A DNA stretch of 64,000 nucleotides from positions 3,906,001 to 3,970,000 of the forward strand of contig NZ_JACCCC010000001.1 in assembly GCF_013408795.1 (NCBI RefSeq). Reading direction: 5' to 3'. The notes under the pieces are model-generated. The model was given only the letters and a program-made list of their open reading frames with translations, was not told where the DNA came from and did no database searches. Numbering within the stretch: position 1 is the stretch's first letter; the number at the start of each line of letters is the position of its first letter. Below, one piece after another: positions 1 to 64,000 of the stretch. The position numbers and the translations under genes are program-made. Source of the DNA: Spinactinospora alkalitolerans (GTDB lineage: Bacteria > Actinomycetota > Actinomycetes > Streptosporangiales > Streptosporangiaceae).

Positions 1-322
1 GGTGGACGGGTTCGTGCTGCGCTACCGGACCGACCGCGACGAGGTGGCCGACAAGCTCCCCGGCGACGAGGGCGCGTTCCTGGCGTGCAGCTTCTGGATG
101 GCCAACGCGCTGCTGTCGATCGGCAGGGAGAAGGAGGCCCGCGAGCTGTTCGACCGGCTGCTGGCGCTGCGCAACGACGTCGGGCTGCTCGCCGAGGAGT
201 ACGACCCCCGGATCGGCCGCCAGGTGGGCAACTTCCCCCAGGCGTTCAGCCACGTCCCCCTGGTCACGACCGCGCTGAACCTCTCCCACCAGAACGGGCA
301 CCGGCGCGCCGAGACCGACTGA
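1..322 (+). CDS. GH15 family glycoside hydrolase, C-terminal fragment
   Basis: The 3' end of a gene that starts before the window; about 106 codons are visible, ending with TGA at 320. The segment EGAFLACSFW is the conserved block that carries the catalytic base Glu in GH15 glucoamylase/trehalase-like enzymes, and GNFPQAFSH near the end is the usual C-terminal motif of the family. GH15 enzymes are inverting glycosidases of an (alpha/alpha)6 barrel acting on alpha-glucosides or trehalose; the substrate cannot be told from the tail. The next gene on the same strand starts 125 bases later. Family assignment is secure; substrate is unknown. Confidence 0.9.
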   Translation, partial: VDGFVLRYRTDRDEVADKLPGDEGAFLACSFWMANALLSIGREKEARELFDRLLALRNDVGLLAEEYDPRIGRQVGNFPQAFSHVPLVTTALNLSHQNGHRRAETD

Positions 323-447
323 CCGGCGGCCGGGCGGGCGCGCCGGCGGCGGTGCCGGCGATGTCCGCGGTAAGACTCGTCTGACCCGTGGGGAAGAGAG
401 TGCCCCGCCGCCGTTACGCCCGACGCCTGTAGGTCAGGGGATCGGGC

Positions 448-1896
448 ATGAGCGTCACGACCGACATCCCCGCCCGGCTCGACCGCCTCCCCTGGGCCCG
501 CTGGCACTGGCTCATCCTCCTCGGACTGGGCAGCGTGTGGATCCTGGACGGCCTCGAGGTCACGATCGTCGGCGCGATCGGATCGCGTATCACCGAGGAG
601 AGCAGCGGACTCGGCATCACCGAGGCCCAGGTGGGCCTGGCCGCGTCGGTCTACGTGGTCGGCGCCTGCCTCGGGGCGCTGTTCTTCGGCCACCTCACCG
701 AGCAGTACGGTCGGCGCAAGATCTTCCTGGTCACCCTGGGTGTGTACCTGGCGGCCACGGTCCTGACCGCGTTCTCCGGCAACGCCCTGTGGTTCTACGC
801 CTGCCGGTTCTTCACCGGGTTCGGCATCGGCGGCGAGTACGCGGCGATCAACTCCGCGATCGACGAGATGATCCCGGCCCGGCTGCGCGGCCGGATCGCG
901 CTCATCGTCAACGGGTCCTACTGGCTGGGCGCCGCGGCCGGCGCCGCGATGGCCTACCCCATGCTCAACCCCGAGGTGCTGCCGGAGGACATCGGCTGGC
1001 GGATGCTGTTCGCGATCGGCGGCGTGCTGGGCCTGATCATCCTGGTGGTGCGGCGCATCGTGCCCGAGAGCCCGCGCTGGCTGGTGATCCACGGCCGCGA
1101 CGACGAGGCCGAGCGGGTGGTGCACGGCATCGAGGACGAGGTCGAGGCCGAGACCCACCGCGACCGGCTGCCCGAGCCCGACCCCGAGCGCACCCTGACC
1201 CTGGAGCAGCGCAGCTCCACCACGTTCCGCGAGCTCGCCGCCACCATGGTGCGGATCTACCCGCGGCGCACCGTTCTGGGCCTGTCGCTCTTCGCCGGCC
1301 AGGCGTTCCTGTACAACTCGATCTTCTTCACCCAGGCGCTGGTGCTCACGACCTTCTTCGACGTCTCCTCGGCGATCGCGCCGCTGTTCATCGTGCCGCT
1401 GGCGCTGGGCAACTTCCTCGGACCGGTCCTGCTCGGCCCCCTCTTCGACATCCTGGGCCGCAAGCCCATGATCTCGGGGACCTACATCGGCTCGGGGCTG
1501 CTGCTGGTCGGCACGGGCGTGCTGTTCCAGAACGAGGCGCTCAGCGCCGTCACGCTGACCGCCTGCTGGTGCGCGGTCTTCTTCGTCGCCTCCGCCGGCG
1601 CCAGCTCCGCCTACCTGACCGTGAGCGAGATCTTCCCGATGGAGACCCGGCCGCAGGCCATCGCGCTGTTCTACTCGGTGGGCACGGCGCTGGGCGGCAT
1701 CCTCGGCCCCGGGCTGTTCGGCGTGCTGGTGGGCAGCGGCGAGATCGGACAGGTGGCGTTCGGCTACTACCTGGGCGCCGGACTGATGGTCGCCGCCGGG
1801 CTGGTCGAACTGCGCATCGGCGTCGAGGCGGCCCGGCGCTCGCTGGAGGACATCGCCGATCCGCTGAGCAAGAAGAAGACCGTCACGTCGATGTGA
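448..1896 (+). CDS. MFS transporter, sugar-porter/MHS-like, 12 TM
   Basis: A 482-residue major facilitator protein of the inner membrane. Twelve hydrophobic segments can be followed. The loop after TM2 has GHLTEQYGRRK and the equivalent loop in the second half has GPLFDILGRKP, the two copies of MFS motif A. PESPRWL follows TM6, a hallmark of the sugar-porter and metabolite:H+ symporter families. The start ATG at 448 has AGGGGAT upstream. Length is normal for the family. It follows the GH15 gene on the same strand, so uptake of a sugar or organic acid is possible, but the substrate is not readable. Confidence 0.88.
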   Translation: MSVTTDIPARLDRLPWARWHWLILLGLGSVWILDGLEVTIVGAIGSRITEESSGLGITEAQVGLAASVYVVGACLGALFFGHLTEQYGRRKIFLVTLGVYLAATVLTAFSGNALWFYACRFFTGFGIGGEYAAINSAIDEMIPARLRGRIALIVNGSYWLGAAAGAAMAYPMLNPEVLPEDIGWRMLFAIGGVLGLIILVVRRIVPESPRWLVIHGRDDEAERVVHGIEDEVEAETHRDRLPEPDPERTLTLEQRSSTTFRELAATMVRIYPRRTVLGLSLFAGQAFLYNSIFFTQALVLTTFFDVSSAIAPLFIVPLALGNFLGPVLLGPLFDILGRKPMISGTYIGSGLLLVGTGVLFQNEALSAVTLTACWCAVFFVASAGASSAYLTVSEIFPMETRPQAIALFYSVGTALGGILGPGLFGVLVGSGEIGQVAFGYYLGAGLMVAAGLVELRIGVEAARRSLEDIADPLSKKKTVTSM

Positions 1897-1982
1897 GTCC
1901 GGCGGCGGCCGGGCGGAGCCGCGCGGAAGCGGAAACGGACGGGGCGGGCCGGGCCCGCGCGGACCTCGAACCGTGGAGGAGC

Positions 1983-2753
1983 GTGAGAGCGGTGGAGGCA
2001 CTGGCGCCGCCGGAGGTGCGGACGAACCTGCTGGACCTCTCCGGGCAGGGCTGGCCCCAGGTGGTGGCGCTGCTGAGCGCGCTGCTGCTGTGCTCGCTGA
2101 TCGGCCTGGAGCGGGAGCTGCGGCAGAAGAGCGCGGGCCTGCGCACCCACACCCTGGTCGGACTGGGGGCTGCACTGTTCATGGTGGTGAGCAAGTACGG
2201 GTTCGGCGACGTGGTCAACGGCGAGACCGTCCTGCTCGACCCGTCCCGGGTGGCCGCCCAGATCGTGTCCGGCATCGGCTTCATCGGCGCCGGGCTGATC
2301 TTCGTCCGCCGCGACTCGGTGAAGGGGCTGACCACCGCGGCGGCGGTGTGGCTGTCGGCCGCGGTGGGCACCGCGTGCGGGGCCGGCCTGTGGGTGGTGG
2401 GCGCGTTCGTCACCGCGGCGCACTTCGTCGTGACCTACGGCTATCCCCCGCTGATCAGGTGGCTCTCGCGCAGCGCCCCGGTCTCCTCGCTGCTGCGGAT
2501 GAGTTACGAGGACGGCCGGGGCGTGCTGCGTTCGGTCCTGGCGCTGGCCACCCGCCAGGGCTTCGCCGTCCACGAGGTCAGGACCGAGCGCCGCGCCGAC
2601 GACCGCGTCGACGACCGGGTCGACCGGCCGGCCATCGACCTGGTGCTGCGGGTGCGCGGCCGCGGGGACGTCAACGACCTGGCCGTGGCGCTGTCGGAGA
2701 CCGACGGGGTGCTGCGGGTACACGTGGGCGAGGCCGACGACGAGGAGGAGTGA
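1983..2753 (+). CDS. MgtC/SapB family membrane protein
   Basis: About 256 residues. The N-terminal half holds the MgtC/SapB membrane domain: LIGLERELRQKSAGLRTHTL, then GIGFIGAGLIF and GLTTAAAVWLSAAVGTACG, which match the family closely. The soluble C-terminal part (from about residue 150) has the ACT-like betaalpha fold expected after this domain. The start is uncertain: GTG at 1983 or GTG at 1992, both downstream of GGAGGA at 1975-1980. MgtC proteins are linked to magnesium limitation and envelope or ATPase control in other bacteria; the role here is inferred only. It follows the MFS gene by 86 bases and ends in a hairpin. Confidence 0.87.
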   Translation: MRAVEALAPPEVRTNLLDLSGQGWPQVVALLSALLLCSLIGLERELRQKSAGLRTHTLVGLGAALFMVVSKYGFGDVVNGETVLLDPSRVAAQIVSGIGFIGAGLIFVRRDSVKGLTTAAAVWLSAAVGTACGAGLWVVGAFVTAAHFVVTYGYPPLIRWLSRSAPVSSLLRMSYEDGRGVLRSVLALATRQGFAVHEVRTERRADDRVDDRVDRPAIDLVLRVRGRGDVNDLAVALSETDGVLRVHVGEADDEEE

Positions 2754-2784
2754 GGACGCGCGGGCGCCGGACGTCCGCGCGTCC
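2754..2784. terminator. Hairpin between convergent mgtC-like and kinase genes
   Basis: Perfect 10-bp inverted repeat GGACGCGCGG / CCGCGCGTCC with an 11-base loop, starting at the base after the stop codon of the MgtC-like gene and ending 7 bases before the stop of the convergent kinase gene. No T run; probable bidirectional terminator. Confidence 0.6.
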
Positions 2785-2790
2785 CCGGGG

Positions 2791-5067
2791 TCACTCCCGC
2801 AGCACGGGGTCGGCCCAGACCGCCGTCGCATCGCCGGCACCGTAGTCGCAGTCGGCCCCCGGCTCGATCTCCAGACGCAGTCGCAGCGCGCCCTCGACGT
2901 CGGCCTCGATCTGCAGCTCCTCGCCGAGCTTGGCGGTCTGCGTGGCGACCTTCTCGCCGTCGGCGATCACCGTGAACACGACCGTGCTGTCCGACGGGGA
3001 GTCGTCGCTGATCCCGACCGTCGAGGTGAAGGTCGACCAGGAGCGGTTCAGGTTGTACTCCGACCAGTCGGGATAATTGCCGCAGCTCGTGCTCCCGGTC
3101 AGCGCCCGCGAGTAGGACTCGGTGTTGATCGTGGCGTTGGCGTTCTCGAAGCCGTCGTCGGAGTCGACGGGGTCGTGGGTGGCGAGGTACTCCTCGCCGC
3201 CGCCCGTGGAGGCCTCGGCGTCCGCGCCGGCGGAGGAGCCCGTCGAGGGCGACGCGCCGGCCGTGCCCGACGGACCGGGATCGGGCTCTTGGGCGGTCAT
3301 GGGCGAGGAGCCGGGCTCGTCGCTCGGGCTGGACGCGCCCGCGGCCGCCTGCGGGCCGGGCACGACCTGAGTGCCCCGTCCCAGCACCCAGTAGGTGCCG
3401 CCCGCGCCCGCGGCCAGGCACAGCACGACCAGGATCGCCAGGCCGATCAGCTTCGGCTTCCTCGACCTCTTCTTCGGGGGCTGCTGCGGGCCGCTCACCG
3501 CGGCCATCGGCGCGGTCCAGGCCTGCTGGGGGCCGCTCTGGGGGCCGGGGCCGCCCGGCGCCCCGAACGACGGCGGCGGGGTCTGCGCGGACGGGCCGCT
3601 CTGCGGGGGCGGCGGCGGGGGCGGGGTGCCGCGCATGCCGCCGACCGGACGCTGCGGCCCGGGACCTCCGGGCTGGAGGCCACCGGCGGGCGCGCCCTGC
3701 GGAGAGGGCCCGCTCTGCGGCGGCGGTCCGCTGACCGGCGGTCCCTGGGGCGGACCCCCCTGACCGGCGGGCGCGGCGGACCGCTGCGGACCGGAGTCGG
3801 CAGGGCCCGGCCCCGGAGCCTGCCGCGGTCCACCGGCGGGTGGGCGCGGGCCCGGCCCGTCCGCGGGAGCCCCTCCCCCGGCGGGCGCGCCCTGCGGAGA
3901 GGGCCCGCTCTGCGGCGGCGGTCCGCTGACCGGCGGCCCCTGAGGGGCGGCCGCGGCGGGCCGCTCGGCTCCCGCGCCGCCGGGCGGGTCCGCTGGTCGG
4001 CCGGGCGAATCCGGCGGTCCGGGCGGCTGTCCGCCCTGCGGTCCTCCGGTGGGCTCGGCCGGTCCCGTCCACGGCGCCGACACCGCGGCGGCCGCCGCAC
4101 CACCCGCGGCACCGCCCGCTGCGGCGCCCGCCGCACCGGCGGCCGCGCCGCCCTGCGGATTGGACACCGGGCCGCTCCACGGAATCGACGTGCTGACCGA
4201 GCGCAGCGTCTTGATCCAGTCCAGCGCCGCGGGCCGCTCGGAGGGCTCTGCGGAGAACATCGCCGTGATCCGCTCGCGCTGCTGCGGACCCGCCGTGGCC
4301 AGAACCGGCAATTCCGCGAACCTCTCCCGCAACTGCTCGGGGGCCGGCGGCGGCTCGGCGCCCGACAGCGCGAAGTAGACGATCGCGCCGAAGGCGTAGC
4401 GGTCGGTGGCCGCGGAGTACTCGCCGTTGAAGATCTCCGGGGCCGCGTACCCGGGCGTGAACCACGGCTTGGCGGTCATGTGCCGCGCGGCGATCTTGCT
4501 CAGCCCGAAGTCCACGAGGGTGGCCTGGCCGTCCTCGCTGACCATGATGTTGCCCGGGGAGAGGTCGCCGTGCACGACCGCGCGCCTGGACGGGGTCGCC
4601 CGGCCCGAGTGCAGCCAGTCCAGCACCTCCGCGATCTGCTCCAGGTGGCGCAGCACCTCGCGCTGGCCCTTGGGGCCCTCGACCGCGTGCTCGGCCCGCC
4701 AGTCGCGCAGGTCCAGGCCCTCGACGTAGTTCATGACCAGGTACAGGGCGCGGTCGGTGTACTCACCCGACTCCCCCGCGCGGTGCTCCGGAACGCCCTC
4801 GAAGTGCTCGCGCACGCCGACGACGCCGAGCCGGTTGATGAACCTGAGCAGTTCGGCCTGCTCGTTCCACCTGCCGCTGAGCTCGTCGAACTGCTCGGAG
4901 TCGGCCGCCACATCGGAGTTGAGCACCTTCACGACCACCGGCTCGGTCTGGCCGGCCAGCGTCACCTCGGCGAGGTAGAGCGTGGCTTCGCCGCCCCGAC
5001 CCACCGATCTGACCAGGCGGTATTTGTCCGGCTGGGAATCGGGACCTACATACAGCGCAGAACTCAC
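2791..5067 (-). CDS. Transmembrane Ser/Thr protein kinase with extracellular NPCBM-like domain
   Basis: 758 residues from GTG at 5067. The N-terminal kinase domain (about 14-290) has the glycine loop GRGGEATLYLAE, the ATP lysine K47 in VVVKVL, the catalytic loop VVHGDLSPGNIM (D168; HGD instead of HRD) and DFG (D186). A long Pro/Gly/Ala-rich linker (about 300-535) follows, then one membrane helix around 541-563 (GLAILVVLCLAAGAGG). The outer part ends in a domain whose pattern, TFTSTVGISDDSP, VVFTVIADGEKV and VWADPVL, matches the NPCBM/NEW2 carbohydrate-binding type. The kinase should therefore sit in the membrane and sense something outside. It is divergent from a second kinase 274 bases away. 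Confidence 0.88.
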   Translation of the reverse strand: MSSALYVGPDSQPDKYRLVRSVGRGGEATLYLAEVTLAGQTEPVVVKVLNSDVAADSEQFDELSGRWNEQAELLRFINRLGVVGVREHFEGVPEHRAGESGEYTDRALYLVMNYVEGLDLRDWRAEHAVEGPKGQREVLRHLEQIAEVLDWLHSGRATPSRRAVVHGDLSPGNIMVSEDGQATLVDFGLSKIAARHMTAKPWFTPGYAAPEIFNGEYSAATDRYAFGAIVYFALSGAEPPPAPEQLRERFAELPVLATAGPQQRERITAMFSAEPSERPAALDWIKTLRSVSTSIPWSGPVSNPQGGAAAGAAGAAAGGAAGGAAAAAVSAPWTGPAEPTGGPQGGQPPGPPDSPGRPADPPGGAGAERPAAAAPQGPPVSGPPPQSGPSPQGAPAGGGAPADGPGPRPPAGGPRQAPGPGPADSGPQRSAAPAGQGGPPQGPPVSGPPPQSGPSPQGAPAGGLQPGGPGPQRPVGGMRGTPPPPPPPQSGPSAQTPPPSFGAPGGPGPQSGPQQAWTAPMAAVSGPQQPPKKRSRKPKLIGLAILVVLCLAAGAGGTYWVLGRGTQVVPGPQAAAGASSPSDEPGSSPMTAQEPDPGPSGTAGASPSTGSSAGADAEASTGGGEEYLATHDPVDSDDGFENANATINTESYSRALTGSTSCGNYPDWSEYNLNRSWSTFTSTVGISDDSPSDSTVVFTVIADGEKVATQTAKLGEELQIEADVEGALRLRLEIEPGADCDYGAGDATAVWADPVLRE
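3683..3747. repeat. 65-bp direct repeat, copy 1, in kinase linker
   Basis: Copy 1 of a 65-bp direct repeat differing at one base from copy 2 at 3878-3942. The copies are 195 bases apart, a multiple of three, so both encode the same Pro/Gly-rich stretch beginning GPPVSGPPPQSGP. It marks recent in-frame duplication in the low-complexity linker. Confidence 0.9.
3878..3942. repeat. 65-bp direct repeat, copy 2, in kinase linker
   Basis: Second copy of the 65-bp repeat described at 3683-3747, with one T/C difference near its right end; reading frame is preserved. Confidence 0.9.
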
Positions 5068-5341
5068 GGAGAAACCCAATCCGCGTCGGGGGTCGTTCGG
5101 GCAATGGCGAAAGCGGCGCCGGCGTCGACGGCGAAACCCGCGGGGCCGATGAACGGGGCGGCGCAAAGGCGCAGGGAAATACGATAGACGTCCCGAACCG
5201 CGAACCGGAACTCCGCTGCGGCCGCGCGAGGCCCCGCGGGACCGCGACCCGCGGACCGGGCGGTGTCCGTGGTAATGCGGCGCGAAGAACCGCCCTCGTG
5301 AACCGATACGCTGCCGCGGGAATTCTCGGTGAAGGGGCGAC

Positions 5342-6994
5342 GTGGCAGAACGCGTATTGGACGGCCGCTACCGGCTGGTGGAGAAATTGGGCACCGGCGG
5401 CATGGGCGAGGTCTGGAAAGGAACCGACGAGCGGCTCGACCGGCCGATCGCGGTCAAACTGGTCCGCCCCGACCTCGTCGACACCGACGACACGGTCGCC
5501 CGCTTCCACCGCGAGGCCCGCGTCACCGCCCGGCTGGCCGGCCATCCCAACATCGTCATCCTGCACGACTACGGCAACCACGACGACTCCGTCTACGCGG
5601 TCATGGAACTGGTGGCCGGGCGGACGCTGAACGCGGTGCTGCGCGAGCGCGGCGCGCTGCCCATCGGGCTCATCGCCGACTGGGGCGCCCAGATCTGCGC
5701 CGGGCTGGCCGCCGCGCACGCGGCGGGGATCGTGCACCGCGACGTCAAACCGGGCAACCTCATGCTGGCCGGGGACGGATCCGCAGCCGGCGCCCCGGGC
5801 ACCGAGGGCACGGTGAAGGTGCTGGACTTCGGGATCGCCGGCTTCCACGAGGCCGTGGTGCAGAGCAGGCGGCTGACCCGGACCGGCGACCTCATCGGCA
5901 CCCCGCTGTACATGTCGCCCGAGCAGGTCCAATGCCGACCGGCCGACGTCGCCGGCGACCTGTACTCCCTGGGCACGATCCTGTACCAGATGCTGACCGG
6001 GCGGCCGCCGTTCCAGGCGTCCGAACCGCTCGCTGTGCTGCGCATGCACCTGATGGAGCGGCCCCGGCCGCCGGAGGAGCTGCGCGACGGGATCCCGGCC
6101 GGACTGCGCGCCCTCGTCCTGGAGCTGCTGGCCAAGTCGCCCGAGCAGCGGCCCGGGAGCGCCGGGACGGTGCGCGACCGGCTGCTGTCGGCGGCCGGGG
6201 CCGCGTCGGGCGGGGCGTCACCGCCCGACGCGACGACCGTGCCCGCCCGGCCGGCCCCGACGCGCCGGCTGACCGAACCGGTGCCCGCATCGCTCGCCCC
6301 CGGTCGGCGGCGGGAGCTGATCCGGCGCCTCGACGACATCGAGGCCCGCGCCGAGGAGGGCTACCTCGCGACGGCGGCCCAGGAGCTGCGTTCACTGCTG
6401 CACGAACTGGCCGAGGTCTACGGCCCCGAGCACCCCGAGACCCTGAAGGCGCGGCGCCGGCACGCCTACCTGTCCGGGAAGGGCGGCTACCCGGCGCACG
6501 CGGCGGAGCTCTTCGGCGAGCTGGTGCCCGACCTGGAACGGGTCTACGGGCGGCAGCACCCTGAGACGCTGACCGCCCGCTACTACCTCGCCACCAACGC
6601 CGGGCGGGCCGGGCGGCACGCCGAGGCCGCGCGGGTCCACCGGGAGCTGCTGCCCGACCTGGTGGCGGCGCACGGCCCCGATGCCGGCCGGGTGCTGCTC
6701 ACCCGGCTGCACCTGGCCTTCGACATCGGCGAGTCCGGCGACCACCGGCGCGCGGTGGCGATGCTGGAGGAGCTGGTGCCCGACCTGGAGCGGGTGCTGG
6801 GCCCCGACGACTCCACCGCCCTGACCGCCCGGCACTACCGCGCGGCCTACACCGGTTACGCGGGCGACCCCGCGGGAGCCGCCCGGCAGTACCACGAGCT
6901 GCTGGCCGACCACGTCCGGATCCACGGCGCCGCCCACGCCCAGAGCGCCAAGATCCGCGCCCGCCTGTCCGAATGGCAGGACCGCGCCCGCTGA
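5342..6994 (+). CDS. Soluble Ser/Thr protein kinase with C-terminal TPR-like repeats
   Basis: 550 residues from GTG at 5342, with GGGG upstream. Kinase domain about 9-265: glycine loop LGTGGMGEVWKG, ATP lysine K39, catalytic loop IVHRDVKPGNLML (D134), DFG (D162) and YMSPEQ. After a Pro/Ala linker (about 280-315) the C-terminal 230 residues are helical repeats of about 42 residues with recurring blocks such as HAAELFGELVPDLERVYG and HPETLTARYYLA, as in the TPR/FxSxx-type repeats of actinobacterial kinases. No membrane helix is seen, so it should be cytoplasmic. It is divergently placed to the transmembrane kinase at 2791-5067. Its substrate is unknown. Confidence 0.9.
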   Translation: MAERVLDGRYRLVEKLGTGGMGEVWKGTDERLDRPIAVKLVRPDLVDTDDTVARFHREARVTARLAGHPNIVILHDYGNHDDSVYAVMELVAGRTLNAVLRERGALPIGLIADWGAQICAGLAAAHAAGIVHRDVKPGNLMLAGDGSAAGAPGTEGTVKVLDFGIAGFHEAVVQSRRLTRTGDLIGTPLYMSPEQVQCRPADVAGDLYSLGTILYQMLTGRPPFQASEPLAVLRMHLMERPRPPEELRDGIPAGLRALVLELLAKSPEQRPGSAGTVRDRLLSAAGAASGGASPPDATTVPARPAPTRRLTEPVPASLAPGRRRELIRRLDDIEARAEEGYLATAAQELRSLLHELAEVYGPEHPETLKARRRHAYLSGKGGYPAHAAELFGELVPDLERVYGRQHPETLTARYYLATNAGRAGRHAEAARVHRELLPDLVAAHGPDAGRVLLTRLHLAFDIGESGDHRRAVAMLEELVPDLERVLGPDDSTALTARHYRAAYTGYAGDPAGAARQYHELLADHVRIHGAAHAQSAKIRARLSEWQDRAR

Positions 6995-7016
6995 CCGAGT
7001 AGAGGTAGGAGTCGTC

Positions 7017-7063
7017 CAGGGGGCCGGCTGTCGCAGTGCGCGCAGCGCCGGCGGCACGCACAG
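7017..7063 (+). repeat. Dispersed repeat, copy A
   Basis: Begins CAGGGGGCCGGCTGTCGC, followed by AGTGCGCGCA and GCCGGCGGCAC. The same order of blocks occurs reverse-complemented at 57274-57320 with only a few differences. Its first 18 bases also recur inverted at 7157-7176, so the pair could be the ends of a small element of about 160 bp. Confidence 0.6.
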
Positions 7064-7156
7064 ACCCCGCCTTCCACGCTCTCCCGCACCCCTGGCGGAA
7101 ACGGCCGGGCTCGAAAGCAGATGCGGGCCCGCTCGTGCCGCCATCACTACGCGATC

Positions 7157-7176
7157 GCGGCAGCCGACCCCCTGTG
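7157..7176 (-). repeat. Dispersed repeat, inverted partial copy B
   Basis: GCGGCAGCCGACCCCCTGTG; its reverse complement matches the first 18 bases of copy A (16 of 18) and copy C at 57274-57320 (19 of 20). Confidence 0.55.
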
Positions 7177-7299
7177 TGTCCGCATCACCTGGCACAGAAG
7201 CGTCGCAGGATTGACGACAAGGGGCTTCCCTGAACTCCACACTCCGGCACGCCGTGAACGGACCATAGCGGTCACCGTCCGCCGATAGTGTTCTGAGCC

Positions 7300-7977
7300 A
7301 TGTCATCAGGACGACCGTTGAACGAAATCGTGGAGACCGGCTGGGCCAAGGCCCTGGAGCCGGTGGCCGACAAGATCGGCGAGATGGGCGAGTTCCTGCG
7401 CGGCGAGGTCGCCGCGGGCCGCACCTACCTGCCGGCCGGGGAGAACGTGCTGCGCGCGTTCCAGCAGCCCTTCAAGGACGTGCGGGTGCTGCTGGTGGGG
7501 CAGGACCCCTATCCCACGCCGGGGCACGCGGTGGGGTTGAGCTTCTCGGTGGCCCCCGACGTCAAGCTGCCGGGCAGCCTGCGCAACATCTACAAGGAGT
7601 ACACCGACGACCTCGGCCTGCCCATGCCCTCCAACGGCGACCTCACCCCGTGGACCGAGCGCGGCGTGCTGCTGCTCAACAGGTGCTTGACCGTCATGCC
7701 GCGCAAGCCGGGCTCGCACCGGGGCAAGGGCTGGGAGGAGATCACCGACCAGGCGATCCGGGCGCTGGCCGAGCGCGACAAGCCGATGGTGGCGATCCTG
7801 TGGGGCCGCGACGCCCGCACCCTGCGCCCGCTGATGCCGGGCGTGCCGTGCGTGGAGTCGACCCACCCGAGCCCGATGTCGGCGCACAACGGCTTCTTCG
7901 GCTCCCGGCCGTTCAGCCGGACCAACGACCTGCTGCGGGAGCAGGGCGCCGATCCCATCGACTGGAAGCTGCCCTGA
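7300..7977 (+). CDS. ung: Uracil-DNA glycosylase, family 1
   Basis: 225 residues, the normal length. Excises uracil from DNA as the first step of base excision repair. The water-activating motif GQDPYP (D69) and the DNA-intercalating/His motif HPSPMSA (H189) are both intact, and LLLNRCLTV is the uracil-binding strand. The ATG at 7300 lacks a strong ribosome binding site. It stands alone between the soluble kinase and a decayed MFS gene and is followed by a repeat and a hairpin terminator. Confidence 0.96.
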
Positions 7978-7986
7978 CGCGTCCCT

Positions 7987-8016
7987 TCTCCCCGCCGATC
8001 TCGGCCTTGTGGGGCC
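7987..8016 (+). repeat. Short dispersed repeat after ung
   Basis: Contains GCCGATCTCGGCCTTGTGGGG, matched in 18 of 21 bases by the sequence at 21415-21435 after the second NACHT gene. Both copies lie just downstream of a stop codon. Confidence 0.45.
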
Positions 8017-8021
8017 TGGAC

Positions 8022-8060
8022 CGCGCGGTGGTTCCAAGAGACCGTTGCAACCGCCGCGCG
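8022..8060. terminator. Hairpin terminator after ung
   Basis: Arms CGCGCGGTGGTT and AACCGCCGCGCG (one G-U pair) around a 15-base loop, 45 bases after the ung stop and before the end of the convergent MFS remnant. Confidence 0.6.
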
Positions 8061-8116
8061 GACTCCATCGGGGGCGGGTAGGGCGACGCGGCCGGGGCCG
8101 GTTCCCGCGTCCCAGG

Positions 8117-8934
8117 TCACGATCGGCGGAGCATGCCGGTGGCGGAGACCGGGATGAGCGCGGAGACGGCGGTCAGGGCGGCGAAGGCCCAGGTGTAGGC
8201 GCCGGGGCCGGTGCCGCCGGTCTGGGCGAGCACGGCGGCCAGCCCCGCGGCCCCGATGGCGCCGCCGACGCGCTGGACGATGTTGACCAGGGTCGTGGCG
8301 TCGCCGATCCTCTCGGCGGTGACCGAGGCGTAGGCCGCGGTCATGGCGGGCGTCTGCGCCCAGGCCGTCCCCACGCCCCGCGCGACGAGGAGTGCCACCA
8401 GGACCGGAGTGGCCGGCGTGCCGGAGAGGAAGAGGAAGGGGACGGTGGTGGCGACCAGCAGCCCTGCCCCGACGAGGACGACCGGCCCGGCGCCGTGGCG
8501 GTCGGTCAGCGCCCCGCCGACGTAGAGGGCCCCGGCGCTGCCCAGCCCCATGGTCAGGAGCAGCAGCCCGGTCTGCGCGCCGTCGCGGTCCGCCGCGAGC
8601 TGGAGGTACAGGGGCAGCAGCAGGAGGCCGCCCACCGCCGGCCCCACGGCGGGCCCGAGGCTGACGACCACGCCGAGAGCGCCCATGATCCTGCCGAGCT
8701 GACCGGGGCCGGCGATCGCCCCGATCACGGCCTGCCCGGCCGGGACCAGCACACCGGCGGCCAGTCCTTACAGGAACCGCGCACCGATGAGCGTCTGCAC
8801 CCCGGGGGCGAGGGCGCACAGCGCGGACGCGGCGGCGAAGGCGGCCAGGGCGAACGCCCAGACGCGCCCGTAGCCGTACCGGCCGCCCAGCCGGCCCGCC
8901 GCGGGCGCGAGTGCCGCTGCTACCGCTGCGGGCG
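8117..8934 (-). pseudogene. Decayed DHA2-type MFS drug exporter remnant
   Basis: The reading frame shows DHA2-type MFS segments but is broken three ways. An in-frame TAA at 8768-8770 interrupts RFL*GLAAGVLVPAG, where the family has RFLQG, so one CAA-to-TAA change explains it. The N terminus is missing: similarity begins at about LAPAAGRLGGRYG, just inside the 3' end of the neighbouring IclR gene. Between VGPAVGGLL and LPLYLQL roughly 120 residues (several TM helices) are absent without loss of frame. The remaining C-terminal half is hydrophobic and well preserved. It cannot make a working transporter. Confidence 0.82.
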
Positions 8935-9696
8935 CCAGCCGAGCTTCTGTGAGGCCGCCAGGCCGGCGTGGCGCACCAGGGGGCCGAACCGCGCGAGTGC
9001 GTCGTCGGTCATGCGGAACTCGGGGCCGGCGACGCTGAACGCCGCGACCGGATTGCCCTCCCAATCGAACACGGGGGCGGCGACACATCGGATGCTCACC
9101 TCGTTCTCGACGTCGTCGACCGCCCAACCCCGTTCGCGGATCGCGGCGAGCTCCGCCCGCAGCGCGGCGGGGTCGATGATCGTGGCCGGAGTCCGCGGAT
9201 GCAACCCTGCCCGCACAACCTCCGCGACCAGGGAATCGGCGGACCACGCAAGGACCGCTTTGCCGATTCCGGTGCAGTGGAGCGGATTGGAATTGCCGAT
9301 CCGGGAGTACATCCGGACCGGCCACTTCGCTTCGCGCTTCTCGATGTAGATGATGCGCAGATCCTCGCGGATACCGAGATGGCAGGTCTCTCCACAGGAC
9401 TCCGAGAGGTCCCGCAAGGCGGGCAGGCACGCCTCGCGGACATCGATCCCTTCCAGAAACGCGCTGGCCAGTGTCAGCGCACCGCGAGCGATGCGGTACC
9501 GGCCGCTCTCAGCGTCCAAACGCGTGAGCTCGGCATCGGACAGGGCGCTCACCAGCCGATGGACGGTGGGTTTGGGCATGCCCAGGTTCTCGGTCAGCGT
9601 AGCCAGTGTGAGGCCGGCGGGGTGCTCGGCCAGTGTGTTCAGCACGTGAAGACCTTTGACCAGCGCCTTGGGTCCGCTCTCGCTCTCCGGGATCAC
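8920..9696 (-). CDS. IclR family regulator, divergent to tctCBA
   Basis: About 258 residues. N-terminal winged helix (ALVKGLHVLNTLAEHPAGLT, then MPKPTVHRLVSAL) and a C-terminal ligand domain with HCTGIGKAVLAW and SIRCVAAPVFDWEGNPVAAF, the classic IclR signature. GTG at 9696 is favoured because GAGGG lies 4 bases upstream; GTG at 9711 is an alternative. It is divergent from the tripartite tricarboxylate transporter genes, so it probably controls them in response to the transported acid. Its 3' end touches the MFS remnant. Confidence 0.92.
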   Translation of the reverse strand: MIPESESGPKALVKGLHVLNTLAEHPAGLTLATLTENLGMPKPTVHRLVSALSDAELTRLDAESGRYRIARGALTLASAFLEGIDVREACLPALRDLSESCGETCHLGIREDLRIIYIEKREAKWPVRMYSRIGNSNPLHCTGIGKAVLAWSADSLVAEVVRAGLHPRTPATIIDPAALRAELAAIRERGWAVDDVENEVSIRCVAAPVFDWEGNPVAAFSVAGPEFRMTDDALARFGPLVRHAGLAASQKLGWRPQR

Positions 9697-9813
9697 TCCG
9701 CCCTCACAGACATCGATGTGCCTACCCCTCGCGCCGGCCCGCACGGGTGGATGACCGCGGGCTCCACCGGACTGGTGCAAGGCGTTCCCGCCACTGGCCG
9801 GGGCTCCAGCGCA

Positions 9814-9841
9814 TTGACAGTTTTTGAAACGCCATTTTAAT
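9814..9841 (+). promoter_or_regulatory. Promoter of tctCBA with internal palindrome
   Basis: TTGACA at 9814-9819 and TTTAAT at 9836-9841 with a 16-base spacer, an unusually good sigma-70-type promoter for this GC-rich DNA. The spacer holds GTTTTTGAAAC (9820-9830), a near palindrome that would suit the divergent IclR protein as a repressor site. Confidence 0.65.
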
Positions 9842-9874
9842 CTTACCCGACTTCAGTGGACATCGGAGGCAGCC

Positions 9875-10837
9875 ATGCGCATGAGCCGGGTTGCCCTACT
9901 CCCCCCATTGGCGTTGCTTCTGGCCGCCTGCGGGGTGAATGGGGCCGCTGACAGCACCGGGCGGTTGGAGGGACCCATCGAGTTCGTCGTTCCCTTCGCG
10001 GCCGGCGGCGGTACCGACCAGACCGCCCGCCGACTCGCCGACATCGCAGAGGAGACCTGTCAGCTCGACACCGTCGTCACCAACCAGGAAGGAGCGACCG
10101 GCGCCATCGGTTTCCAGGCGATTGCGAACGCCCCGCCGACCGGCGCCACCGTCGGCGTGGTCACCGCCGAGCTGGCCATGCTGGACCACCTGGGCATGAC
10201 CGATGTGTCTCCCGATGACATGACCGCGCTGCTGCAGTACAACTTCGATCCGGCCGCCTTCACCGTGGACAGCGACAGCTCGTTCGAGTCGATCGCCGAT
10301 GTGGTCGAGACCGCCGAGTCCGGCGAGATGGTCTCGGTGGGCACCTCCGGAGCCGGATCGATCTGGGAGATCTCGGCGGCCGGGATGGCTCAGAAGGCCG
10401 ATATCGAGTTGACGCGGGCCCCCTTCAACGGCGCCGCCGAGGCGATCACCGCGCTTCGCGGCGGTGTGGTGAGCGCGACGAGCGCCTCGGGAGCAGAGGT
10501 TCGCGAACAGGTCAAGGCGGGCGAATTGCGCCCCCTTGCAGTCATGAGTGAGGAGCGGTTGGACATCCTGCCGAACACCCCGACCCTCACCGAGGAGGGC
10601 ATCGACTGGGTCTCGGGGACCTGGCGCGGCCTCGCCGTGCCCAAGGACACCCCCAAGGAGACCGTGGACCGACTGGAGCGGTGCTTCACCGAGGCCGTCG
10701 AGTCCCCCGAGTTCGTCGAGTTCATGGATACCGCCGGATTCGGTCGCGAATACCGCGGTGCGGAGGAGTTCGCGACCTACATGGACGAGCAGTACCGAAG
10801 CTTCGGTCAGATCATCCCGCAGGTGACCGGTGAGTAG
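9875..10837 (+). CDS. tctC: Tripartite tricarboxylate transporter substrate-binding lipoprotein
   Basis: 320 residues from ATG at 9875, with GGAGG 5 bases upstream. A lipoprotein signal ends in LLLAACG, so the protein is anchored outside the membrane. PIEFVVPFAAGGGTDQTARR is the ligand-gripping start of Bug/TctC receptors, and GATGAIGFQAIANAPPTGAT follows as expected. The protein captures a carboxylate, such as a citrate-like acid, and hands it to TctAB; the exact ligand is unknown. The 3' end overlaps tctB by 8 bases. Confidence 0.93.
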   Translation: MRMSRVALLPPLALLLAACGVNGAADSTGRLEGPIEFVVPFAAGGGTDQTARRLADIAEETCQLDTVVTNQEGATGAIGFQAIANAPPTGATVGVVTAELAMLDHLGMTDVSPDDMTALLQYNFDPAAFTVDSDSSFESIADVVETAESGEMVSVGTSGAGSIWEISAAGMAQKADIELTRAPFNGAAEAITALRGGVVSATSASGAEVREQVKAGELRPLAVMSEERLDILPNTPTLTEEGIDWVSGTWRGLAVPKDTPKETVDRLERCFTEAVESPEFVEFMDTAGFGREYRGAEEFATYMDEQYRSFGQIIPQVTGE

Positions 10838-11291
10838 TCCGCGGCGTTTCGACCTGGCGATCGCGGGCGCGGTGCTCGCCTTGGGGCTGGTGACGGCCGG
10901 GGTGGCCTGGACGCTGCCCGCGGGCCGTCAGGACGGCGACATCGGGCCCGGAGGTTTCCCCCTGCTGATCGCGAGCGCGCTGGTGGTCCTCGGCACGGTT
11001 CGGCTCCTCCAGGCGTGGCGGTCCGACCCCGAACCGAGTCCGGCGAGTAGGCCGCTGCCGGTGATCGCCATGCTGGCCACGGGGATCGCCGTGGTGGTGC
11101 TGATGCCGGTCATCGGGTTCGTCCCGGCGGCCGCGGTGCTGCTGGCCGCCGGGGCGCTGATCGCCGGAGAGCGCCGACCGGTGCGGCTCGCGCTCTTCGC
11201 CGTTGTCTTCTCGCTGGCGAGCTACGCGCTGTTCGCCTTCGTCTTCGCGGTGCGGCTGCCCAATGGCCTGCTGGAGGGATTGCTGGGATGA
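10830..11291 (+). CDS. tctB: Tripartite tricarboxylate transporter small membrane subunit
   Basis: 153 residues with four predicted membrane helices, beginning at GTG 10830 inside the end of tctC, with AGGTGA as ribosome binding site. The motif GPGGFPLLIA after the first helix is typical of TctB. It forms the membrane complex with TctA. The stop overlaps the tctA start as ATGA, so the three genes are translationally coupled. Confidence 0.9.
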   Translation: MSSPRRFDLAIAGAVLALGLVTAGVAWTLPAGRQDGDIGPGGFPLLIASALVVLGTVRLLQAWRSDPEPSPASRPLPVIAMLATGIAVVVLMPVIGFVPAAAVLLAAGALIAGERRPVRLALFAVVFSLASYALFAFVFAVRLPNGLLEGLLG

Positions 11292-12784
11292 GTGACTGGC
11301 TGACCGGTCTCGACGCGGTCATGACATTGCAGTCGATGCTGATGATTCTGTGCGGGGTCATGGTCGGACTGGTGGTCGGCGCGCTGCCGGGGCTGTCGGC
11401 GACGATGGCCGTGGCACTGCTGCTGCCCCTCACCTTCACGATGGATCCGCTGCCCGGCCTGATGCTGCTACTCGGTATCTACGGGGCCGCGCTGTATTCC
11501 GGCTCGATCCCGGCGATCCTGCTGAACGCGCCGGGAACGCCATCAGCGGCGGCTACGGTACTGGACGGCTATCCACTGACCAGGCAAGGGCGGGGCGGTC
11601 AGGCGCTGACCATCTCCCTGGTCACCTCGGTCGTGGGCGGCCTGGTCGGCACGGTGCTACTGGCCACGCTCGCGCCGCAGCTCGCAGAGGTCGCGCTCGC
11701 CTTCGGCCCCGCCGAGATGTTCATGGTGGCGGTCCTGGCGCTGTCCCTCATCGCCTCGCTCAGCCAGGGCGCTGTGTCAAAGGGACTGATCAGCGGCGCG
11801 CTCGGCGTCGCCATCGGCCTGGTGGGCCTGGACCCGATCCAGGGCGTTCCCCGGTTCACGATGGAGGTCACCGCGCTCGCCTCGGGGATCCCGTTCATCG
11901 CGGTGCTGATCGGCCTGTTCGGGATCGCTGAGGCGCTGATCCAGATCGCCGGCAACCGCGACCGCATCAGCGGGGACACCCCGGCTATCGGCCGCTTCAC
12001 CCTCGGGCAGCGGTGGCTGCGGCGCCTGGGTCCCGCCGTCTCCGGCTCCTCGCTCGGGGGCTTCTTCATCGGCCTGCTGCCCGGTACGGGCGGAGACATC
12101 GCCTCCTATGTGGCCTACAACGAGACGAAGCGCTGGTCGCGCTCAACGGGATTCGGCAAGGGCAACCCCGCCGGCGTCGCCGCCGCCGAGTCGGCCAACA
12201 ACGCCTCGACAGCGGGCGCCATGGCCCCGACCATGGTCCTGGGGGTTCCGGGCGACAGCGTCACCGCCATCCTGATCGGTGCGCTCACCGTCCACGGCCT
12301 CCGCCCCGGCCCGGAGCTCTTCCAGTCCGCACCCGACTTGGTCTATGGCGCCTTCATCGGGTTGATCCTGGTGAACCTGGCTCTCCTGCCCATCGGCCTG
12401 GTCGCGATCCGGCTGTGGAGCCGGCTGGCCTCCGTTCCGACGGCGCTGCTCTGGCCCCTGGTGATCCTGCTGTCGATGGCCGGGGCGTTCGCGCTGCGGA
12501 CGAACATTGTCGACGTCGGCATCGCCCTGGGGGCCGGCGCTCTGGGATTCGTCCTCATGCGGGGCGGCTACCCGCTGGCTCCCCTGGTGATCGGCCTGAT
12601 CCTCGGCCCAATGGCGGAGTCCAACCTCCGGCTGACCATGGTCCTTTCCGAGGGAAGCCTGACATGGCTGGCCCAACCCCTGCCGATCACGTTCGCTGCC
12701 CTGATCGTCGCCGCGATCGTGCTCACCAGGGTCACCGCCAAGCGGGGAAAGGCGACCACGGTCGACTTCCGCTCGCACGCCTGA
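11288..12784 (+). CDS. tctA: Tripartite tricarboxylate transporter large membrane subunit
   Basis: 498 residues, about twelve membrane helices. The family signature is clear: GALPGLSATMAVALLLPLTF and PAILLNAPGTPSAAATVLDG near the N terminus, and the mirrored GLLPGTGGDIASYVAYNETK with ESANNASTAGAMAPTMVLG later. It is the ion-coupled channel subunit that moves the carboxylate delivered by TctC. Last gene of the operon; a strong hairpin follows 8 bases after the stop. Confidence 0.96.
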   Translation: MSDWLTGLDAVMTLQSMLMILCGVMVGLVVGALPGLSATMAVALLLPLTFTMDPLPGLMLLLGIYGAALYSGSIPAILLNAPGTPSAAATVLDGYPLTRQGRGGQALTISLVTSVVGGLVGTVLLATLAPQLAEVALAFGPAEMFMVAVLALSLIASLSQGAVSKGLISGALGVAIGLVGLDPIQGVPRFTMEVTALASGIPFIAVLIGLFGIAEALIQIAGNRDRISGDTPAIGRFTLGQRWLRRLGPAVSGSSLGGFFIGLLPGTGGDIASYVAYNETKRWSRSTGFGKGNPAGVAAAESANNASTAGAMAPTMVLGVPGDSVTAILIGALTVHGLRPGPELFQSAPDLVYGAFIGLILVNLALLPIGLVAIRLWSRLASVPTALLWPLVILLSMAGAFALRTNIVDVGIALGAGALGFVLMRGGYPLAPLVIGLILGPMAESNLRLTMVLSEGSLTWLAQPLPITFAALIVAAIVLTRVTAKRGKATTVDFRSHA

Positions 12785-12791
12785 CCGCAGT

Positions 12792-12825
12792 AGGGCCACC
12801 GGAACCGGGCGGTTCCGGTGGCCCT
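12792..12825. terminator. Bidirectional terminator between tctA and DUF397 gene
   Basis: Perfect 15-bp arms AGGGCCACCGGAACC and GGTTCCGGTGGCCCT around GGGC. It lies between two convergent stop codons. Confidence 0.75.
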
Positions 12826-12829
12826 GCTG

Positions 12830-13015
12830 TCAGAGGCGGTCGGCCCGCACATCGGCGAGCAGGGCCGCCCACTCCCCCACCGGAAATGCGAGATGCCCGA
12901 GACGGCGGTTCCGGGTGTCACGCATGTCCACACGATAGCCGTCCAGGGAACGGCACTCGACGCAGTTGGGGTCGTTTCCCCCGCTGTAACTGGACTTGCG
13001 CCAAGATTCGTTCAT
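12830..13015 (-). CDS. DUF397 domain protein
   Basis: 61 residues. WRKSSYSGGNDPNCVEC, then VDMRDTRNRRLGHLAFP and EWAALLADVR match the DUF397 pattern. Such small proteins are found next to WhiJ-like XRE regulators in actinomycetes and are thought to act with them as a toxin-antitoxin-like or developmental switch. Here the ATG overlaps the stop of the XRE gene (TGATG), so both are made together. Confidence 0.93.
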   Translation of the reverse strand: MNESWRKSSYSGGNDPNCVECRSLDGYRVDMRDTRNRRLGHLAFPVGEWAALLADVRADRL

Positions 13016-13818
13016 CACGAGAGTCCCTTTCGTATCTCTGCGAGCAGAGCCGCCGACGCCCGGAGAGGGAGGGCTTCCGCCTGGATGTTCCCAAAGGTCG
13101 TGGCGAGCTGGTTCACCTGCTTGAGATTGCTGATCACCGCTTGGCCGCCCCAATGCTGGGCATGGCCGACGATCCGGCCGTCGTGCAGATTCATGATCCG
13201 AAACGAGCCGGACAATCCCGGGTGGCTGGTGGTGTCCGATGGCACCACGGCGATCCGTATCCGCCAGTCCTCCGTCAGGGTCAGCAGGCGCTCCAACTGC
13301 TCCCGCATGATCTCACGTGAGTCCAGCACGCGGCGCACCGCGCCCTCGTCCACGATGAAGTGCAGCGGTGTACGCGGCAGTTCGGCCAGGCGCGCGGTTC
13401 TCGACTTGACGAGTTGATCCACCCGCTCATCGGTGTCCCAGGAGCGTTCGGCGCGAATGAGCGTGCGGGCGTACTTCGCCGTCTGGAGCAGGCCCGGCAC
13501 CACCATCATCTGATACTCGCGCACCTCCATCGCCTGCCGTTCGAGCAGCGCGAAGTCACGCCACGAGTCCGGAATGTCGCGTGTGTCGTTCAGCCTCGTC
13601 CAGAGTTGGGCGAGGGTTCCACCTGTAGAAAGAGCGGAATCAGCCGCTTCCGCATGGTCCCGTTTCGGGGTCCTTGTCCCTCTCTCAAAAGCGCTCACGG
13701 TGGGAGTCGAGACGAGCATCTTGCGGCCCAATTGGTTCTGCGAAAGCCCAGCCAGGTTGCGCGCCCGGCGCAATTCGGCACCCCATGGCCGCCAGACCTC
13801 ATTCACCCTGTCGCTCAT
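13015..13818 (-). CDS. XRE helix-turn-helix regulator with DUF5753 domain (WhiJ-like)
   Basis: 267 residues. The N-terminal helix-turn-helix (about 12-65) reads LRRARNLAGLSQNQLGRKM and VSTPTVSAFERGTRTPKR. The C-terminal two thirds is the DUF5753 domain: WRDFALLERQAMEVREYQ, VPGLLQTAKYARTLI and FIVDEGAVRRVL. This architecture is the common actinomycete regulator that pairs with DUF397 proteins. It is divergent from an anti-sigma-like ATPase 246 bases away, the typical arrangement of these trios. Confidence 0.95.
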   Translation of the reverse strand: MSDRVNEVWRPWGAELRRARNLAGLSQNQLGRKMLVSTPTVSAFERGTRTPKRDHAEAADSALSTGGTLAQLWTRLNDTRDIPDSWRDFALLERQAMEVREYQMMVVPGLLQTAKYARTLIRAERSWDTDERVDQLVKSRTARLAELPRTPLHFIVDEGAVRRVLDSREIMREQLERLLTLTEDWRIRIAVVPSDTTSHPGLSGSFRIMNLHDGRIVGHAQHWGGQAVISNLKQVNQLATTFGNIQAEALPLRASAALLAEIRKGLS

Positions 13819-13928
13819 GGTCGATTTCCTATACCACGCTGCTACACGTGTCTACGGGTTCTCGGAAAGAGTTGACAACTGTAGCTTCCATGGCAGGTCG
13901 GAGAAACGGCTGCCATCGTGAAAACGAA

Positions 13929-13969
13929 GGACCCCGGCGAGTGCTGCTGACACTCCCGGGGCGTGGTCC
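13929..13969. other. Interrupted hairpin upstream of anti-sigma-like ATPase
   Basis: Arms GGACCCCGG-GAGTG and CACTC-CCGGGG-GGTCC around CTGCTGA. It sits between the divergent XRE and ATPase genes, where no gene ends, so it is more likely a regulatory or attenuating structure than an ordinary terminator. Confidence 0.4.
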
Positions 13970-14064
13970 CGACCTGAACAAGGCAGGTGGAACGAGACGA
14001 TGCTATCCACACCTCCAAGGCGCGCCGCCCGAGTACGCCCCTACTACCTGGCGAAGGCGGGTGC

Positions 14065-14499
14065 GTGGTGATGACGACCGCATTCGGCCACAGTTGGCAC
14101 CGGGAGTTCGCCGGAGAGCCCGACAGCGTCAAGGCCGCCCGGGACTGGCTGGACAAGGCGCTGAGCTACGTGGGCGTGCCCGATGAACTGGTCGCCACCT
14201 CGGCCCTGCTGCTGAGCGAACTGGCCACCAACGCTGTCCTGCACACCCGCAGCGGCGAGGGCGGCACGTTCGAGGCCCATGCCTTCTACCGGCACGGCGC
14301 GGTGCGCGTAGAGGTCCACGACGCCGGCGGCGACACCGTTCCGACCCCGCGCACCCCCGGCCCCGAGTCCACCACCGGGCGCGGCCTGGTACTGGTCGAG
14401 GCCTTCTCCAACGCCTGGGGAACGCTGCCGCCCGAGTCGGGCACCGGCCTGTTCTTCGAGGTGCTCTGGGCCTCCACCCGCGAACGCGGCCGCCGCTAG
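14065..14499 (+). CDS. ATP-binding protein, anti-sigma regulatory factor (HATPase_c_2)
   Basis: 144 residues if it starts at GTG 14065, which lies 7 bases after GAAGG; GTG 14068 and ATG 14071 are alternatives. The GHKL ATPase boxes are visible: SELATNAVLHT (N box), EVHDAGGD (G1) and TTGRGLVLVEAFSNAWG (G2). It belongs to the RsbW/SpoIIAB-like group used by actinomycetes to bind sigma factors or anti-anti-sigma proteins. Neighbouring XRE and DUF397 genes suggest a shared regulatory unit. The 3' end overlaps the convergent VOC gene by 4 bases. Confidence 0.9.
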   Translation: MVMTTAFGHSWHREFAGEPDSVKAARDWLDKALSYVGVPDELVATSALLLSELATNAVLHTRSGEGGTFEAHAFYRHGAVRVEVHDAGGDTVPTPRTPGPESTTGRGLVLVEAFSNAWGTLPPESGTGLFFEVLWASTRERGRR

Positions 14500-14894
14500 T
14501 CGCGGACGTCCCCCGCCGCGGCGAGTTCCTCGTCGCCGCGCTCGATGCAGAACTCGTTGCCCTCGGGGTCGGCGAGCACCACGAACCCCCTGCCGTCCGG
14601 AGTGCGGAAGTCGGCCAGGAACGTGGCGCCGATCCCGAGCAGCCGGTCCATCTCCTCGTCGCGCCCCGCCCCGTTCGGGCCGAGGTCGAAGTGCACCCTG
14701 TTCTTCACCGTCTTGCTTTCCGGAACCCGCAGAAACAGCATTCCGGGCTGTCCCTTGGGAGCGGGGATGTAAGCCTCGTCCGCACCCGGCCTGCTCTCGG
14801 AGTCGATCGGCGCGTCGATGACCTCGGACCAGAATTCGGCCAGCGCATAAGGGTCGGCGCAGTCGATGGTGATGGTGCGGATCGGCGAGGGCAT
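14496..14894 (-). CDS. VOC (glyoxalase/bleomycin-resistance fold) protein
   Basis: 132 residues with the paired betaalphabetabetabeta pattern: ITIDCADPYALAEFWSEVI at the start and VVLADPEGNEFCIE at the end. The group is close to glyoxalase-like proteins annotated as VOC family; substrate and metal are not predictable. VHFDLGP carries the likely metal His and EGNEFCIE the likely metal Glu. Stop codon overlaps that of the convergent ATPase gene. Confidence 0.88.
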   Translation of the reverse strand: MPSPIRTITIDCADPYALAEFWSEVIDAPIDSESRPGADEAYIPAPKGQPGMLFLRVPESKTVKNRVHFDLGPNGAGRDEEMDRLLGIGATFLADFRTPDGRGFVVLADPEGNEFCIERGDEELAAAGDVRD

Positions 14895-15023
14895 CCTTGG
14901 CCTCCAGGGAGGAACCGACTCGGCGGATCACCTCTGCCCCGCCCGGGGTTGGGGTAACCGTCACAGTACGTCCACAATGATGGCGCCCGCCCGGTCCACG
15001 CGCGTGAGAGGCTTTCACCCCCC

Positions 15024-18000
15024 ATGGCGAAGATGCCCAACTATGCCGATGCCCTCAAGATCCTCGGCAAGGACGACTCCGCGGTCCTGGACTTCGCGGA
15101 GAAGCTCGTGGACGGAGGGCTCGGCGCGCTCGGCGTCCCCGACCTGTTCGGGCTGCGCAGCGAACTCGTGGCCAAGGGCCGCGAGCTGCTCGGCGGCATC
15201 AGGGAGCGGATCACCGGGGTCAGCCGCTGGGACCGGACCCAGCGGATCGAGGCCGCGCACCGGATCCTGCTGGTGACGTCGTTCATCGAGGCGCTGGACG
15301 AGGTCATCGAGGACCCCGGGTCGCCGGTGGACTGGGCGGAACTCGGGCTCGACGACGAGGAGACCCGCTCGTGGCTCGTCTCCCTCGTCGACAGCCAGTA
15401 CGGAGTGGTCGCATCGCCGAGTGTGCCCCTGGTCCCCGACCACGGCGACCATTGGGGCGGCCCCTACAAGTTCCTTCCGAGGTTCGTCCGCTCCCTGGGT
15501 TCCCTGTCCCGGACGCACAACGCACCGGGGACGCTGCGCCGGCTCGACGAGACCCGGCGGACCCACCTCTCCGAGATGCTGGGAAACGTCGCGACGGTGG
15601 CACGCCGCCGCTACGAGGAGTCCTACCGGCAACTGGCCGCGGACGTTCCGGAGTTCGGGGTGTGGGTGAACCTCGCCGAACACCGGGCCACCCGTGAGGG
15701 CGTCGATCAGCTCGCCACGGGACTGCGCGGCCTGAACGAACTCCTCGTCCACGTGTCCCCCGGCGCGAAGCTGGAGCGGCGCCGGGCCGAACTCGCCGCG
15801 CTGTACCGGCGCACGCTGGACCGGCCCGTCCTGTCCAGCGCCGACGCGCCCGAGGGGTTCGCGCTGCCCACGCTGGAGGAGGCGTACCTGAACCCGCGCG
15901 GTCGGATCGCCACGACCATGAGCGAGGACCAGCCGGCCACCGACAGCTGGTGGGAGATATGGCCGCTGCACGACGACCTGCAGGGGCCGCTCGTCTCCTT
16001 CCTCACGCAGTCGCGGGCCACCGAGTCCCCTCTCGTCGTGCTCGGGCATCCCGGCGCGGGGAAGTCCAAGCTCACCGAGATGCTGGCCGCCCGGCTGCCC
16101 TCCGGGGACTTCCTGCCGGTCCGGATCGAGTTGCGCTCGGTGCAGGCCGACGCGTCGATCCGCAGGCAGATCGAGGAGGGGATCTCGGCGACGCTGCACA
16201 CCGACGTGGCGTGGCGGGACCTGGTGGAGTCGGCCGACGGCGCGCTGCCCGTGGTCATCCTCGACGGCTTCGACGAGTTGCTGCAGGCCACCGGCGTCAA
16301 CCGGTCGGACTACCTGGAGCAGGTGCAGCAGTTCCAGCAGGACCAGGCGGTGCTCGGCCACCCGGTGGCCGTCATCGTGACCAGCCGCACCGTCGTCGCC
16401 GAGCGCGCCCGCTTCCCGATCAGCACCACCGTCATCCGGCTGGAGCCGTTCGACGAGGCGCAGATCGCCCGGATGCTCGACGTCTGGAGTACCGCCAACG
16501 CCTCGATCCTGGCCGCACAGGGCCTGAAGCCGCTCCCGCTCGAAACCGTCCTGCGCCACCGCGAGCTCGCCGAGCAGCCGCTGCTGCTGCTCATGCTGCT
16601 GATCTACGACGCCGACGGCAACGCGCTGCAGCAGGCCGACGCCGACCTCGGCCGCGCCGACCTCTACGAGGAGCTGCTCACCGCCTTCGCCCGCCGCGAG
16701 GTGCGCAAGCACAAGCCGCACCTCACCGACACCGGCATGGACCAGGCCGTCGAGGACGAGCTGCGCCGGCTGGAGGTCGTCGCCATGGCGATGTTCGCCC
16801 GGCACCGCCAGAGCGTCGAGGCCGACGAGCTCGGCCGCGACCTCGCCGCGCTCTTCCCCGACTCGGCGGTGCGCCCGGCCGACGCCGGTATGCACGGCGC
16901 GGTCAGCGACGCCGACCAGGTGCTGGGCCGGTTCTTCTTCGTGCACGAGTCGCAGGCCCGCCAGGACTCCCAGCGGCGCAGCGTCTACGAGTTCCTGCAC
17001 GCCACCTTCGGCGAGTACCTGGTGGCGCGCACGGTCGTGGCGACGCTGGACGACCTGGTGGCCGACCGCCTGCACGCGCAGCGGCGCCGCCGCCACTCGG
17101 GCGCGCCGGACGACGGGCGGCTGCACGCCCTGACCTGCTTCGCCGCGCTGGCCGGGCGGGCCGCCGTCGTGGAGTTCACCGAGGACCTGCTCGCCCGCGA
17201 CCTCACCGGCCGCCCCGAGGACCGTGCCGATTACCGCACGCTGCTGGTCGAGCTGTTCCGCGACGCGCTGCACCCCAACCCGAACCGCTCGGCGATCGAC
17301 TACGAGCCCTGCCGCGCGACGATCCCGCAGCGCCTGGGCACCTACACCGCCAACCTGGCCGTCCTGCTGGCGCTGGTGGCCCAGGAGGACGTCGACCTCG
17401 CCGAGCTCTACCCCGATGCGGCCGTGCCCTGGCAGGAGTGGCGCGGGCTGGCCGGGCTGTGGCGGTCGATGCCCGGCGACGACTGGCACGGCACCCTGGA
17501 CGCCGTCCGCGTCCGCCACCTCGGCTACTGGTCGGACGAGAACCCGCGCACCGTGCTCTGCAAGGAGAGCGGGGACCCGGTCAACATCGGCGAGTGCGTG
17601 GGCTTCGAACTGCACGCCGACGCCGCCGCCGACCTCTCGATCACCGACCCCTACGGCATCACCGTGCCCTATGAGGGGGTCACGTCCCGGGTGCTGCGGT
17701 CCATGGCCGTGCGCGCGCACGGCTCGGTGAGCAGGTCGGTGCTCATGCTCGGCCCCTACCTGGCCAACGTCGGCGCCGACGTGAGCACGTGGCTGCTGGA
17801 CCCCGAGACGGACACGGCCTGGACCGAGGTGCACGACATCCTGGAGCTGCGGCTCGCCCCGCCCGGGGAGGACCCCGACGGCCGGATCCGGCGCTACGCG
17901 CGGCTCCTCTCGAACAGCCGCAAGCTCGGCCGGCTCGAACTCACCGTGCTGCGCCAGGCCGCCGAGGAGTTCGGCTACCTCTCCGCGCACCCCGCGCAGG

Positions 18001-18269
18001 CCGAAGCGCTTCGTTCCCTGGTCGGCCGCTACCTCGGCGCGGTGACGTCGGTCATCGCCGGTCCCCGGCTGTCCTCCCGGATCGTCGGTCCTGTTCTGGC
18101 TGCGCTGCGCCCCCATATCGAGGCACCCGAAACACTCGACCGGATCGGCGAAATCGTGGTCCAAAACGACGATCTGGAGCCGACCGGATCAGAGGACCGC
18201 CATCACCGCTACCGCCTTGACGTGCGCGAATACCGCCAGACGGACAACATGGGCGGCAGTGCGGGATGA
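15024..18269 (+). CDS. NACHT-type STAND NTPase 1
   Basis: 1081 residues, cytoplasmic, no membrane helix. The N-terminal helical region (about 1-330) carries YADALKILGK and RTQRIEAAHRILLVTSFIEA, resembling the N-terminal helical domains of actinobacterial NACHT proteins. The NTPase core has Walker A GHPGAGKS (341-348), Walker B VVILDGFDEL (D414, D417, E418) and sensor IVTSRT. A winged-helix motif FLHATFGEYL lies around 657-666. The C-terminal 400 residues contain no recognised repeat or effector. Bacterial NACHT proteins often act in phage defence; that role here is inference. Its full-length paralogue follows after 119 bases. Promoter and ribosome binding site are not obvious. Confidence 0.85.
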   Translation: MAKMPNYADALKILGKDDSAVLDFAEKLVDGGLGALGVPDLFGLRSELVAKGRELLGGIRERITGVSRWDRTQRIEAAHRILLVTSFIEALDEVIEDPGSPVDWAELGLDDEETRSWLVSLVDSQYGVVASPSVPLVPDHGDHWGGPYKFLPRFVRSLGSLSRTHNAPGTLRRLDETRRTHLSEMLGNVATVARRRYEESYRQLAADVPEFGVWVNLAEHRATREGVDQLATGLRGLNELLVHVSPGAKLERRRAELAALYRRTLDRPVLSSADAPEGFALPTLEEAYLNPRGRIATTMSEDQPATDSWWEIWPLHDDLQGPLVSFLTQSRATESPLVVLGHPGAGKSKLTEMLAARLPSGDFLPVRIELRSVQADASIRRQIEEGISATLHTDVAWRDLVESADGALPVVILDGFDELLQATGVNRSDYLEQVQQFQQDQAVLGHPVAVIVTSRTVVAERARFPISTTVIRLEPFDEAQIARMLDVWSTANASILAAQGLKPLPLETVLRHRELAEQPLLLLMLLIYDADGNALQQADADLGRADLYEELLTAFARREVRKHKPHLTDTGMDQAVEDELRRLEVVAMAMFARHRQSVEADELGRDLAALFPDSAVRPADAGMHGAVSDADQVLGRFFFVHESQARQDSQRRSVYEFLHATFGEYLVARTVVATLDDLVADRLHAQRRRRHSGAPDDGRLHALTCFAALAGRAAVVEFTEDLLARDLTGRPEDRADYRTLLVELFRDALHPNPNRSAIDYEPCRATIPQRLGTYTANLAVLLALVAQEDVDLAELYPDAAVPWQEWRGLAGLWRSMPGDDWHGTLDAVRVRHLGYWSDENPRTVLCKESGDPVNIGECVGFELHADAAADLSITDPYGITVPYEGVTSRVLRSMAVRAHGSVSRSVLMLGPYLANVGADVSTWLLDPETDTAWTEVHDILELRLAPPGEDPDGRIRRYARLLSNSRKLGRLELTVLRQAAEEFGYLSAHPAQAEALRSLVGRYLGAVTSVIAGPRLSSRIVGPVLAALRPHIEAPETLDRIGEIVVQNDDLEPTGSEDRHHRYRLDVREYRQTDNMGGSAG

Positions 18270-18388
18270 CCGGCACCCCCTCCCGCACCAGAAGAACCAT
18301 CACCAAACCCTGACGAAACCGGCCCCCAGGCACCAGGATGGTCCCCGGCGTTCGTTCCCGTGTCCCCGGTGACCTTCTCGGTGGTGCC

Positions 18389-21300
18389 ATGCGCGAGCCT
18401 GTCCGCTACTGCGACGCGATCCGCTTCCTCGGCGCCGACGAGGAGCGGGTGATCGAGCTCATCGGCCGCCTCTCCGGCGGCGCCGGGATGATCGACCTCC
18501 TCCAGGCGCGCACCGACCTCGTCCGGTTCGCGCACCGGGCGCTGAACCGGCTCGACCGGGAGGCGCACCGGCTGAACCGGCTGGCGCGCACCCGGCGCGT
18601 CGCGACGGCGCACACCATGATCGTGGTGACGGCGCTCTTCGAGTCGCTCGACGACACCGAGCTGCCGTTCGAGCTCGACGGGCGCTCGGCGAACCTGGAC
18701 GCGGCCACCACCGACGCCTCCTCCCCCAAGCACCTGGGCGAGTTCGTGGCGCTGCTGGTCGACTCCGCTCCCCCGCTGCCCCGACCGCAGCGTCCGGCCG
18801 CCGACGCGCGCACGCGGGTGCGGCGCTTCTACGTGCGGCGCTGCAAGCAGCTTCCCGCGGTGCTGCGGGGCATGCCCGTGTGGGGCGAGCTCGGCGAGGC
18901 GCACCGCAGCGCGATCGCCGACCGGCTCGGCTCGGCGCTGGCCGAGCGCTGCCTGCGCCGCTACGAGGAGCTGCGCGACAAGCTCGCCGCGAGCTTTCCC
19001 GAGTTCGGCGCGTGGGCGAACCTGCACGCCGACCGGCCCCGGCACGCGGTGCTGCCCGAGGCGGCCAGCGGCCTGACCCGGCTGCGGCACCAGCTGCAGG
19101 CCATCAGCACCGGCACGGTCCCCGACACCGCCCAGGCCGCGCTCGCCCGCGCGCACCGCGAGCACCTGGTGACGCCGATCGCCCCGCTCGGGCGGACGGC
19201 GACGGCGACGCACCTGCCGCCGCTCGGCATCGCCTACATCAACCCCCGTTTCCGGACGGCCGAAATGGGGCCAACGGTCCTGCCGCACGATCCCGACTGG
19301 TGGTGCGGTGCGACCGAGGTCCGCGACGACCTCCCCGAGTTCCTCCTCGGCCACCTGACCTCCCCGCGCGCGCTGACCCTGCCGCTGGTGGTGTTCGGCC
19401 CCTCGGGATCCGGGAAGTCCGCGCTGGCCCGGGTGCTCGCCGCCCGGCTGCCCGAGACCGACTTCGCCGCGGTGCACGTGGCTGCGCGCGAACTGGCCGA
19501 GGATGAGGGCGCCGCCGAGATCGGCGACCGGCTCACCCGCGCGCTCACCTGCGCGGAAGGGGAGGCGACGGCGGGGCGCGACGCCGTGCCGCTGCTCGTC
19601 CTGGACGGCCTGGAGGAGCTGACGACCCGCGCCGCCGTGTCGCGTTCGGAGCTGCTGGCCGGGCTCGTGGAGTTCCAGCGCGAGCGGGCCGCTCAGGGCA
19701 GTCCCGTCGCCGCCGTGGTCACCTGCCGCGACGCCACCGCCGCCCGGGTGCGCTTCCCCAAGGGCAGCGTGGCGCTGCACCTGGAGGACTTCACCGACGA
19801 TCAGGTCGCCGCGTGGGTGGAGACCTGGAACCGGGTCAACGCGAGCCACTTCAGCCACAGTGGGGTGCGGCCGCTGGACGCCGCGGCCCTCGGCCCGCAC
19901 ATGGCGCTGGCCCGGCGGCCCCTGCTGCTGTTGCTGCTGGCGCTCTACGACGGCGCGGGCAACGCGCTGCGCCGGCTGTCGGCGCCGCTGCGCGAGACCG
20001 CGTTGTACGAGCGCTGGCTGCGCATGCTGGCCGACGCCGCCGACCGCGCCGACCCCGCCGTGACCGGCAGGCCGGATGGGGCCGACGCCGACCCCGCCGT
20101 GCGCACCGGCCGGATCGAGCAGGGCCTGCTGACCGCTTCGGTCATGGCGTTCTCCATGTTCAACCGGGGCGGCTGGCGGGTGGAGCGCGACGTCGTGGCC
20201 GCCGACCGCGCCCTGCTCGTCCCCTGGCCCGCGCACTACGCCCCGCCGCCCGAGGCCACGCGGCTGGGCTGCGTCGTTCCCGCAGGGGAGGCCGGAGGAG
20301 GCGGGGAGACCAGAGGGGCCACGGAGGCCGGGACGCAGGACCGCCCCGCCCGCCTGGCGTTCTCCCACCCGGCGCTGGGCGAGTACCTCGTCGCCCGGCT
20401 GATCGCCGAGGAGCTGGCGGGGCTGGCCGAGGCGCGGGGCAGGGACCTGCGCGCCATCCGGCCCTCCCCGCCCGACGACGCCTTCCTGCACGCCCTGCTG
20501 TCGTTCACGCCGCTGTCGGCCTCCGGTGAGATCCCGCGCTTCCTGACCGAGCGGCTCCGGCTGCTGGCCCCGGGAGTGCGCGACGAACTCCGGCTGGTGC
20601 TGGCGGAGCTGCTGCGCGGCACCGGCCGGGCCAGGTCGGAGCACCACTACGCCGGTTACTCCCCGGTCCCGCTGCCGCACGCCGCCCGCGACGCCGCCTA
20701 CAGCGCTAACCTGATGCTGGCGCTGGTGGCCGTGCACGGCGGCGCGGTGCCGCTGGGCGAGCTGTTCGGCCCCGGCGCCGAATCCCTCTGGCGCTCCCTC
20801 GCCCACCTGTGGAAGTCGCAACTGCCGCCGGAGCAGTGGGCGAGCCTGGTGCACGCCCTGGAGGTGCACCGCACCGGGGACGGCCTGGTGGTGCATCCGT
20901 GCGGGCCGGCCGACCCCGGCGGGGCGCGGCCGGGACCGCCCGGGACCCAGACCGACCTCGGCTTCACCGCGCGGGAGAGCGCGCTGCTCGCCGACCGCGG
21001 GGCGCAGCGGCTGCTGCACGCGGTCGAGCCGCTGGTGCGGGTGTTCGGCGGCGACGTCACCGCCCGCCGCGGCGGCGCGCCCTCTGACGCCAACGTCCTG
21101 CTCACGCTGGCCTTCGGCGCGGCCGACGCCGACGACCAGGCCCTGGTCGCCGCCTATGAGCGGGCGTTCTCGCTGGCGGAGGACCTGGGATCCGACGACC
21201 GGCTGCGCTTCCAGGTCTTCGTGCTGCGCCAACTGCGCGGGCACATCCACCGCCTGGGCGCCCGGCTGGTCCCGCTGGTGACCCGGCACGTGCGCCCGCT

Positions 21301-21400
21301 CGGCGTGGCCAGGAGCGCGCGGGCGTCGGTGCGGCGGCTGGCCGAGGAGCACAACGAGCACGTGGAGGCGATCCGCGACGTCCTCGCCGGCCGCTGGTGA
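18389..21400 (+). CDS. NACHT-type STAND NTPase 2, tandem paralogue
   Basis: 1003 residues from ATG 18389 (ATG 18338 is possible). It parallels the preceding protein throughout: YCDAIRFLGA at the N terminus, RTRRVATAHTMIVVTALFES, RRYEELRDKLAASFPEFGAW, AYINPRFR, then Walker A GPSGSGKS (337-344), Walker B LLVLDGLEEL (D406), sensor VVTCRD, winged helix FSHPALGEYL (659-668) and the C-terminal YSANLMLALVAVHGG. Walker B has LEEL where paralogue 1 has FDEL, so the second acidic residue differs. A low-complexity Gly/Glu insert lies near 635-650. Same strand as paralogue 1, probably one transcript. No effector domain recognised. Confidence 0.84.
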   Translation: MREPVRYCDAIRFLGADEERVIELIGRLSGGAGMIDLLQARTDLVRFAHRALNRLDREAHRLNRLARTRRVATAHTMIVVTALFESLDDTELPFELDGRSANLDAATTDASSPKHLGEFVALLVDSAPPLPRPQRPAADARTRVRRFYVRRCKQLPAVLRGMPVWGELGEAHRSAIADRLGSALAERCLRRYEELRDKLAASFPEFGAWANLHADRPRHAVLPEAASGLTRLRHQLQAISTGTVPDTAQAALARAHREHLVTPIAPLGRTATATHLPPLGIAYINPRFRTAEMGPTVLPHDPDWWCGATEVRDDLPEFLLGHLTSPRALTLPLVVFGPSGSGKSALARVLAARLPETDFAAVHVAARELAEDEGAAEIGDRLTRALTCAEGEATAGRDAVPLLVLDGLEELTTRAAVSRSELLAGLVEFQRERAAQGSPVAAVVTCRDATAARVRFPKGSVALHLEDFTDDQVAAWVETWNRVNASHFSHSGVRPLDAAALGPHMALARRPLLLLLLALYDGAGNALRRLSAPLRETALYERWLRMLADAADRADPAVTGRPDGADADPAVRTGRIEQGLLTASVMAFSMFNRGGWRVERDVVAADRALLVPWPAHYAPPPEATRLGCVVPAGEAGGGGETRGATEAGTQDRPARLAFSHPALGEYLVARLIAEELAGLAEARGRDLRAIRPSPPDDAFLHALLSFTPLSASGEIPRFLTERLRLLAPGVRDELRLVLAELLRGTGRARSEHHYAGYSPVPLPHAARDAAYSANLMLALVAVHGGAVPLGELFGPGAESLWRSLAHLWKSQLPPEQWASLVHALEVHRTGDGLVVHPCGPADPGGARPGPPGTQTDLGFTARESALLADRGAQRLLHAVEPLVRVFGGDVTARRGGAPSDANVLLTLAFGAADADDQALVAAYERAFSLAEDLGSDDRLRFQVFVLRQLRGHIHRLGARLVPLVTRHVRPLGVARSARASVRRLAEEHNEHVEAIRDVLAGRW

Positions 21401-21415
21401 CCTGCCCCTTCGCGG

Positions 21416-21473
21416 CGATCTTGACCTTGTGGGGGTTATCGAGGCGTTTTCAGGGCCGAAAAGGTCAAGATCG
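21416..21473. terminator. Long inverted repeat between NACHT 2 and sirtuin
   Basis: Perfect 13-bp arms CGATCTTGACCTT and AAGGTCAAGATCG separated by 32 bases, between convergent stop codons. The left half matches the short repeat after ung at 7987-8016. Probable terminator derived from a dispersed element. Confidence 0.6.
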
Positions 21474-21488
21474 ACGTTGAAAGGGCGG

Positions 21489-22271
21489 TCAGGAAGGGCC
21501 GGAGACGCCGCCGAGGACGCGTTCGGCCAGGGCCGGGACGACCTCGCCGATCGGGTCGCGCAGCACCGCGTCGGCCTCGTCGTCGTAGGGGGTGGGCTCG
21601 GCGTTGACGACGATCAGCGTGGCACCGCGGTCCAGGGCCAGGTCGCACAGCCCGGCCACCGGATTCACCGACAGCGAGGTGCCGATGGCCAGGAACGCCG
21701 CGCAGTCCTGGGCCGCGTCGATGGCGGCCTGCAGGACGTCGGCGTCGAGGCGCTGCCCGAAGGAGATCGTGTCGCTCTTCTGGATCCCGCCGCACTGCTG
21801 GCAGCGCGGGTCGGACTCCTCCTCCAGGCGCTCCAGCACCTCCGGCGTCGGCGTGCGCAGCCCGCACGACAGGCACACCACCCAGTGGACGGTGCCGTGC
21901 ACCTCGATGACGTGCGCGGGGTCGGTGCCGGCCCTCTGGTGCAGGCCGTCGATGTTCTGGGTGATGATCGCGCGCAGCCGCCCGGCGCGGTCGAGTCCGG
22001 TGAGCGCGCGGTGGGCCTCGTTGGGCTCGGCGGTCAGCGCCGGGCCGGCGCGCCGCATCTGCCAGACCTGGCGCCGCACGTTGACGTCGGAGAGGTAGGT
22101 GTCGATGTCGAACAGCGCCGCGGCCCCCGGGTCCTTCGTCCACACGCCCTGCGGGCCGCGGAAGTCGGGGATCCCCGACCCGGTGGAGATTCCCGCGCCG
22201 GTGAGGACCGTCACGCGGTCGGTGTCGGCCAACCAGTCGGCGACATCGGCGAGCCTTGCGGTGGGAGCCAT
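21489..22271 (-). CDS. NAD-dependent protein deacylase, Sir2 family
   Basis: 260 residues from ATG 22271, with AAGGG upstream. All sirtuin motifs are present: TGAGISTGSGIPDFRG (25-39), TQNIDGLHQRAG, catalytic H125 in EVHGT, zinc ligands C133, C136, C157 and C160, and GTSLSVNPVAGL plus VVNAEPTP for NAD. It removes acyl groups from lysines using NAD. The length and zinc site are those of housekeeping CobB-type enzymes, not of SIR2 defence effectors, which are usually fused or larger. It converges on the NACHT pair. Confidence 0.96.
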   Translation of the reverse strand: MAPTARLADVADWLADTDRVTVLTGAGISTGSGIPDFRGPQGVWTKDPGAAALFDIDTYLSDVNVRRQVWQMRRAGPALTAEPNEAHRALTGLDRAGRLRAIITQNIDGLHQRAGTDPAHVIEVHGTVHWVVCLSCGLRTPTPEVLERLEEESDPRCQQCGGIQKSDTISFGQRLDADVLQAAIDAAQDCAAFLAIGTSLSVNPVAGLCDLALDRGATLIVVNAEPTPYDDEADAVLRDPIGEVVPALAERVLGGVSGPS

Positions 22272-22417
22272 CCGTTTACCCTTAATCTCTCCTGGCACGA
22301 GGTGCCCGCTCATTGTCTCAGGCACCGGCGGCCCCCGCCTCCCGTTGCCCTCCCGCTCCGAGCGGCGCCGTCCCGGCGCTGCGAATCCCGACGAACAGTG
22401 CCAAAATCGACCTACTC

Positions 22418-23296
22418 ATGAAACAGCCGCCGTACATCCTCGTGGTCAACGGGACGAAGGTCCGACGCCCCGTTTTCGTCCTGGGCGCTCCGCACTCGGG
22501 TGTGGACCTGGTCGCCCGGGCGCTGGGCCGCGCCCCCGGATTCCTCGTGACGGCCGGGCGGCCGAGCGTGCTGCCGGCGGTGTACGCCTTCGCGCGGCGG
22601 CCCTCCATCGCCGAAGGCCGCGAGTCGGGCACCGCGGCGCTGCTGCGCGACGCCTTCGCCGAGGCGTGGCAGTTGACCCCGCACACCTGCGCGCGCTGCC
22701 CCGGCGGTCCCGTGGCGGCGCGCGACGCGGCCGAACCGTGCCGGCACGCCGGTGAGACGACCCGGTTCGGCGACGCCAGCCCCGACCTGCTCTACAGCGC
22801 GGCGGCGCTGACGACGGCCTTCGGCGACGCGGCGTTCGTGCAGATCATCCGGGACGGCCGCGACGTGGTCGCCGACATGCTCGACGACGAGCACTCGCTG
22901 ATCTGGTTCCGGCCGGGGATGGCCAACCTGGAGCACGAGTTCCCCAATCCGTTCTTCGGAATCGAGTCGGAGCAGGAGCGCGACGACTACCCGCGCCTGT
23001 CCGTCGCCGCCAAGTGCGCGCTGCGCTGGCGCAGCGCCGTCCGGCTTTCGGCGCGGCTGCGCGGCGTGCTGGGCGCCGAGCGGCTGATGACGCTGCGCTA
23101 CGAGGAACTGTCCGGCGGGGAGGTCGAGGCCGCCGAGCGGCTGTCGTCCTTCACCGGCGCGCGGATCTCGGCCGTGGAGCTCGTGCGGCCCGACTCCGAC
23201 GGCGCCGGCTCGTGGCGCTCGCGCCTCGGCTCCGAGCAGTGCGCCGACGTGCACGCCGCGGCGCAGACCGAGCTGTCCCGGCTGGGCTACGCCTGA
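22418..23296 (+). CDS. Sulfotransferase family protein
   Basis: 292 residues from ATG 22418. RPVFVLGAPHSGVDLVARAL is the 5'-phosphosulfate-binding loop, and FVQIIRDGRDVVADML is the 3'-phosphate-binding strand and helix of PAPS-dependent sulfotransferases. FGDASPDLL and LMTLRYEELSGG are usual companions. It would transfer sulfate from PAPS to an unknown acceptor. It is divergent from the sirtuin gene, 146 bases away, and converges on a hydrolase gene after 27 bases. Confidence 0.85.
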   Translation: MKQPPYILVVNGTKVRRPVFVLGAPHSGVDLVARALGRAPGFLVTAGRPSVLPAVYAFARRPSIAEGRESGTAALLRDAFAEAWQLTPHTCARCPGGPVAARDAAEPCRHAGETTRFGDASPDLLYSAAALTTAFGDAAFVQIIRDGRDVVADMLDDEHSLIWFRPGMANLEHEFPNPFFGIESEQERDDYPRLSVAAKCALRWRSAVRLSARLRGVLGAERLMTLRYEELSGGEVEAAERLSSFTGARISAVELVRPDSDGAGSWRSRLGSEQCADVHAAAQTELSRLGYA

Positions 23297-23323
23297 GCTG
23301 GCCCTTGCGCGGCCGTCGGAGGT

Positions 23324-24115
23324 TCAGTGCTCCTCCTCGATCCCGCTGCGCCCCGCCACGAACGTGCGGTCCGGGTGGTGCCCCGCGGCGAGCCAGTCGC
23401 GGACGCCGCGCCAGGCCCGATGGGAGGGGTCGATCACGGCGAAGTGGTCGGCCCCGGCGACCTCGTGGTAGTCGACCGGGTCCCCGGCGGCGCGCGCGGC
23501 GCCGACGTAGTCGCGGCTGTGCTCGACCGGGACGCGGTGGTCGGCGTCGCCGTGCACGACCAGTTGGGGGCGGCCGATGGGCAGCCGGTGCAGCGGCGAG
23601 CTGTCGTGGTAGAGCCGCCGGGACGGCCGCGCGCCGAGGAAGTCGGGCACCGCGTCCTCGCCGAGGCCCGCTTCGGCGCAGCGCCGCAGGTCGGTGACCG
23701 GCGCGAGGGCGACCACGGCGGCGAGCGGCAGTTCGAGCGCAGCCAGCAGGGCGAGGTGGCCGCCGGCCGAGTGCCCGATGGCGACCACGGCGCCGAAGTC
23801 GACCGGGACCTCTCCGGAGTCCAGGAGCGTCCGCATCGACCTGATGGCGCGCAGGACGTCGTCGCGGCTGCGCGGCCAGCCGCCCCCGTCGTCGCCGGTG
23901 CGCCGGTACTCCGCGTTGCACACCAGCCACCCGGTCGAGGCGAGGTCGGCGGCGAGCGGGTCCATCAGGCGTGCGTCGTGGCGGTCGCGCCACCACCCCC
24001 CGTGCAGCAGCACCGCCACCGGCAGCGGATCGGTCCCGAAGACCGTGGGCTGCCACAGGTGCACCACCTCGCTGGGATGGCGCCCGTAACTGATGGTCCG
24101 CGGTGAAAGTGCCAT
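23324..24115 (-). CDS. Alpha/beta hydrolase, BD-FAE/kynurenine formamidase-like
   Basis: 263 residues. Oxyanion motif HGGWW, nucleophile elbow GHSAGGHLALL, a catalytic Asp in HGDADHRVPV and a His in GADHFAVID give a full Ser-Asp-His triad. HGGWW with this layout is seen in kynurenine formamidase-like and feruloyl-esterase-like hydrolases. Substrate unknown; no tryptophan-pathway genes are nearby. No signal peptide. Confidence 0.87.
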   Translation of the reverse strand: MALSPRTISYGRHPSEVVHLWQPTVFGTDPLPVAVLLHGGWWRDRHDARLMDPLAADLASTGWLVCNAEYRRTGDDGGGWPRSRDDVLRAIRSMRTLLDSGEVPVDFGAVVAIGHSAGGHLALLAALELPLAAVVALAPVTDLRRCAEAGLGEDAVPDFLGARPSRRLYHDSSPLHRLPIGRPQLVVHGDADHRVPVEHSRDYVGAARAAGDPVDYHEVAGADHFAVIDPSHRAWRGVRDWLAAGHHPDRTFVAGRSGIEEEH

Positions 24116-24246
24116 GTCGCGGTTGTGCCCGGACGGCCGCGCCGCTACCCGCCTTCTCCCGGGAGGTCCCGCTGTCTTCGGCCGAGAGGCCGGACCCGCG
24201 GTCGCACCGGACCCGCCGCCGCGCGGGAATCGCTACGCTGATCGCC

Positions 24247-24408
24247 GTGGGCATCGGTTTTCGGGAGATCCTCATCCTCGTGGTCATCGGGCTGGTCGTG
24301 GTCGGCGTACCCGCGGTCATCATCGCCGTGACCATCACCACGGGCACGCGCCGGCGCGGGTCGCCGCCACCGCCCGACCAGGGCCCCCGGCCGCCGGCCG
24401 GACCCTGA
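24247..24408 (+). CDS. Small single-TM membrane protein
   Basis: 53 residues if it starts at GTG 24247: GIGFREILILVVIGLVVVGV forms one membrane helix, followed by a basic Arg turn and a Pro-rich tail. A longer version from 24103 is open but overlaps the start of the divergent hydrolase. The next small protein at 24458 has a similar plan, so both may be related short membrane proteins. Function unknown. Confidence 0.5.
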   Translation: MGIGFREILILVVIGLVVVGVPAVIIAVTITTGTRRRGSPPPPDQGPRPPAGP

Positions 24409-24457
24409 AAGCGGGCTCCGGTGCCGCCGGGCTCCGAGCCGTCCTTATCCTGAGGGC

Positions 24458-24616
24458 ATGGGAGCACTCGGAATTCCAGAGCTGATCATGCTCGTCGCGA
24501 TCATGTCGATCCCCGTGAGCATCTTCGCCGGCGGCGTCGTCTACGTCGTCCGGCTCGTCCGCACGGGCACGGATGCCACGCTGACCCGTGCGCTCAGGCG
24601 CAGGGAGCTCGCCTAG
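24458..24616 (+). CDS. Small single-TM membrane protein, 52 residues
   Basis: ATG 24458 with TGAGGG just upstream. It begins MGALGIPELIMLVAIM, forming one hydrophobic helix, and ends with a basic tail RALRRRELA. The GI-x-ELI-x-L start resembles the preceding small protein's GFREILIL. A perfect hairpin terminator lies 22 bases after the stop, supporting a real transcript. Function unknown. Confidence 0.6.
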   Translation: MGALGIPELIMLVAIMSIPVSIFAGGVVYVVRLVRTGTDATLTRALRRRELA

Positions 24617-24637
24617 GAGCGCGCGGCAGCGACATCG

Positions 24638-24670
24638 AAGGCCCGCCGACCGATGCGGTCGGCGGGCCTT
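24638..24670. terminator. Bidirectional hairpin terminator
   Basis: Perfect 15-bp arms AAGGCCCGCCGACCG and CGGTCGGCGGGCCTT with loop ATG, between the small membrane-protein gene and the convergent aldo-keto reductase. Confidence 0.8.
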
Positions 24671-24686
24671 TCGCGTTCGTGGATCC

Positions 24687-25514
24687 CTAGCCCCCGAGCT
24701 GGTCGGGGTCGGGGCCGAAGCGCTTGTCGGCGTTGAGGGCGGTGATGGCGTCCACGTCGCCGCTCGCCAGCTCGAAGTCGAAGACGTCGAAGTTGGACCG
24801 GATGCGCTCGGGCGTGACCGACTTCGGGATGACGACGTTGCCCAACTGCAGGTGCCAGCGCAGGATCACCTGGGCCGGCGTCTTGCCGTAGGCCTCGGCG
24901 ATCGCGCCGATGGCCGGGTCGCCGAGCAGGTTGCCCTGGCCCAGCGGGCTCCACGCCTCGGTGGCGATGCCGTGCTCGGCGTGGAAGGCGCGCAGCTCGG
25001 CCTGGACCAGGCTGGGGTGCAGCTCGATCTGGTTGACCGTCGGGGCGATGCCGCCCTCGGCCATGACCCGCTTCAGGTGCGCGGGCTGGAAGTTGGACAC
25101 GCCGATGGCGCGGACGCGGCCTTCGGCGTAGAGCCGCTCGAACGCCTTCCAGGTGTCGACGTAGGTGTCGTGCGCGGGCAGCGGCCAGTGGATGAGGTAC
25201 AGGTCCAGGTGGTCCAGCCCGAGCCGCTCCATGGTCGCGTCGAAGGCGCGAAGCGTGCTGTCGTAGCCATGGTCGTCGTTCCACAGCTTGGACGTCACGA
25301 ACAGCTCGTCGCGGGCCACCCCGGACTGGCGGACGGCCTCACCGACGCCCCGCTCGTTGCCGTAGACCGCCGCGGTGTCGATGCTGCGGTATCCCGTTTC
25401 GATCGCGGTCCGCACCGGCTCGACCACGTCGGCGTCGTCCACCTGCCACACCCCGAACCCCAGCTGCGGAATCCGCACGCCGTTGTTGAGGGTGACCTCG
25501 GGAACCGTAGTCAT
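24687..25514 (-). CDS. Aldo-keto reductase
   Basis: 275 residues from ATG 25514. The AKR catalytic tetrad is complete: D46, Y51, K76 and H109 (DTAAVYGNE, SKLW, LIHW). GVSNFQPAHL and IPKSVTPERIRSNFDVFDF bind NADPH. The start LNNGVRIPQLGFGVWQV is the usual one for 2,5-diketo-gluconate reductase-like AKRs. It would reduce small aldehydes or ketones with NADPH. It is divergent from the hemerythrin gene. Confidence 0.95.
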   Translation of the reverse strand: MTTVPEVTLNNGVRIPQLGFGVWQVDDADVVEPVRTAIETGYRSIDTAAVYGNERGVGEAVRQSGVARDELFVTSKLWNDDHGYDSTLRAFDATMERLGLDHLDLYLIHWPLPAHDTYVDTWKAFERLYAEGRVRAIGVSNFQPAHLKRVMAEGGIAPTVNQIELHPSLVQAELRAFHAEHGIATEAWSPLGQGNLLGDPAIGAIAEAYGKTPAQVILRWHLQLGNVVIPKSVTPERIRSNFDVFDFELASGDVDAITALNADKRFGPDPDQLGG

Positions 25515-25755
25515 GAAGAACTCCACGTCGTTGAGTCGGTCAAGATCATTACCGCTTCCGTACAACCCCGCTGCCCCGCACGGCATTCCGCGCCGCCGGC
25601 CGAGCGGGTCCCGAGCGGGCCGGGATCGCCCTGGATCGGGGAATCCGTGCCGGGATCGGCGCGGATTTCGATGTTCGTTCCGGTGGTTGTTGGGCAGTTG
25701 AGTCCGTCAACGCAGGCGCCCCTGTGGCGCACCGGCCGCATCCGAAGGAGGACCC

Positions 25756-26322
25756 GTGTCCCAGACCGAGCAGAGCCCCGACCTGATCGGCGTGATCGTC
25801 TCCGACCACCGCGACGTCGAACGCGTCTTCACCGAACTGGAGCAGGGCGACCTGGCGCCCGAGCGCCGCAAGGAGCTCACCGACCACGTCATCACCGAAC
25901 TGGTGCGCCACTCCGTGGCCGAAGAGCAGTACATGTACCCCGCCGCCCGCAAGGCCCTGGCCGACGGCGACCGCATCGCCGACCACGAGGTCCAGGAGCA
26001 CGCCGAGGCCGAGCGCGTGATGAAGGACCTCGAAGGCCTGGACCCCGGCGACGCCCGCTTCGAAGAGCTGCTGGCCACCCTGATCCGCGACATCCGCCAC
26101 CACGTCTCCGACGAGGAGAACGACCTGCTGCCCCGACTGCGCGAGGCCTGCTCCCAGCAGGAGCTGGCCGAGCTGGGCCAGAAGGTGCTCCAGGCCAAGA
26201 AGAACGCCCCCACCCGCCCGCACCCCAGCGCCCCCGACACCCCGCCGGCCAACCGCATCCTCGACCCCGGCGCCGGCATGATCGACCGCATGCGCGACGC
26301 CCTCACCGGACGCCACACCTGA
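25756..26322 (+). CDS. Hemerythrin HHE domain protein
   Basis: 188 residues from GTG 25756, with GAAGGAGG 7 bases upstream. A four-helix bundle with repeated His/Glu motifs: SDHRDVERVFTELE, LVRHSVAEEQYMYP, DHEVQEHAEAE and DIRHHVSDEENDLLP, which supply the di-iron ligands. The C-terminal 45 residues are Pro-rich and probably disordered. Likely binds oxygen, nitric oxide or iron in the cytoplasm; exact role unknown. Confidence 0.93.
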   Translation: MSQTEQSPDLIGVIVSDHRDVERVFTELEQGDLAPERRKELTDHVITELVRHSVAEEQYMYPAARKALADGDRIADHEVQEHAEAERVMKDLEGLDPGDARFEELLATLIRDIRHHVSDEENDLLPRLREACSQQELAELGQKVLQAKKNAPTRPHPSAPDTPPANRILDPGAGMIDRMRDALTGRHT

Positions 26323-26401
26323 CGGCGCTTTCCATCCGACGGAGCCGATGGTTCGGCCGCGCCCGCAGGACGCGGCCACGACGACGAGGAGAGTCGCAGG
26401 G

Positions 26402-27973
26402 ATGTTGGTGATGGGCCTCAAGCCCGGCCACGACGGTTCGCTGGCCGTGATCGAGGACGGGAGGCTGCTCCTGTCGCTGGAGTCGGAGAAGGACTCGTTT
26501 CCGCGCCACTGCGATCTGACGCCCACGACCTTCCTGGAGGCGGCGGAGCGGGTCGGCCGCGTCCCCGACGTCGTCGCCCTGGGCGGGTGGCGGGCGACGG
26601 GAGGATCGGGGCAGCGGTCCATCGGGGCCGGGTACCACGGGGTGCAGGCGCCCCTGCTGCGGCCGGGCGCGTTCTTCGGCGCGGAGGTCACCCACTTCTC
26701 CTCCTCCCATGTGCGCTCCCACATCATGGCGGCCGTCGGGATGGCGCCGAGGGAGGACCACCCGCAGCAGGCCGTGCTCGTCTGGGAGGGCGTCACCGGA
26801 GGCTTCTACCTCCTGGACGAGGCCTTCCGCGTCACGCGCGAGGTCCCGGTGCTGACCCAGCCCGGGGCGCGCTACGCCTTCCTGTTCGCCGTCGCCGATC
26901 CGGCCTTCCCCGACTGCGGGGCCGTGCCCGACCTCGACGTCAGCGGCAAGCTCATGGCGCTGGCGGCCTACGGCGACGCCGACGGCGCCGACCCCGAGAC
27001 CGCGCAGGCGGTGGAGCACATCCTCAAGGTCGACACCATCTACCCCGCGCCCAAGGAGGAGTTCCGCGGCGCACCGTTCTACAACGCCGGTGTGACCTCC
27101 GACGCCGCCACAACGGCCGCCGCGCTGCTGAGCCGCAGGATGTTCGAGGTCTTCGCCGACGCGGCCGAGGAGCACCTGCCGCAGGGGCTCCCCCTGCGCA
27201 TCTCGGGCGGCTGCGGGCTCAACTGCGACTGGAACGCGCTGTGGCGGAGGTCGGAGCACTTCTCCTCGGTCTTCGTGCCGCCGTGCACCAACGACTCGGG
27301 GTCGGCGCTGGGAACGGCGATCGACGCTCTGTGCGCGAGCACGGGCGACCCCCACATCGACTGGGACGTCCACAGCGGGCTGGAGTTCGTCTGGGACAGC
27401 GAACCCGACCCGAGGACGTGGGTCAGGCGTCCCCTGGACCACCGCGGGCTGGCCCGGGCGATCTCCGACGGCCACGTCGCCGCCTGGGTGCAGGGCCGGT
27501 GGGAGATCGGGCCCAGGGCGCTGGGCGGGCGGTCGATCCTCGCCGAGCCCTTCCACGCGGCCACCAGGGACCGGCTCAACGCGATCAAGAAGCGCGAGGA
27601 CTACCGCCCCATCGCGCCGTGCTGCCGGATCGAGGACGTCGGCGAGGTCTTCCGCGAGGACTTCCCCGATCCCCACATGCTCTACTTCCGCATGCTGCGC
27701 CGCACGGACATGGGGGCGGTCACGCACGCGGACGGGTCGGCGCGGGTGCAGACCGTGGCCCGGGCGGACAACGGGCCGCTGCACGAGCTGCTGTCGGCCT
27801 TCGCCGCGCAGCGGGGCGTCGGGGTCCTGTGCAACACGTCGCTGAACTTCAAGGCCAAGGGGTTCATCAACCGCATGTCCGACCTGACCGGGTTCTGCGA
27901 GTCCCACGGGATCGACGACATGGTCGTGGACGGCGTCTGGTTCCGGCGCCGCAGCGGCCCGGATCCCCGGTGA
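26402..27973 (+). CDS. Carbamoyltransferase, NodU/CmcH family
   Basis: 523 residues from ATG 26402 (ATG 26411 possible). The N-terminal ASKHA-type part begins MGLKPGHDGSLAVIEDG. The C-terminal carbamoyltransferase domain is strong: QGRWEIGPRALGGRSILA, YRPIAPCC and VLCNTSLNFKAKG. These enzymes move a carbamoyl group from carbamoyl phosphate through an adenylate to a hydroxyl on a natural product or sugar. No other biosynthetic gene is adjacent, so the acceptor is unknown. A long hairpin lies downstream. Confidence 0.88.
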   Translation: MLVMGLKPGHDGSLAVIEDGRLLLSLESEKDSFPRHCDLTPTTFLEAAERVGRVPDVVALGGWRATGGSGQRSIGAGYHGVQAPLLRPGAFFGAEVTHFSSSHVRSHIMAAVGMAPREDHPQQAVLVWEGVTGGFYLLDEAFRVTREVPVLTQPGARYAFLFAVADPAFPDCGAVPDLDVSGKLMALAAYGDADGADPETAQAVEHILKVDTIYPAPKEEFRGAPFYNAGVTSDAATTAAALLSRRMFEVFADAAEEHLPQGLPLRISGGCGLNCDWNALWRRSEHFSSVFVPPCTNDSGSALGTAIDALCASTGDPHIDWDVHSGLEFVWDSEPDPRTWVRRPLDHRGLARAISDGHVAAWVQGRWEIGPRALGGRSILAEPFHAATRDRLNAIKKREDYRPIAPCCRIEDVGEVFREDFPDPHMLYFRMLRRTDMGAVTHADGSARVQTVARADNGPLHELLSAFAAQRGVGVLCNTSLNFKAKGFINRMSDLTGFCESHGIDDMVVDGVWFRRRSGPDPR

Positions 27974-28041
27974 CGCCGCCACCGCAGGACCCCGGCGCCC
28001 CGGAGACGGCGGCGGCGCCCCGGTGCCGCGCGGCCGTGCGG

Positions 28042-28074
28042 GGCCGCCGCCGGCCCTTCGATCCGGCGGCGGCC
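28042..28074. terminator. Hairpin between carbamoyltransferase and STAS genes
   Basis: Perfect 12-bp arms GGCCGCCGCCGG and CCGGCGGCGGCC around a 9-base loop, between convergent stop codons. Confidence 0.65.
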
Positions 28075-28083
28075 GCGGCCCGG

Positions 28084-28527
28084 TCAGGAGGCCAGGGGCA
28101 CCGTCCAGTGGTCCCGCGGTGCGGGCACGTTGCCCGGCGTGCGCTCCTCGGCGCTGCGGGCGCGGGAGGCGCCGGCGAGTTCGTGCTCGGCCTGCTCACG
28201 GGTCGCGTAGGTGTGCAGCACCCGGGTCAGTCCGGATTCATGCAGCACCCGCGCGGCCGGGGAGTCGGCGGCGGCGACGAAGGAGAGCCGGATCCCCATG
28301 GCCCGGCTGCGCGCGTACACGCGCTCCACCACGTCGACCACCGAGGGATCGCAGAAGATCGTGCGGCTGAAGTCGACGGCCAGCTCGTCGATGCGCTCGT
28401 TCAACAGCCACAGCAACTGCTCGCGCAGGCAGCGGCCGTGCCGCTCCTCGATGCTCTGCGGAAAGGTGACGATGACACCACGCCCGATGTGGGCGACTTT
28501 GGCGATGATCTGCGTCTGCTGCTTCAT
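28084..28527 (-). CDS. STAS domain protein, anti-sigma factor antagonist-like
   Basis: 147 residues from ATG 28527. A central STAS fold: IGRGVIVTFPQSI, then IDELAVDFSRTIFCDPSVVDVVERV and GIRLSFVAA. The stretch FCDPSVVD is where anti-anti-sigma proteins carry the phosphorylated Ser, and a Ser is present. Such proteins release sigma factors by binding anti-sigma kinases. A sigma-factor fragment lies 178 bases upstream on the same strand, which may be its former partner. Confidence 0.8.
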   Translation of the reverse strand: MKQQTQIIAKVAHIGRGVIVTFPQSIEERHGRCLREQLLWLLNERIDELAVDFSRTIFCDPSVVDVVERVYARSRAMGIRLSFVAAADSPAARVLHESGLTRVLHTYATREQAEHELAGASRARSAEERTPGNVPAPRDHWTVPLAS

Positions 28528-28704
28528 TTTCACCCGCCAAAAGCGAATCAATGATCCTATGGCGGGATCGCCTCGGCGATGCGGAACCGCATGCTCCCCG
28601 CCGGACTCCCCCACCTCAGGCCACGCTTCTGGACCTGGTGGGACGGCTGCCCGCGATCACGGGACCTCAAACACCACACGGGTCCCGTTCGTGATGAGCG
28701 CGGT

Positions 28705-28937
28705 TCAGGCCGTGGCCATGAGGCTGTCGTGCAGCCGTTCGAGCGTTCGGGAGAGCAGGCCGCGGACGTGCGCCTGGGACGTCCCGAGCAGCTCGGCGAT
28801 CTCGGCCGGGCTCTTGCCCCCGAAGAAGCGCAGTACGACGACGCGCCGCTCCCCGGCGGGCAGTTCGGCCAACGCGATCTTCAGTGCTTCGCGGTCCACG
28901 ACGTATTCCCAACGATGTGCGCGTTCGAGACGGGCAT
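28705..28937 (-). pseudogene. Sigma-70 region 4 fragment (SigB/SigF type), probably frameshifted
   Basis: The frame ending at 28705 encodes ALAELPAGERRVVVLRFFGG and AEIAELLGTSQAHVRGLLSR, a clear region 4 of a stress-type sigma factor. The only in-frame start is GTG at 28899 (64 residues, no good ribosome binding site). A much better start, ATG at 28937 with GGAGGAG 7 bases away, is in another frame and runs into TGA after 18 codons; one lost base would join the two into about 77 residues. Even then regions 2 and 3 are absent. Either a stand-alone region-4 protein or a decaying sigma gene. Confidence 0.65.
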
Positions 28938-29274
28938 GGCAGGGCTCCTCCTTTTCCCGAGTCGACGACTCCCCGCGCGGGAAAAGCGGTGCTTCCTCGA
29001 TCGCTGTCCGGCCGGCCGTGCCGTGCGCGCGGCATGCTCGGCGGACACGGCCGTCCAGGCTCTGCAGGCCGCGCTTTAGGACCTGTCCAACGCATGCCCG
29101 GTCCGAGAGAACGCAAACACCGCCCGGACCCCCGGCCGCCCCGCGGCGGGGAGGACGGCGCTCCGCCATCGAGGGGCCGCGAAGCGGTACGGTCAATGGC
29201 CACCCGGTACCGGCCGGGGCGGGTCGAGTCCACGGAGTTCGAGCTCGGGGACCTGCTGGATTGGAGACGACCGG
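28938..29274. other. 337-base region with nested palindromes, no gene seen
   Basis: Near its left end lies CTTTTCCCG (28951-28959), AGTCGACGACT (28960-28970) and CGGGAAAAG (28978-28986): 9-bp outer arms enclosing a palindrome, directly upstream of the GGAGGAG that serves the ATG at 28937 on the minus strand. The rest is GC-rich without a convincing promoter or reading frame. Confidence 0.5.
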
Positions 29275-30513
29275 ATGAAGCGACGAGCCGTCATCACGAC
29301 CATGGTCAAGCGCGCGCTGCTCGGCCTGTTCGCGACCCAGATCGCGGTGATCATCGGGCTCATCGGCATCGACATCTGGCGCAAGCGGGGCCGCCCCCGC
29401 CGGGGGCGCTTCCCCAGGACGGAGCCGAAGGCGGTCGCGGTGGGCGAGACGACCGTGACGATCTACACCTACGGCGAGGACCTCTTCGCCGACATGCTCG
29501 CCGCGATCCGGGGCGCGCGGCACCGGATCGTGTTCGAGTCCTTCATCCTCAAGGGCGACGCGGTGGGCCAGGAGTTCAAGCGCGCCCTGATCGAGGCCGC
29601 GGAGCGGGGCGTCGAGGTCTTCGTGATCTACGACGGCTTCGCCAACCTCGTCGTGCCGCGGTCGTTCCTGCGCTTCCCTCCGTCGGTCCACGCCATCCGC
29701 TACCCGGCGTTCCGGCCGGGGGTCCTGCTGCTCAACGTCCGCAAGTCCGGCCGCGACCACCGCAAGATCCTCGCGGTGGACGGCGAGGTCGGCTTCGTCG
29801 GCGGCTACAACGTGGGCTCCCTGTACGCCACCGAATGGCGCGACACCCACATGCGCCTGGAGGGGCCGTCGGTGTGGGAGCTGGAGAACGCCTTCCTCGA
29901 CTTCTGGAACAGGAACCGCGGGAGCCACCAGCCGGAGTTCGACGACCTCGGCGCCCCGCACTGGGACTCCAGCATCCGCGCGCACCGCAACGTCCCCGAA
30001 CAGCTCATCTACCCCATCCGCGCGATGTATTTGGAGGCGATCGACCGGGCCAGTGAGCACATCTACATCACCCAGGCCTACTTCATCCCCGACCGCGAGA
30101 TCCTCGGCTCGCTGATCGCCGCGGCCCGGCGCGGGGTGGACGTGCGCATCCTGCTCCCCGAGACCTCCAACCACGTCGTGGCGGACTGGCTGTCCCGCGG
30201 CTTCTACTCGGCGCTGCTGCGCGGCGGCGTGAAGCTGTGCCTGTTCCAGGACGCCATGATGCACGCCAAGACCGCCACCATCGACGGCCACTGGAGCACG
30301 ATCGGCACCGCCAACGTCGACCGGGTGAGCCTCACCGGCAACTACGAGATCAACGTGGAGATCTTCGACGACGAGGTCGCGGCCCACCTGGAGGAGGTGT
30401 TCGCCAACGACAGCGGCAACGCGCGGCTGCTGACCGAGGAGGAGTGGCACGCCCGCCCGTTCGTCGCCAAACTGAGCGAACTGATCCTCGCCCCCTTGCG
30501 CCCCCTGCTCTGA
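29275..30513 (+). CDS. Phospholipase D-like protein, cardiolipin synthase type
   Basis: 412 residues from ATG 29275 with GGAG 8 bases upstream. One N-terminal membrane helix (about 10-32) anchors it. Two HKD motifs are complete: HRKILAVDG (H162, K164, D169) with GGYNVG, and MHAKTATIDGHWSTIGTANVD (H330, K332, D337). That pairing, with the N-terminal anchor, is typical of cardiolipin synthases, which join two phospholipids; a phospholipase or phosphatidyl transferase role cannot be excluded. Confidence 0.9.
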   Translation: MKRRAVITTMVKRALLGLFATQIAVIIGLIGIDIWRKRGRPRRGRFPRTEPKAVAVGETTVTIYTYGEDLFADMLAAIRGARHRIVFESFILKGDAVGQEFKRALIEAAERGVEVFVIYDGFANLVVPRSFLRFPPSVHAIRYPAFRPGVLLLNVRKSGRDHRKILAVDGEVGFVGGYNVGSLYATEWRDTHMRLEGPSVWELENAFLDFWNRNRGSHQPEFDDLGAPHWDSSIRAHRNVPEQLIYPIRAMYLEAIDRASEHIYITQAYFIPDREILGSLIAAARRGVDVRILLPETSNHVVADWLSRGFYSALLRGGVKLCLFQDAMMHAKTATIDGHWSTIGTANVDRVSLTGNYEINVEIFDDEVAAHLEEVFANDSGNARLLTEEEWHARPFVAKLSELILAPLRPLL

Positions 30514-30622
30514 CGAGCCCTTCGCCTCGTCCGCACGCCGCCCGGCGCCGCTGTCCGACCACATGTCTTCAATCGGGCGGGGGCGCGGCCCCGATCATGA
30601 CGGTTTCTTAACGCCCGACTCG

Positions 30623-30651
30623 TTGTAGGAGCAGGGCGGCTGCTCTAGTTT
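30623..30651 (+). promoter_or_regulatory. Possible promoter with hairpin before TrkH/KtrB gene
   Basis: TTGTAG (30623-30628) and TAGTTT (30646-30651), 17 bases apart. The spacer holds the small inverted repeat GAGCAG-GGCGG-CTGCTC. Suggestive only. Confidence 0.3.
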
Positions 30652-30689
30652 GTCCTGGTTGCGGCCTGATCGGGCGCATCTTCTCACCG

Positions 30690-32159
30690 GTGACCGGTTC
30701 CGAAGGAACCGGCACCGCGACGGACGGGGGCATGGTGGCTTGGCGCAGAACCGCCGGCGGTCGGACACGGCGACCCCGGTACCGGGGAGGGCCGCACCGG
30801 ATCGGGGTGCCCCGGCTGCGGGAGGTGGGCCGGTGGTGGAAACCGCCGCAGGTGACCGTGGCCGCGTTCACGGCCGTGGTCACGTTGGGCACGCTCACGC
30901 TGATGCTGCCCGACGCCTCGGCGGGCGGTGAGGAGACCGGGGTCGTCACCGCGCTGTTCACCGCGGTGTCGGCCGTGTGCGTGACCGGGCTGATCGTCGT
31001 GGACACCGCCGCGCACTGGTCGACGGCCGGACAGTGGGTGATCCTCGGGCTGATCCAGATCGGCGGGGTGGGGGTCATGACCCTGGCCTCGGTGCTGATC
31101 ATCGCCGTCAGGCATCGCATCAGGCTCAAACTCCAGCTCTCTGTGGGAGTGGAGTCCAAGGCCGTCACGCTGAGCGAGGTCCGCAGGGTGATCTTCGGGA
31201 TCATCTGGTTCAGCCTGCTGTTCGAGACGGTCACCGCGGCGGCGCTCACCGCGCGCTTCCTCGTCGGTTACGGCTACGCTCCCGGCAGGGCGCTCTACCA
31301 CGGGGTGTTCCACGCGGTCTCGGCGTTCAACAACGCCGGGTTCGCGCTGTACTCCGACAGCCTGATGGGTTTCGCCACCGACCCCTGGATCATCCTGCCC
31401 ATCGCCCTGGCGGTGATCGCGGGCGGGTTGGGCTTCCCCGTCTGGATCGAGATCCGGCGGCGGCGCGAACCCGGCCCCCGCCGGCGCTGGTCGCTGCACG
31501 CCCGGATCACCCTGTCGGTCACCGCTGTGCTACTCGTCGTGGGGACCGTCCTGGTCACCGCGCTGGAGTGGACCAATCCCCGGACCCTGGGCCCCATGGA
31601 CACCGGCGACAGGCTGCTGTCGGGCTTCTTCCACAGCGCGATGCCGCGCACCGCCGGTTTCAACAGCCTCGACGTCGGCGGGTTCCAGACCCAGACGCTG
31701 TTCGTCACCGACATGCTGATGTTCGTCGGCGGGGGCAGCGCGGGCACGGCCGGCGGCATCAAGGTCACCACGTTCGCGCTGCTGGCGTTCGTGATCTACG
31801 CCAACGTCAGGGGGGAGCCGACGGTGCACGTCGGGGACCGCCGCCTGTCCGCCGGGGTGGAGCAGCAGGCGCTCGTGGTCGCCCTGCTGGCCGTGGGACT
31901 GGTGTTCGTGTCCACCCTCGTCCTGATGACCATCACCCCTTTCACCCTCGACCAGATCCTGTTCGAGGTGATCTCGGCCTTCGCCACGGTGGGGCTGTCC
32001 ACCGGCATCACCGCGGACATCCCCGTGGCCGGGCAGCTGATCCTGTGCCTGCTGATGTTCATCGGCCGGATCGGGCCCATCACCCTCGCCACCGCGCTGG
32101 CGCTGCGCCGCCGGGCGCGGCGCATCGAGTACCCCGAGGAGCGCCCGACAGTCGGCTGA
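30690..32159 (+). CDS. TrkH/KtrB-type potassium transporter subunit
   Basis: 489 residues from GTG 30690 (ATG 30732 is an alternative). Four MPM repeats are visible through their selectivity-filter loops: TAVSAVCVTGL, HAVSAFNNAGFAL, SAMPRTAGFNS and SAFATVGLSTG, each with the filter glycine. GGGSAGTAGGIKVTT is the intramembrane gating loop region of KtrB. It should mediate K+ (Na+ coupled) uptake. The regulatory TrkA/KtrA partner is not adjacent and must be elsewhere. The N-terminal 45 residues are basic and may be cytoplasmic. Confidence 0.92.
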   Translation: MTGSEGTGTATDGGMVAWRRTAGGRTRRPRYRGGPHRIGVPRLREVGRWWKPPQVTVAAFTAVVTLGTLTLMLPDASAGGEETGVVTALFTAVSAVCVTGLIVVDTAAHWSTAGQWVILGLIQIGGVGVMTLASVLIIAVRHRIRLKLQLSVGVESKAVTLSEVRRVIFGIIWFSLLFETVTAAALTARFLVGYGYAPGRALYHGVFHAVSAFNNAGFALYSDSLMGFATDPWIILPIALAVIAGGLGFPVWIEIRRRREPGPRRRWSLHARITLSVTAVLLVVGTVLVTALEWTNPRTLGPMDTGDRLLSGFFHSAMPRTAGFNSLDVGGFQTQTLFVTDMLMFVGGGSAGTAGGIKVTTFALLAFVIYANVRGEPTVHVGDRRLSAGVEQQALVVALLAVGLVFVSTLVLMTITPFTLDQILFEVISAFATVGLSTGITADIPVAGQLILCLLMFIGRIGPITLATALALRRRARRIEYPEERPTVG

Positions 32160-32300
32160 CCAGGGCTGAGAGGTTCACCCGGGTGGCTGTCTCACCCCGG
32201 CTGTACCGTGAACGAAAACGGCGAACCGGGCGCGTGCTCGCCCATCGGATTCCCGGTCCGGAGTTCGACACGGTGGTCGTCGGCGCTTGATGGGAGAATC

Positions 32301-33335
32301 ATGGGTGATCTCACCGCGACGGACGCGGCCGAGGGCGCGCGGCCGGGCGCGTCCGGGGACGTGGAGTCCCGGTTGGAGCGGCACCGGGTGGAGCTGACCG
32401 GGTACTGCTACCGGATGCTGGGGTCGGCGTTCGAGGCCGAGGACGCCGTGCAGGAGACGATGGTGCGGGCGTGGCGGGGCATCGACCGCTTCGAGGGCCG
32501 GGCATCGCTGCGGTCGTGGCTGTACCGCATCGCGACCAACGTGTGCCTCGACATCCTGAAAGGGCGGGAGCGCAGGGCGCGCCCCATGGACCTGGCCTCG
32601 CCGGTGGCGGCGACCACCGACGTGGGGGCCCCGATGCCGGAGACCACGTGGATCGAGCCGGTCCCCGACCGCAGCGTCGTTCCCGAGAACGGCGACCCTG
32701 CCGAGCGGGCCGCCGCGCGGGAGACGGTCCGCCTGGCGTTCGTCGCCGCGCTGCAGCACCTGGCGCCCCGGCAGCGGGCGGTGCTGATCCTGCGGGAGGT
32801 GCTGGCCTGGAAGGCGAGCGAGGTCGCCGACCTGCTCGACACCACGGTCGCCTCGGTCAACAGCGCGCTGCAGCGGGCGCGGGCCGCGCTCGCCGCGGGC
32901 AACGTCGCCGCCACCGACCCGGTCCGGCCGCTGGACGAGGCCCAGAGCGCGCTGCTGGCCCGCTACGTCAGGGCCTTCGAACACTACGACCTCGACTCGC
33001 TCACCTCGCTGCTGCACGAGGAGGCGACGCTGTCGATGCCGCCCTACGAGCTGTGGCTGCGCGGCCACGCCGACATTCGCGCGTGGCTGCTCGGGCACGG
33101 CAGCGGCTGCCGCGGGTCGCGGCTGCTCCCGGTCGTCGCGAACGGTTCACCGGCGTTCGGGCAGTACCGGCCCGGTGGCGCGGGCGGCGGCTTCGAGCCG
33201 TGGGCGCTCCAGGTCATCGAGGTGTCAGCGGGGCAGATCGTCGGGCTCAACTCCTTCCTCGACACCGAGCGCCTGTTCCCGATGTTCGGCCTGCCCGACC
33301 GGCTCGAAGCCGCGGGTCCGCTCCTCCAGCGGTAG
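32301..33335 (+). CDS. ECF sigma factor, SigG-like, with C-terminal SnoaL domain
   Basis: 344 residues from ATG 32301, with GGGAG 5 bases upstream. Region 2 (LTGYCYRMLGSAFEAEDAVQ, then RASLRSWLYRIATNVCLDIL) and region 4 (LAPRQRAVLILREVLAWKAS, SVNSALQRARAAL) frame a long acidic linker. From about 220 on an NTF2/SnoaL-like domain follows, as in the M. tuberculosis SigG group. No anti-sigma gene is next to it. The last 111 bases are also read on the other strand by a STAS gene. Confidence 0.93.
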   Translation: MGDLTATDAAEGARPGASGDVESRLERHRVELTGYCYRMLGSAFEAEDAVQETMVRAWRGIDRFEGRASLRSWLYRIATNVCLDILKGRERRARPMDLASPVAATTDVGAPMPETTWIEPVPDRSVVPENGDPAERAAARETVRLAFVAALQHLAPRQRAVLILREVLAWKASEVADLLDTTVASVNSALQRARAALAAGNVAATDPVRPLDEAQSALLARYVRAFEHYDLDSLTSLLHEEATLSMPPYELWLRGHADIRAWLLGHGSGCRGSRLLPVVANGSPAFGQYRPGGAGGGFEPWALQVIEVSAGQIVGLNSFLDTERLFPMFGLPDRLEAAGPLLQR

Positions 33336-33662
33336 GACGCGGCTCAGGCCCGTCAGGGCCAGCAGCTCCCGCAGTTCGCCGCACGCCCGGCGGAGCCTGA
33401 TGCGGTGCCCGAGCCGGCGGGCGGTGAGCTGCATCCGGACCAGGGCCTCGACCGCGGCGACGCCCGGATCGGCGACCCCGCTCACATCGCAGACGACCTC
33501 GTCGGCCCCGGTCCCGCGCAGCAGCGCCCTCAGGCGTTCGCACAGGCGCGGGGCGTCGGCGCGGGTGATCGGGCCGCCGAGGACCACGACGATCTCGGTC
33601 GGCCCCGGAGGCCGGCCGGGGGCGCCGGCCCGCGCGGTCGGCGAATCCTCGGGAGCAGCCAA
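33225..33662 (-). CDS. STAS domain protein overlapping the sigma gene antisense
   Basis: 145 residues if it starts at TTG 33662, which has a perfect AGGAGG 6 bases upstream; GTG 33689 is an alternative. The STAS fold reads EIVVVLGGPITRADAPRLCE, DEVVCDVSGVADPGVAAVEA and HRIRLRRACGELRELLALTG. The usual phospho-Ser is replaced in CDVSGVADPG, nearer the MlaB-like type. The last 37 codons are the exact complement of the sigma gene's 3' end. Probably an anti-anti-sigma or lipid-carrier-type STAS protein. Confidence 0.75.
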   Translation of the reverse strand: MAAPEDSPTARAGAPGRPPGPTEIVVVLGGPITRADAPRLCERLRALLRGTGADEVVCDVSGVADPGVAAVEALVRMQLTARRLGHRIRLRRACGELRELLALTGLSRVLPLEERTRGFEPVGQAEHREQALGVEEGVEPDDLPR

Positions 33663-33849
33663 CGTCGACCTCCTGTTCCTGGTGTTCACCAAGAAGGACC
33701 GGTCGGCGCGGCGAAACTCATCGCGTGCGGGACCGCACCCGGCACTTCCGGCAAAGAACAGGTAAAGGCGCCGCCGGGCCGATGAGTTCCGCGCGGCCGC
33801 GGGGTCCACCATTCGAAGACCCATTCGAATCCACCGCAAGGAGACCACG

Positions 33850-34302
33850 ATGACCGATGCATCGAGCACCGGCGGGACGGCGGCACCGGGACGCCGGGCG
33901 AACATCGCGCTCTGGGCGCTGCAGATTCCGACCGCGCTCTTCTTCGCTCTGGCCAGCGCGCTCCCCAAGCTCATCGCCCACCCCTCGGCCGTGGAGGGCT
34001 TCGAGGCGATGGGGACCGGCGCCTGGTTCATGTACCTGATCGGCGTCCTGGAACTGGCCGGTGCCGTCGCGCTGCTGATCCCGATCCTCTCCGGGCTTTC
34101 CGCGCTGGCCTTCATCGGCCTGATGATCGGCGCGTTCATCACCCAGGTCGTCATGTTCGACGGCCAGAACGCCGCCACGCCGATCATCATCATGGTGGTC
34201 ATGGCCGTCATCGCCTGGGGCCGCCGCGGGCGCACCGCGCAGCTCGCCGAGCGGGTCTCGGCGGTTCTCCGGGCGCCGGGACACCGCGCCCGCAGCGCGT
34301 GA
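33850..34302 (+). CDS. DoxX-like membrane protein
   Basis: 150 residues with four membrane helices; ATG 33850 has AAGGAG 7 bases upstream. ALQIPTALFFALASALPKLI, FMYLIGVLELAGAVALLIP and LSGLSALAFIGLMIGAFITQ follow the DoxX/DoxX-like family pattern. The N-terminal 16 residues and C-terminal Arg-rich tail are soluble. Function of this family is poorly known; redox or quinone roles have been proposed. Hairpin downstream. Confidence 0.85.
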   Translation: MTDASSTGGTAAPGRRANIALWALQIPTALFFALASALPKLIAHPSAVEGFEAMGTGAWFMYLIGVLELAGAVALLIPILSGLSALAFIGLMIGAFITQVVMFDGQNAATPIIIMVVMAVIAWGRRGRTAQLAERVSAVLRAPGHRARSA

Positions 34303-34307
34303 GGGCA

Positions 34308-34333
34308 CGCGGGCGGGGAGGCGACCGCCCGCG
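34308..34333. terminator. Hairpin between DoxX-like and SDR genes
   Basis: 9-bp arms CGCGGGCGG and CCGCCCGCG around 8 bases, between convergent stop codons. Confidence 0.55.
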
Positions 34334-34337
34334 GCGG

Positions 34338-35255
34338 TCAGCGGTACCCGGTGTCGTCGGCGGGGCGGCCCGCGTACTGGACCTCGGGGGCGTAGCGCCA
34401 GAAGTCGGGCCGGGTGCCGTCGGTGTCGGTGAAGTCGTAGACCCCGGCGAGGTGGCCGCTGGACAGCGTTTGGCCGGACCAGCGCGCCACCCGGGGGTCG
34501 GCGGCCAGCGCGGCGACCGCCCGGCCGACGTAGGCCGGTGATTCGGAGATGCAGAAGTGCGGCTGGGCCGCCGTGGCGTCGCGCCAGTTGTCCTCGGTGA
34601 CCCCGAAGAGGTCGAGCATCGCCTCCGAGCGCAGCCAGCCCGGCGTCACCGCCACCGCGGTCCCGCCGAACGGCTTCAGCTCCTCGGCCTGGGCCAGCGC
34701 CATGCGCTGCACCGACACCTTGACCAGGTCGTAGAAGAACCCTGCGTCGGCGCGGTAGGCCGCGTTGAACTCGGCTGTGCCGTCGGTCATCTCGACCACC
34801 AGTCCGCCGGGGTCGCGGATCACCAGCGGCAGCGCGAAGTGGCTGGTGATGGCGTGGGTGTCGATGCCCAACCGCAGCATGCGCAGCCCCTCGTCCAGGG
34901 GGTGCTCCCACAGCCGGCGGCCGAACTCGAGGTACACGTCGCCGCCCCAGACGTCGTTGACCAGCACGTCGAGCCGCCCCTGTTCGGCGTCGATCCGCTC
35001 GATCAGCGCCCGCACCTCGTCGGGCACCAGATGGTCGACCCGGACCGCGATCGCGGTGCCGCCGGCCTCGGCCACCAGCTCGGCGGTCTCCTCGATGGTC
35101 TCGGGCCGCCCCATCTCCGAGCGGTGCCCGCGCGTGGTCCGGCCGGTGACGTAGACCGTCGCCCCGGCCCGGCCCAGCTCCACCGCGATGGCCCGTCCCC
35201 CACCCCGGGTACCGCCCGCGACCAGCGCGACCCTGCCGTCCAGCGCTTTGCTCAT
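34338..35255 (-). CDS. Short-chain dehydrogenase/reductase
   Basis: 305 residues from ATG 35255 with GAGGAG upstream. The cofactor-binding turn is VALVAGGTRGGGRAIAVELG (TGxxxGxG type with Gly variants), followed by VTGRTTRG, which suggests NADP. VLVNDVWGGD replaces the common NNAG motif. The catalytic Ser-Tyr-Lys is atypical: MTDGTAEFNAAYRADAGFFYDLVKVSV has Y-x-x-x-K in FFYDLVK. This matches the long SDRs (DHRS1-like) of actinobacteria. Substrate unknown. Confidence 0.88.
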   Translation of the reverse strand: MSKALDGRVALVAGGTRGGGRAIAVELGRAGATVYVTGRTTRGHRSEMGRPETIEETAELVAEAGGTAIAVRVDHLVPDEVRALIERIDAEQGRLDVLVNDVWGGDVYLEFGRRLWEHPLDEGLRMLRLGIDTHAITSHFALPLVIRDPGGLVVEMTDGTAEFNAAYRADAGFFYDLVKVSVQRMALAQAEELKPFGGTAVAVTPGWLRSEAMLDLFGVTEDNWRDATAAQPHFCISESPAYVGRAVAALAADPRVARWSGQTLSSGHLAGVYDFTDTDGTRPDFWRYAPEVQYAGRPADDTGYR

Positions 35256-35394
35256 CCCGCGCGCTCCTCCTCGTTCCACCGATGTCCTCCCCGCCTTTCC
35301 AGGCCGGGAGACTGCCACCCCGCGTCAGGTATCCCGCCCGCGTCCGCGCCGGGGTTCCGCGAAATGCGCGGCCTGGGCTCCGGCTCGAAGCCGC

Positions 35395-36669
35395 TCAGGC
35401 GCGGGTGTGAATCCGCTCGGACTCGGCGAGGTTGTCCGGCAGGCGCATTCCCGGCTGCAGTGGGACGAGTTCGGTCTGCAGCACCATGCTCGCCGCGCCG
35501 ATGGCGGGCGCGGTGGCCGCCGACTTGGAGAGCCGGACGTCGACCGAGTGCGTGGCCCGCGAGAAGAACGCGCGGTCGAGCTCGTCCTGGATCACCGGCA
35601 GGTAGGTCGAGCCCGCGACCGCCAGGCTCGGACCGGTGAGCACGAGCAGGTCGAGGTCCATGACGTTGGCCAGCGTGCGCACGGCGACCGCGAGGTAGCG
35701 CGCCGACCGCTCCATGATGGCGCGCGCCGCCGGTTCACCGCGGCGGGCGGCACGCGCGACCGCCGCGAACTCCGCCGCCACGGACGGCCGCGAGCGCGTG
35801 CGGCCGCCGGCCAGGCCGACCGCGCGGGCGAGCCCGGCGTCGGCGCGGGCCGCGGCGACGACCGCGGCCGGCCCGGCGAGGACCTCGGTGCACCCGCGCG
35901 CACCGCACCAGCACTCGGGGCCCTCCACGTCGAGGCAGATGTGCCCGATCTCGCCGGCGTTGCCGCTGGCGCCGTGGTAGGGGATCCCGTTGACCAGCAT
36001 GCCGGCGCCGATGCCGGTGCACATGTAGACGGCCGCGAAGGTCGAGGAGCCGTTGATGACGCCGGACCAGTACTCGCCGAGGGCCGCGGCGGTGGCGTCG
36101 TTGCCCAGGACGACCGGCAGCCCGATGGCCCGCTCCAGCGCCTGGTCGAGCGGGAAGTCCTCCCAGTGCCGCATCGGCGGCGGAGCCAGGCGCATGCCGC
36201 TGGTCGGGGTCAGCGGCCCGGGGGACACCAGCCCCGCGCCGAGCACCCGGTCCCGCTCGACGCCGACCCCGTCGATGAGCGCGTGCACCTCGCGGGCCAT
36301 CCGGTCGACGATGACCGGGGGGTCCTCCGCTCCGGCGCCCGCGCGGGTCATCCGGGCCACGACGGAGCCGCCGAGGTCGGTGAGCACGTAGGCGATGCCG
36401 GAGTGGTCCAGGTGGATGCCGACCGCGTACCGGGACGACGGGTTGAGCTGAAGCAGCACGCGGGGCTTGCCGCCGGTGGACTCCGCGCGCCCGGTCTCGA
36501 GCACGAGTCCGTCGTCGATGAGCTTGCGGACGACGGTGGAGATCGTCGCGCCGGTGAATCCGGTCGCGTCGATGAGCCCGACCCGGCTGATCGTTCCCGC
36601 AGCCCTGATCACGTCGAGCACCGCCGACCTGCTGCTCGCATGAGGTATGGCCCGTGCCGGCCCGCCCAC
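35395..36669 (-). CDS. ROK family transcriptional repressor of the galactomannan locus
   Basis: 424 residues from GTG 36669, chosen because CGGAGG lies 5 bases upstream. N-terminal winged helix: SRSAVLDVIRAAGTISRVGL, then TGATISTVVRKLIDDGLV. The ROK domain has LGNDATAAALGEYW, the motif GNAGEIGHICLD and zinc-binding CWCGARGCTEVL. Such repressors (XylR/NagC/Rok7B7-like) release DNA upon binding a sugar. It is divergent from the Opp-type importer and shares a 407-base regulatory region with it, with probable operators at 36741-36770 and 36956-36985. Confidence 0.92.
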   Translation of the reverse strand: MGGPARAIPHASSRSAVLDVIRAAGTISRVGLIDATGFTGATISTVVRKLIDDGLVLETGRAESTGGKPRVLLQLNPSSRYAVGIHLDHSGIAYVLTDLGGSVVARMTRAGAGAEDPPVIVDRMAREVHALIDGVGVERDRVLGAGLVSPGPLTPTSGMRLAPPPMRHWEDFPLDQALERAIGLPVVLGNDATAAALGEYWSGVINGSSTFAAVYMCTGIGAGMLVNGIPYHGASGNAGEIGHICLDVEGPECWCGARGCTEVLAGPAAVVAAARADAGLARAVGLAGGRTRSRPSVAAEFAAVARAARRGEPAARAIMERSARYLAVAVRTLANVMDLDLLVLTGPSLAVAGSTYLPVIQDELDRAFFSRATHSVDVRLSKSAATAPAIGAASMVLQTELVPLQPGMRLPDNLAESERIHTRA

Positions 36670-36740
36670 TGGAACCTCCGCTCGCGTCCTTGCATGGCGC
36701 CGGCGATGCCGATGCGCTTCCTCGGACCGCACGCTGCGCG

Positions 36741-36770
36741 ACTTTATTAGTTCGCCTTATTTAAGGATAG
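36741..36770. promoter_or_regulatory. Probable ROK operator near its own gene
   Basis: AT-rich island in GC-rich DNA, including CTTTATTAG (36742-36750), GCCTTATTTAAGG (36755-36767). It resembles the CTTTATTTG-containing sites at 36956 and 44945. Lies about 75-100 bases upstream of the ROK start codon; may autoregulate. Confidence 0.45.
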
Positions 36771-36955
36771 GGGTCCGGACGCGCCCGGTCGGCCCAGGCC
36801 CCGCCCGGTCCCCTTCTCGTGTCGATGCGCTCCGCCGGCCCCGCCCCCGGCCCGGATCCGCACGGCCCGCCCCCTCCCCGATCGGCGCCCCGGGCGGCCC
36901 GAGCCCCTCCTCGCCTACCAGTCCCGCTCGGCGGAGAGCAAGGTCACATGCGGCC

Positions 36956-36985
36956 TTGACTTTCTTTATTTGGCTGCTTAACAAT
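36956..36985 (+). promoter_or_regulatory. Promoter/operator of the ABC importer operon
   Basis: TTGACTTTCTTTATTTGG (36956-36973) followed by CTGCTTAACAAT. TTGACT can act as -35 and TAACAAT as -10. 23 of 30 bases are identical to the site at 44945-44974 before the beta-mannosidase, so both are likely bound by the ROK repressor. Confidence 0.6.
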
Positions 36986-37076
36986 GCCTGAAACCGAGCG
37001 ACTTGGTCCAGCCCCCGGGGGCACGGCCGGAGCGGCGCATCGGAAATGCCGAGACCGACCACGGAAGGGAACGAGC

Positions 37077-38768
37077 ATGTTCCTGCAGAGGATGCGTCGA
37101 CGCGGGCGCGCGATCGCAGTGGGGACGGCCGCCGTCGCCATGGCCGCCGGATGCAGCGGATCGGGCGGCGGGAACGGAGGCGGCTCCGAGGCCGGGACCC
37201 TGGTCGCCTACACCGGGCAGTCAGGCGACTACCAGCGCAACTTCAACCCCTACTCGCCGACCGCCAACGAGGGCCCCGGCACGATCTTCGAGCCGCTGTT
37301 CTTCTACAACCTCGTCCGCGACGAGGAGCCGGTCCCCCGGCTCGGCGAGGAGTTCTCCTGGAACGAGGACGGCACCGAACTGACGGTCACCGTGCGCGAC
37401 GACGTCACGTTCACCGACGGCGAGCCGTTCACCGCCGAGGACGTGGCGTTCACCTTCGACATGGTCGCCGCGAACCCGGCCATCAACCAGGGCGGCTACG
37501 AGGGTGAGGCCGAAGCGGTCGACGACACCCACGTGCGGGTGACCTTCGACGAGCCCGCCTACATGGACGCCCCGCAGCTCCTCGGCAAGACCTGGATCGT
37601 GCCCGAGCACATCTGGTCCGGCGTCGAGGACCCCACCACCGACCGGATCAACGAACCGGTCGGCACCGGCCCCTACATGCTGGAGGACTTCCAGCCCCAG
37701 GCGTTCACCCTGGCCGCCAACCCCGACTACTACGGCGGCGAGCCCGCGGTGCGCAACCTCCGCTACCTCGCGCTGTCGGGCAACCAGTCCGGCGTCGACG
37801 CGCTGGGCGCCGGCCGGATCGACTGGATGACCGGCCCGGTGCCCGACATCCAGAACGTCGAGGAGAACTACCCCGGCTACTCCGCCATCACGGTGCCGAT
37901 GAACCAGATGGCGCTGTTCACCTGCTCCAGCACCGACATGGGTTGCGAGGGCCCGCAGACCGATCCCGAGGTGCGCCGGGCGATCTACCACGCGATGGAC
38001 CGCACCCAGCTCAACACGCTGGCCTTCGAGGAGACCGCGAGCGAGATCTCACCCGGATTCGCGCTGCCCGAGCGCGACATGGAGGTCGTCTCCTCCGAGC
38101 TGGAGGCCCAGATCGCGCCGATGGAGCCCGACACCGACGAGGCCGCCCGCCTGCTGGAGGACGCCGGCTGGACCGTGGGCGATGACGGCGTCTACGCCAA
38201 GGACGGCGAGCGGCTCTCCCTCACGGTCACGGTCCCCACCGGCTGGAGCGACTACATCACCGCGCTCAACACGATGTCCCAGCAGCTCTCCGAGATCGGC
38301 ATCGAGCTGACCCCGCAGCAGGTCTCCTACAACGAGTGGGGCGACTCCCGCGCCCAGGGCCAGTTCGAGCTGCTGATGGACTCGCTCAACCAGGGCCCGG
38401 CGCCCGACCCGTTCTACGTGTACTCCTACTTCTTCTCCTCCGACACCACCGCTCCGGTGGGCGAGACGGCCAATCCCAACTACGCCCGCTACTCCGACCC
38501 CGAGGTGGACGAGGCGATCGAGGCCCTGCGCGGCATCGACCGGGGCGACGCCGAAGCCCGGCAGGAGCACTTCGACACCATCCAGGCCGCGATCGCCGAG
38601 GACATGCCCTACATCCCGGTCCTCACCGGCGGCACCACCAGCGAGTTCAACGTGGAGAAGTTCTCCGGCTGGCCCACCGAGGAGGACACCTACGCCTACC
38701 CGGCGGTCTGGGGCCGCCCCGACCAGTCGCAGATCTTTTTGAACCTGACCCCCGACGGCGGCGAATAG
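37077..38768 (+). CDS. ABC transporter substrate-binding lipoprotein, family 5
   Basis: 563 residues from ATG 37077, GGAAGGG upstream. A lipoprotein signal ends in VAMAAGCSG. The body matches the DppA/OppA-like SBP family 5: FEPLFFYNLV, FTDGEPFTAEDVAFTFDMV, IVPEHIW and VGTGPYMLEDFQPQAFTLAA. Despite the peptide-type fold, family 5 receptors in several bacteria bind manno- or cello-oligosaccharides (for example in Thermotoga). Given the alpha-galactosidase and beta-mannosidase genes downstream, a galacto-manno-oligosaccharide is the likely ligand. First gene of the importer operon. Confidence 0.92.
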   Translation: MFLQRMRRRGRAIAVGTAAVAMAAGCSGSGGGNGGGSEAGTLVAYTGQSGDYQRNFNPYSPTANEGPGTIFEPLFFYNLVRDEEPVPRLGEEFSWNEDGTELTVTVRDDVTFTDGEPFTAEDVAFTFDMVAANPAINQGGYEGEAEAVDDTHVRVTFDEPAYMDAPQLLGKTWIVPEHIWSGVEDPTTDRINEPVGTGPYMLEDFQPQAFTLAANPDYYGGEPAVRNLRYLALSGNQSGVDALGAGRIDWMTGPVPDIQNVEENYPGYSAITVPMNQMALFTCSSTDMGCEGPQTDPEVRRAIYHAMDRTQLNTLAFEETASEISPGFALPERDMEVVSSELEAQIAPMEPDTDEAARLLEDAGWTVGDDGVYAKDGERLSLTVTVPTGWSDYITALNTMSQQLSEIGIELTPQQVSYNEWGDSRAQGQFELLMDSLNQGPAPDPFYVYSYFFSSDTTAPVGETANPNYARYSDPEVDEAIEALRGIDRGDAEARQEHFDTIQAAIAEDMPYIPVLTGGTTSEFNVEKFSGWPTEEDTYAYPAVWGRPDQSQIFLNLTPDGGE

Positions 38769-38827
38769 CGCACGCGGCGAGGAGGCGAGCAGGCACATGA
38801 GGCGACCGACGCGATTGGCAGCGACCG

Positions 38828-39818
38828 ATGAGGTACTACGTCCGCAAGATCGGGTTCTACGTCGTCGCCCTGTGGGTGGCGCTGACCCTGAACTTCTTCA
38901 TCCCCCGCATGCTGCCGGGCAACCCGGTGGACGTGCTGATGGCGCGGCTGGCGCAGCGCGGCGGCAGCGTCGACCCGGCCACCCGGCGGGCCTTCGAGCT
39001 GATGCTGGGCACCGACGGCGACGAGCCGCTGTGGAGCCAGTACATCTCCTACCTGGGCAACCTGGCCCGGGGGGGACCTGGGGGTCTCGGTCAGCGTCTT
39101 CCCCACGCCGGTGTCGGAGGTCATCGCGCAGGCCCTGCCGTGGACGATCATGCTGGTGGGCATCTCCACCGTCATCTCGTTCGTCCTCGGGGTGGGCCTG
39201 GGGGCTCTGGTCGGCTGGAAGCGCGGCACCTGGCTCGACTCGCTGGTGCCGGGCACGACCGTGCTCGCGGCGGTGCCCTACTTCTGGCTGGCGCTGCTCC
39301 TGGCCGCGCTGCTCGCCTCCACGCTGAACTGGTTCCCGCTGCTCGGCGGCTACGACGTCGCCCTCATGCCCGGCTGGAACCGGGAGTTCATCCAGTCCGC
39401 CGTCTACCACGGGACCCTCCCCGCGCTGACGATCGTGATCTCCTCGGTCGGCGTGTGGCTGCTGGGCATGCGCAACATGATGGTCTCGACCTCCTCCGAC
39501 GACTACGTCACCACGGCCGAGGCCAAGGGGCTGCGCAGCGTCCGCATCATGACCCGCTACGCGGCCCGCAACGCGGTGCTGCCGTCCTTCGCCGGGTTCG
39601 CGGTCTCGCTGGGGTTCGTCGTCTCCGGCTCCATCGTGACCGAGCAGGTGTTCTCCTACCCCGGCATCGGCACCCGGATGCTGCAGGCGGTGCAGTACAA
39701 CGACTTCGCCCTCATGCAGGGGATCTTCCTGGTGATCACGGTGGCCGTGCTGGGCGCGAACCTGATCGTCGACCTGCTGTACGGCGTCATCGACCCCCGC
39801 ACCCGAGCGGGCGACTGA
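38828..39818 (+). pseudogene. ABC permease 1 (OppB/DppB type), frameshifted
   Basis: The N-terminal part from ATG 38828 reads MRYYVRKIGFYVVALWVALT, then IPRMLPGNPVDVLMARLAQR and ends at NLARGG. The remainder, VSEVIAQALPWTIMLVGIST through AEAKGLRSVRIMTRYAARNA to 39818, lies in another frame. The switch is at a run of seven G (39069-39075); six G would give NLARGDLGVSVSVFPTPV and a normal 329-residue permease. Everything else is intact and the operon is otherwise perfect, so this is either a very recent inactivation, phase variation or an assembly error. Confidence 0.88.
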
Positions 39819-39839
39819 CCACGGAAAGGAGCCGACACC

Positions 39840-40820
39840 ATGACCGGCCTCAGCCCGCTCACCGAGACCTCCGAAGACCCCGCCCGGGATCCGGCCGCAG
39901 GGGCCGCCGCGGCTCCGGCGGCCCGGTCCCGCAGCGGCCTCCGCTCACTGCTGCCGCGCTGGACCCCGCTGCTCGGCACCGGCCTGGGCCTCGTCGTCGC
40001 GATCGCCCTGTTCGGGATCGTCGCCCCGTTCTTCGTCGGCGACCCGAACGCGGTCGACAACAGGGGCCTCACGCCCCCCGGCGACGGCTTCCTCCTCGGC
40101 ACCACCCAGACCGGCCAGGACGTCTTCGCCCAACTGGCCCACGCCACCCGCGGATCGCTGCAGATCGGCCTGCTCGTCGGGGCCCTGGCCACCCTGCTGT
40201 CCGCGTTCTTCGGGATCATCGGCGGATACATCGGCGGCGCGGTGGACGAGGCGTTCTCGCTCGCGTCCAACGTCATGCTGGTCATCCCCGACCTGCCGCT
40301 GGTGATCGTGATCTCCGCGATCGTCCCGGCCGACCAGCGGGGCTGGTGGACCATCGCGGTCGTGCTGGCCGTCACCGGCTGGGCGGCGTCGGCCCGCGTG
40401 CTGCGCGCGCAGACGCTGTCGCTGCGCAACCGGGACTACGTCGCGGCGGCGCGCGTGGCCGGGGAGAAGCCCTGGCGGATCGTGTGCGTGGAGATCCTGC
40501 CCAACCTGCTGCCCGTTCTGGCCTCGCAGTTCGTGTACGCCGTCATCGCGGCGATCCTCACCGAAGCCGGCCTGTCCTTCCTGGGGCTGGGCGCCTCCAA
40601 CTCCGCCACGCTCGGCACGATGCTGTTCTACGCGCAGAACGGCTTCGCGCTCCAGCAGTCGGCGTGGTGGTGGTTCGTGCCGCCCGGCCTGATGATCGCG
40701 CTGTTCGGCTGCGGACTGTCCCTGATCAACTTCAGCATCGACGAGATCATCAACCCGAAGCTGCGCGGCGTCCCCAAGAGGCGGGCCGCGCGCAGCCGGC
40801 AGAGGAGCGCCGCCGCATGA
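39840..40820 (+). CDS. ABC permease 2 (OppC/DppC type)
   Basis: 326 residues from ATG 39840 with AAAGGAG upstream. An Ala/Pro-rich cytoplasmic N terminus (1-35) precedes six membrane helices. The EAA loop [20 protein letters not shown] and [12 protein letters not shown] are those of BPD permeases of the peptide/oligosaccharide group, and [20 protein letters not shown] is the OppC hallmark. It pairs with permease 1. The stop overlaps the next start as ATGA. Confidence 0.93.
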
Positions 40821-41749
40821 CGACCGGCACCATGACCGGACCGCGCCGCGGTACCGGCCCGACCGAGGGCGACGCCGTCCTGACCGTCGACCACCTGAAC
40901 GTGGTGTACCAGGTCGAGACCCCGGTGCACGCCGTCAAGGACGTCTCGCTGACCCTGCGCCGGGGCGAGATCCTGGGCCTGGCCGGCGAGTCCGGCTGCG
41001 GCAAGACCACCCTGGCCTACGCCGTCAACCGGCTGCACCGGCCGCCGGCGGAGGTGACCTCGGGATCGGTCACCTTCCACGACCGCGGCGGCACCGACAT
41101 CGACCTGCTCGCCCTGCAGCGGGAGGAGCTGCGCCGGTTCCGCTGGGCGAAGCTGTCCATGGTCTTCCAGGGCGCGATGAACGCCCTCAACCCGGTGATC
41201 TCGATCCGCGCCCAACTGGAGGACGTGCTGACCACGCACGAGCCCGGCATGGGGCGGCGCGAGCGGCGGCGGCGCTGCGCCGACGTCCTCGACCTGGTCG
41301 GCGTCGACCCCGCGCGGATGAACTCCTTCCCGCACGAGTTCTCCGGAGGCATGCGCCAGCGCGTCATGATCGCCATGGCGCTGCTGCTGGAGCCGCAGGT
41401 CGTCATCATGGACGAGCCCACGACCGCCCTGGACGTCGTGGTCCAGCGCGGCATCCTGCAGGAGGTCCTGCGGTTGCGCGACGAGCTGGGCTACGCGGTC
41501 GTCTTCATCACGCACGACCTGCCGCTGCTGCTGGAGCTGAGCGACCGGATCGCCATCATGCTGCAGGGCGAGGTCGTGGAGTACGCGCCGGCCGACGTCG
41601 TCTACGAGCGGCCCGCCCACGCCTACACCCGCCGACTGCTGGGCTCCTTCCCGAGCCTGACCGGTGAGCGGGGCGCGTTCGTCCGCGACTCCGGCTCGCG
41701 GACCGACCCCACCGACCCGGCCGCGGGAGGCCACGATGACCACGCTTGA
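40817..41749 (+). CDS. ABC transporter ATPase 1 (OppD/DppD type)
   Basis: 310 residues. Walker [11 protein letters not shown] loop [11 protein letters not shown], signature EFSGGMRQR, Walker [13 protein letters not shown] and switch His ITHDLPLL are all present. The C-terminal oligopeptide-type extension [14 protein letters not shown] is the Opp/Dpp family tag. It drives import with ATPase 2. Start ATG 40817 overlaps the permease stop; the 3' end overlaps ATPase 2 by 14 bases. Confidence 0.96.
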
Positions 41750-42635
41750 GGTCCGCGACCTCGTCAAGGACTTCCCCCTGCGCTCCGGCCTGCGCCGCTC
41801 GACCCTGCGGGCGGTGGACCGGGTGGGCTTCACCCTCACCCCGGGGCGCACGGTCGCCCTGGTCGGGGAGTCCGGATCGGGGAAGTCCACGGTCGCCAGG
41901 ATGATCGCGCGGCTGGAGCGGCCCACGTCCGGACGGATCACCGCCGTCACCGACGAGGGCGAGCCGGTCGGCAGGCGGTCCTACCGCGACCACGTGCAGA
42001 TGGTGTTCCAGGACCCGTTCGCCTCGCTCAACCCGTTCCACACGATCGAGCACCACCTCGTCCGCCCGCTGCTGCTGCACCAGCGCGCGATGGGGCGCAC
42101 GGACACCCGGTTGCAGGTCGAGCACCTGCTCGAACGCGTCAACCTGCGGCCGGCGGCCGACGTCGCCGGGCGCCGCCCGCACGAGCTCTCCGGCGGCCAG
42201 CGCCAGCGCGTCGCCATCGCCCGCGCGCTGGCGCCGGGCGCCAAGGTGGTCGTCGCCGACGAGCCGGTCTCCATGCTCGACGTCTCGATCCGGCTCGGGG
42301 TGCTCAACCTGCTCGCCCGCCTGCAGCGCGAGGACGACCTCGCGGTCCTCTACATCACGCACGACCTCGCGACCGCGCGGCACTTCTCCGACGACATCCT
42401 CGTGATGCACCGCGGCCGCGTGGTCGAACGCGGGCCGGCCGACGACGTCATCCTCACCCCGCAGCACCCCTACACGCGGCTCCTGGCGTCGGCGGCGCCC
42501 GACCCGGAGGCCCGCGGCCGTCCGAGCCTGAGGGAGGCCGGCACCGACTCCGGCCGCGACTACGGCGACCGCACCTACGACCACGGCGCCAAGGCGTGGC
42601 TGCGCCCCGACGGCACCGTGGAATCCGCCGCCTGA
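41736..42635 (+). CDS. ABC transporter ATPase 2 (OppF/DppF type)
   Basis: 299 residues from ATG 41736. Walker A GESGSGKST, Q loop VFQDPFASLNP, signature ELSGGQRQR, Walker B VVVADEPVSMLD (Asp-Glu kept) and switch His THDLATARHF. HPYTRLLASAAPDP is the oligopeptide-type C-terminal motif. Last gene of the importer operon; it converges on the alpha-galactosidase gene across a hairpin. Confidence 0.96.
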   Translation: MTTLEVRDLVKDFPLRSGLRRSTLRAVDRVGFTLTPGRTVALVGESGSGKSTVARMIARLERPTSGRITAVTDEGEPVGRRSYRDHVQMVFQDPFASLNPFHTIEHHLVRPLLLHQRAMGRTDTRLQVEHLLERVNLRPAADVAGRRPHELSGGQRQRVAIARALAPGAKVVVADEPVSMLDVSIRLGVLNLLARLQREDDLAVLYITHDLATARHFSDDILVMHRGRVVERGPADDVILTPQHPYTRLLASAAPDPEARGRPSLREAGTDSGRDYGDRTYDHGAKAWLRPDGTVESAA

Positions 42636-42663
42636 CGACCCACGGGCAGAGCCTGCGCCGTGT

Positions 42664-42696
42664 GCGGGCCCGGACCCCGTCCGGATCCGCGCCCGC
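42664..42696. terminator. Hairpin between importer operon and GH36 gene
   Basis: GCGGGCCCGGAC pairs with GTCCGG and GCCCGC (6-base bulge between them), loop CCC. Lies between convergent stop codons. Confidence 0.5.
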
Positions 42697-42726
42697 GCGT
42701 CCACACCCTCCCGGGGGCGGCGCCGG

Positions 42727-44907
42727 CTACACCCGCGTCGCCCGCAGCAGCACGAGCCGCTCGGGGAAGAGCACCGGGGCCTGCAGGCCGACGTCGGCGA
42801 GCACCCGCCCGGACAGGTGCACCCCCTGCGGGGTCCACCACGGCAGGTCCACCCCCCACCGGCTCGCGTTGCCGTCGGGGACGTCGCCGGGGGCCTGCGG
42901 GCGGACGCGGTAGGTGGCGTCGGGGTCCAGGCCCGGCAGGCTGACGGGGCCCGGAGGGTACAGCTCCGAGGTCGCGGTGGCGACGATGGCGTAGACCGCC
43001 TCGGAGGCGTCCCGGGCGACGACGCCGTGTACCCGGTAGGCCGGGTCCGGATGGTCGGCGTGCACCGCGGTGCCCGAGTGCAGCAGGGGGCGCAGCTCCT
43101 TGTAGAGGGCGACCCACTCCCCCAGCCGGGCCGCGTCGTCGGGGTCGGCGCGGGTGATGTCCCACTCGATGCCGAAGTGGCCGAAGAGCGCGGTGCCGGC
43201 CCGGAAGTCGATGACGTGCCTGCGGTCGGTGGTGTGGGCGACGCCGGAGCCGACGTGGGTGCCCATGAGCTCCAGCGGGATCAGAGCGTTGGTCCAGCGC
43301 TGGATCTGCTGGCGCTCCAGGGCGTCGATGCAGTCCGAGACCCACACGCGGTCGGTCCGCTCCAGGATCGCCAGGTCGACCCGTCCGCCGCCCGAGGAGC
43401 AGGACTCGATCTCCACGCCGGGGTGGCGCCGGCGCAGCTCGTCGAGCAGCCGGTAGGCCGCCAGGGTCTGGTCGTGGACGCCGGCCCGACCGGTCGTCCG
43501 GTGGCCGGCCTCGACGAGGTCGCGGTTGTGGTCCCACTTGAGGTAGGAGATCGGGTAGGTGGAGAGGAGTTCGTCGAGGCGCTCCAGGATGTGGGCGAAG
43601 ACCTCGGGGCGGGCGAGGTCGAGCACCTGCTGGGAGCGCGCCCGCCCGGGCAGCCGCCCCTCCGCGGCCATGATCCAGTCGGGGTGGGCCCGGGCCAGGT
43701 CGGAGTCCTCGTTGACCATCTCGGGCTCCACCCAGATGCCGAACTGCATCCCCAGGCCCGTCACGTGGTCGGTCAGCGGTCCCAGCCCGTCGGGCCAGAC
43801 CTCGTCGGAGACGTACCAGTCGCCCAGTCCCCTGCGGTCGTCGCGGCGGGAGCCGAACCAGCCGTCGTCGAGCACGAACCGCTCCGCGCCCACCGCGGCC
43901 GCGGCGTCGGCCAGCTCGCGCAGCCGGGCGAGGTCGTGGTCGAAGTAGACGGCCTCCCAGGTGTTGACGACAACCGGCCGGGGCGTGGAGGGATGGCGCG
44001 GACGGGCGCGCAGGTGGCGGTGGAAGCGGGCCGACAGGTCGTCCAGGCCGTCGCCGTAGGAGCCGTACTGCCAGGGCGAGGTGTAGGAGGCGTCCGGCTC
44101 CAGCAGCACCTCCCCGGACAGCAGCAGCTCGCCCGACCCCAGCAGCGACACCGCGTGGAAGGTCCGTTCGGCGAAGGTGCGGTGGTTGCCCGACCAGCCG
44201 GTGTGCACGCCCCACGCCTCGCCGGCGCGGTTGGCGAAGCCGGCGGTTCCGGCGACGAGCAGGTAGGCGGCGTCGTAGCCGGTGCGGCCGGTGCGGTTCT
44301 CCCGCACGCGCAGGCCCTGGGTGAAGGGGGTGCGCTGCGGGCTGCGCTCGCGCAGGTGGTGGCCGGTGAAGTCGAGCAGCTCGACGGCGGCGGTCGGCAC
44401 GGGCAGCGTGAGGTCGAGCGCGTCGAGGGCGAAGCGGGAGGCGCCGCGGTTGACCACCGTCGCGCGCTGGCGCACCAGTCCGGCCGGGCAGAGCTCGACC
44501 GTCAGCTCCAGGCCGAGCCGGGCGGTGTCGTCGTCGGCCCGCACGACGACCCGGCCGCCCGTGTCGGGCCGGTCGTCGTCGGCCACCAGGGTCGCCTCGC
44601 GGACCCGGAAGGCCGTGGAGAAGTCCGCGCCGCCGCGGTTGCCGACGAGGCCGGGCGTGCCGAGCCAGCCGGCCGACTGCTCGGGCAGCACGGCCACCGG
44701 GACGGGACCGTCCACCGAGAAGCCGATGGGCTGCGGCCGCCGGGCGAGCCGGAGGTCCTCCAGCGCGGGCCGGCTCAGCGCGCCGAGGTCGGCGCCCCAG
44801 TGCAGCACCCGGGGCAGGAAGCCGCCGGAGAGGTCCAGTACGAGGCTCACCCCGGCCGCGCGCAGGTGCGCCATCCCGAAGTCCAGAGCAGCGAGGTGTG
44901 GTGCCAC
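42727..44907 (-). CDS. Alpha-galactosidase, GH36
   Basis: 726 residues from GTG 44907, no signal peptide, so cytoplasmic. The GH36 core has WEAVYFDHDL, LDDGWFGSRRDD, FGIWVEPEMVNEDSDL, nucleophile D459 in YLKWDHNRD, ESCSSGGGRVDL and the probable acid/base D525 in VWVSDCIDALERQQIQ. N-terminal beta-sandwich and C-terminal sheet are of full length for the bacterial tetrameric type. It removes alpha-1,6-galactose from galactomanno-oligosaccharides or raffinose-type sugars. It reads towards the importer and away from the mannosidase. Confidence 0.95.
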   Translation of the reverse strand: MAPHLAALDFGMAHLRAAGVSLVLDLSGGFLPRVLHWGADLGALSRPALEDLRLARRPQPIGFSVDGPVPVAVLPEQSAGWLGTPGLVGNRGGADFSTAFRVREATLVADDDRPDTGGRVVVRADDDTARLGLELTVELCPAGLVRQRATVVNRGASRFALDALDLTLPVPTAAVELLDFTGHHLRERSPQRTPFTQGLRVRENRTGRTGYDAAYLLVAGTAGFANRAGEAWGVHTGWSGNHRTFAERTFHAVSLLGSGELLLSGEVLLEPDASYTSPWQYGSYGDGLDDLSARFHRHLRARPRHPSTPRPVVVNTWEAVYFDHDLARLRELADAAAAVGAERFVLDDGWFGSRRDDRRGLGDWYVSDEVWPDGLGPLTDHVTGLGMQFGIWVEPEMVNEDSDLARAHPDWIMAAEGRLPGRARSQQVLDLARPEVFAHILERLDELLSTYPISYLKWDHNRDLVEAGHRTTGRAGVHDQTLAAYRLLDELRRRHPGVEIESCSSGGGRVDLAILERTDRVWVSDCIDALERQQIQRWTNALIPLELMGTHVGSGVAHTTDRRHVIDFRAGTALFGHFGIEWDITRADPDDAARLGEWVALYKELRPLLHSGTAVHADHPDPAYRVHGVVARDASEAVYAIVATATSELYPPGPVSLPGLDPDATYRVRPQAPGDVPDGNASRWGVDLPWWTPQGVHLSGRVLADVGLQAPVLFPERLVLLRATRV

Positions 44908-44944
44908 AGTGATCCACGTCCTTGTCGTTGGCGCGACCGGCGAA

Positions 44945-44974
44945 TTGACTTACTTTATTTGATGACGTAAGAAT
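44945..44974 (+). promoter_or_regulatory. Promoter/operator of the beta-mannosidase gene
   Basis: TTGACTTACTTTATTTGA (44945-44962) followed by TGACGTAAGAAT. Same layout and 23 of 30 bases as the importer promoter at 36956-36985. Located 107 bases upstream of the GH2 start and 38 bases from the divergent GH36 start; probably a ROK-controlled site for both. Confidence 0.6.
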
Positions 44975-45081
44975 CCAGAACGATACCTGGTTCGCGCAAC
45001 AGAACTCCACCGGCCGCCCCCTCGCCCCCTTCCCGTTGATCCGCCGCCGCACGGCGCGGACCGAACCTGGAGTGACCGAAG

Positions 45082-47559
45082 ATGATGCGTCAGACCCTGC
45101 ACGACGGCTGGCTCCTGTCGACAACCGCCGGACCGGTCCCCGAACACGTGGCGGGCCGCAGCGTGCCGGCCCGGGTGCCGGGCAGTGCGCACCTCGACCT
45201 GCTGGCGGCCGGCCTGATCCCCGACCCCTACCTCGACCGCGCCGAGGAGGAGCTCGTCTGGGCGCATCGCACCGACTGGCGCTACACGCTCACCTTCGAC
45301 GCCGAGGCCCCGGAGCCGGGGGAACGCGTCGACCTCGCCTTCGACGGCCTGGACACGGTGGCCACCGTCGAACTGAACGGCCGGGTGCTCGGCAGCACGG
45401 CCAACATGCACCGCGGATACCGCTTCGACGTGCGGGAGGTGCTCAGGAACGGTCCCAACGAACTCACCGTCTCCTTCCGCTCGGCGCTGGAGCACGCCGA
45501 AGAGGTCGAGCGCGCCCTGGGCGAACGCGCGCACGCCTACCCGCACCCGTTCAACATGGTCCGCAAGATGGCGTGCGGCTTCGGCTGGGACTGGGGGCCG
45601 GACCTGCAGACGGCCGGGATCTGGAAGCCGGTGCGCCTGGAGCGCTGGCGCACCGCCCGCATCGCCCAGGCGCGCCCGCTCGTGACGGCCGAGGAGGGCG
45701 GCGCCGGACGGGTGGAGGTGCACGTCGAGATCGAGCGCGCCGACGCCGACGCCGGGCTGGCGCTGCGCGCCTCGGTGGGCGGGCGGGAGGCGCGCGCCGC
45801 CGTCGCGGCCGGCGCGACCGGGGCCGTGGTCGTCCTCGACGTCCCCGACGTGCGCCTGTGGTGGCCCGCGGGCTACGGGGACCAGCCGCTGTACGACCTC
45901 GACGTCGCGCTCGTCCGCGCGGACGCCTCCGGCGCGGTGCTGGACTCGGCGTCCCGGCGCATCGGGTTCCGCACGATCACCGTGGACACCGAACCCGACG
46001 AGATCGGCACCCCCTTCACCGTCGTGGTCAACGGGACCCCGATCTTCGTCAAGGGCGCCAACTGGATCCCCGACGACCACTTCCTCACCCGCATCACCCG
46101 CAGGCGCCTGGCCCGGCGCGTGGACCAGGCCGTCGGAGCCCACATGAACATGCTGCGGGTGTGGGGCGGCGGGATCTATGAGACCGAGGACTTCTACGAC
46201 GTCTGCGACGAGCGCGGCGTGCTCGTGTGGCAGGACTTCCCCCTGGCGTGCGCCTCCTACCCCGAGGAGGAGCCGCTGCGCAGCGAGATCGAGGCCGAGG
46301 CCAGGGAGAACGTCGCGCGGCTGGCCTCACACGCCTCCCTCGCGCTGTGGAACGGCGGCAACGAGAACCTGTGGGGCTTCATGGACTGGGGCTGGCGGGA
46401 GCGGCTCGCCGGGCGCACCTGGGGGCTCGGGTACTACACCGAGCTGCTGCCGCGGATCGTGGCCGAACTCGACCCGACCCGCTTCTACGCCGAGGGCAGC
46501 CCCTACAGCCCCGGGTTTCCGCTGGACCGGATGCACCCCAACGACCAGGACCACGGCAGCCGGCACGAGTGGCGGGTGTGGAACGAGGTGGACTACACGG
46601 CCTACCGCGACCACGTCCCGCGCTTCTGCTCGGAGTTCGGCTTCCAGGGCCCCCCGACCTGGGCGACCCTGACGACCTGGGTGCACGACGACCCGATGAC
46701 GCCCACCTCGCCCGGATTCCTGCTGCACCAGAAGGCCGAGGACGGCAGCGGCAAGCTCGACCGCGGGCTCGCCCCGCACCTGCCCGCGCCCGAGACCTTC
46801 GAGGACTGGCACTGGGCGACGCAGCTCAACCAGGCCCGCGCGGTCGCCTTCGGAATCGAGCACTTCCGCTCCTGGTGGCCGCGCACGGCCGGGGCGATCG
46901 TCTGGCAGCTCAACGACTGCTGGCCGGTCACCTCCTGGGCCGCGGTCGACGGCGACGAGCGGCGCAAGCCGCTGTGGTACGGGCTGCGGCACGCCTACGC
47001 GCCCCGCCTGCTCACCCTCCAGCCCGGGGACGGCCGCCTCGCGCTCGTCGCGGTGAACGACGACGACAGGCCCTGGACCGGTCCCGTGCGGATCGAGCGC
47101 CGGACGTTCGGGGGCGCCGTGCTCGACACCGCTAAGATCGAACTCACCGTGGCCCCCCGGTCCGCGGCCCGGTTCGCGCTGGCCGATTCGCTGCTCACGC
47201 CCGCAGATCCGAGCAAGGAGGTACTCGTGGCGACATCCGACGACGCCCGTGTCGCCCACCTCTTCCTGGAGGACCTCGCCCTGGACTACGACCCGCACCC
47301 GCTGACGGCCGAGGCCGTGGCCGTGCCGGGCGGCTACCGGGTCGACGTGCGCGCCCGCTCCTTCGCGCGCGACGTCGCGGTCCTGGCCGACCGGGTCGCC
47401 CCCGATGCGGAGGTGGACGACATGCTCGTGTCGATGCAGGCCGGAGAGACCCGCTCGTTCACGGTGCGGACCGGCGCGCGCCTGGACCCGGCCGAGCTGA
47501 CGGGCCCGCTGGTGCTGCGCTGCGCCAACGCCCTGTCCCCTCAGACGGCGCGGTCCTGA
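45082..47559 (+). CDS. Beta-mannosidase, GH2
   Basis: 825 residues from ATG 45082, no signal peptide. N-terminal sugar-binding sandwich (DLAFDGLDTVATVELNG, GFGWDWGPDLQTAGIWKPV), central immunoglobulin domain, and TIM barrel with MNMLRVWGGGIYE, acid/base E428 in NGGNEN and nucleophile E518 in FCSEFGFQG. GWDWGP and the WNGGNEN form are typical of beta-mannosidases rather than beta-galactosidases. It cleaves beta-1,4-manno-oligosaccharides from the non-reducing end in the cytoplasm. The stop codon is directly followed by the start of the headless LacI gene. Confidence 0.95.
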   Translation: MMRQTLHDGWLLSTTAGPVPEHVAGRSVPARVPGSAHLDLLAAGLIPDPYLDRAEEELVWAHRTDWRYTLTFDAEAPEPGERVDLAFDGLDTVATVELNGRVLGSTANMHRGYRFDVREVLRNGPNELTVSFRSALEHAEEVERALGERAHAYPHPFNMVRKMACGFGWDWGPDLQTAGIWKPVRLERWRTARIAQARPLVTAEEGGAGRVEVHVEIERADADAGLALRASVGGREARAAVAAGATGAVVVLDVPDVRLWWPAGYGDQPLYDLDVALVRADASGAVLDSASRRIGFRTITVDTEPDEIGTPFTVVVNGTPIFVKGANWIPDDHFLTRITRRRLARRVDQAVGAHMNMLRVWGGGIYETEDFYDVCDERGVLVWQDFPLACASYPEEEPLRSEIEAEARENVARLASHASLALWNGGNENLWGFMDWGWRERLAGRTWGLGYYTELLPRIVAELDPTRFYAEGSPYSPGFPLDRMHPNDQDHGSRHEWRVWNEVDYTAYRDHVPRFCSEFGFQGPPTWATLTTWVHDDPMTPTSPGFLLHQKAEDGSGKLDRGLAPHLPAPETFEDWHWATQLNQARAVAFGIEHFRSWWPRTAGAIVWQLNDCWPVTSWAAVDGDERRKPLWYGLRHAYAPRLLTLQPGDGRLALVAVNDDDRPWTGPVRIERRTFGGAVLDTAKIELTVAPRSAARFALADSLLTPADPSKEVLVATSDDARVAHLFLEDLALDYDPHPLTAEAVAVPGGYRVDVRARSFARDVAVLADRVAPDAEVDDMLVSMQAGETRSFTVRTGARLDPAELTGPLVLRCANALSPQTARS

Positions 47560-48438
47560 ATGGGAGCGTCGGAACGCGACCTCACCGGCTCGGGAGCGGT
47601 CGGACTGGTGCTCGCCCGGCCGGCCCGGCTGCTCGGCGTCGAACCGTTCTTCATGGAGTTCATCGGCGGGATCGAGGAGCGCCTCGCGGAACGCGACATG
47701 TCCGTCCTCCTGCACATCGTCGCGACGCAGGAGGCGGAGGTCGCCACCTACCGGCGGTGGGCCGAGCGGCGGCTGGTGGACGCGGTCGCGGTGGTCAACC
47801 TCACCGTCGACGACCGGCGCCCGGCGGTCCTGCACGAGTTGGGCCTGCCGGCCGTGCTCGTCGGGACGTGGGAGGGCAGTCCCGCCACGCCCGCCGTGCG
47901 CACCGACGACGCCGCCCCCGTGCGCGACGCGCTCGCGCACCTGCTGGGTCTGGGGCACCGGCGCATCGCGCGGGTGAGCGGGCCCGCCGCGCTGCTGCAC
48001 ACGCACGCGCGGACCGCGGCGCTGCTCGACGGGTGCCGCGCGGCGGGCGTGGAGCCGCCGCTGATCGTCGAGGGCGACTACTCCCGCGAGGCGGGGACGA
48101 GGCTGACCGCCGAGCTGCTGCGCAGGGAGGACCCGCCGACCGCGGTCCTGTACGACAACGACGTGATGGCGGTCGCCGGCCTGGAGGCCGCCAAGGAGCT
48201 CGGAGTCGCCGTGCCGGAGCGGCTGAGCATGGTGGCCTGGGACGACTCGACGCTGTGCCGGCTGGCGTCGCCGCCCCTCACCACCATGAGCGTCGACGTG
48301 TACCAGTACGGCGTCTCGGTCGCCGAGTCCGTCCTGGAGCGGATCGACGGCGTGCCGGTGACCGAGAGGTGGTCCCCGGCCGCCCGGCTCGTGCCCAGGG
48401 AGAGCACGGCCCGCTGCGGCGTGCGCACGACGGCCTGA
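47560..48438 (+). CDS. LacI-type ligand-binding protein lacking the DNA-binding head
   Basis: 292 residues. It begins at ATG directly after the mannosidase stop (TGA-ATG) and starts with RDLTGSGAVGLVLARPA, the remnant of the LacI hinge and first core strand. The whole core follows: LLGVEPFFMEFIGGIEERLA, LGHRRIARVSGP, PPTAVLYDNDVMAVAGLEAA and MVAWDDSTLCRLASPPLTTM. The 55-60 residue helix-turn-helix that should precede it is absent. It is closely related to the complete LacI protein encoded 155 bases downstream. It could dimerise with that protein or act as a sugar sink; DNA binding alone is not expected. Confidence 0.85.
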   Translation: MGASERDLTGSGAVGLVLARPARLLGVEPFFMEFIGGIEERLAERDMSVLLHIVATQEAEVATYRRWAERRLVDAVAVVNLTVDDRRPAVLHELGLPAVLVGTWEGSPATPAVRTDDAAPVRDALAHLLGLGHRRIARVSGPAALLHTHARTAALLDGCRAAGVEPPLIVEGDYSREAGTRLTAELLRREDPPTAVLYDNDVMAVAGLEAAKELGVAVPERLSMVAWDDSTLCRLASPPLTTMSVDVYQYGVSVAESVLERIDGVPVTERWSPAARLVPRESTARCGVRTTA

Positions 48439-48557
48439 ACGCTCCCGCGCCGCGTTCGGGCGGCGAACCGCCCGCCCCTCCCGATCCGGCGGACCGGCGC
48501 CTCCCGCCCTCCCGGGGGCGGGCGCAGAGGCCGGCACCGGCGTGGAGTAAGGTCGCC

Positions 48558-48568
48558 CAACCGGTTCA
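48558..48568. promoter_or_regulatory. LacI operator before the intact LacI gene
   Basis: CAACCGGTTCA with a perfect AACCGGTT core (48559-48566), the LacI/GalR-type operator shape, 26 bases before the GTG start. Suggests autoregulation. Confidence 0.55.
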
Positions 48569-48593
48569 CCGCCGAATCACAGAGGAAAGCGCC

Positions 48594-49619
48594 GTGCGTC
48601 GTCCCACCATCGTCGACATCGCCAAGGCGGCAGGGGTCTCCAAGGGGTCGGTCTCCTACGCGCTCAACGGCAGACCCGGCGTATCGGAGGCGACGCGGCG
48701 GCGCATCCTGTCCATCGCCGAAGATCTGGGCTGGGCGCCGAGCACGGCGGCACGCACGCTCTCCGACGGGCGGACCGACGCGATCGGGCTGGTCATCGAC
48801 CGGCCGGCCCGAACGCTGGGCCTGGAGCCCTTCTTCATGGCGCTGATCTCGGGCATCCAGACCGCACTGGCCGAGACCTCGACGTCGCTGCTGCTGCAGG
48901 TGACGCAGGAGCAGCGGCAGGAGATGAGCACCTACGCGTCCTGGCACGCGCGGCGGCGCGTCGACGGGGTGCTGGTGGTCGACCTGCGAACGGACGATCC
49001 GCGGCCCGCCGCGCTGCACGGGCTCGGCCTGCCGGCGGTCCTCATCGGCGGCCCGCTGCCCGGCGCGGCCCAGCCGTGCGTCTGGTCCGACGACGCCTCG
49101 GTGGTCCGCGAGGTGCTGGAGTACCTGGCGGCCTTGGGGCACCGGCGCATCGCCAGGGTCGCGGGCCCCGCCCACCTCCTGCACACGCGCACGCGGTCGC
49201 GGGCCTTCGAGGAGTCGGCGGCCGAGTTCGGGCTGGACGACTGCGGCATCGTCCATTCCGACTACTCCGACGAGGCCGGGGCCCGCTCCACCCGCCGGCT
49301 GCTCTCCAGGCGCCGGCCCCCGACGGCGCTCATGTTCGACAACGACCTGATGGCGGTGTCGGCCCTCGGGGTCGCGCGGGAGATGGGTTTCGCCGTCCCC
49401 GGTGACCTCTCCATCGTCGCCTGGGACGACTCCCCGCTGTGCCGCATGATGCGGCCGCCGCTCACCGCCGTGAGCCGGGACGTCGAGGCGCACGGGGAGC
49501 AGGCCGTGCGGGTCCTGCGGGACGCTCTGGCCGGTGCCGTCCCGCATGATGCGGCGACGCCGCCCGCCGTGATGGTCCCGCGCGCCAGCACGGGACCGCC
49601 GCCGGCCCGCCGATCCTGA
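48594..49619 (+). CDS. LacI family transcriptional regulator
   Basis: 341 residues from GTG 48594, with AGAGGAAA upstream. Full architecture: head RRPTIVDIAKAAGVSKGSVS with YALNGRPGVSEATRRRI, hinge AARTLSDGRTDAIGLVI, and the core LEPFFMALISGIQTALA, LGHRRIARVAGP and IVAWDDSPLCRM. It is a clear paralogue of the headless protein upstream. Operators with AACCGGTT lie before this gene and before the downstream mannose isomerase, its probable target. Confidence 0.94.
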   Translation: MRRPTIVDIAKAAGVSKGSVSYALNGRPGVSEATRRRILSIAEDLGWAPSTAARTLSDGRTDAIGLVIDRPARTLGLEPFFMALISGIQTALAETSTSLLLQVTQEQRQEMSTYASWHARRRVDGVLVVDLRTDDPRPAALHGLGLPAVLIGGPLPGAAQPCVWSDDASVVREVLEYLAALGHRRIARVAGPAHLLHTRTRSRAFEESAAEFGLDDCGIVHSDYSDEAGARSTRRLLSRRRPPTALMFDNDLMAVSALGVAREMGFAVPGDLSIVAWDDSPLCRMMRPPLTAVSRDVEAHGEQAVRVLRDALAGAVPHDAATPPAVMVPRASTGPPPARRS

Positions 49620-49682
49620 CCTCGGGCCCAAGGGGGTTCCGAGACCGGGTCTGCACCCCCGGACCGGGCCCGGCACGGACCC

Positions 49683-49711
49683 TTGACACTTAACCGGTTC
49701 AGTGGTGTTCT
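49683..49711 (+). promoter_or_regulatory. Promoter with LacI operator before mannose isomerase
   Basis: TTGACA at 49683-49688 is followed directly by TTAACCGGTTCA (49690-49701), a palindrome with the same AACCGGTT core as at 48559. TGTTCT at 49706-49711 is a weak -10. A bound LacI dimer would cover the spacer, so repression is expected. Confidence 0.6.
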
Positions 49712-49801
49712 GTCCCGGACGCGACCGTGATGTGGGCATGACCGTCATCGGCGTGCGACGGCCCCGCACCGCCGCACGCGCCCCTGACGAATGGAGATCT
49801 C

Positions 49802-51025
49802 ATGGTCCGGTCCGCCCATGACCCCGCGCCGCCGGCGTGGGCGAGCGCGCAGCGCGACGGACTCGTCGCCTGGGCCGAGCGCGCCCGGCACCCGCACGGG
49901 TTCGCCTGGCTGGACGACAGCGGGCGGCCGCGCGAGGAGGAGGGCGTCCACACCTGGATCACCGCCCGTACCACGCACGTGAGCGCCCTGCACGCGCGCG
50001 AGCGGGGCGGCGCGGCCGGCGAGCTGGCCGAGCACGGGGTGCGCGCCCTGCTGGACTCCCTGCACGACGGCGAGCACGGAGGCTGGTTCTCCCGGGTGGA
50101 CTTCGAGGGCGCTCCGGCCGACACCGGCAAGGCCGGCTATCAGCACGCCTTCGTCCTGCTGGCCGCGGCCACCTCCTGCGGCAGCGGTGTGACCGGGGCC
50201 GACCGCCTGCTCGGGAGGGCCTGCGCGGCGGTCACCGAGCGGTTCTGGGACGAGGCCGCCGGGCGCGCCGTCGAGGGCTTCGACCGCGGCTGGACGCGGG
50301 CCGAGCCCTACGGCGGCGCCAACAGCAACATGCACATGGTCGAGGCGTTCCTGGCGACCACCGCCGCCACCGGCGATCCCGTCTGGGCCGAACGCGCGCT
50401 GCGCATCGCCGACTTCTTCGTCCGCGAGCAGGCCGCGCCCAACGGGCACCGGCTCGCCGAGCACTACACCGCCGACTGGACCGCCGAGCCCGACTACAAC
50501 CGGGACCGGCCCGACGACCCCTTCCGCCCCTACGGCTGGACGCCCGGGCACTCCCTGGAGTGGGCGCGGCTGCTGCTGCACCTCGAAGCCGCGCTGCCCG
50601 CCCCGCCGGCATGGCTGCTGCCCGAAGCCGAGGCGCTCTTCGCCACCGCGGTGCGCGGCGCGTGGGCGCGCGACGGCGCCGACGGCTTCTGCTACACGCT
50701 CGACTGGCAGGACCGCCCGGTCGTGGGCGCGCACATGCACTGGGTGGCGACCGAGGCGATCGCAGCGGCCGAAGCGCTGTTCCGGCGCACCGGACACGAC
50801 TCCTACGCCGGGCTCGCCCGGGACTGGTGGACCCACCTGCGCGCCTGCTTCATCGATGGCGCGGACAACTGGCGGCACGAGCTCGACGCCCGGAACCGGC
50901 CCGCACGCACCGTGTGGCGCGGGCGCCCGGACGTCTACCACGCCTACACCGCGCTGGCGTTCGCCTGCGACCTGGCGATCCCCGGATTCGCCGTCCGCAC
51001 GGCGCAGCCGGACGGGGCGGCGTGA
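49802..51025 (+). CDS. AGE family isomerase, probable D-mannose isomerase
   Basis: 407 residues from ATG 49802 with GGAGAT upstream. An (alpha/alpha)6 barrel with the AGE/YihS signs: GWFSRVD, KAGYQHAFVLLAA, GANSNMHMVEAFLA, PYGWTPGHSLEWARLLLHLE and ADNWRHELD, where His residues form the active site. The YihS/mannose-isomerase branch turns D-mannose into D-fructose; a mannose isomerase of this type has been described from Thermobifida fusca. In this locus it would connect released mannose to fructose metabolism. N-acylglucosamine epimerase is the alternative but less fitting. Confidence 0.85.
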   Translation: MVRSAHDPAPPAWASAQRDGLVAWAERARHPHGFAWLDDSGRPREEEGVHTWITARTTHVSALHARERGGAAGELAEHGVRALLDSLHDGEHGGWFSRVDFEGAPADTGKAGYQHAFVLLAAATSCGSGVTGADRLLGRACAAVTERFWDEAAGRAVEGFDRGWTRAEPYGGANSNMHMVEAFLATTAATGDPVWAERALRIADFFVREQAAPNGHRLAEHYTADWTAEPDYNRDRPDDPFRPYGWTPGHSLEWARLLLHLEAALPAPPAWLLPEAEALFATAVRGAWARDGADGFCYTLDWQDRPVVGAHMHWVATEAIAAAEALFRRTGHDSYAGLARDWWTHLRACFIDGADNWRHELDARNRPARTVWRGRPDVYHAYTALAFACDLAIPGFAVRTAQPDGAA

Positions 51026-51075
51026 CCGGCGCGGTATGAGCGGTCACCGACGGTCCAACGCGACTTCCGCAGACC

Positions 51076-53385
51076 TCAGCAGGCGCCGTCCCCGCTGACG
51101 TAGGTGCGTAGGTGCCGGGCGGTGAGCGAGTCCCCGTGGGCGACGAGGTCGGCCGGCGTGCCGGTGAACACCACCCGGCCGCCGTCGTGGCCGGCGCCCG
51201 GGCCGAGGTCGACGATCCAGTCGGCGTGGGCCATCACGGCCTGGTGGTGCTCGATGACGACGACCGTGTCGCCGTCGTCGACGAGCCGGTCCAGCAGCGC
51301 CAGGAGCTGGTCCACATCGGCGAGGTGCAGGCCGGTGGTGGGCTCGTCCAGCACGTAGGTCGTGGCCTTCTCCGCCATGCGGATGGCCAGCTTGAGCCGC
51401 TGCCGCTCGCCCCCCGACAGGGTGGTGAGCGGCTGGCCCAGACCGAGGTAGCCCAGGCCCACGTCGACGAGCCGGTCGAGGACGGCCCGGGCCTGGCCGG
51501 AGGTGAAGAAATCGTGGGCCTCGGCCACCGACATCGCCAGGACCTCGCTGATGTTCTTGCCGCGCAGCTCGTGGGTGAGCACCTCGGGGGTGAAGCGCCT
51601 CCCCTCGCACTGCTCGCAGACGGAGGCCACCCCGGCCATCATGGCGAGGTCGGTGTAGACCAGGCCGATGCCCTTGCAGTTCGGGCAGGCTCCCTCGGAG
51701 TTCGCGCTGAACAGGGACGCCTTGACCCCGTTGGCCCTGGCGAACGCGGTCCGGACCGGGTCGAGCAGCCCGGTGTAGGTGGCCGGGTTGCTGCGGCGGG
51801 ACCCGCGGATCGCCGACTGGTCGACCACCACCACGCCGTCCCTGCCGGGGAGCGAGCCGTGGATCAGCGAACTCTTGCCCGATCCGGCGACGCCGGTGAC
51901 CACGGTCAGCACGCCGAGCGGGATGTCGACGCTCACGTCCTTGAGGTTGTGCAGGGTCGCGCCCGTGATCGACAGGTGCCCGCTGGGCCGCCGGACCTGT
52001 GGGCGCAGGCGGGCCCGGTGGCCCAGGTGGCGCCCTGTCAGGGTGCCGGAGCCGCGGAGCCCGGCCACGTCGCCGGTGAAGCACACCCGCCCGCCGGACG
52101 GGCCGGCCCCCGGCCCCAGGTCGACCACGTGGTCGGCGACCTCGATCACCTCGGGCTTGTGCTCGACGACGAGGACCGTGTTGCCCTTGTCGCGCAGCCG
52201 GAGCAGCAGGTCGTTCATCCGCTGGATGTCGTGCGGGTGCAGCCCGACCGTGGGCTCGTCGAAGACGTAGGTGACGTCGGACAGGCTGGAGCCGAGGTGG
52301 CGCACCATCTTCACCCGCTGGGCCTCGCCGCCGGACAGGGTGGCCGACTCCCGGTCCAGGCTCAGATAGCCCAGGCCGATCTCGACCAGTGAGTCCAGGG
52401 TGTCGCGCAGGGTGCCGATCAGCGGCCCCACCGACGGGTCCTCGATCTTGCGGACGAACTCGGCCAGGTCGCTGATCTGCATCCGCGCGCACTCGGCGAT
52501 GGTGCGGCCGTCGATCGTCGAGGACAGCGCGGCGGGGTTGAGCCTGCTGCCGCCGCACGCGCGGCATTCGGTGAAGGCCACGGCCCGGTCCACGAACGTC
52601 CGGATGTGCGGCTGCATCGACTCCCGGTCCTTGGCCAGGTGGATCCGCTGCACCTTCACCATGAGCCCTTCGTAGGTGATGGTGTTGGCGCCCACCTTGA
52701 CCTTGGTGGCGGGTTTGTGCAGGAAGTCCTCCCACTGGGCGGGGCTGTACTCCTTCAGCTTGACGTCGGGGTCGACGAACCCGGAATGGGCCAGGGTCTG
52801 CCAGTACCACCCGCCCACGGTGAAGCCGGGGACGGTGATCGCCCCCTCGTTGAGCGAGCGGTCGACGTCGACGAGTTGGGCGACGTCGATCCGCGACACC
52901 CGGCCCAGCCCCTCGCACTCCGGGCACATGCCCTCGGCGCTGTTGAAGCTGAAGGCCGTCGCGCCGCCGACACGGGGGGTGCCGAGCCGGCTGAAGACGA
53001 TCCGCAGCATCGTCTGGGCGTCGGTCGCCGTGCCGACCGTGGAGCGGGAGTTGGCGCCCATCCGCTCCTGGTCGACGACGATCGCCGCGCTCAGGTTGCG
53101 CAGGGCGTCGACGTCGGGCCGGCCCAGGCTCGGCATGAACGACTGGATGAAGGCCGTGTAGGTCTCGTTGATCAGGCGCTGGGACTCCGCGGCGATGGTG
53201 CCGAAGACGAGGGAGGACTTCCCGGAGCCGGAGACCCCGGTGAAGACGGTGAGCCGGCGCTTGGGGATGTCGAGCGAGACGTCGGCCAGGTTGTTCTCCC
53301 TGGCGCCGCGGACCTCGATCACGTCGTGGCCGTCCGCGGCGGTCCGCTGCCCGGCGGCCTCCGGCCGGACTGACAGGTGCTCCAT
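51076..53385 (-). CDS. Short UvrA-like ABC protein (UvrA2/DrrC class)
   Basis: 769 residues from ATG 53385 with AAGGGG upstream. Two UvrA-type ATPase modules: Walker A GVSGSGKSS and GVAGSGKSS, signatures LSGGEAQRV and LSGGERQRL, Walker B VFDEPTVGLH and VLDEPTTGLH. Zinc-finger CxxC pairs are kept (CPECEGLG, CRACGG, CPNCKG, CEQCEG). It is about 180 residues shorter than true UvrA and lacks the UvrB-binding insertion, so it is the UvrA2/DrrC class associated with DNA-damaging drug tolerance rather than core repair. Its upstream region has three palindromes. Confidence 0.92.
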   Translation of the reverse strand: MEHLSVRPEAAGQRTAADGHDVIEVRGARENNLADVSLDIPKRRLTVFTGVSGSGKSSLVFGTIAAESQRLINETYTAFIQSFMPSLGRPDVDALRNLSAAIVVDQERMGANSRSTVGTATDAQTMLRIVFSRLGTPRVGGATAFSFNSAEGMCPECEGLGRVSRIDVAQLVDVDRSLNEGAITVPGFTVGGWYWQTLAHSGFVDPDVKLKEYSPAQWEDFLHKPATKVKVGANTITYEGLMVKVQRIHLAKDRESMQPHIRTFVDRAVAFTECRACGGSRLNPAALSSTIDGRTIAECARMQISDLAEFVRKIEDPSVGPLIGTLRDTLDSLVEIGLGYLSLDRESATLSGGEAQRVKMVRHLGSSLSDVTYVFDEPTVGLHPHDIQRMNDLLLRLRDKGNTVLVVEHKPEVIEVADHVVDLGPGAGPSGGRVCFTGDVAGLRGSGTLTGRHLGHRARLRPQVRRPSGHLSITGATLHNLKDVSVDIPLGVLTVVTGVAGSGKSSLIHGSLPGRDGVVVVDQSAIRGSRRSNPATYTGLLDPVRTAFARANGVKASLFSANSEGACPNCKGIGLVYTDLAMMAGVASVCEQCEGRRFTPEVLTHELRGKNISEVLAMSVAEAHDFFTSGQARAVLDRLVDVGLGYLGLGQPLTTLSGGERQRLKLAIRMAEKATTYVLDEPTTGLHLADVDQLLALLDRLVDDGDTVVVIEHHQAVMAHADWIVDLGPGAGHDGGRVVFTGTPADLVAHGDSLTARHLRTYVSGDGAC

Positions 53386-53446
53386 CGAACCCCTTCGGGA
53401 GGTGGTGGGCCGGGGGATCCACCCTGATCCGGTGGATATCCGTTCG

Positions 53447-53466
53447 CTTCAATTGTTCCATTGAAG
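53447..53466. promoter_or_regulatory. Palindrome, possible operator of uvrA2-like gene
   Basis: CTTCAATTGTTCCATTGAAG: perfect 7-bp arms CTTCAAT/ATTGAAG with 6 bases between. 62 bases upstream of the UvrA-like start. Confidence 0.5.
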
Positions 53467-53497
53467 TGCTGATGAAGGGTTTCTCGAAGAAATCGCC

Positions 53498-53518
53498 GGT
53501 ACTGCACCGTCCAGTACC
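53498..53518. promoter_or_regulatory. Second palindrome in uvrA2/BCCT region
   Basis: GGTACTG and CAGTACC, perfect 7-bp arms separated by CACCGTC. Operator-sized; the cognate regulator is not in the neighbourhood. Confidence 0.4.
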
Positions 53519-53810
53519 CGGAAAGTCTCAAATCGCCCGTAAACGCTGTGCCCGGCGCGCACCGAGCGGGCGCGGCCGGGGCGGGACCGGTCGCCGCCGC
53601 GGGGACGGCATCGGGCGGCGCCGCCCTGCGGCCGGGCGGGGCTCTCCCGCGGCCGCGCCGCGGGGGTTTGGTGCGCCGGGATGCGGGCAGCCGGAGGTGG
53701 GCACCGGCCGGGAGCCGGGATGAGGAACGGTGCGCGTGCGGGCGGCCCCACCGGCGCGGTCGCCCGCGCCGCGCCGGGCACCGGTGAGGACACCGCGAAA
53801 GGGGACGTCG

Positions 53811-55478
53811 ATGCTGCACGCGCTCGCCCGGAAGCTGCGCCTCGATGTGCAGCCGGTGGTCTTCTTCACCTCGGCGGGCCTGCTCATCGCCTTCATCGTG
53901 TTCGGCGTCGTGTTCACCGACACCGCGAGCTATGTGCTCGAAGACGTCCTGCTCGCCGGCATCACCGACAACTTCGGCTGGCTGATGATCGGCGCGGTCG
54001 CGGCCTTCATCGTCTTCTGCCTCTACCTCGTCGTCGGCCCCCACGCCAAGGTGCGGCTCGGTCCGCCCGACAGCCGCCCCGACTACGGCTACCTGTCCTG
54101 GTTCGCCATGCTGTTCAGTGCCGGCATGGGGATCGGGCTGGTGTTCTACGGCGTCGCGGAGCCGCTGGTGCACTACGCCGAGGCGCCGCGCACCGAATCC
54201 GAGACGGCGCAGTCCGCGCAGGACGCGATGGTGCTCGTCTTCCACCACTGGGGGCTGGGCCCGTGGGCCGTCTACGCCGTCCTGGGCCTGGCGCTCGCCT
54301 ACTTCGGCTTCCGGCACGGCCTGCCGCTGACCGTCCGCTCGGCGCTGTACCCCGTCATCGGCGAACGGATCCACGGGCCCGTCGGCCACACCGTCGACAT
54401 CCTCGCGGTCCTCGGCACGCTGTTCGGCGTGGCCACTTCGCTGGGCCTGGGCGTCCTGCAGGTCAACGCCGCCCTCAGCTACGTCTTCGGCGTCTCCCAG
54501 AGCACGGTGATCCAGGTGGTGCTGGTCGTCGTGATCACCCTCATGGCCACGATCTCCGTCATGACGGGGCTCGACAAGGGCATCCGGATCCTCAGCCAGA
54601 CCAACCTCGTGCTGGCCGCACTGCTGCTCCTGTTCATCGCCGTCGTGGGCCCCACCGTGCTGCTGATGTCGGCCTACCTGGAGAACATCGGGGCCTACAT
54701 CGGCCAGGCGGTGCCCACGATGTTCTGGACCGGCACCTACACCTACGACCCCGAAGTCGACGCGTGGCTGAGCAGCTGGACGCTCTTCTACTGGGCGTGG
54801 TGGATCTCGTGGTCGCCGTTCGTGGGGATGTTCATCGCGCGGATCTCGCGCGGACGCACGATCCGGGAGTTCGTGGCGGGCGTGCTGCTCGTTCCCGCGC
54901 TCCTGTCGTTCCTGTGGTTCACCGTCCTGGGCAACACCGCCCTCCACATCGAACTGAGGGACACGGCCGACCTCCTCACTCCGACCTTCGCCGACTCCTC
55001 CTACTCCTTCGCGATGTTCGCGCTGCTGGAGCAGTTCCCGTTCTCGACCCTGACCTCGATCGTCGCGGGGCTGCTCATCGTGGTCTTCTTCGTGACGAGC
55101 TCCGACTCCGGTTCCTACGTGATCGGCATCATCAGCACGGGCGGCGATCCGCAACCGCACACGTCCAACCGGGTGTTCTGGGCGCTGCTGGAAGGGGCGA
55201 TCGCCGCGGTCCTGCTCCTCGCGGGCGGGCTGACGGCGCTGCAGGCCGGGGCGCTGACCACCGGGCTGCCGTTCACCGTGGTCCTGCTCCTGGTGATGGT
55301 CGGGCTCTGGAAGGCGTTACGCGGTGAGAGCAGAGGGAGGGGAATGCGCCGGATCGCCAGGGAACCGCTGGTGGGGTCAGGCGGCGAACGGAACGAGGAC
55401 GAATCCACCGAGGAGGAGTCCGGCGGGAACCGCCGCGGCGTCGACACCGGCACCGCGTCGGACGAGGGGAGCAGATGA
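53811..55478 (+). CDS. BCCT family betaine/choline/carnitine-type transporter
   Basis: 555 residues from ATG 53811 with AAAGGGG upstream. Twelve membrane helices. FSAGMGIGLVFYGVAEPLVH, the substrate-binding SWTLFYWAWWISWSPFVGMF and FIARISRGRTIREF are the BCCT signatures; the Trp-rich segment binds the quaternary ammonium. The C-terminal 55 residues are acidic and hydrophilic, possibly an osmosensing tail. It imports glycine betaine or similar, usually with Na+. The stop overlaps the UspA start (ATGA), so they form one operon. Confidence 0.95.
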   Translation: MLHALARKLRLDVQPVVFFTSAGLLIAFIVFGVVFTDTASYVLEDVLLAGITDNFGWLMIGAVAAFIVFCLYLVVGPHAKVRLGPPDSRPDYGYLSWFAMLFSAGMGIGLVFYGVAEPLVHYAEAPRTESETAQSAQDAMVLVFHHWGLGPWAVYAVLGLALAYFGFRHGLPLTVRSALYPVIGERIHGPVGHTVDILAVLGTLFGVATSLGLGVLQVNAALSYVFGVSQSTVIQVVLVVVITLMATISVMTGLDKGIRILSQTNLVLAALLLLFIAVVGPTVLLMSAYLENIGAYIGQAVPTMFWTGTYTYDPEVDAWLSSWTLFYWAWWISWSPFVGMFIARISRGRTIREFVAGVLLVPALLSFLWFTVLGNTALHIELRDTADLLTPTFADSSYSFAMFALLEQFPFSTLTSIVAGLLIVVFFVTSSDSGSYVIGIISTGGDPQPHTSNRVFWALLEGAIAAVLLLAGGLTALQAGALTTGLPFTVVLLLVMVGLWKALRGESRGRGMRRIAREPLVGSGGERNEDESTEEESGGNRRGVDTGTASDEGSR

Positions 55479-55927
55479 TGCGCATCGCCGTTGCCATCGA
55501 CGCCGCCAACGGCGCCGCGAGGGCCGTTCGGACCGCGCTCGAGGAGGCCCGCGCGCACGGGGAGGCGGCCATCGACGTCATCTACGTGTACCGGGCGTCG
55601 GAGCCGCTCGCGGCCTTCCCCAGCTACCCGCAGAAGGGCCGCGATCAGGTCGACCCCAAGGTCGCCGAGCAGCGGGCGACCGAGGCCCTGGAGGCGTGGC
55701 TGGACGGCCTCGACGTCGACTTCGGCGGCATCGAGGTCCGCAGGATCGTCACCGGGGCCTCCAACCCCGCCCGCGCGCTCGTGGAGCGCTCCGGCGACTA
55801 CGACCTGCTCTGCCTCGGGGCGCGGCGCACCGGCGCGTTCCGCGACCTGCGCCCGACCGTGGTGAGCGAGCAGGTGGTGCGCAACGCGCAGTGCTCCGTC
55901 CTGATCTCCCGGGGCCGCGACGCCTAG
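55475..55927 (+). CDS. Universal stress protein, UspA family
   Basis: 150 residues, one Usp domain. MRIAVAIDAANGAARAVRTA at the start, VIYVYRASEPL, and LLCLGARRTGAF with QVVRNAQCSVLIS at the end. The ATP-binding pattern G-2x-G-9x-G(S/T) is only partly kept (CLGARRTGAF), so ATP binding is uncertain. Start overlaps the BCCT stop; a Usp placed behind a transporter often modulates it, which is inference here. Confidence 0.88.
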   Translation: MMRIAVAIDAANGAARAVRTALEEARAHGEAAIDVIYVYRASEPLAAFPSYPQKGRDQVDPKVAEQRATEALEAWLDGLDVDFGGIEVRRIVTGASNPARALVERSGDYDLLCLGARRTGAFRDLRPTVVSEQVVRNAQCSVLISRGRDA

Positions 55928-55970
55928 TCTCCCGCGCCGCGGCCCGCACCTCGGGACCGCGCCCCGGCGC

Positions 55971-57158
55971 TCACACGCCGTAGAGCCAGTCGACGTGCTT
56001 GAAGTCGGCCGGGTCGCGGTCGGAGAACAGCTCGTTGCGCAGCAGCCGGGCGAGCCCGTCGACGTGCCAGATGTCGCCCCACACCCGCGCCGTCCTCTGC
56101 ACGCGGGCCGTGCGTTCGGTCCGCGCCTCCTGGTAGGCCGCGAGCGCCGCGGGCCATCTCGGGCCGTCCGCGGCCGCGGTCTTGTCGACCTGCGCCGACA
56201 GGCAGTGCGCGTCCTCGATCGCCTGGCAGGCGCCCTGCGCGAGGTACTGCAGCATCGGGTGGGCCGCGTCCCCCGTGAGCGCGAGGCGGCCGTCGATCCA
56301 GGTGGGGATCGGTTCGCGGTCGTACATCGGCCACCTGCGGGTGCGCCACAGCGACCGCAGCCCGCGGCGCACCTGCGCGCAGGCGCCGGAGAAGACCTCG
56401 TCCAGCTCTTCGGGGCCGCCCCAGTCCTGCTCGCCCCGATGGTAGGCCGGCGACTCGAAGACGGCGACGGTGTTGAACATCTCGCCGCCGCGCAACGGGT
56501 ACTGCACCAGATGGTGCCCCGGTCCGAGGTAGACGACGACCTGCTCCAGGGCCTGCCCGTCCAGCTCGTCGCCGAGCTCGGCGACGGGGAGCGCGCCGCG
56601 GTAGGCGACGTAGCCGGAGCAGACGGGCGCGTCACCGCTCAGTTTCGCCCGCAGGGACGAGTGCAGGCCGTCGGCGGCGAGGACCACGTCGGCGCCGATC
56701 CTGCGGCCGCCGACGAGAGCGACGGCCGCCTCCGGCCCGGTCTCGACGTCGTCGACGCGCGTGTCCGCCAGCAGTTCGACCCCCGCGCCGCGGCAGCCCT
56801 CGGCCAGGATGTCGAGCAGGTCGCTGCGGTGGATGACGACGTAGGGCGCGCCGTAGCGGGCCTCGAACTCCTCGCCCAGGTCGAGGTGGGTCAGCTCCCC
56901 GCCGTCGACGGCGTCCTTGAACACCAGTCGCCGGGGCCGGACGCCCTTGTCGAGCACGGCGTCGAGCATGCCCCACTCGCGGAGGACGCGGGTGGCGTTC
57001 GGCGCCATCTGCAGGCCCGCGCCGACCTCGGCGAACTCCGGCGCCCGTTCGAGCACCGTCACCTTCCGGCCCGCGCCGGCGAGGGCGTAGGCGTTCGCCA
57101 GCCCGCCGATGCCGCCACCGACGACGATGACGTCACCGCCCCTGTCGACTTCGCTCAT
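55971..57158 (-). CDS. FAD monooxygenase, probable 3-hydroxybenzoate 6-hydroxylase
   Basis: 395 residues from ATG 57158. Group A flavoprotein hydroxylase: VIVVGGGIGGLANAYALAGA (dinucleotide fold), VVLAADGLHSSLRA (DG motif) and LTGDAAHPMLQYLAQGACQA (GD motif and ribityl contact). The last motif and the length fit 3-hydroxybenzoate 6-hydroxylase and salicylate hydroxylase. Because it follows the gentisate genes on the same strand, making gentisate from 3-hydroxybenzoate is the best fit. A 185-base gap separates it from them. Confidence 0.88.
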   Translation of the reverse strand: MSEVDRGGDVIVVGGGIGGLANAYALAGAGRKVTVLERAPEFAEVGAGLQMAPNATRVLREWGMLDAVLDKGVRPRRLVFKDAVDGGELTHLDLGEEFEARYGAPYVVIHRSDLLDILAEGCRGAGVELLADTRVDDVETGPEAAVALVGGRRIGADVVLAADGLHSSLRAKLSGDAPVCSGYVAYRGALPVAELGDELDGQALEQVVVYLGPGHHLVQYPLRGGEMFNTVAVFESPAYHRGEQDWGGPEELDEVFSGACAQVRRGLRSLWRTRRWPMYDREPIPTWIDGRLALTGDAAHPMLQYLAQGACQAIEDAHCLSAQVDKTAAADGPRWPAALAAYQEARTERTARVQRTARVWGDIWHVDGLARLLRNELFSDRDPADFKHVDWLYGV

Positions 57159-57273
57159 GTCCTTCGCCTTCCGTTGCGTTGCCGTGCGCACTCGGCCCTT
57201 GCGCACCCGCCCCTCATCGAGCTCCGACCGCCGAGTCCGCGGGGCGAGGCGGAACTTCCAAGGCGCGGATCCG

Positions 57274-57320
57274 CTGTGCCGCCGGCGGCTTGCGCGCACT
57301 GCGGCAGCCGACTCCCTGTG
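57274..57320 (-). repeat. Dispersed repeat, copy C
   Basis: Reverse complement of copy A at 7017-7063 in order and sequence: on the minus strand CACAGGGAGTCGGCTGCCGC, then AGTGCGCGCA and CCGCCGGCGGCAC. Lies in the 185-base gap between maleylpyruvate isomerase and the monooxygenase. Confidence 0.6.
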
Positions 57321-57343
57321 CACACCCGATCATCGAACATCGA

Positions 57344-57931
57344 TCAGAGCCACGGGCCGAGATCCGGCGCCTCGGTGCTCCTGCCCGTCAGCCACGCGGC
57401 GAGCACGGCGGCCGCTCCCCCGGCCGCGTGCTTCCCGGCCGCTTCGGCCGCGAGCGCGGCGTTGACCTCCTCGGGCAGGTCGCCGAATCCGACGCCGGCG
57501 TCGAGGTCCACGGCGTGCACCGTCACCTCGCGGGTCCGCATCCACGGGATCTCCGCGGCCGGGACGGTCCGCCCCTGCGCGGTGACGACCCGGTGCGACC
57601 ACGCCCGCTCCGGCAGGGCGTCCAGGTCGGCGGCCAGGGCCCGGGCCGACCCGTGCACCAGGGCGCGCAGCTCGGAGGGGTGCAGCCGGGCCCCGGACTC
57701 GATCTCCGCGGCGCGCTGGTCGGCGCTCTCGTACATCCGGCGCTCCTGCCCGGTGGCCGCCCAGTGGACGAGCCGGCGCAGCGCCTCGGCGTTGTAGTGC
57801 ACGTGGGCCACCAGGTGGCGCCGGGTCCAGCCGGGCAGCGGCGTCGGCCCGTCGAGCGCGTCGTCGCCCATCCCGTCCACGGCCGCCAGGAACAGCCCGG
57901 TGCCCCGGTCCATCCAGTCCCGGACGCTCAT
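57344..57931 (-). CDS. Maleylpyruvate isomerase, mycothiol-dependent
   Basis: 195 residues, MDMPI/DinB-type. LPGWTRRHLVAHVHYNAEAL carries the first metal His, and WMRTREVTVHAVDLDAG carries the Glu and His that complete the zinc site of mycothiol-dependent maleylpyruvate isomerase. It turns maleylpyruvate into fumarylpyruvate with mycothiol, as expected in an actinomycete. Overlaps the hydrolase gene upstream (ATGA), so they are coupled. Confidence 0.93.
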   Translation of the reverse strand: MSVRDWMDRGTGLFLAAVDGMGDDALDGPTPLPGWTRRHLVAHVHYNAEALRRLVHWAATGQERRMYESADQRAAEIESGARLHPSELRALVHGSARALAADLDALPERAWSHRVVTAQGRTVPAAEIPWMRTREVTVHAVDLDAGVGFGDLPEEVNAALAAEAAGKHAAGGAAAVLAAWLTGRSTEAPDLGPWL

Positions 57932-58758
57932 GACCTGCGCGCCACGTTCTCAAGGCGGCCGATGCCCTCGATCTCGGTGACCAGGGTGGCGCCGTCGGTC
58001 AGGTAGCGGGCCGGTCTGCGGGCGTGCCCGACGCCGCCGGGGGTGCCGGTGGCGATCACGTCCCCCGGGCGCAGCGTCATGACCGTGGAGGCGTAGCGCA
58101 CCAGGGCGACCGGGTCGAAGACCAGGTCGGAGGTGCCGGCCTTCTGCACCTCCTCGCCATTCACCGAGGCGCTCAGCTCCAGGGCCGGCCGGACGCCGCC
58201 GGGCAGCTCGTCGGGGGTGACCACGACCGGGCCGAGCGGCGTGGTGGCCTCGAACGTCTTGCCCTGCAGCCACTCCTTGGTCCGGAACTGCCAGTCGCGC
58301 ATGGTCACGTCGTTCATGACGGTGAAGCCGGCGATCGCGTCGGCGGCCTGCCGCTCGTCGGCGCGCCGCACCGTGCCCCCGACCACGACGGCCAGCTCGG
58401 CCTCCCAGTCGACGGCATCGGACTCGGGGGCGAGGTCGATGTCGTCGTTCGCGCCGATCAGCGCCTCGGCGAACTTGGCGAACAGGGTCGGGTGCTCGGG
58501 CAGGTCGCGGCCCATCTCAAGGATGTGGTTGCGGTAGTTGAGCCCGACGCACAGCACCTTGCCGGGGCGGGGCACGACGGGCGCGTGGCCGGCCTGGTCC
58601 ACCGGATGCGCCGGGCCGGTCGCCGAGGCCGCCAGCGACCTCCAGTCCTCCGCCGCCAGGAGCGCGCCGACGTCGGCGAATCCGAGGTCGGTGAGGCCGT
58701 CGTCGTCGACGCGGACGGCGCGGGTCCCCCCGGAGGTGCGGATGGTGGCGAGCTTCAC
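57928..58758 (-). CDS. Fumarylpyruvate hydrolase, FAH family
   Basis: 276 residues from GTG 58758, overlapping the dioxygenase stop. FAH-domain features: VLCVGLNYRNHILEMG, DWEAELAVVVGG (metal Glu pair), MNDVTMRDWQFRTKEWLQGK and VIATGTPGGVGHAR. It splits fumarylpyruvate into fumarate and pyruvate, the last step of the gentisate route. Order with neighbours confirms the assignment. Confidence 0.93.
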   Translation of the reverse strand: MKLATIRTSGGTRAVRVDDDGLTDLGFADVGALLAAEDWRSLAASATGPAHPVDQAGHAPVVPRPGKVLCVGLNYRNHILEMGRDLPEHPTLFAKFAEALIGANDDIDLAPESDAVDWEAELAVVVGGTVRRADERQAADAIAGFTVMNDVTMRDWQFRTKEWLQGKTFEATTPLGPVVVTPDELPGGVRPALELSASVNGEEVQKAGTSDLVFDPVALVRYASTVMTLRPGDVIATGTPGGVGHARRPARYLTDGATLVTEIEGIGRLENVARRS

Positions 58759-59876
58759 TGGTCGGTTCCCTTCGGGTCGATCTGGACGCGGTCCTGATGG
58801 AGCCGCTCGAAAACGGGGGTGTCGCTGAACCGGAACAGGTCCAGGCCGTGCTCGGTGGCGACGGTCAGCGGCAGCCAGGACGGCACGGCGAACAGGTCGC
58901 CGCGCTCGACGTTCCAGGCGGCCTCGCCGACGGTCACCCGGCCTGCGCCGTCGAACACCTGGAAGACCGAGGAGCCGACCTCGCGGCGGGTCGCCGTCTC
59001 GGTGTCGGGGGCCAGCCGGTGGAACTCGGTGCGGATCGTCGGCATGACGTCGCCGCCGGTCGTGGGATTGGTGTAGCGCACGGCCGCGTGCCCGGGTTCG
59101 ACGGTGGCGGAGTATCCCTCGGCCTCCAGGGCGAGCTGCTCGGAGAGCGCGCGGTCGGTGTACTCCCAGCGGTAGGCGAGCAGCGGGGTCGCCGGCGTCG
59201 GCCGCAGCCGGGTGAGCGGGCGCAGCCCCGGGTGCGCCCAGAGCCGCTCGGAGCGGGAACGCTCGGGGGCGGCCCTGGTCTCCACCTCCTCCGGACCGAA
59301 CTCGAAGAAGGTCGAGTCGCCGTAGTGCTGGAACGGGATGTCGAGCCCGTCGATCCAGGCCATCGGCCGGTCACTGCCGTTGTGGTGGCCGTGCCAGTTC
59401 CACCCCGCCTGCGGGAGGAAGTCGCCGCGGCGCATCGCCACCGGGTCGCCGTTGACGACGGTCCACACCCCTTCGCCCTCGACCACGAACCTGAAGGCGT
59501 TCTGGGTGTGCCGGTGGACCGGGGCGTCCTCGCGGGGGTTCAGGTACTGGATCGCCGCCCACAGCGTCGGCGTCGCGAACGGCCGGCCGCCCAGCCCCGG
59601 GTTGGCCAGCGCGATGGCCCGGCGCTCGCCGCCGCGGCCGACCGGGACCAGCTCGCCGGCCTGCTCGGCCATCGGCAGCAGGTTGTTCCAGCGCCAGATG
59701 TGCGGCAGCGCGTCCGATTTGGGGTGCGCCGGCATCAGGTCGCCGATCTCGGTCCACAGCGGCACCAGCAGCTCCTTCTCGAACCCCCGGTACAGGTCCT
59801 CGAGCGCGGCCGTCCGCGTCGGCTGGTCGGGGGCGTCCGTCGCGGTGACGCGCACGGGGCTGTCGGGCACGGCCAT
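58755..59876 (-). CDS. Gentisate 1,2-dioxygenase
   Basis: 373 residues from ATG 59876 with GAAGGAG upstream. A bicupin with LWAAIQYLNPREDAPVHRHT and the iron ligands H121 and H123 in HRHTQNAFRFVVEGEG, then GDFLPQAGWNWHGHHNGS. It opens gentisate to maleylpyruvate using Fe2+ and oxygen. First gene of the gentisate operon, 81 bases from a divergent IclR regulator. Confidence 0.95.
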   Translation of the reverse strand: MAVPDSPVRVTATDAPDQPTRTAALEDLYRGFEKELLVPLWTEIGDLMPAHPKSDALPHIWRWNNLLPMAEQAGELVPVGRGGERRAIALANPGLGGRPFATPTLWAAIQYLNPREDAPVHRHTQNAFRFVVEGEGVWTVVNGDPVAMRRGDFLPQAGWNWHGHHNGSDRPMAWIDGLDIPFQHYGDSTFFEFGPEEVETRAAPERSRSERLWAHPGLRPLTRLRPTPATPLLAYRWEYTDRALSEQLALEAEGYSATVEPGHAAVRYTNPTTGGDVMPTIRTEFHRLAPDTETATRREVGSSVFQVFDGAGRVTVGEAAWNVERGDLFAVPSWLPLTVATEHGLDLFRFSDTPVFERLHQDRVQIDPKGTDQ

Positions 59877-59957
59877 GCCTGCACTCCTTCGGATCGAACC
59901 GGATCTCGAAGGACGACTCTGCCCCTTCTCCCGTCCACTGGGATAGGTTTTTCTGTT

Positions 59958-60698
59958 ATGAAGAACAAACCGCCGTACGCGATCGAGTCGGTCGACCACG
60001 CGCTGCACCTCGCGTCGCTCCTGCAGCAGGAGGGGCCGCTGCGGGTGACCGACGCCGCCGACCGCCTGGACGTGTCGGCGTCCACGGCCCACCGCCTGCT
60101 CGCGATGCTGGTGTACCGGGACTTCGCCGAGCAGCAGCCGGACCGGCGCTACCGGGCGGGCCGCGTGCTCAGGCCCACGCCGGTCTCCGAGGCGCCGATC
60201 GCCCTGCTGCGCCGAATCGCCCTGCCCCACCTGCGGCGGCTGGTCGAGCGGGTGCAGGAGTCCGCCAACCTGATGGTCATGGCCGGCCCCGAGGTCCGCT
60301 TCATCGCGACCGCCGAGTGCGAGCAGGTGCTGCGGGTGGGCGACCGGGCCGGGCGGTCCCTGCCGACGCACCTGACCTCGGGGGGGAAGGCGATCCTGGC
60401 CGCCCTCCCCGCCGAGGAGCTGACCGCCCTGTACCGCGGCTGCGACCAGGTCGACCTGCCCCGGCTGCGGCGCGAGCTCGGCCTGGTCCGCAAGCGGGGC
60501 TTCGCCATCAACGACCAGTCGACCGAGACCGGGCTGACCGCCCTGGGGATGCGCGTGGACGGCCCTTCGGGGACACCGGCCGCCGCCGTCTCCCTGGCGC
60601 TGCCCAGCGCCAGGTTCGACCGCGACGCGCTCGCGACCTGGATCGGGGCGGTGTCGGCGACGGTGGCCGCCATCGAGGCCGACCTCGCCGCGGGCTGA
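59958..60698 (+). CDS. IclR family regulator of the gentisate genes
   Basis: 246 residues from ATG 59958. Winged helix: YAIESVDHALHLASLLQQEG with DVSASTAHRLLAMLVYRDFA; effector domain: LPTHLTSGGKAILAALPAEE and STETGLTALGMRV (shorter than the usual IclR C-terminal signature). Divergent from the dioxygenase operon, so it probably controls that operon and binds 3-hydroxybenzoate or gentisate. The 81-base shared region includes GGATAGGTTTTTCTGTTATG, the only AT-rich segment and a likely operator/promoter. Confidence 0.92.
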   Translation: MKNKPPYAIESVDHALHLASLLQQEGPLRVTDAADRLDVSASTAHRLLAMLVYRDFAEQQPDRRYRAGRVLRPTPVSEAPIALLRRIALPHLRRLVERVQESANLMVMAGPEVRFIATAECEQVLRVGDRAGRSLPTHLTSGGKAILAALPAEELTALYRGCDQVDLPRLRRELGLVRKRGFAINDQSTETGLTALGMRVDGPSGTPAAAVSLALPSARFDRDALATWIGAVSATVAAIEADLAAG

Positions 60699-60743
60699 CC
60701 GGCCCGCGGCGGGGTCCGTCCCTGCGGGCGGCCGAGGCGGGCC

Positions 60744-62087
60744 CTACGGCGCCGCCTCCTCGTCCATGCTCATCCGCGGAACCGGACCGCGGAAGCCCCT
60801 GGTGAGGATCGCGAGCAGGACGACGCCCGCGGCCAGCCAGCAGCAGCCCAGCAGGAGCGCGTGCCCGTCCAGGTTGACCAGCAGGTAGACGTCGATGACC
60901 GCTCCCACCAGCGGGACCACCACCCATGCGAGGACCCCGCCCGCGCCGCCGCCGGGGCGGTGCCGCAGCCAGTGGGCGATGACGCTCAGGTTCACCATGG
61001 TGAACGCCGAGAACGCGCCGAAGTTGATGAACGACGTCGACGTGGTCAGGTCGAGGGCGATCGCGCCGAGACCGATCACCCCCACCAGGACCAGGTTGAA
61101 CACCGGCGTGCGCAGCCGCGCCTGCACCGCGCCGAACAGCCGGCGCGGCAGCGTCCCGTCCCGGCCCATCGCGAACAGCAGCCGGGAGGCGGTCGCCTGC
61201 GCCGCGAGTCCGGACGCGAACTGGGCGACGATCAGCCCCGCCAGGAACACCGAGGAGAACAGCCGCCCGCCGATGTCGGCCGCGATCTCGAAGGCGGCGG
61301 AGTCGACGTCGTCGAAGGCGCCGCCCGGGTGCGCGAGCTGGGTCGCGTACGAGGCGACGACGAACAGCAGGCCGCAGGCGAGCGCGGTGATCAGGACGGC
61401 CCTGGGGATGGTCCTGCGGGGGTCGCGCGCCTCCTCGGTCAGCGTGGTGACCGCGTCGAAGCCGACGAAGGAGTAGGCGGCGAGCGCGGCGCCGGCCGCC
61501 ACCATGGCCTGCGTGGTGCCGTCACCGGTGAACGGCCCCATCGGGTCCACCGGCCCGCGAAGGGCGTCGGCCAGGGACAGCGCGACGAAGACGCCCAGCA
61601 CCAGGAGCTGGAAGGCCATCAGCACGAGGTTGGCGCGCGCCGCCACCTTGATGCCGAGGACGTTCAGCGCGGTCGTGACGGCGATGAACGCCACGATCCA
61701 CACCGCCATGGGCACCTCGGGGAACCGCGCGGACAGGTACGACGCCCCGATGAGCCAGATGACCAGCGGGAGGAACACGTAGTCGAGCAGGATCGCCCAT
61801 CCGGTCAGGAAGCCCAGGCGCAGGTCCATGGAGCGCCCGACGTAGGTGTAGGCGGACCCGGCGACCGGGTGGGCGGAGGCCATGCGGCCGTAGCTGTAGG
61901 CGGTGAACAGCATCGCCACCAGCGTCACCAGGTAGGCGGTCGGCACGGCGCCGCCGGTGGTGTGCGCCAGGACCCCGAAGGTGCCCAGGACGATCAGCGG
62001 GGTCATGTAGGCGAGGCCGATCAGGGCGACCTGGCCGAGGCCGAGGCTGCGGTCGAGCCCGGTCTGCGTGGGGCGGACGTCGGTCAT
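60744..62087 (-). CDS. APC family amino acid/amine permease
   Basis: 447 residues with about twelve membrane helices. RSLGLGQVALIGLAYMTPLI opens the first unwound helix, HPVAGSAYTYVGRSMDLRLG follows, and SFVGFDAVTTLTEEARDPRR is the helix 6 signature of APC permeases. Subgroup resembles PuuP/putrescine and aromatic amine importers. Start ATG overlaps the stop of the C-N hydrolase (ATGA), so the permease probably brings in that enzyme's substrate. Confidence 0.92.
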   Translation of the reverse strand: MTDVRPTQTGLDRSLGLGQVALIGLAYMTPLIVLGTFGVLAHTTGGAVPTAYLVTLVAMLFTAYSYGRMASAHPVAGSAYTYVGRSMDLRLGFLTGWAILLDYVFLPLVIWLIGASYLSARFPEVPMAVWIVAFIAVTTALNVLGIKVAARANLVLMAFQLLVLGVFVALSLADALRGPVDPMGPFTGDGTTQAMVAAGAALAAYSFVGFDAVTTLTEEARDPRRTIPRAVLITALACGLLFVVASYATQLAHPGGAFDDVDSAAFEIAADIGGRLFSSVFLAGLIVAQFASGLAAQATASRLLFAMGRDGTLPRRLFGAVQARLRTPVFNLVLVGVIGLGAIALDLTTSTSFINFGAFSAFTMVNLSVIAHWLRHRPGGGAGGVLAWVVVPLVGAVIDVYLLVNLDGHALLLGCCWLAAGVVLLAILTRGFRGPVPRMSMDEEAAP

Positions 62088-63034
62088 GCGTGGGGCTCCC
62101 TGTCGGGACGGGGGCGGGAGCCGAGGGGGCGCCGGGCGACGGCGCTCCAGTCGGCGGGGTCGATGCGGCCCCGGTAGAAGGGCAGGTCCAGCGGCGCGTC
62201 CTCGTCGGTGAACTGGTGCCAGATGCGGTTGAGGCCCGCCGTGCCGTGCTCGCGGACCCGCGCCACCTCGTCGGCGTCGAGGACGTCGGTGAGGACGGCC
62301 GGGCCGTCCTGCGCCTGTGTCCGGACGCGCCCTTCGGGGTCGGCCACGAGGCTGCGGCCGGCCCCGATCGGACCGGCGGCGTTGGCGTTGACGACGAACA
62401 CCTGGTTGGCGATCGCCGCCGCGCGCGTCATCACGAGCTCCTGCTCGCGGTCGGCGGTCGTGGTCTGGGCGGGGGTGACGATGAGGTCGGCACCCATGGC
62501 GGCGAGCTGCCGGGCGACCTCGGGGAACCACGTGTCGTAGCAGATCGACAGGCCGATCCGGCCCCATTCGGGCACGTCGACCACGGTGAAGCCGGAACCC
62601 GGGGTGAACGTCTCGTAGGGGCGCCACGGGAAGCACTTGCGGTAGGCCCCGGCGATCCGGCCCTCCGGGGAGAACAGCACCGAGGTGTTGTACACGCCGC
62701 CGCGGCCGTCGGGTTCGCAGAGCGTTCCGGGCAGCAGCCAGACGCCGAGTTCGGCCGCCGTCGCCGCGAGCGCGGTGGCCAGCGGCCCGTCGAGGGGCTC
62801 GGCGAGTCCGGCCAGCCGCTCGGGAGCGGCGGGGCGCCCCGCCGCCGCGGCACCGGAGCCGGGGTCGGGGTCGGGGTCGGGGTCGGCGTAGAGGTGCAGT
62901 TCGGGGTAGACGAGCAGCCGGGTACGCGGGAAGCGCCGCATGGCGTCGCGCGCCTGCGCGGCGAACAGGTCCGGATCGCCGGCCGCCGGGATCGGCGGGT
63001 CCTGGACCACGGTGACGGGGAGCCAGGCGGACAT
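62084..63034 (-). CDS. Carbon-nitrogen hydrolase (nitrilase superfamily)
   Basis: 316 residues from ATG 63034. The catalytic triad is complete: E45 in VYPELHLYAD, K133 in YRKCFPW and C165 in ICYDTWFPEV. It lacks a signal peptide. Around 50-60 an acidic Asp-Pro repeat (DPDPDPDPG) is encoded by a short GGGTCG tandem array. The enzyme would cleave a C-N bond in an amide or N-carbamoyl compound; the coupled permease suggests uptake of an amine or amide. Exact substrate unknown. Confidence 0.88.
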   Translation of the reverse strand: MSAWLPVTVVQDPPIPAAGDPDLFAAQARDAMRRFPRTRLLVYPELHLYADPDPDPDPGSGAAAAGRPAAPERLAGLAEPLDGPLATALAATAAELGVWLLPGTLCEPDGRGGVYNTSVLFSPEGRIAGAYRKCFPWRPYETFTPGSGFTVVDVPEWGRIGLSICYDTWFPEVARQLAAMGADLIVTPAQTTTADREQELVMTRAAAIANQVFVVNANAAGPIGAGRSLVADPEGRVRTQAQDGPAVLTDVLDADEVARVREHGTAGLNRIWHQFTDEDAPLDLPFYRGRIDPADWSAVARRPLGSRPRPDREPHA

Positions 63035-63179
63035 CTTCCTCCCGAGGATCGGCGGCGTGCGCCGGCGTCCGGTCGGCGGGCGGCGGCACCGCGCACCGAT
63101 CGGCGCCGAGGCGCGGCCGCACGGCACTGTTGGCACTGTCAGCGCAGCTCACAAGGGTGCTGCGGGGAACGGCCAAAAA

Positions 63180-63200
63180 ATTAGCGCATAATGAGCAAAT
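63180..63200. promoter_or_regulatory. Palindrome in C-N hydrolase/GntR region
   Basis: ATTAGCGCAT-A-ATGAGCAAAT: 8 of 10 bases pair between arms. It lies in the AT-rich part of the divergent region, 33 bases before the GntR start and 146 bases from the hydrolase start; likely operator for the FCD regulator. Confidence 0.45.
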
Positions 63201-63233
63201 AAACAATGTCGCGGTGCCGGTAGCGTCTCCTCC

Positions 63234-63989
63234 ATGGACACCGCCGCCCCCGCGCAACGGGAAGACGCGCCGCTGCAGGCGGCACCGCTGACCGGAATCC
63301 GCCGCCTGAGCGCGCAGGACACGGTCCGGGCCCGCATCGCCCTGGCCGTCGACCTCGGACTCCTCGAACCCGGGGAGCGCCTGCCCGGCAACGACTCCGT
63401 GGCCTCAGCGCTCGACGTCTCCCTGATCACGGTCCGGCGCGCCCTGGTGTCGCTGTGCGAGGACGGGGTGCTGGAGCGCCGGCGCGGCCGCAGCGGCGGC
63501 ACCTTCGTCGCGCCCCGCCCGGAGAAGGGCGCGGTGCGCGAGATCTCGGCCTACACCGCCGACGCCGAGACCGTGCACCGGCTCATCGACCAGCGGCTGC
63601 TCCTGGAGTGCGGCGCCGCCCACCTGGCCGCCCGCGCGGGCGGCCCCGTGCGGACGGCCCGCCTGCGCGAGCTCGTCGACGCCATGGACGAGGCCCGGAC
63701 CTGGGCCGACTTCCACGAGCTCGACGCGGACTTCCACCGCGAGGTCGCCGCGGCGTCGGGGGTGCCGCACGCCCGCGAGGAGCTGGGAGCGGTGCTCACC
63801 CGGCTGCACCGCTACTTCCTGCCCTACCGGATGGACGTGCTGCGCGCCTCCAACGCCGAGCACCGGGAGCTGCTCGGCGCCATCGAGGCCGCCGACGCCG
63901 ACCGCGCGGTCCGGGTCGCGCACCGCCACGCCGACACCCTGCACCGCACGATGTTCGTCGGCTTGGATCCGGAGCCCCCCGGCCACTGA
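63234..63989 (+). CDS. FadR/GntR family regulator (FCD domain)
   Basis: 251 residues from ATG 63234. N-terminal winged helix: QDTVRARIALAVDLGLLEPG, LPGNDSVASALDVSLITVRR and a basic wing RRRGRSGGTFV. The FCD domain shows DADFHREVAAASG (metal Asp/His) and later His residues in NAEHRELL and HADTLHR. It is divergent from the hydrolase/permease pair and probably represses it until the substrate or product is present. Ends inside the window with a stop at 63987-63989. Confidence 0.92.
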   Translation: MDTAAPAQREDAPLQAAPLTGIRRLSAQDTVRARIALAVDLGLLEPGERLPGNDSVASALDVSLITVRRALVSLCEDGVLERRRGRSGGTFVAPRPEKGAVREISAYTADAETVHRLIDQRLLLECGAAHLAARAGGPVRTARLRELVDAMDEARTWADFHELDADFHREVAAASGVPHAREELGAVLTRLHRYFLPYRMDVLRASNAEHRELLGAIEAADADRAVRVAHRHADTLHRTMFVGLDPEPPGH

Positions 63990-64000
63990 GCTCTTCGCGC

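Follow-up and report, generated by a model that had tools for sequence, protein, structure and literature searches.

A sugar-binding core of the LacI type that has no DNA-binding head is encoded directly behind a beta-mannosidase gene in Spinactinospora alkalitolerans. This protein, further referred to as HL (headless LacI-type sugar-binding core), is widely conserved in actinobacteria and is not a broken gene. It is best read as having descended once from a LacI-type repressor through loss of the DNA-binding head. With regard to its function, we lean tentatively towards a cytoplasmic manno-oligosaccharide sensor that would act in trans with a repressor of the ROK family. More speculative is the wider idea that a headless LacI core became the trans-acting sugar sensor of a ROK repressor, a protein of an unrelated family, in a split two-family switch conserved across actinobacteria, the head having been lost after the ROK protein took the operon. 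The window, i.e., the whole stretch of 64,000 nucleotides that was analyzed, corresponds to positions 3906001-3970000 of a genome of 6.68 Mb. Its two central genes are the following:

45082..47559, plus strand: GH2 beta-mannosidase, 825 amino acids, with a stop codon that adjoins the HL start
47560..48438, plus strand: HL, 292 amino acids, ATG start

The GH2 gene ends with TGA (47557-47559), and the very next codon, in the same reading frame, is the ATG of HL. Pfam assigns Peripla_BP_3 (E 2e-30) and Peripla_BP_1 (E 2e-18) to HL, and the LacI helix-turn-helix (HTH) was absent in this search. The ORF coordinates and the Pfam matches confirm the claim of an earlier note on this DNA that a headless LacI core begins right after the mannosidase stop. 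A head that was missed upstream or in another frame was ruled out, as the mannosidase occupies that space. The LacI/GalR family is described as being defined by two domains together, an HTH head and an effector-binding core (PMC4052901). HL has the C-terminal effector-binding core (PF13377/PF00532), while the N-terminal HTH (PF00356) is absent in HL as well as in all of the 80 relatives described below. HL thus has the LacI fold, yet it does not belong to the LacI family of transcription factors because the head is missing. Read by eye, the sequence has no apparent hydrophobic N-terminus or signal peptide, and HL would therefore be located in the cytoplasm.

Two details of the earlier description do not hold. 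HL had been called fused to the mannosidase, but these are two separate ORFs. Moreover, a fusion by stop-codon readthrough was ruled out as it is not conserved: of the 68 relatives in which a mannosidase is adjacent, only 15 share the frame. The start of HL had also been seen as a hinge remnant, RDLTGSG, left by precise removal of the head. The residues preceding the first core strand differ among lineages (MSASAHGSAGSG, MGATPTGSV and VGRSE are examples), so no hinge relic is conserved.

The relatives that were studied are the best 80 of 570 confirmed genome-scan matches and belong to several actinobacterial families; the closest named ones, among the matches listed, are Nocardiopsis, Streptomyces and Streptomonospora. 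All 80 are headless, both in an HTH motif search and in tblastn with the head of the neighboring intact LacI. The fetched loci contain 210 LacI-like places, 117 of which are nearer to HL, all without HTH, and 89 nearer to the intact paralogue, with HTH; the last four are remote LacI proteins from other subfamilies. HL is under purifying selection, with dN/dS values of 0.05-0.40 in 13 close pairs. In a quick tree of all 81 HL proteins they form one group (support 97), with the headed protein L027 as sister (support 95). A careful tree with outgroups, containing 27 of the 81, likewise gives one headless group (97/70), here with all headed proteins beside it (84/62), and one label change in 200 of 200 bootstrap trees. 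The HL of L057, labeled 'Glycomyces fuscus', groups inside Nocardiopsis and that of L066, labeled 'Nocardia sp. NRRL S-836', groups with Crossiella, by transfer or because the genomes are mislabeled.

A decaying pseudogene or a local deletion would account for the missing head, but this explanation is extremely improbable given the headlessness of all 80 relatives, the dN/dS values and the single label change. An assembly slip is ruled out on the first two of these grounds. The earlier note had named a complete head at this place in relatives as the sign of such an artefact or deletion. Complete heads do occur there, but none within the headless group. Two genomes that lack HL (G086 and G110), one from the family of the window organism and one from another family, have a headed LacI directly behind the beta-mannosidase, with a 4-base overlap (L240, L241). 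This points to an old head loss and not to an artefact. Perhaps the slot behind the mannosidase was first occupied by a headed LacI, which lost its head once.

The AlphaFold (AF2) model of HL is a confident LacI core (pLDDT 91.7), with 4o5a and the CelR-cellobiose complex 5ysz as nearest structures. Four residues, R151, N200, D228 and Y174, are invariant in 81 of 81 HL proteins in the alignment; we take them to match the LacI ligand contacts R197, N246, D274 and W220. The LacI ligand and dimer positions were mapped through one alignment, which is doubtful near LacI position 149. At the positions presumed to contact the ligand, mean entropy is 0.38, compared to 0.96 overall; at the two dimer faces, which we assign on the assumption of LacI-type dimer contacts, it is 0.56 and 0.64. 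Because the pocket residues are invariant and the dimer faces conserved, HL is probably a sugar-binding dimer. It has the same two-lobed sugar-binding core fold as LacI/GalR proteins such as CelR (5ysz) and the B. animalis LacI-type regulator (4o5a), and presumably retains their key ligand-contact residues. Unlike these proteins, HL has neither an HTH nor a conserved hinge, and operator binding in the LacI way is not possible.

The mannosidase gene lies directly 5′ of HL in 68 of these 80 loci (again the best 80 of 570), and in 59 of the 68 a start codon is found from -11 to +6 of the mannosidase stop. These nearly joined codons, together with purifying selection and the presumed contact residues being invariant, fit the earlier suggestion of a cytoplasmic sugar sensor or buffer. 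Adjacency and tight coupling would also suit HL as a regulatory subunit of the GH2 beta-mannosidase, either allosteric or stabilizing. However, 12 of the 80 loci have no mannosidase directly 5′ of HL, and HL persists in six of those genomes with only a 49-56% identical mannosidase elsewhere (G188, G191, G193, G157, G184 and G187), which makes a role as enzyme subunit improbable.

The window contains further genes of mannoside use, together with the ROK repressor that was overlooked when an intact LacI was named as the partner of HL:

35395..36732, minus strand: ROK-family repressor (Pfam ROK, E 2e-47), divergent from the transporter operon, whose orthologue co-occurs with HL
36956..36987, plus strand: promoter-operator element TTGACTTTCTTTATTTGGCTGCTTAACAATGC, before the gene of the solute-binding protein, score 41.7
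36984..38768, plus strand: solute-binding protein (SBP) of the transporter (SBP_bac_5, E 3e-66), ORF as called
38828..39818, plus strand: permease 1, its coding sequence divided between two frames here
39840..40820, plus strand: permease 2 (BPD_transp_1, domain match)
40817..41749, plus strand: ABC ATPase 1, the 3′ portion of a longer ORF that was called mechanically
41664..42635, plus strand: ABC ATPase 2 (ABC_tran and oligo_HPY, domain match)
42727..44907, minus strand: GH36 alpha-galactosidase, between transporter and mannosidase
44945..44976, plus strand: promoter-operator element TTGACTTACTTTATTTGATGACGTAAGAATCC, before the mannosidase gene, score 58.9

The ABC transporter (36984-42635) is of the peptide/oligosaccharide type, and the gene content suggests the use of galactomannan oligosaccharides. 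The true start of the SBP is probably near 37078, where a lipoprotein-like start is seen by eye, since the mechanical start at 36984 falls within the element at 36956-36987. About 255 bases of permease 1 are in one frame and the rest in another, with an overlap near 39072-39082; the gene is a single frame in eight relatives (nine tested, one without a match), and the split is either a mutation or a sequence error. Further along, positions 55971-60695 encode a FAD-dependent hydroxylase, a mycothiol maleylpyruvate isomerase, a fumarylacetoacetate-type hydrolase, a cupin protein and an IclR regulator, probably an ordinary gentisate pathway.

Both promoter-operator elements follow the consensus form TTGACTTaCTTtaTTC....TAAgAATC, which resembles a promoter whose -35 and -10 boxes flank a repressor site. 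Of the 69 regions upstream of a mannosidase that were examined, that of the window among them, 47 contain TTGACTTA[CG]. In a scan that covered 27 fetched HL loci and the window, the element was found before the SBP gene in 12 of the 12 scanned relatives holding that region (scores 33-43, cut-off 14), and directly before HL in L092 (57.4) and L087 (34.8), both without a mannosidase there. It had no match in 150,691 background bases of other neighborhoods. In the Lentzea loci it was not found before the mannosidase, which directly follows the transporter there. ROK repressor, ABC transporter and mannoside hydrolases thus share one operator-like element, which is consistent with a ROK-controlled mannoside regulon, and the ROK protein is the putative binder of the element.

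The co-occurrence of HL and the ROK protein was determined in 394 genomes of the class, with cut-offs of E ≤ 1e-72 for HL and at least 58% identity for the ROK orthologue; the identity cut-offs were chosen once the gaps in the lists of scores had been seen, and any HL protein with a match weaker than E 1e-72 would go undetected. HL is present in 14 of the 394 genomes, with all 14 proteins checked and headless, and the identical 14 carry the ROK orthologue. A GH2 mannosidase (E ≤ 1e-120) is present in 86 of the 394 genomes. Among 149 relatives, the same six genomes have HL and ROK, and those six are also among the 14. Whole-genome searches of 49 HL genomes, drawn from 50 of the 80 loci (L052 left out), identified a full ROK orthologue in 47 and a partial one in G189; in G182 there was none at E ≤ 1e-60. 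In 46 of the 49, no more than 20 kb separates the ROK gene from HL, the same contig being judged from coordinates. However, 13 of the 14 HL-bearing genomes of the class sample also have a mannosidase next to HL, so co-occurrence alone shows a shared module and not a link to ROK only.

What favors the ROK protein as the partner is its persistence next to HL in Micromonosporaceae loci from which the mannosidase is missing. In six loci of this family (L104, L108, L109, L111, L112 and L099) the ROK gene is directly 5′ of HL and no mannosidase is present in the locus; the identity of the ROK protein comes from a search for L104, L109 and L099 and from the protein start only for L108, L111 and L112. 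In the three Micromonosporaceae genomes tested, the 49-56% mannosidase elsewhere is the sole one. In L104, the one locus of the family tested for this, a gene for GH5 with CBM2 lies 3′ of HL.

The Micromonosporaceae loci also bear on the possibility that HL is a cytoplasmic sugar buffer that binds imported oligosaccharide and thereby sets the level of free inducer, or the induction threshold, without any protein partner. Such a buffer would be made in step with the mannosidase, as the positions of the start codons in 59 of the 68 loci indicate, and would have an invariant pocket. It is nevertheless rather unlikely, since HL in Micromonosporaceae is paired with ROK and not with the mannosidase, and since the presumed LacI-type dimer faces are conserved although a monomeric buffer needs none.

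Several observations speak against HL being a sensor for the ROK repressor. The co-occurrence may reflect inheritance as one cluster, given that the mannosidase link is nearly as tight. The ROK protein (35395-36732) has, by eye, EIGH and CWCGARGC motifs, presumably a sugar site of its own that was kept, and a second sensor may be unneeded. In L104 and four other Micromonosporaceae loci the full element was not found; weak matches (16-18) occur only in L099 and L111. Streptomyces hygroscopicus NBRC 13472 (L084/G182) has a full-length HL without a ROK orthologue (E ≤ 1e-60) or a GH2 mannosidase (E ≤ 1e-120). Conversely, in G233 a mannosidase (68%) comes after a ROK relative (51%) and HL is absent (L242, 7572-11400); an epimerase-like gene and a transporter are on the opposite strand, and this locus offers a natural comparison. 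Lastly, HL of Actinokineospora fastidiosa (L091/G186) is no longer part of the ROK-mannosidase cluster. It shares 4 bases with an intact lacI instead (L091, 5986-7829), and the ROK and mannosidase orthologues lie on another contig (G186 C5), about 9 kb from each other.

The intact LacI paralogue of the window lies 3′ of HL:

48559..48566, plus strand: AACCGGTT, weak copy of the operator of the intact LacI, before its own gene, score 10.7
48594..49619, plus strand: intact LacI paralogue, 341 amino acids, GTG start, HTH (PF00356, E 2e-13), same core type
49688..49703, plus strand: ACTTAACCGGTTCAGT, strong copy of this operator, before the epimerase gene, score 29.7
49802..51025, plus strand: GlcNAc 2-epimerase-family gene (PF07221), a probable target of the intact LacI

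The earlier note had called this an intact, close paralogue. It is intact, the HTH being present, but not close: it is 50% identical to HL over 275 residues and is placed on another branch in both trees. HL is therefore not a recent copy of the neighboring lacI gene, a possibility that was ruled out. Unlike HL, the paralogue has a DNA-binding head, and it has an operator of its own. Moreover, two presumed pocket positions usually differ: HL has R114 in 61 and V245 in 63 of 81 proteins, while of the 62 headed proteins 47 have W at the first position and 58 have R at the second. In other genomes the intact LacI is also tied to the same kind of transporters and mannosidases, and its operator, of a ACTTAACCGGTTAAGT-like form, precedes the intact lacI itself, transporters or the mannosidase. 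In five genomes of Nocardiopsis and a relative (L150, L151, L152, L155 and L158), the oligosaccharide transporter is beside an intact lacI with a AACCGGTT operator, while mannosidase and HL remain with ROK; uptake and hydrolysis may be divided between two regulators there.

It had been proposed that HL and intact LacI paralogues combine into inactive heterodimers, which would relieve repression of the regulon of these paralogues. The conserved positions presumed to form the dimer faces fit this, and a headed paralogue (E ≤ 1e-68) is present in 42 of the 49 HL genomes searched. In addition, an intact lacI of the subfamily is found within about 4 kb 3′ of HL in seven of 81 loci, i.e., the window, Streptomonospora (L043, L046 and L048), Umezawaea (L067), Amycolatopsis (L069) and Actinokineospora (L091), where the genes overlap. 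As a general rule, however, the proposal does not hold up well. Seven of the 49 HL genomes have no paralogue at E ≤ 1e-68, and a paralogue of the subfamily (E ≤ 1e-60) occurs in 49 of 143 genomes without HL (24 of these 49 were fetched as loci and are all headed). The headed proteins of HL genomes are spread over several branches of the careful tree. Fourteen core positions are near-invariant in HL and variable in headed proteins, and five of them presumably fall at LacI dimer or pocket positions. Furthermore, a weight matrix built from 12 sites that had been selected by eye was run over 20 HL loci and a portion of the window, and it yielded no operator of the intact LacI scoring at least 15 before the transporter, mannosidase or HL genes; weaker matches were present, and strong ones lay 3′ of HL (L182, L183, L184 and L187). 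Heterodimer formation is thus an unlikely function of HL. An intact LacI is optional near HL, and the ROK protein nearly constant.

Co-occurrence and neighborhood with ROK, the common element and the invariant pocket all argue for HL as a trans-acting sensor for the ROK repressor. HL would belong to a regulon for uptake and hydrolysis of beta-mannan and galactomannan under control of this repressor. HL, probably as a dimer, would bind an imported beta-manno-oligosaccharide, the presumed ligand, and in a ligand-dependent way would contact the ROK repressor. This contact would alter the grip of ROK on the TTGACTTaCTTtaTTC..TAAgAATC promoters, splitting sensing over two proteins. Because HL is made by the operon itself, feedback would result.

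Among known systems, HL would by analogy work most like AmiC-AmiR or NasS-NasT, with ROK as the presumed partner. AmiC has a binding-protein fold. In both systems, a stand-alone binding-protein-like sensor and the regulator of its operon are encoded side by side. NasS is described as a binding-protein-like sensor, predicted to be cytoplasmic, that holds a regulator (PMC3795266). HL has the binding-protein fold, with no export signal seen by eye, and is encoded with a candidate regulator, both within 20 kb in most HL genomes and directly adjacent in Micromonosporaceae. The difference is that the partner in the two known systems is an RNA-binding ANTAR antiterminator, while the candidate partner of HL is a DNA-binding ROK repressor. 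In Thermotoga, the ROK protein ManR controls mannoside genes with mannose as effector, and the portion of that source drawn on here mentions no headless LacI partner (PMC3750489). In the open-access literature (subscription journals being outside the scope), no title or abstract opening among the matches listed dealt with a LacI protein without a DNA-binding domain, also in combination with ROK, mannosidase or mannan. The LacI fold and ROK control of mannoside genes are known, and the presumed ROK partner of a headless protein is new. It is easy to take proteins like HL for truncated LacI regulators or ordinary substrate-binding proteins, and so to overlook them. Since HL is conserved together with ROK, it offers a concrete and testable example of a repressor that became a free sugar sensor. 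It is also a candidate for control of mannan use by two sensors in Streptomyces, Nocardiopsis, Lentzea and their relatives.
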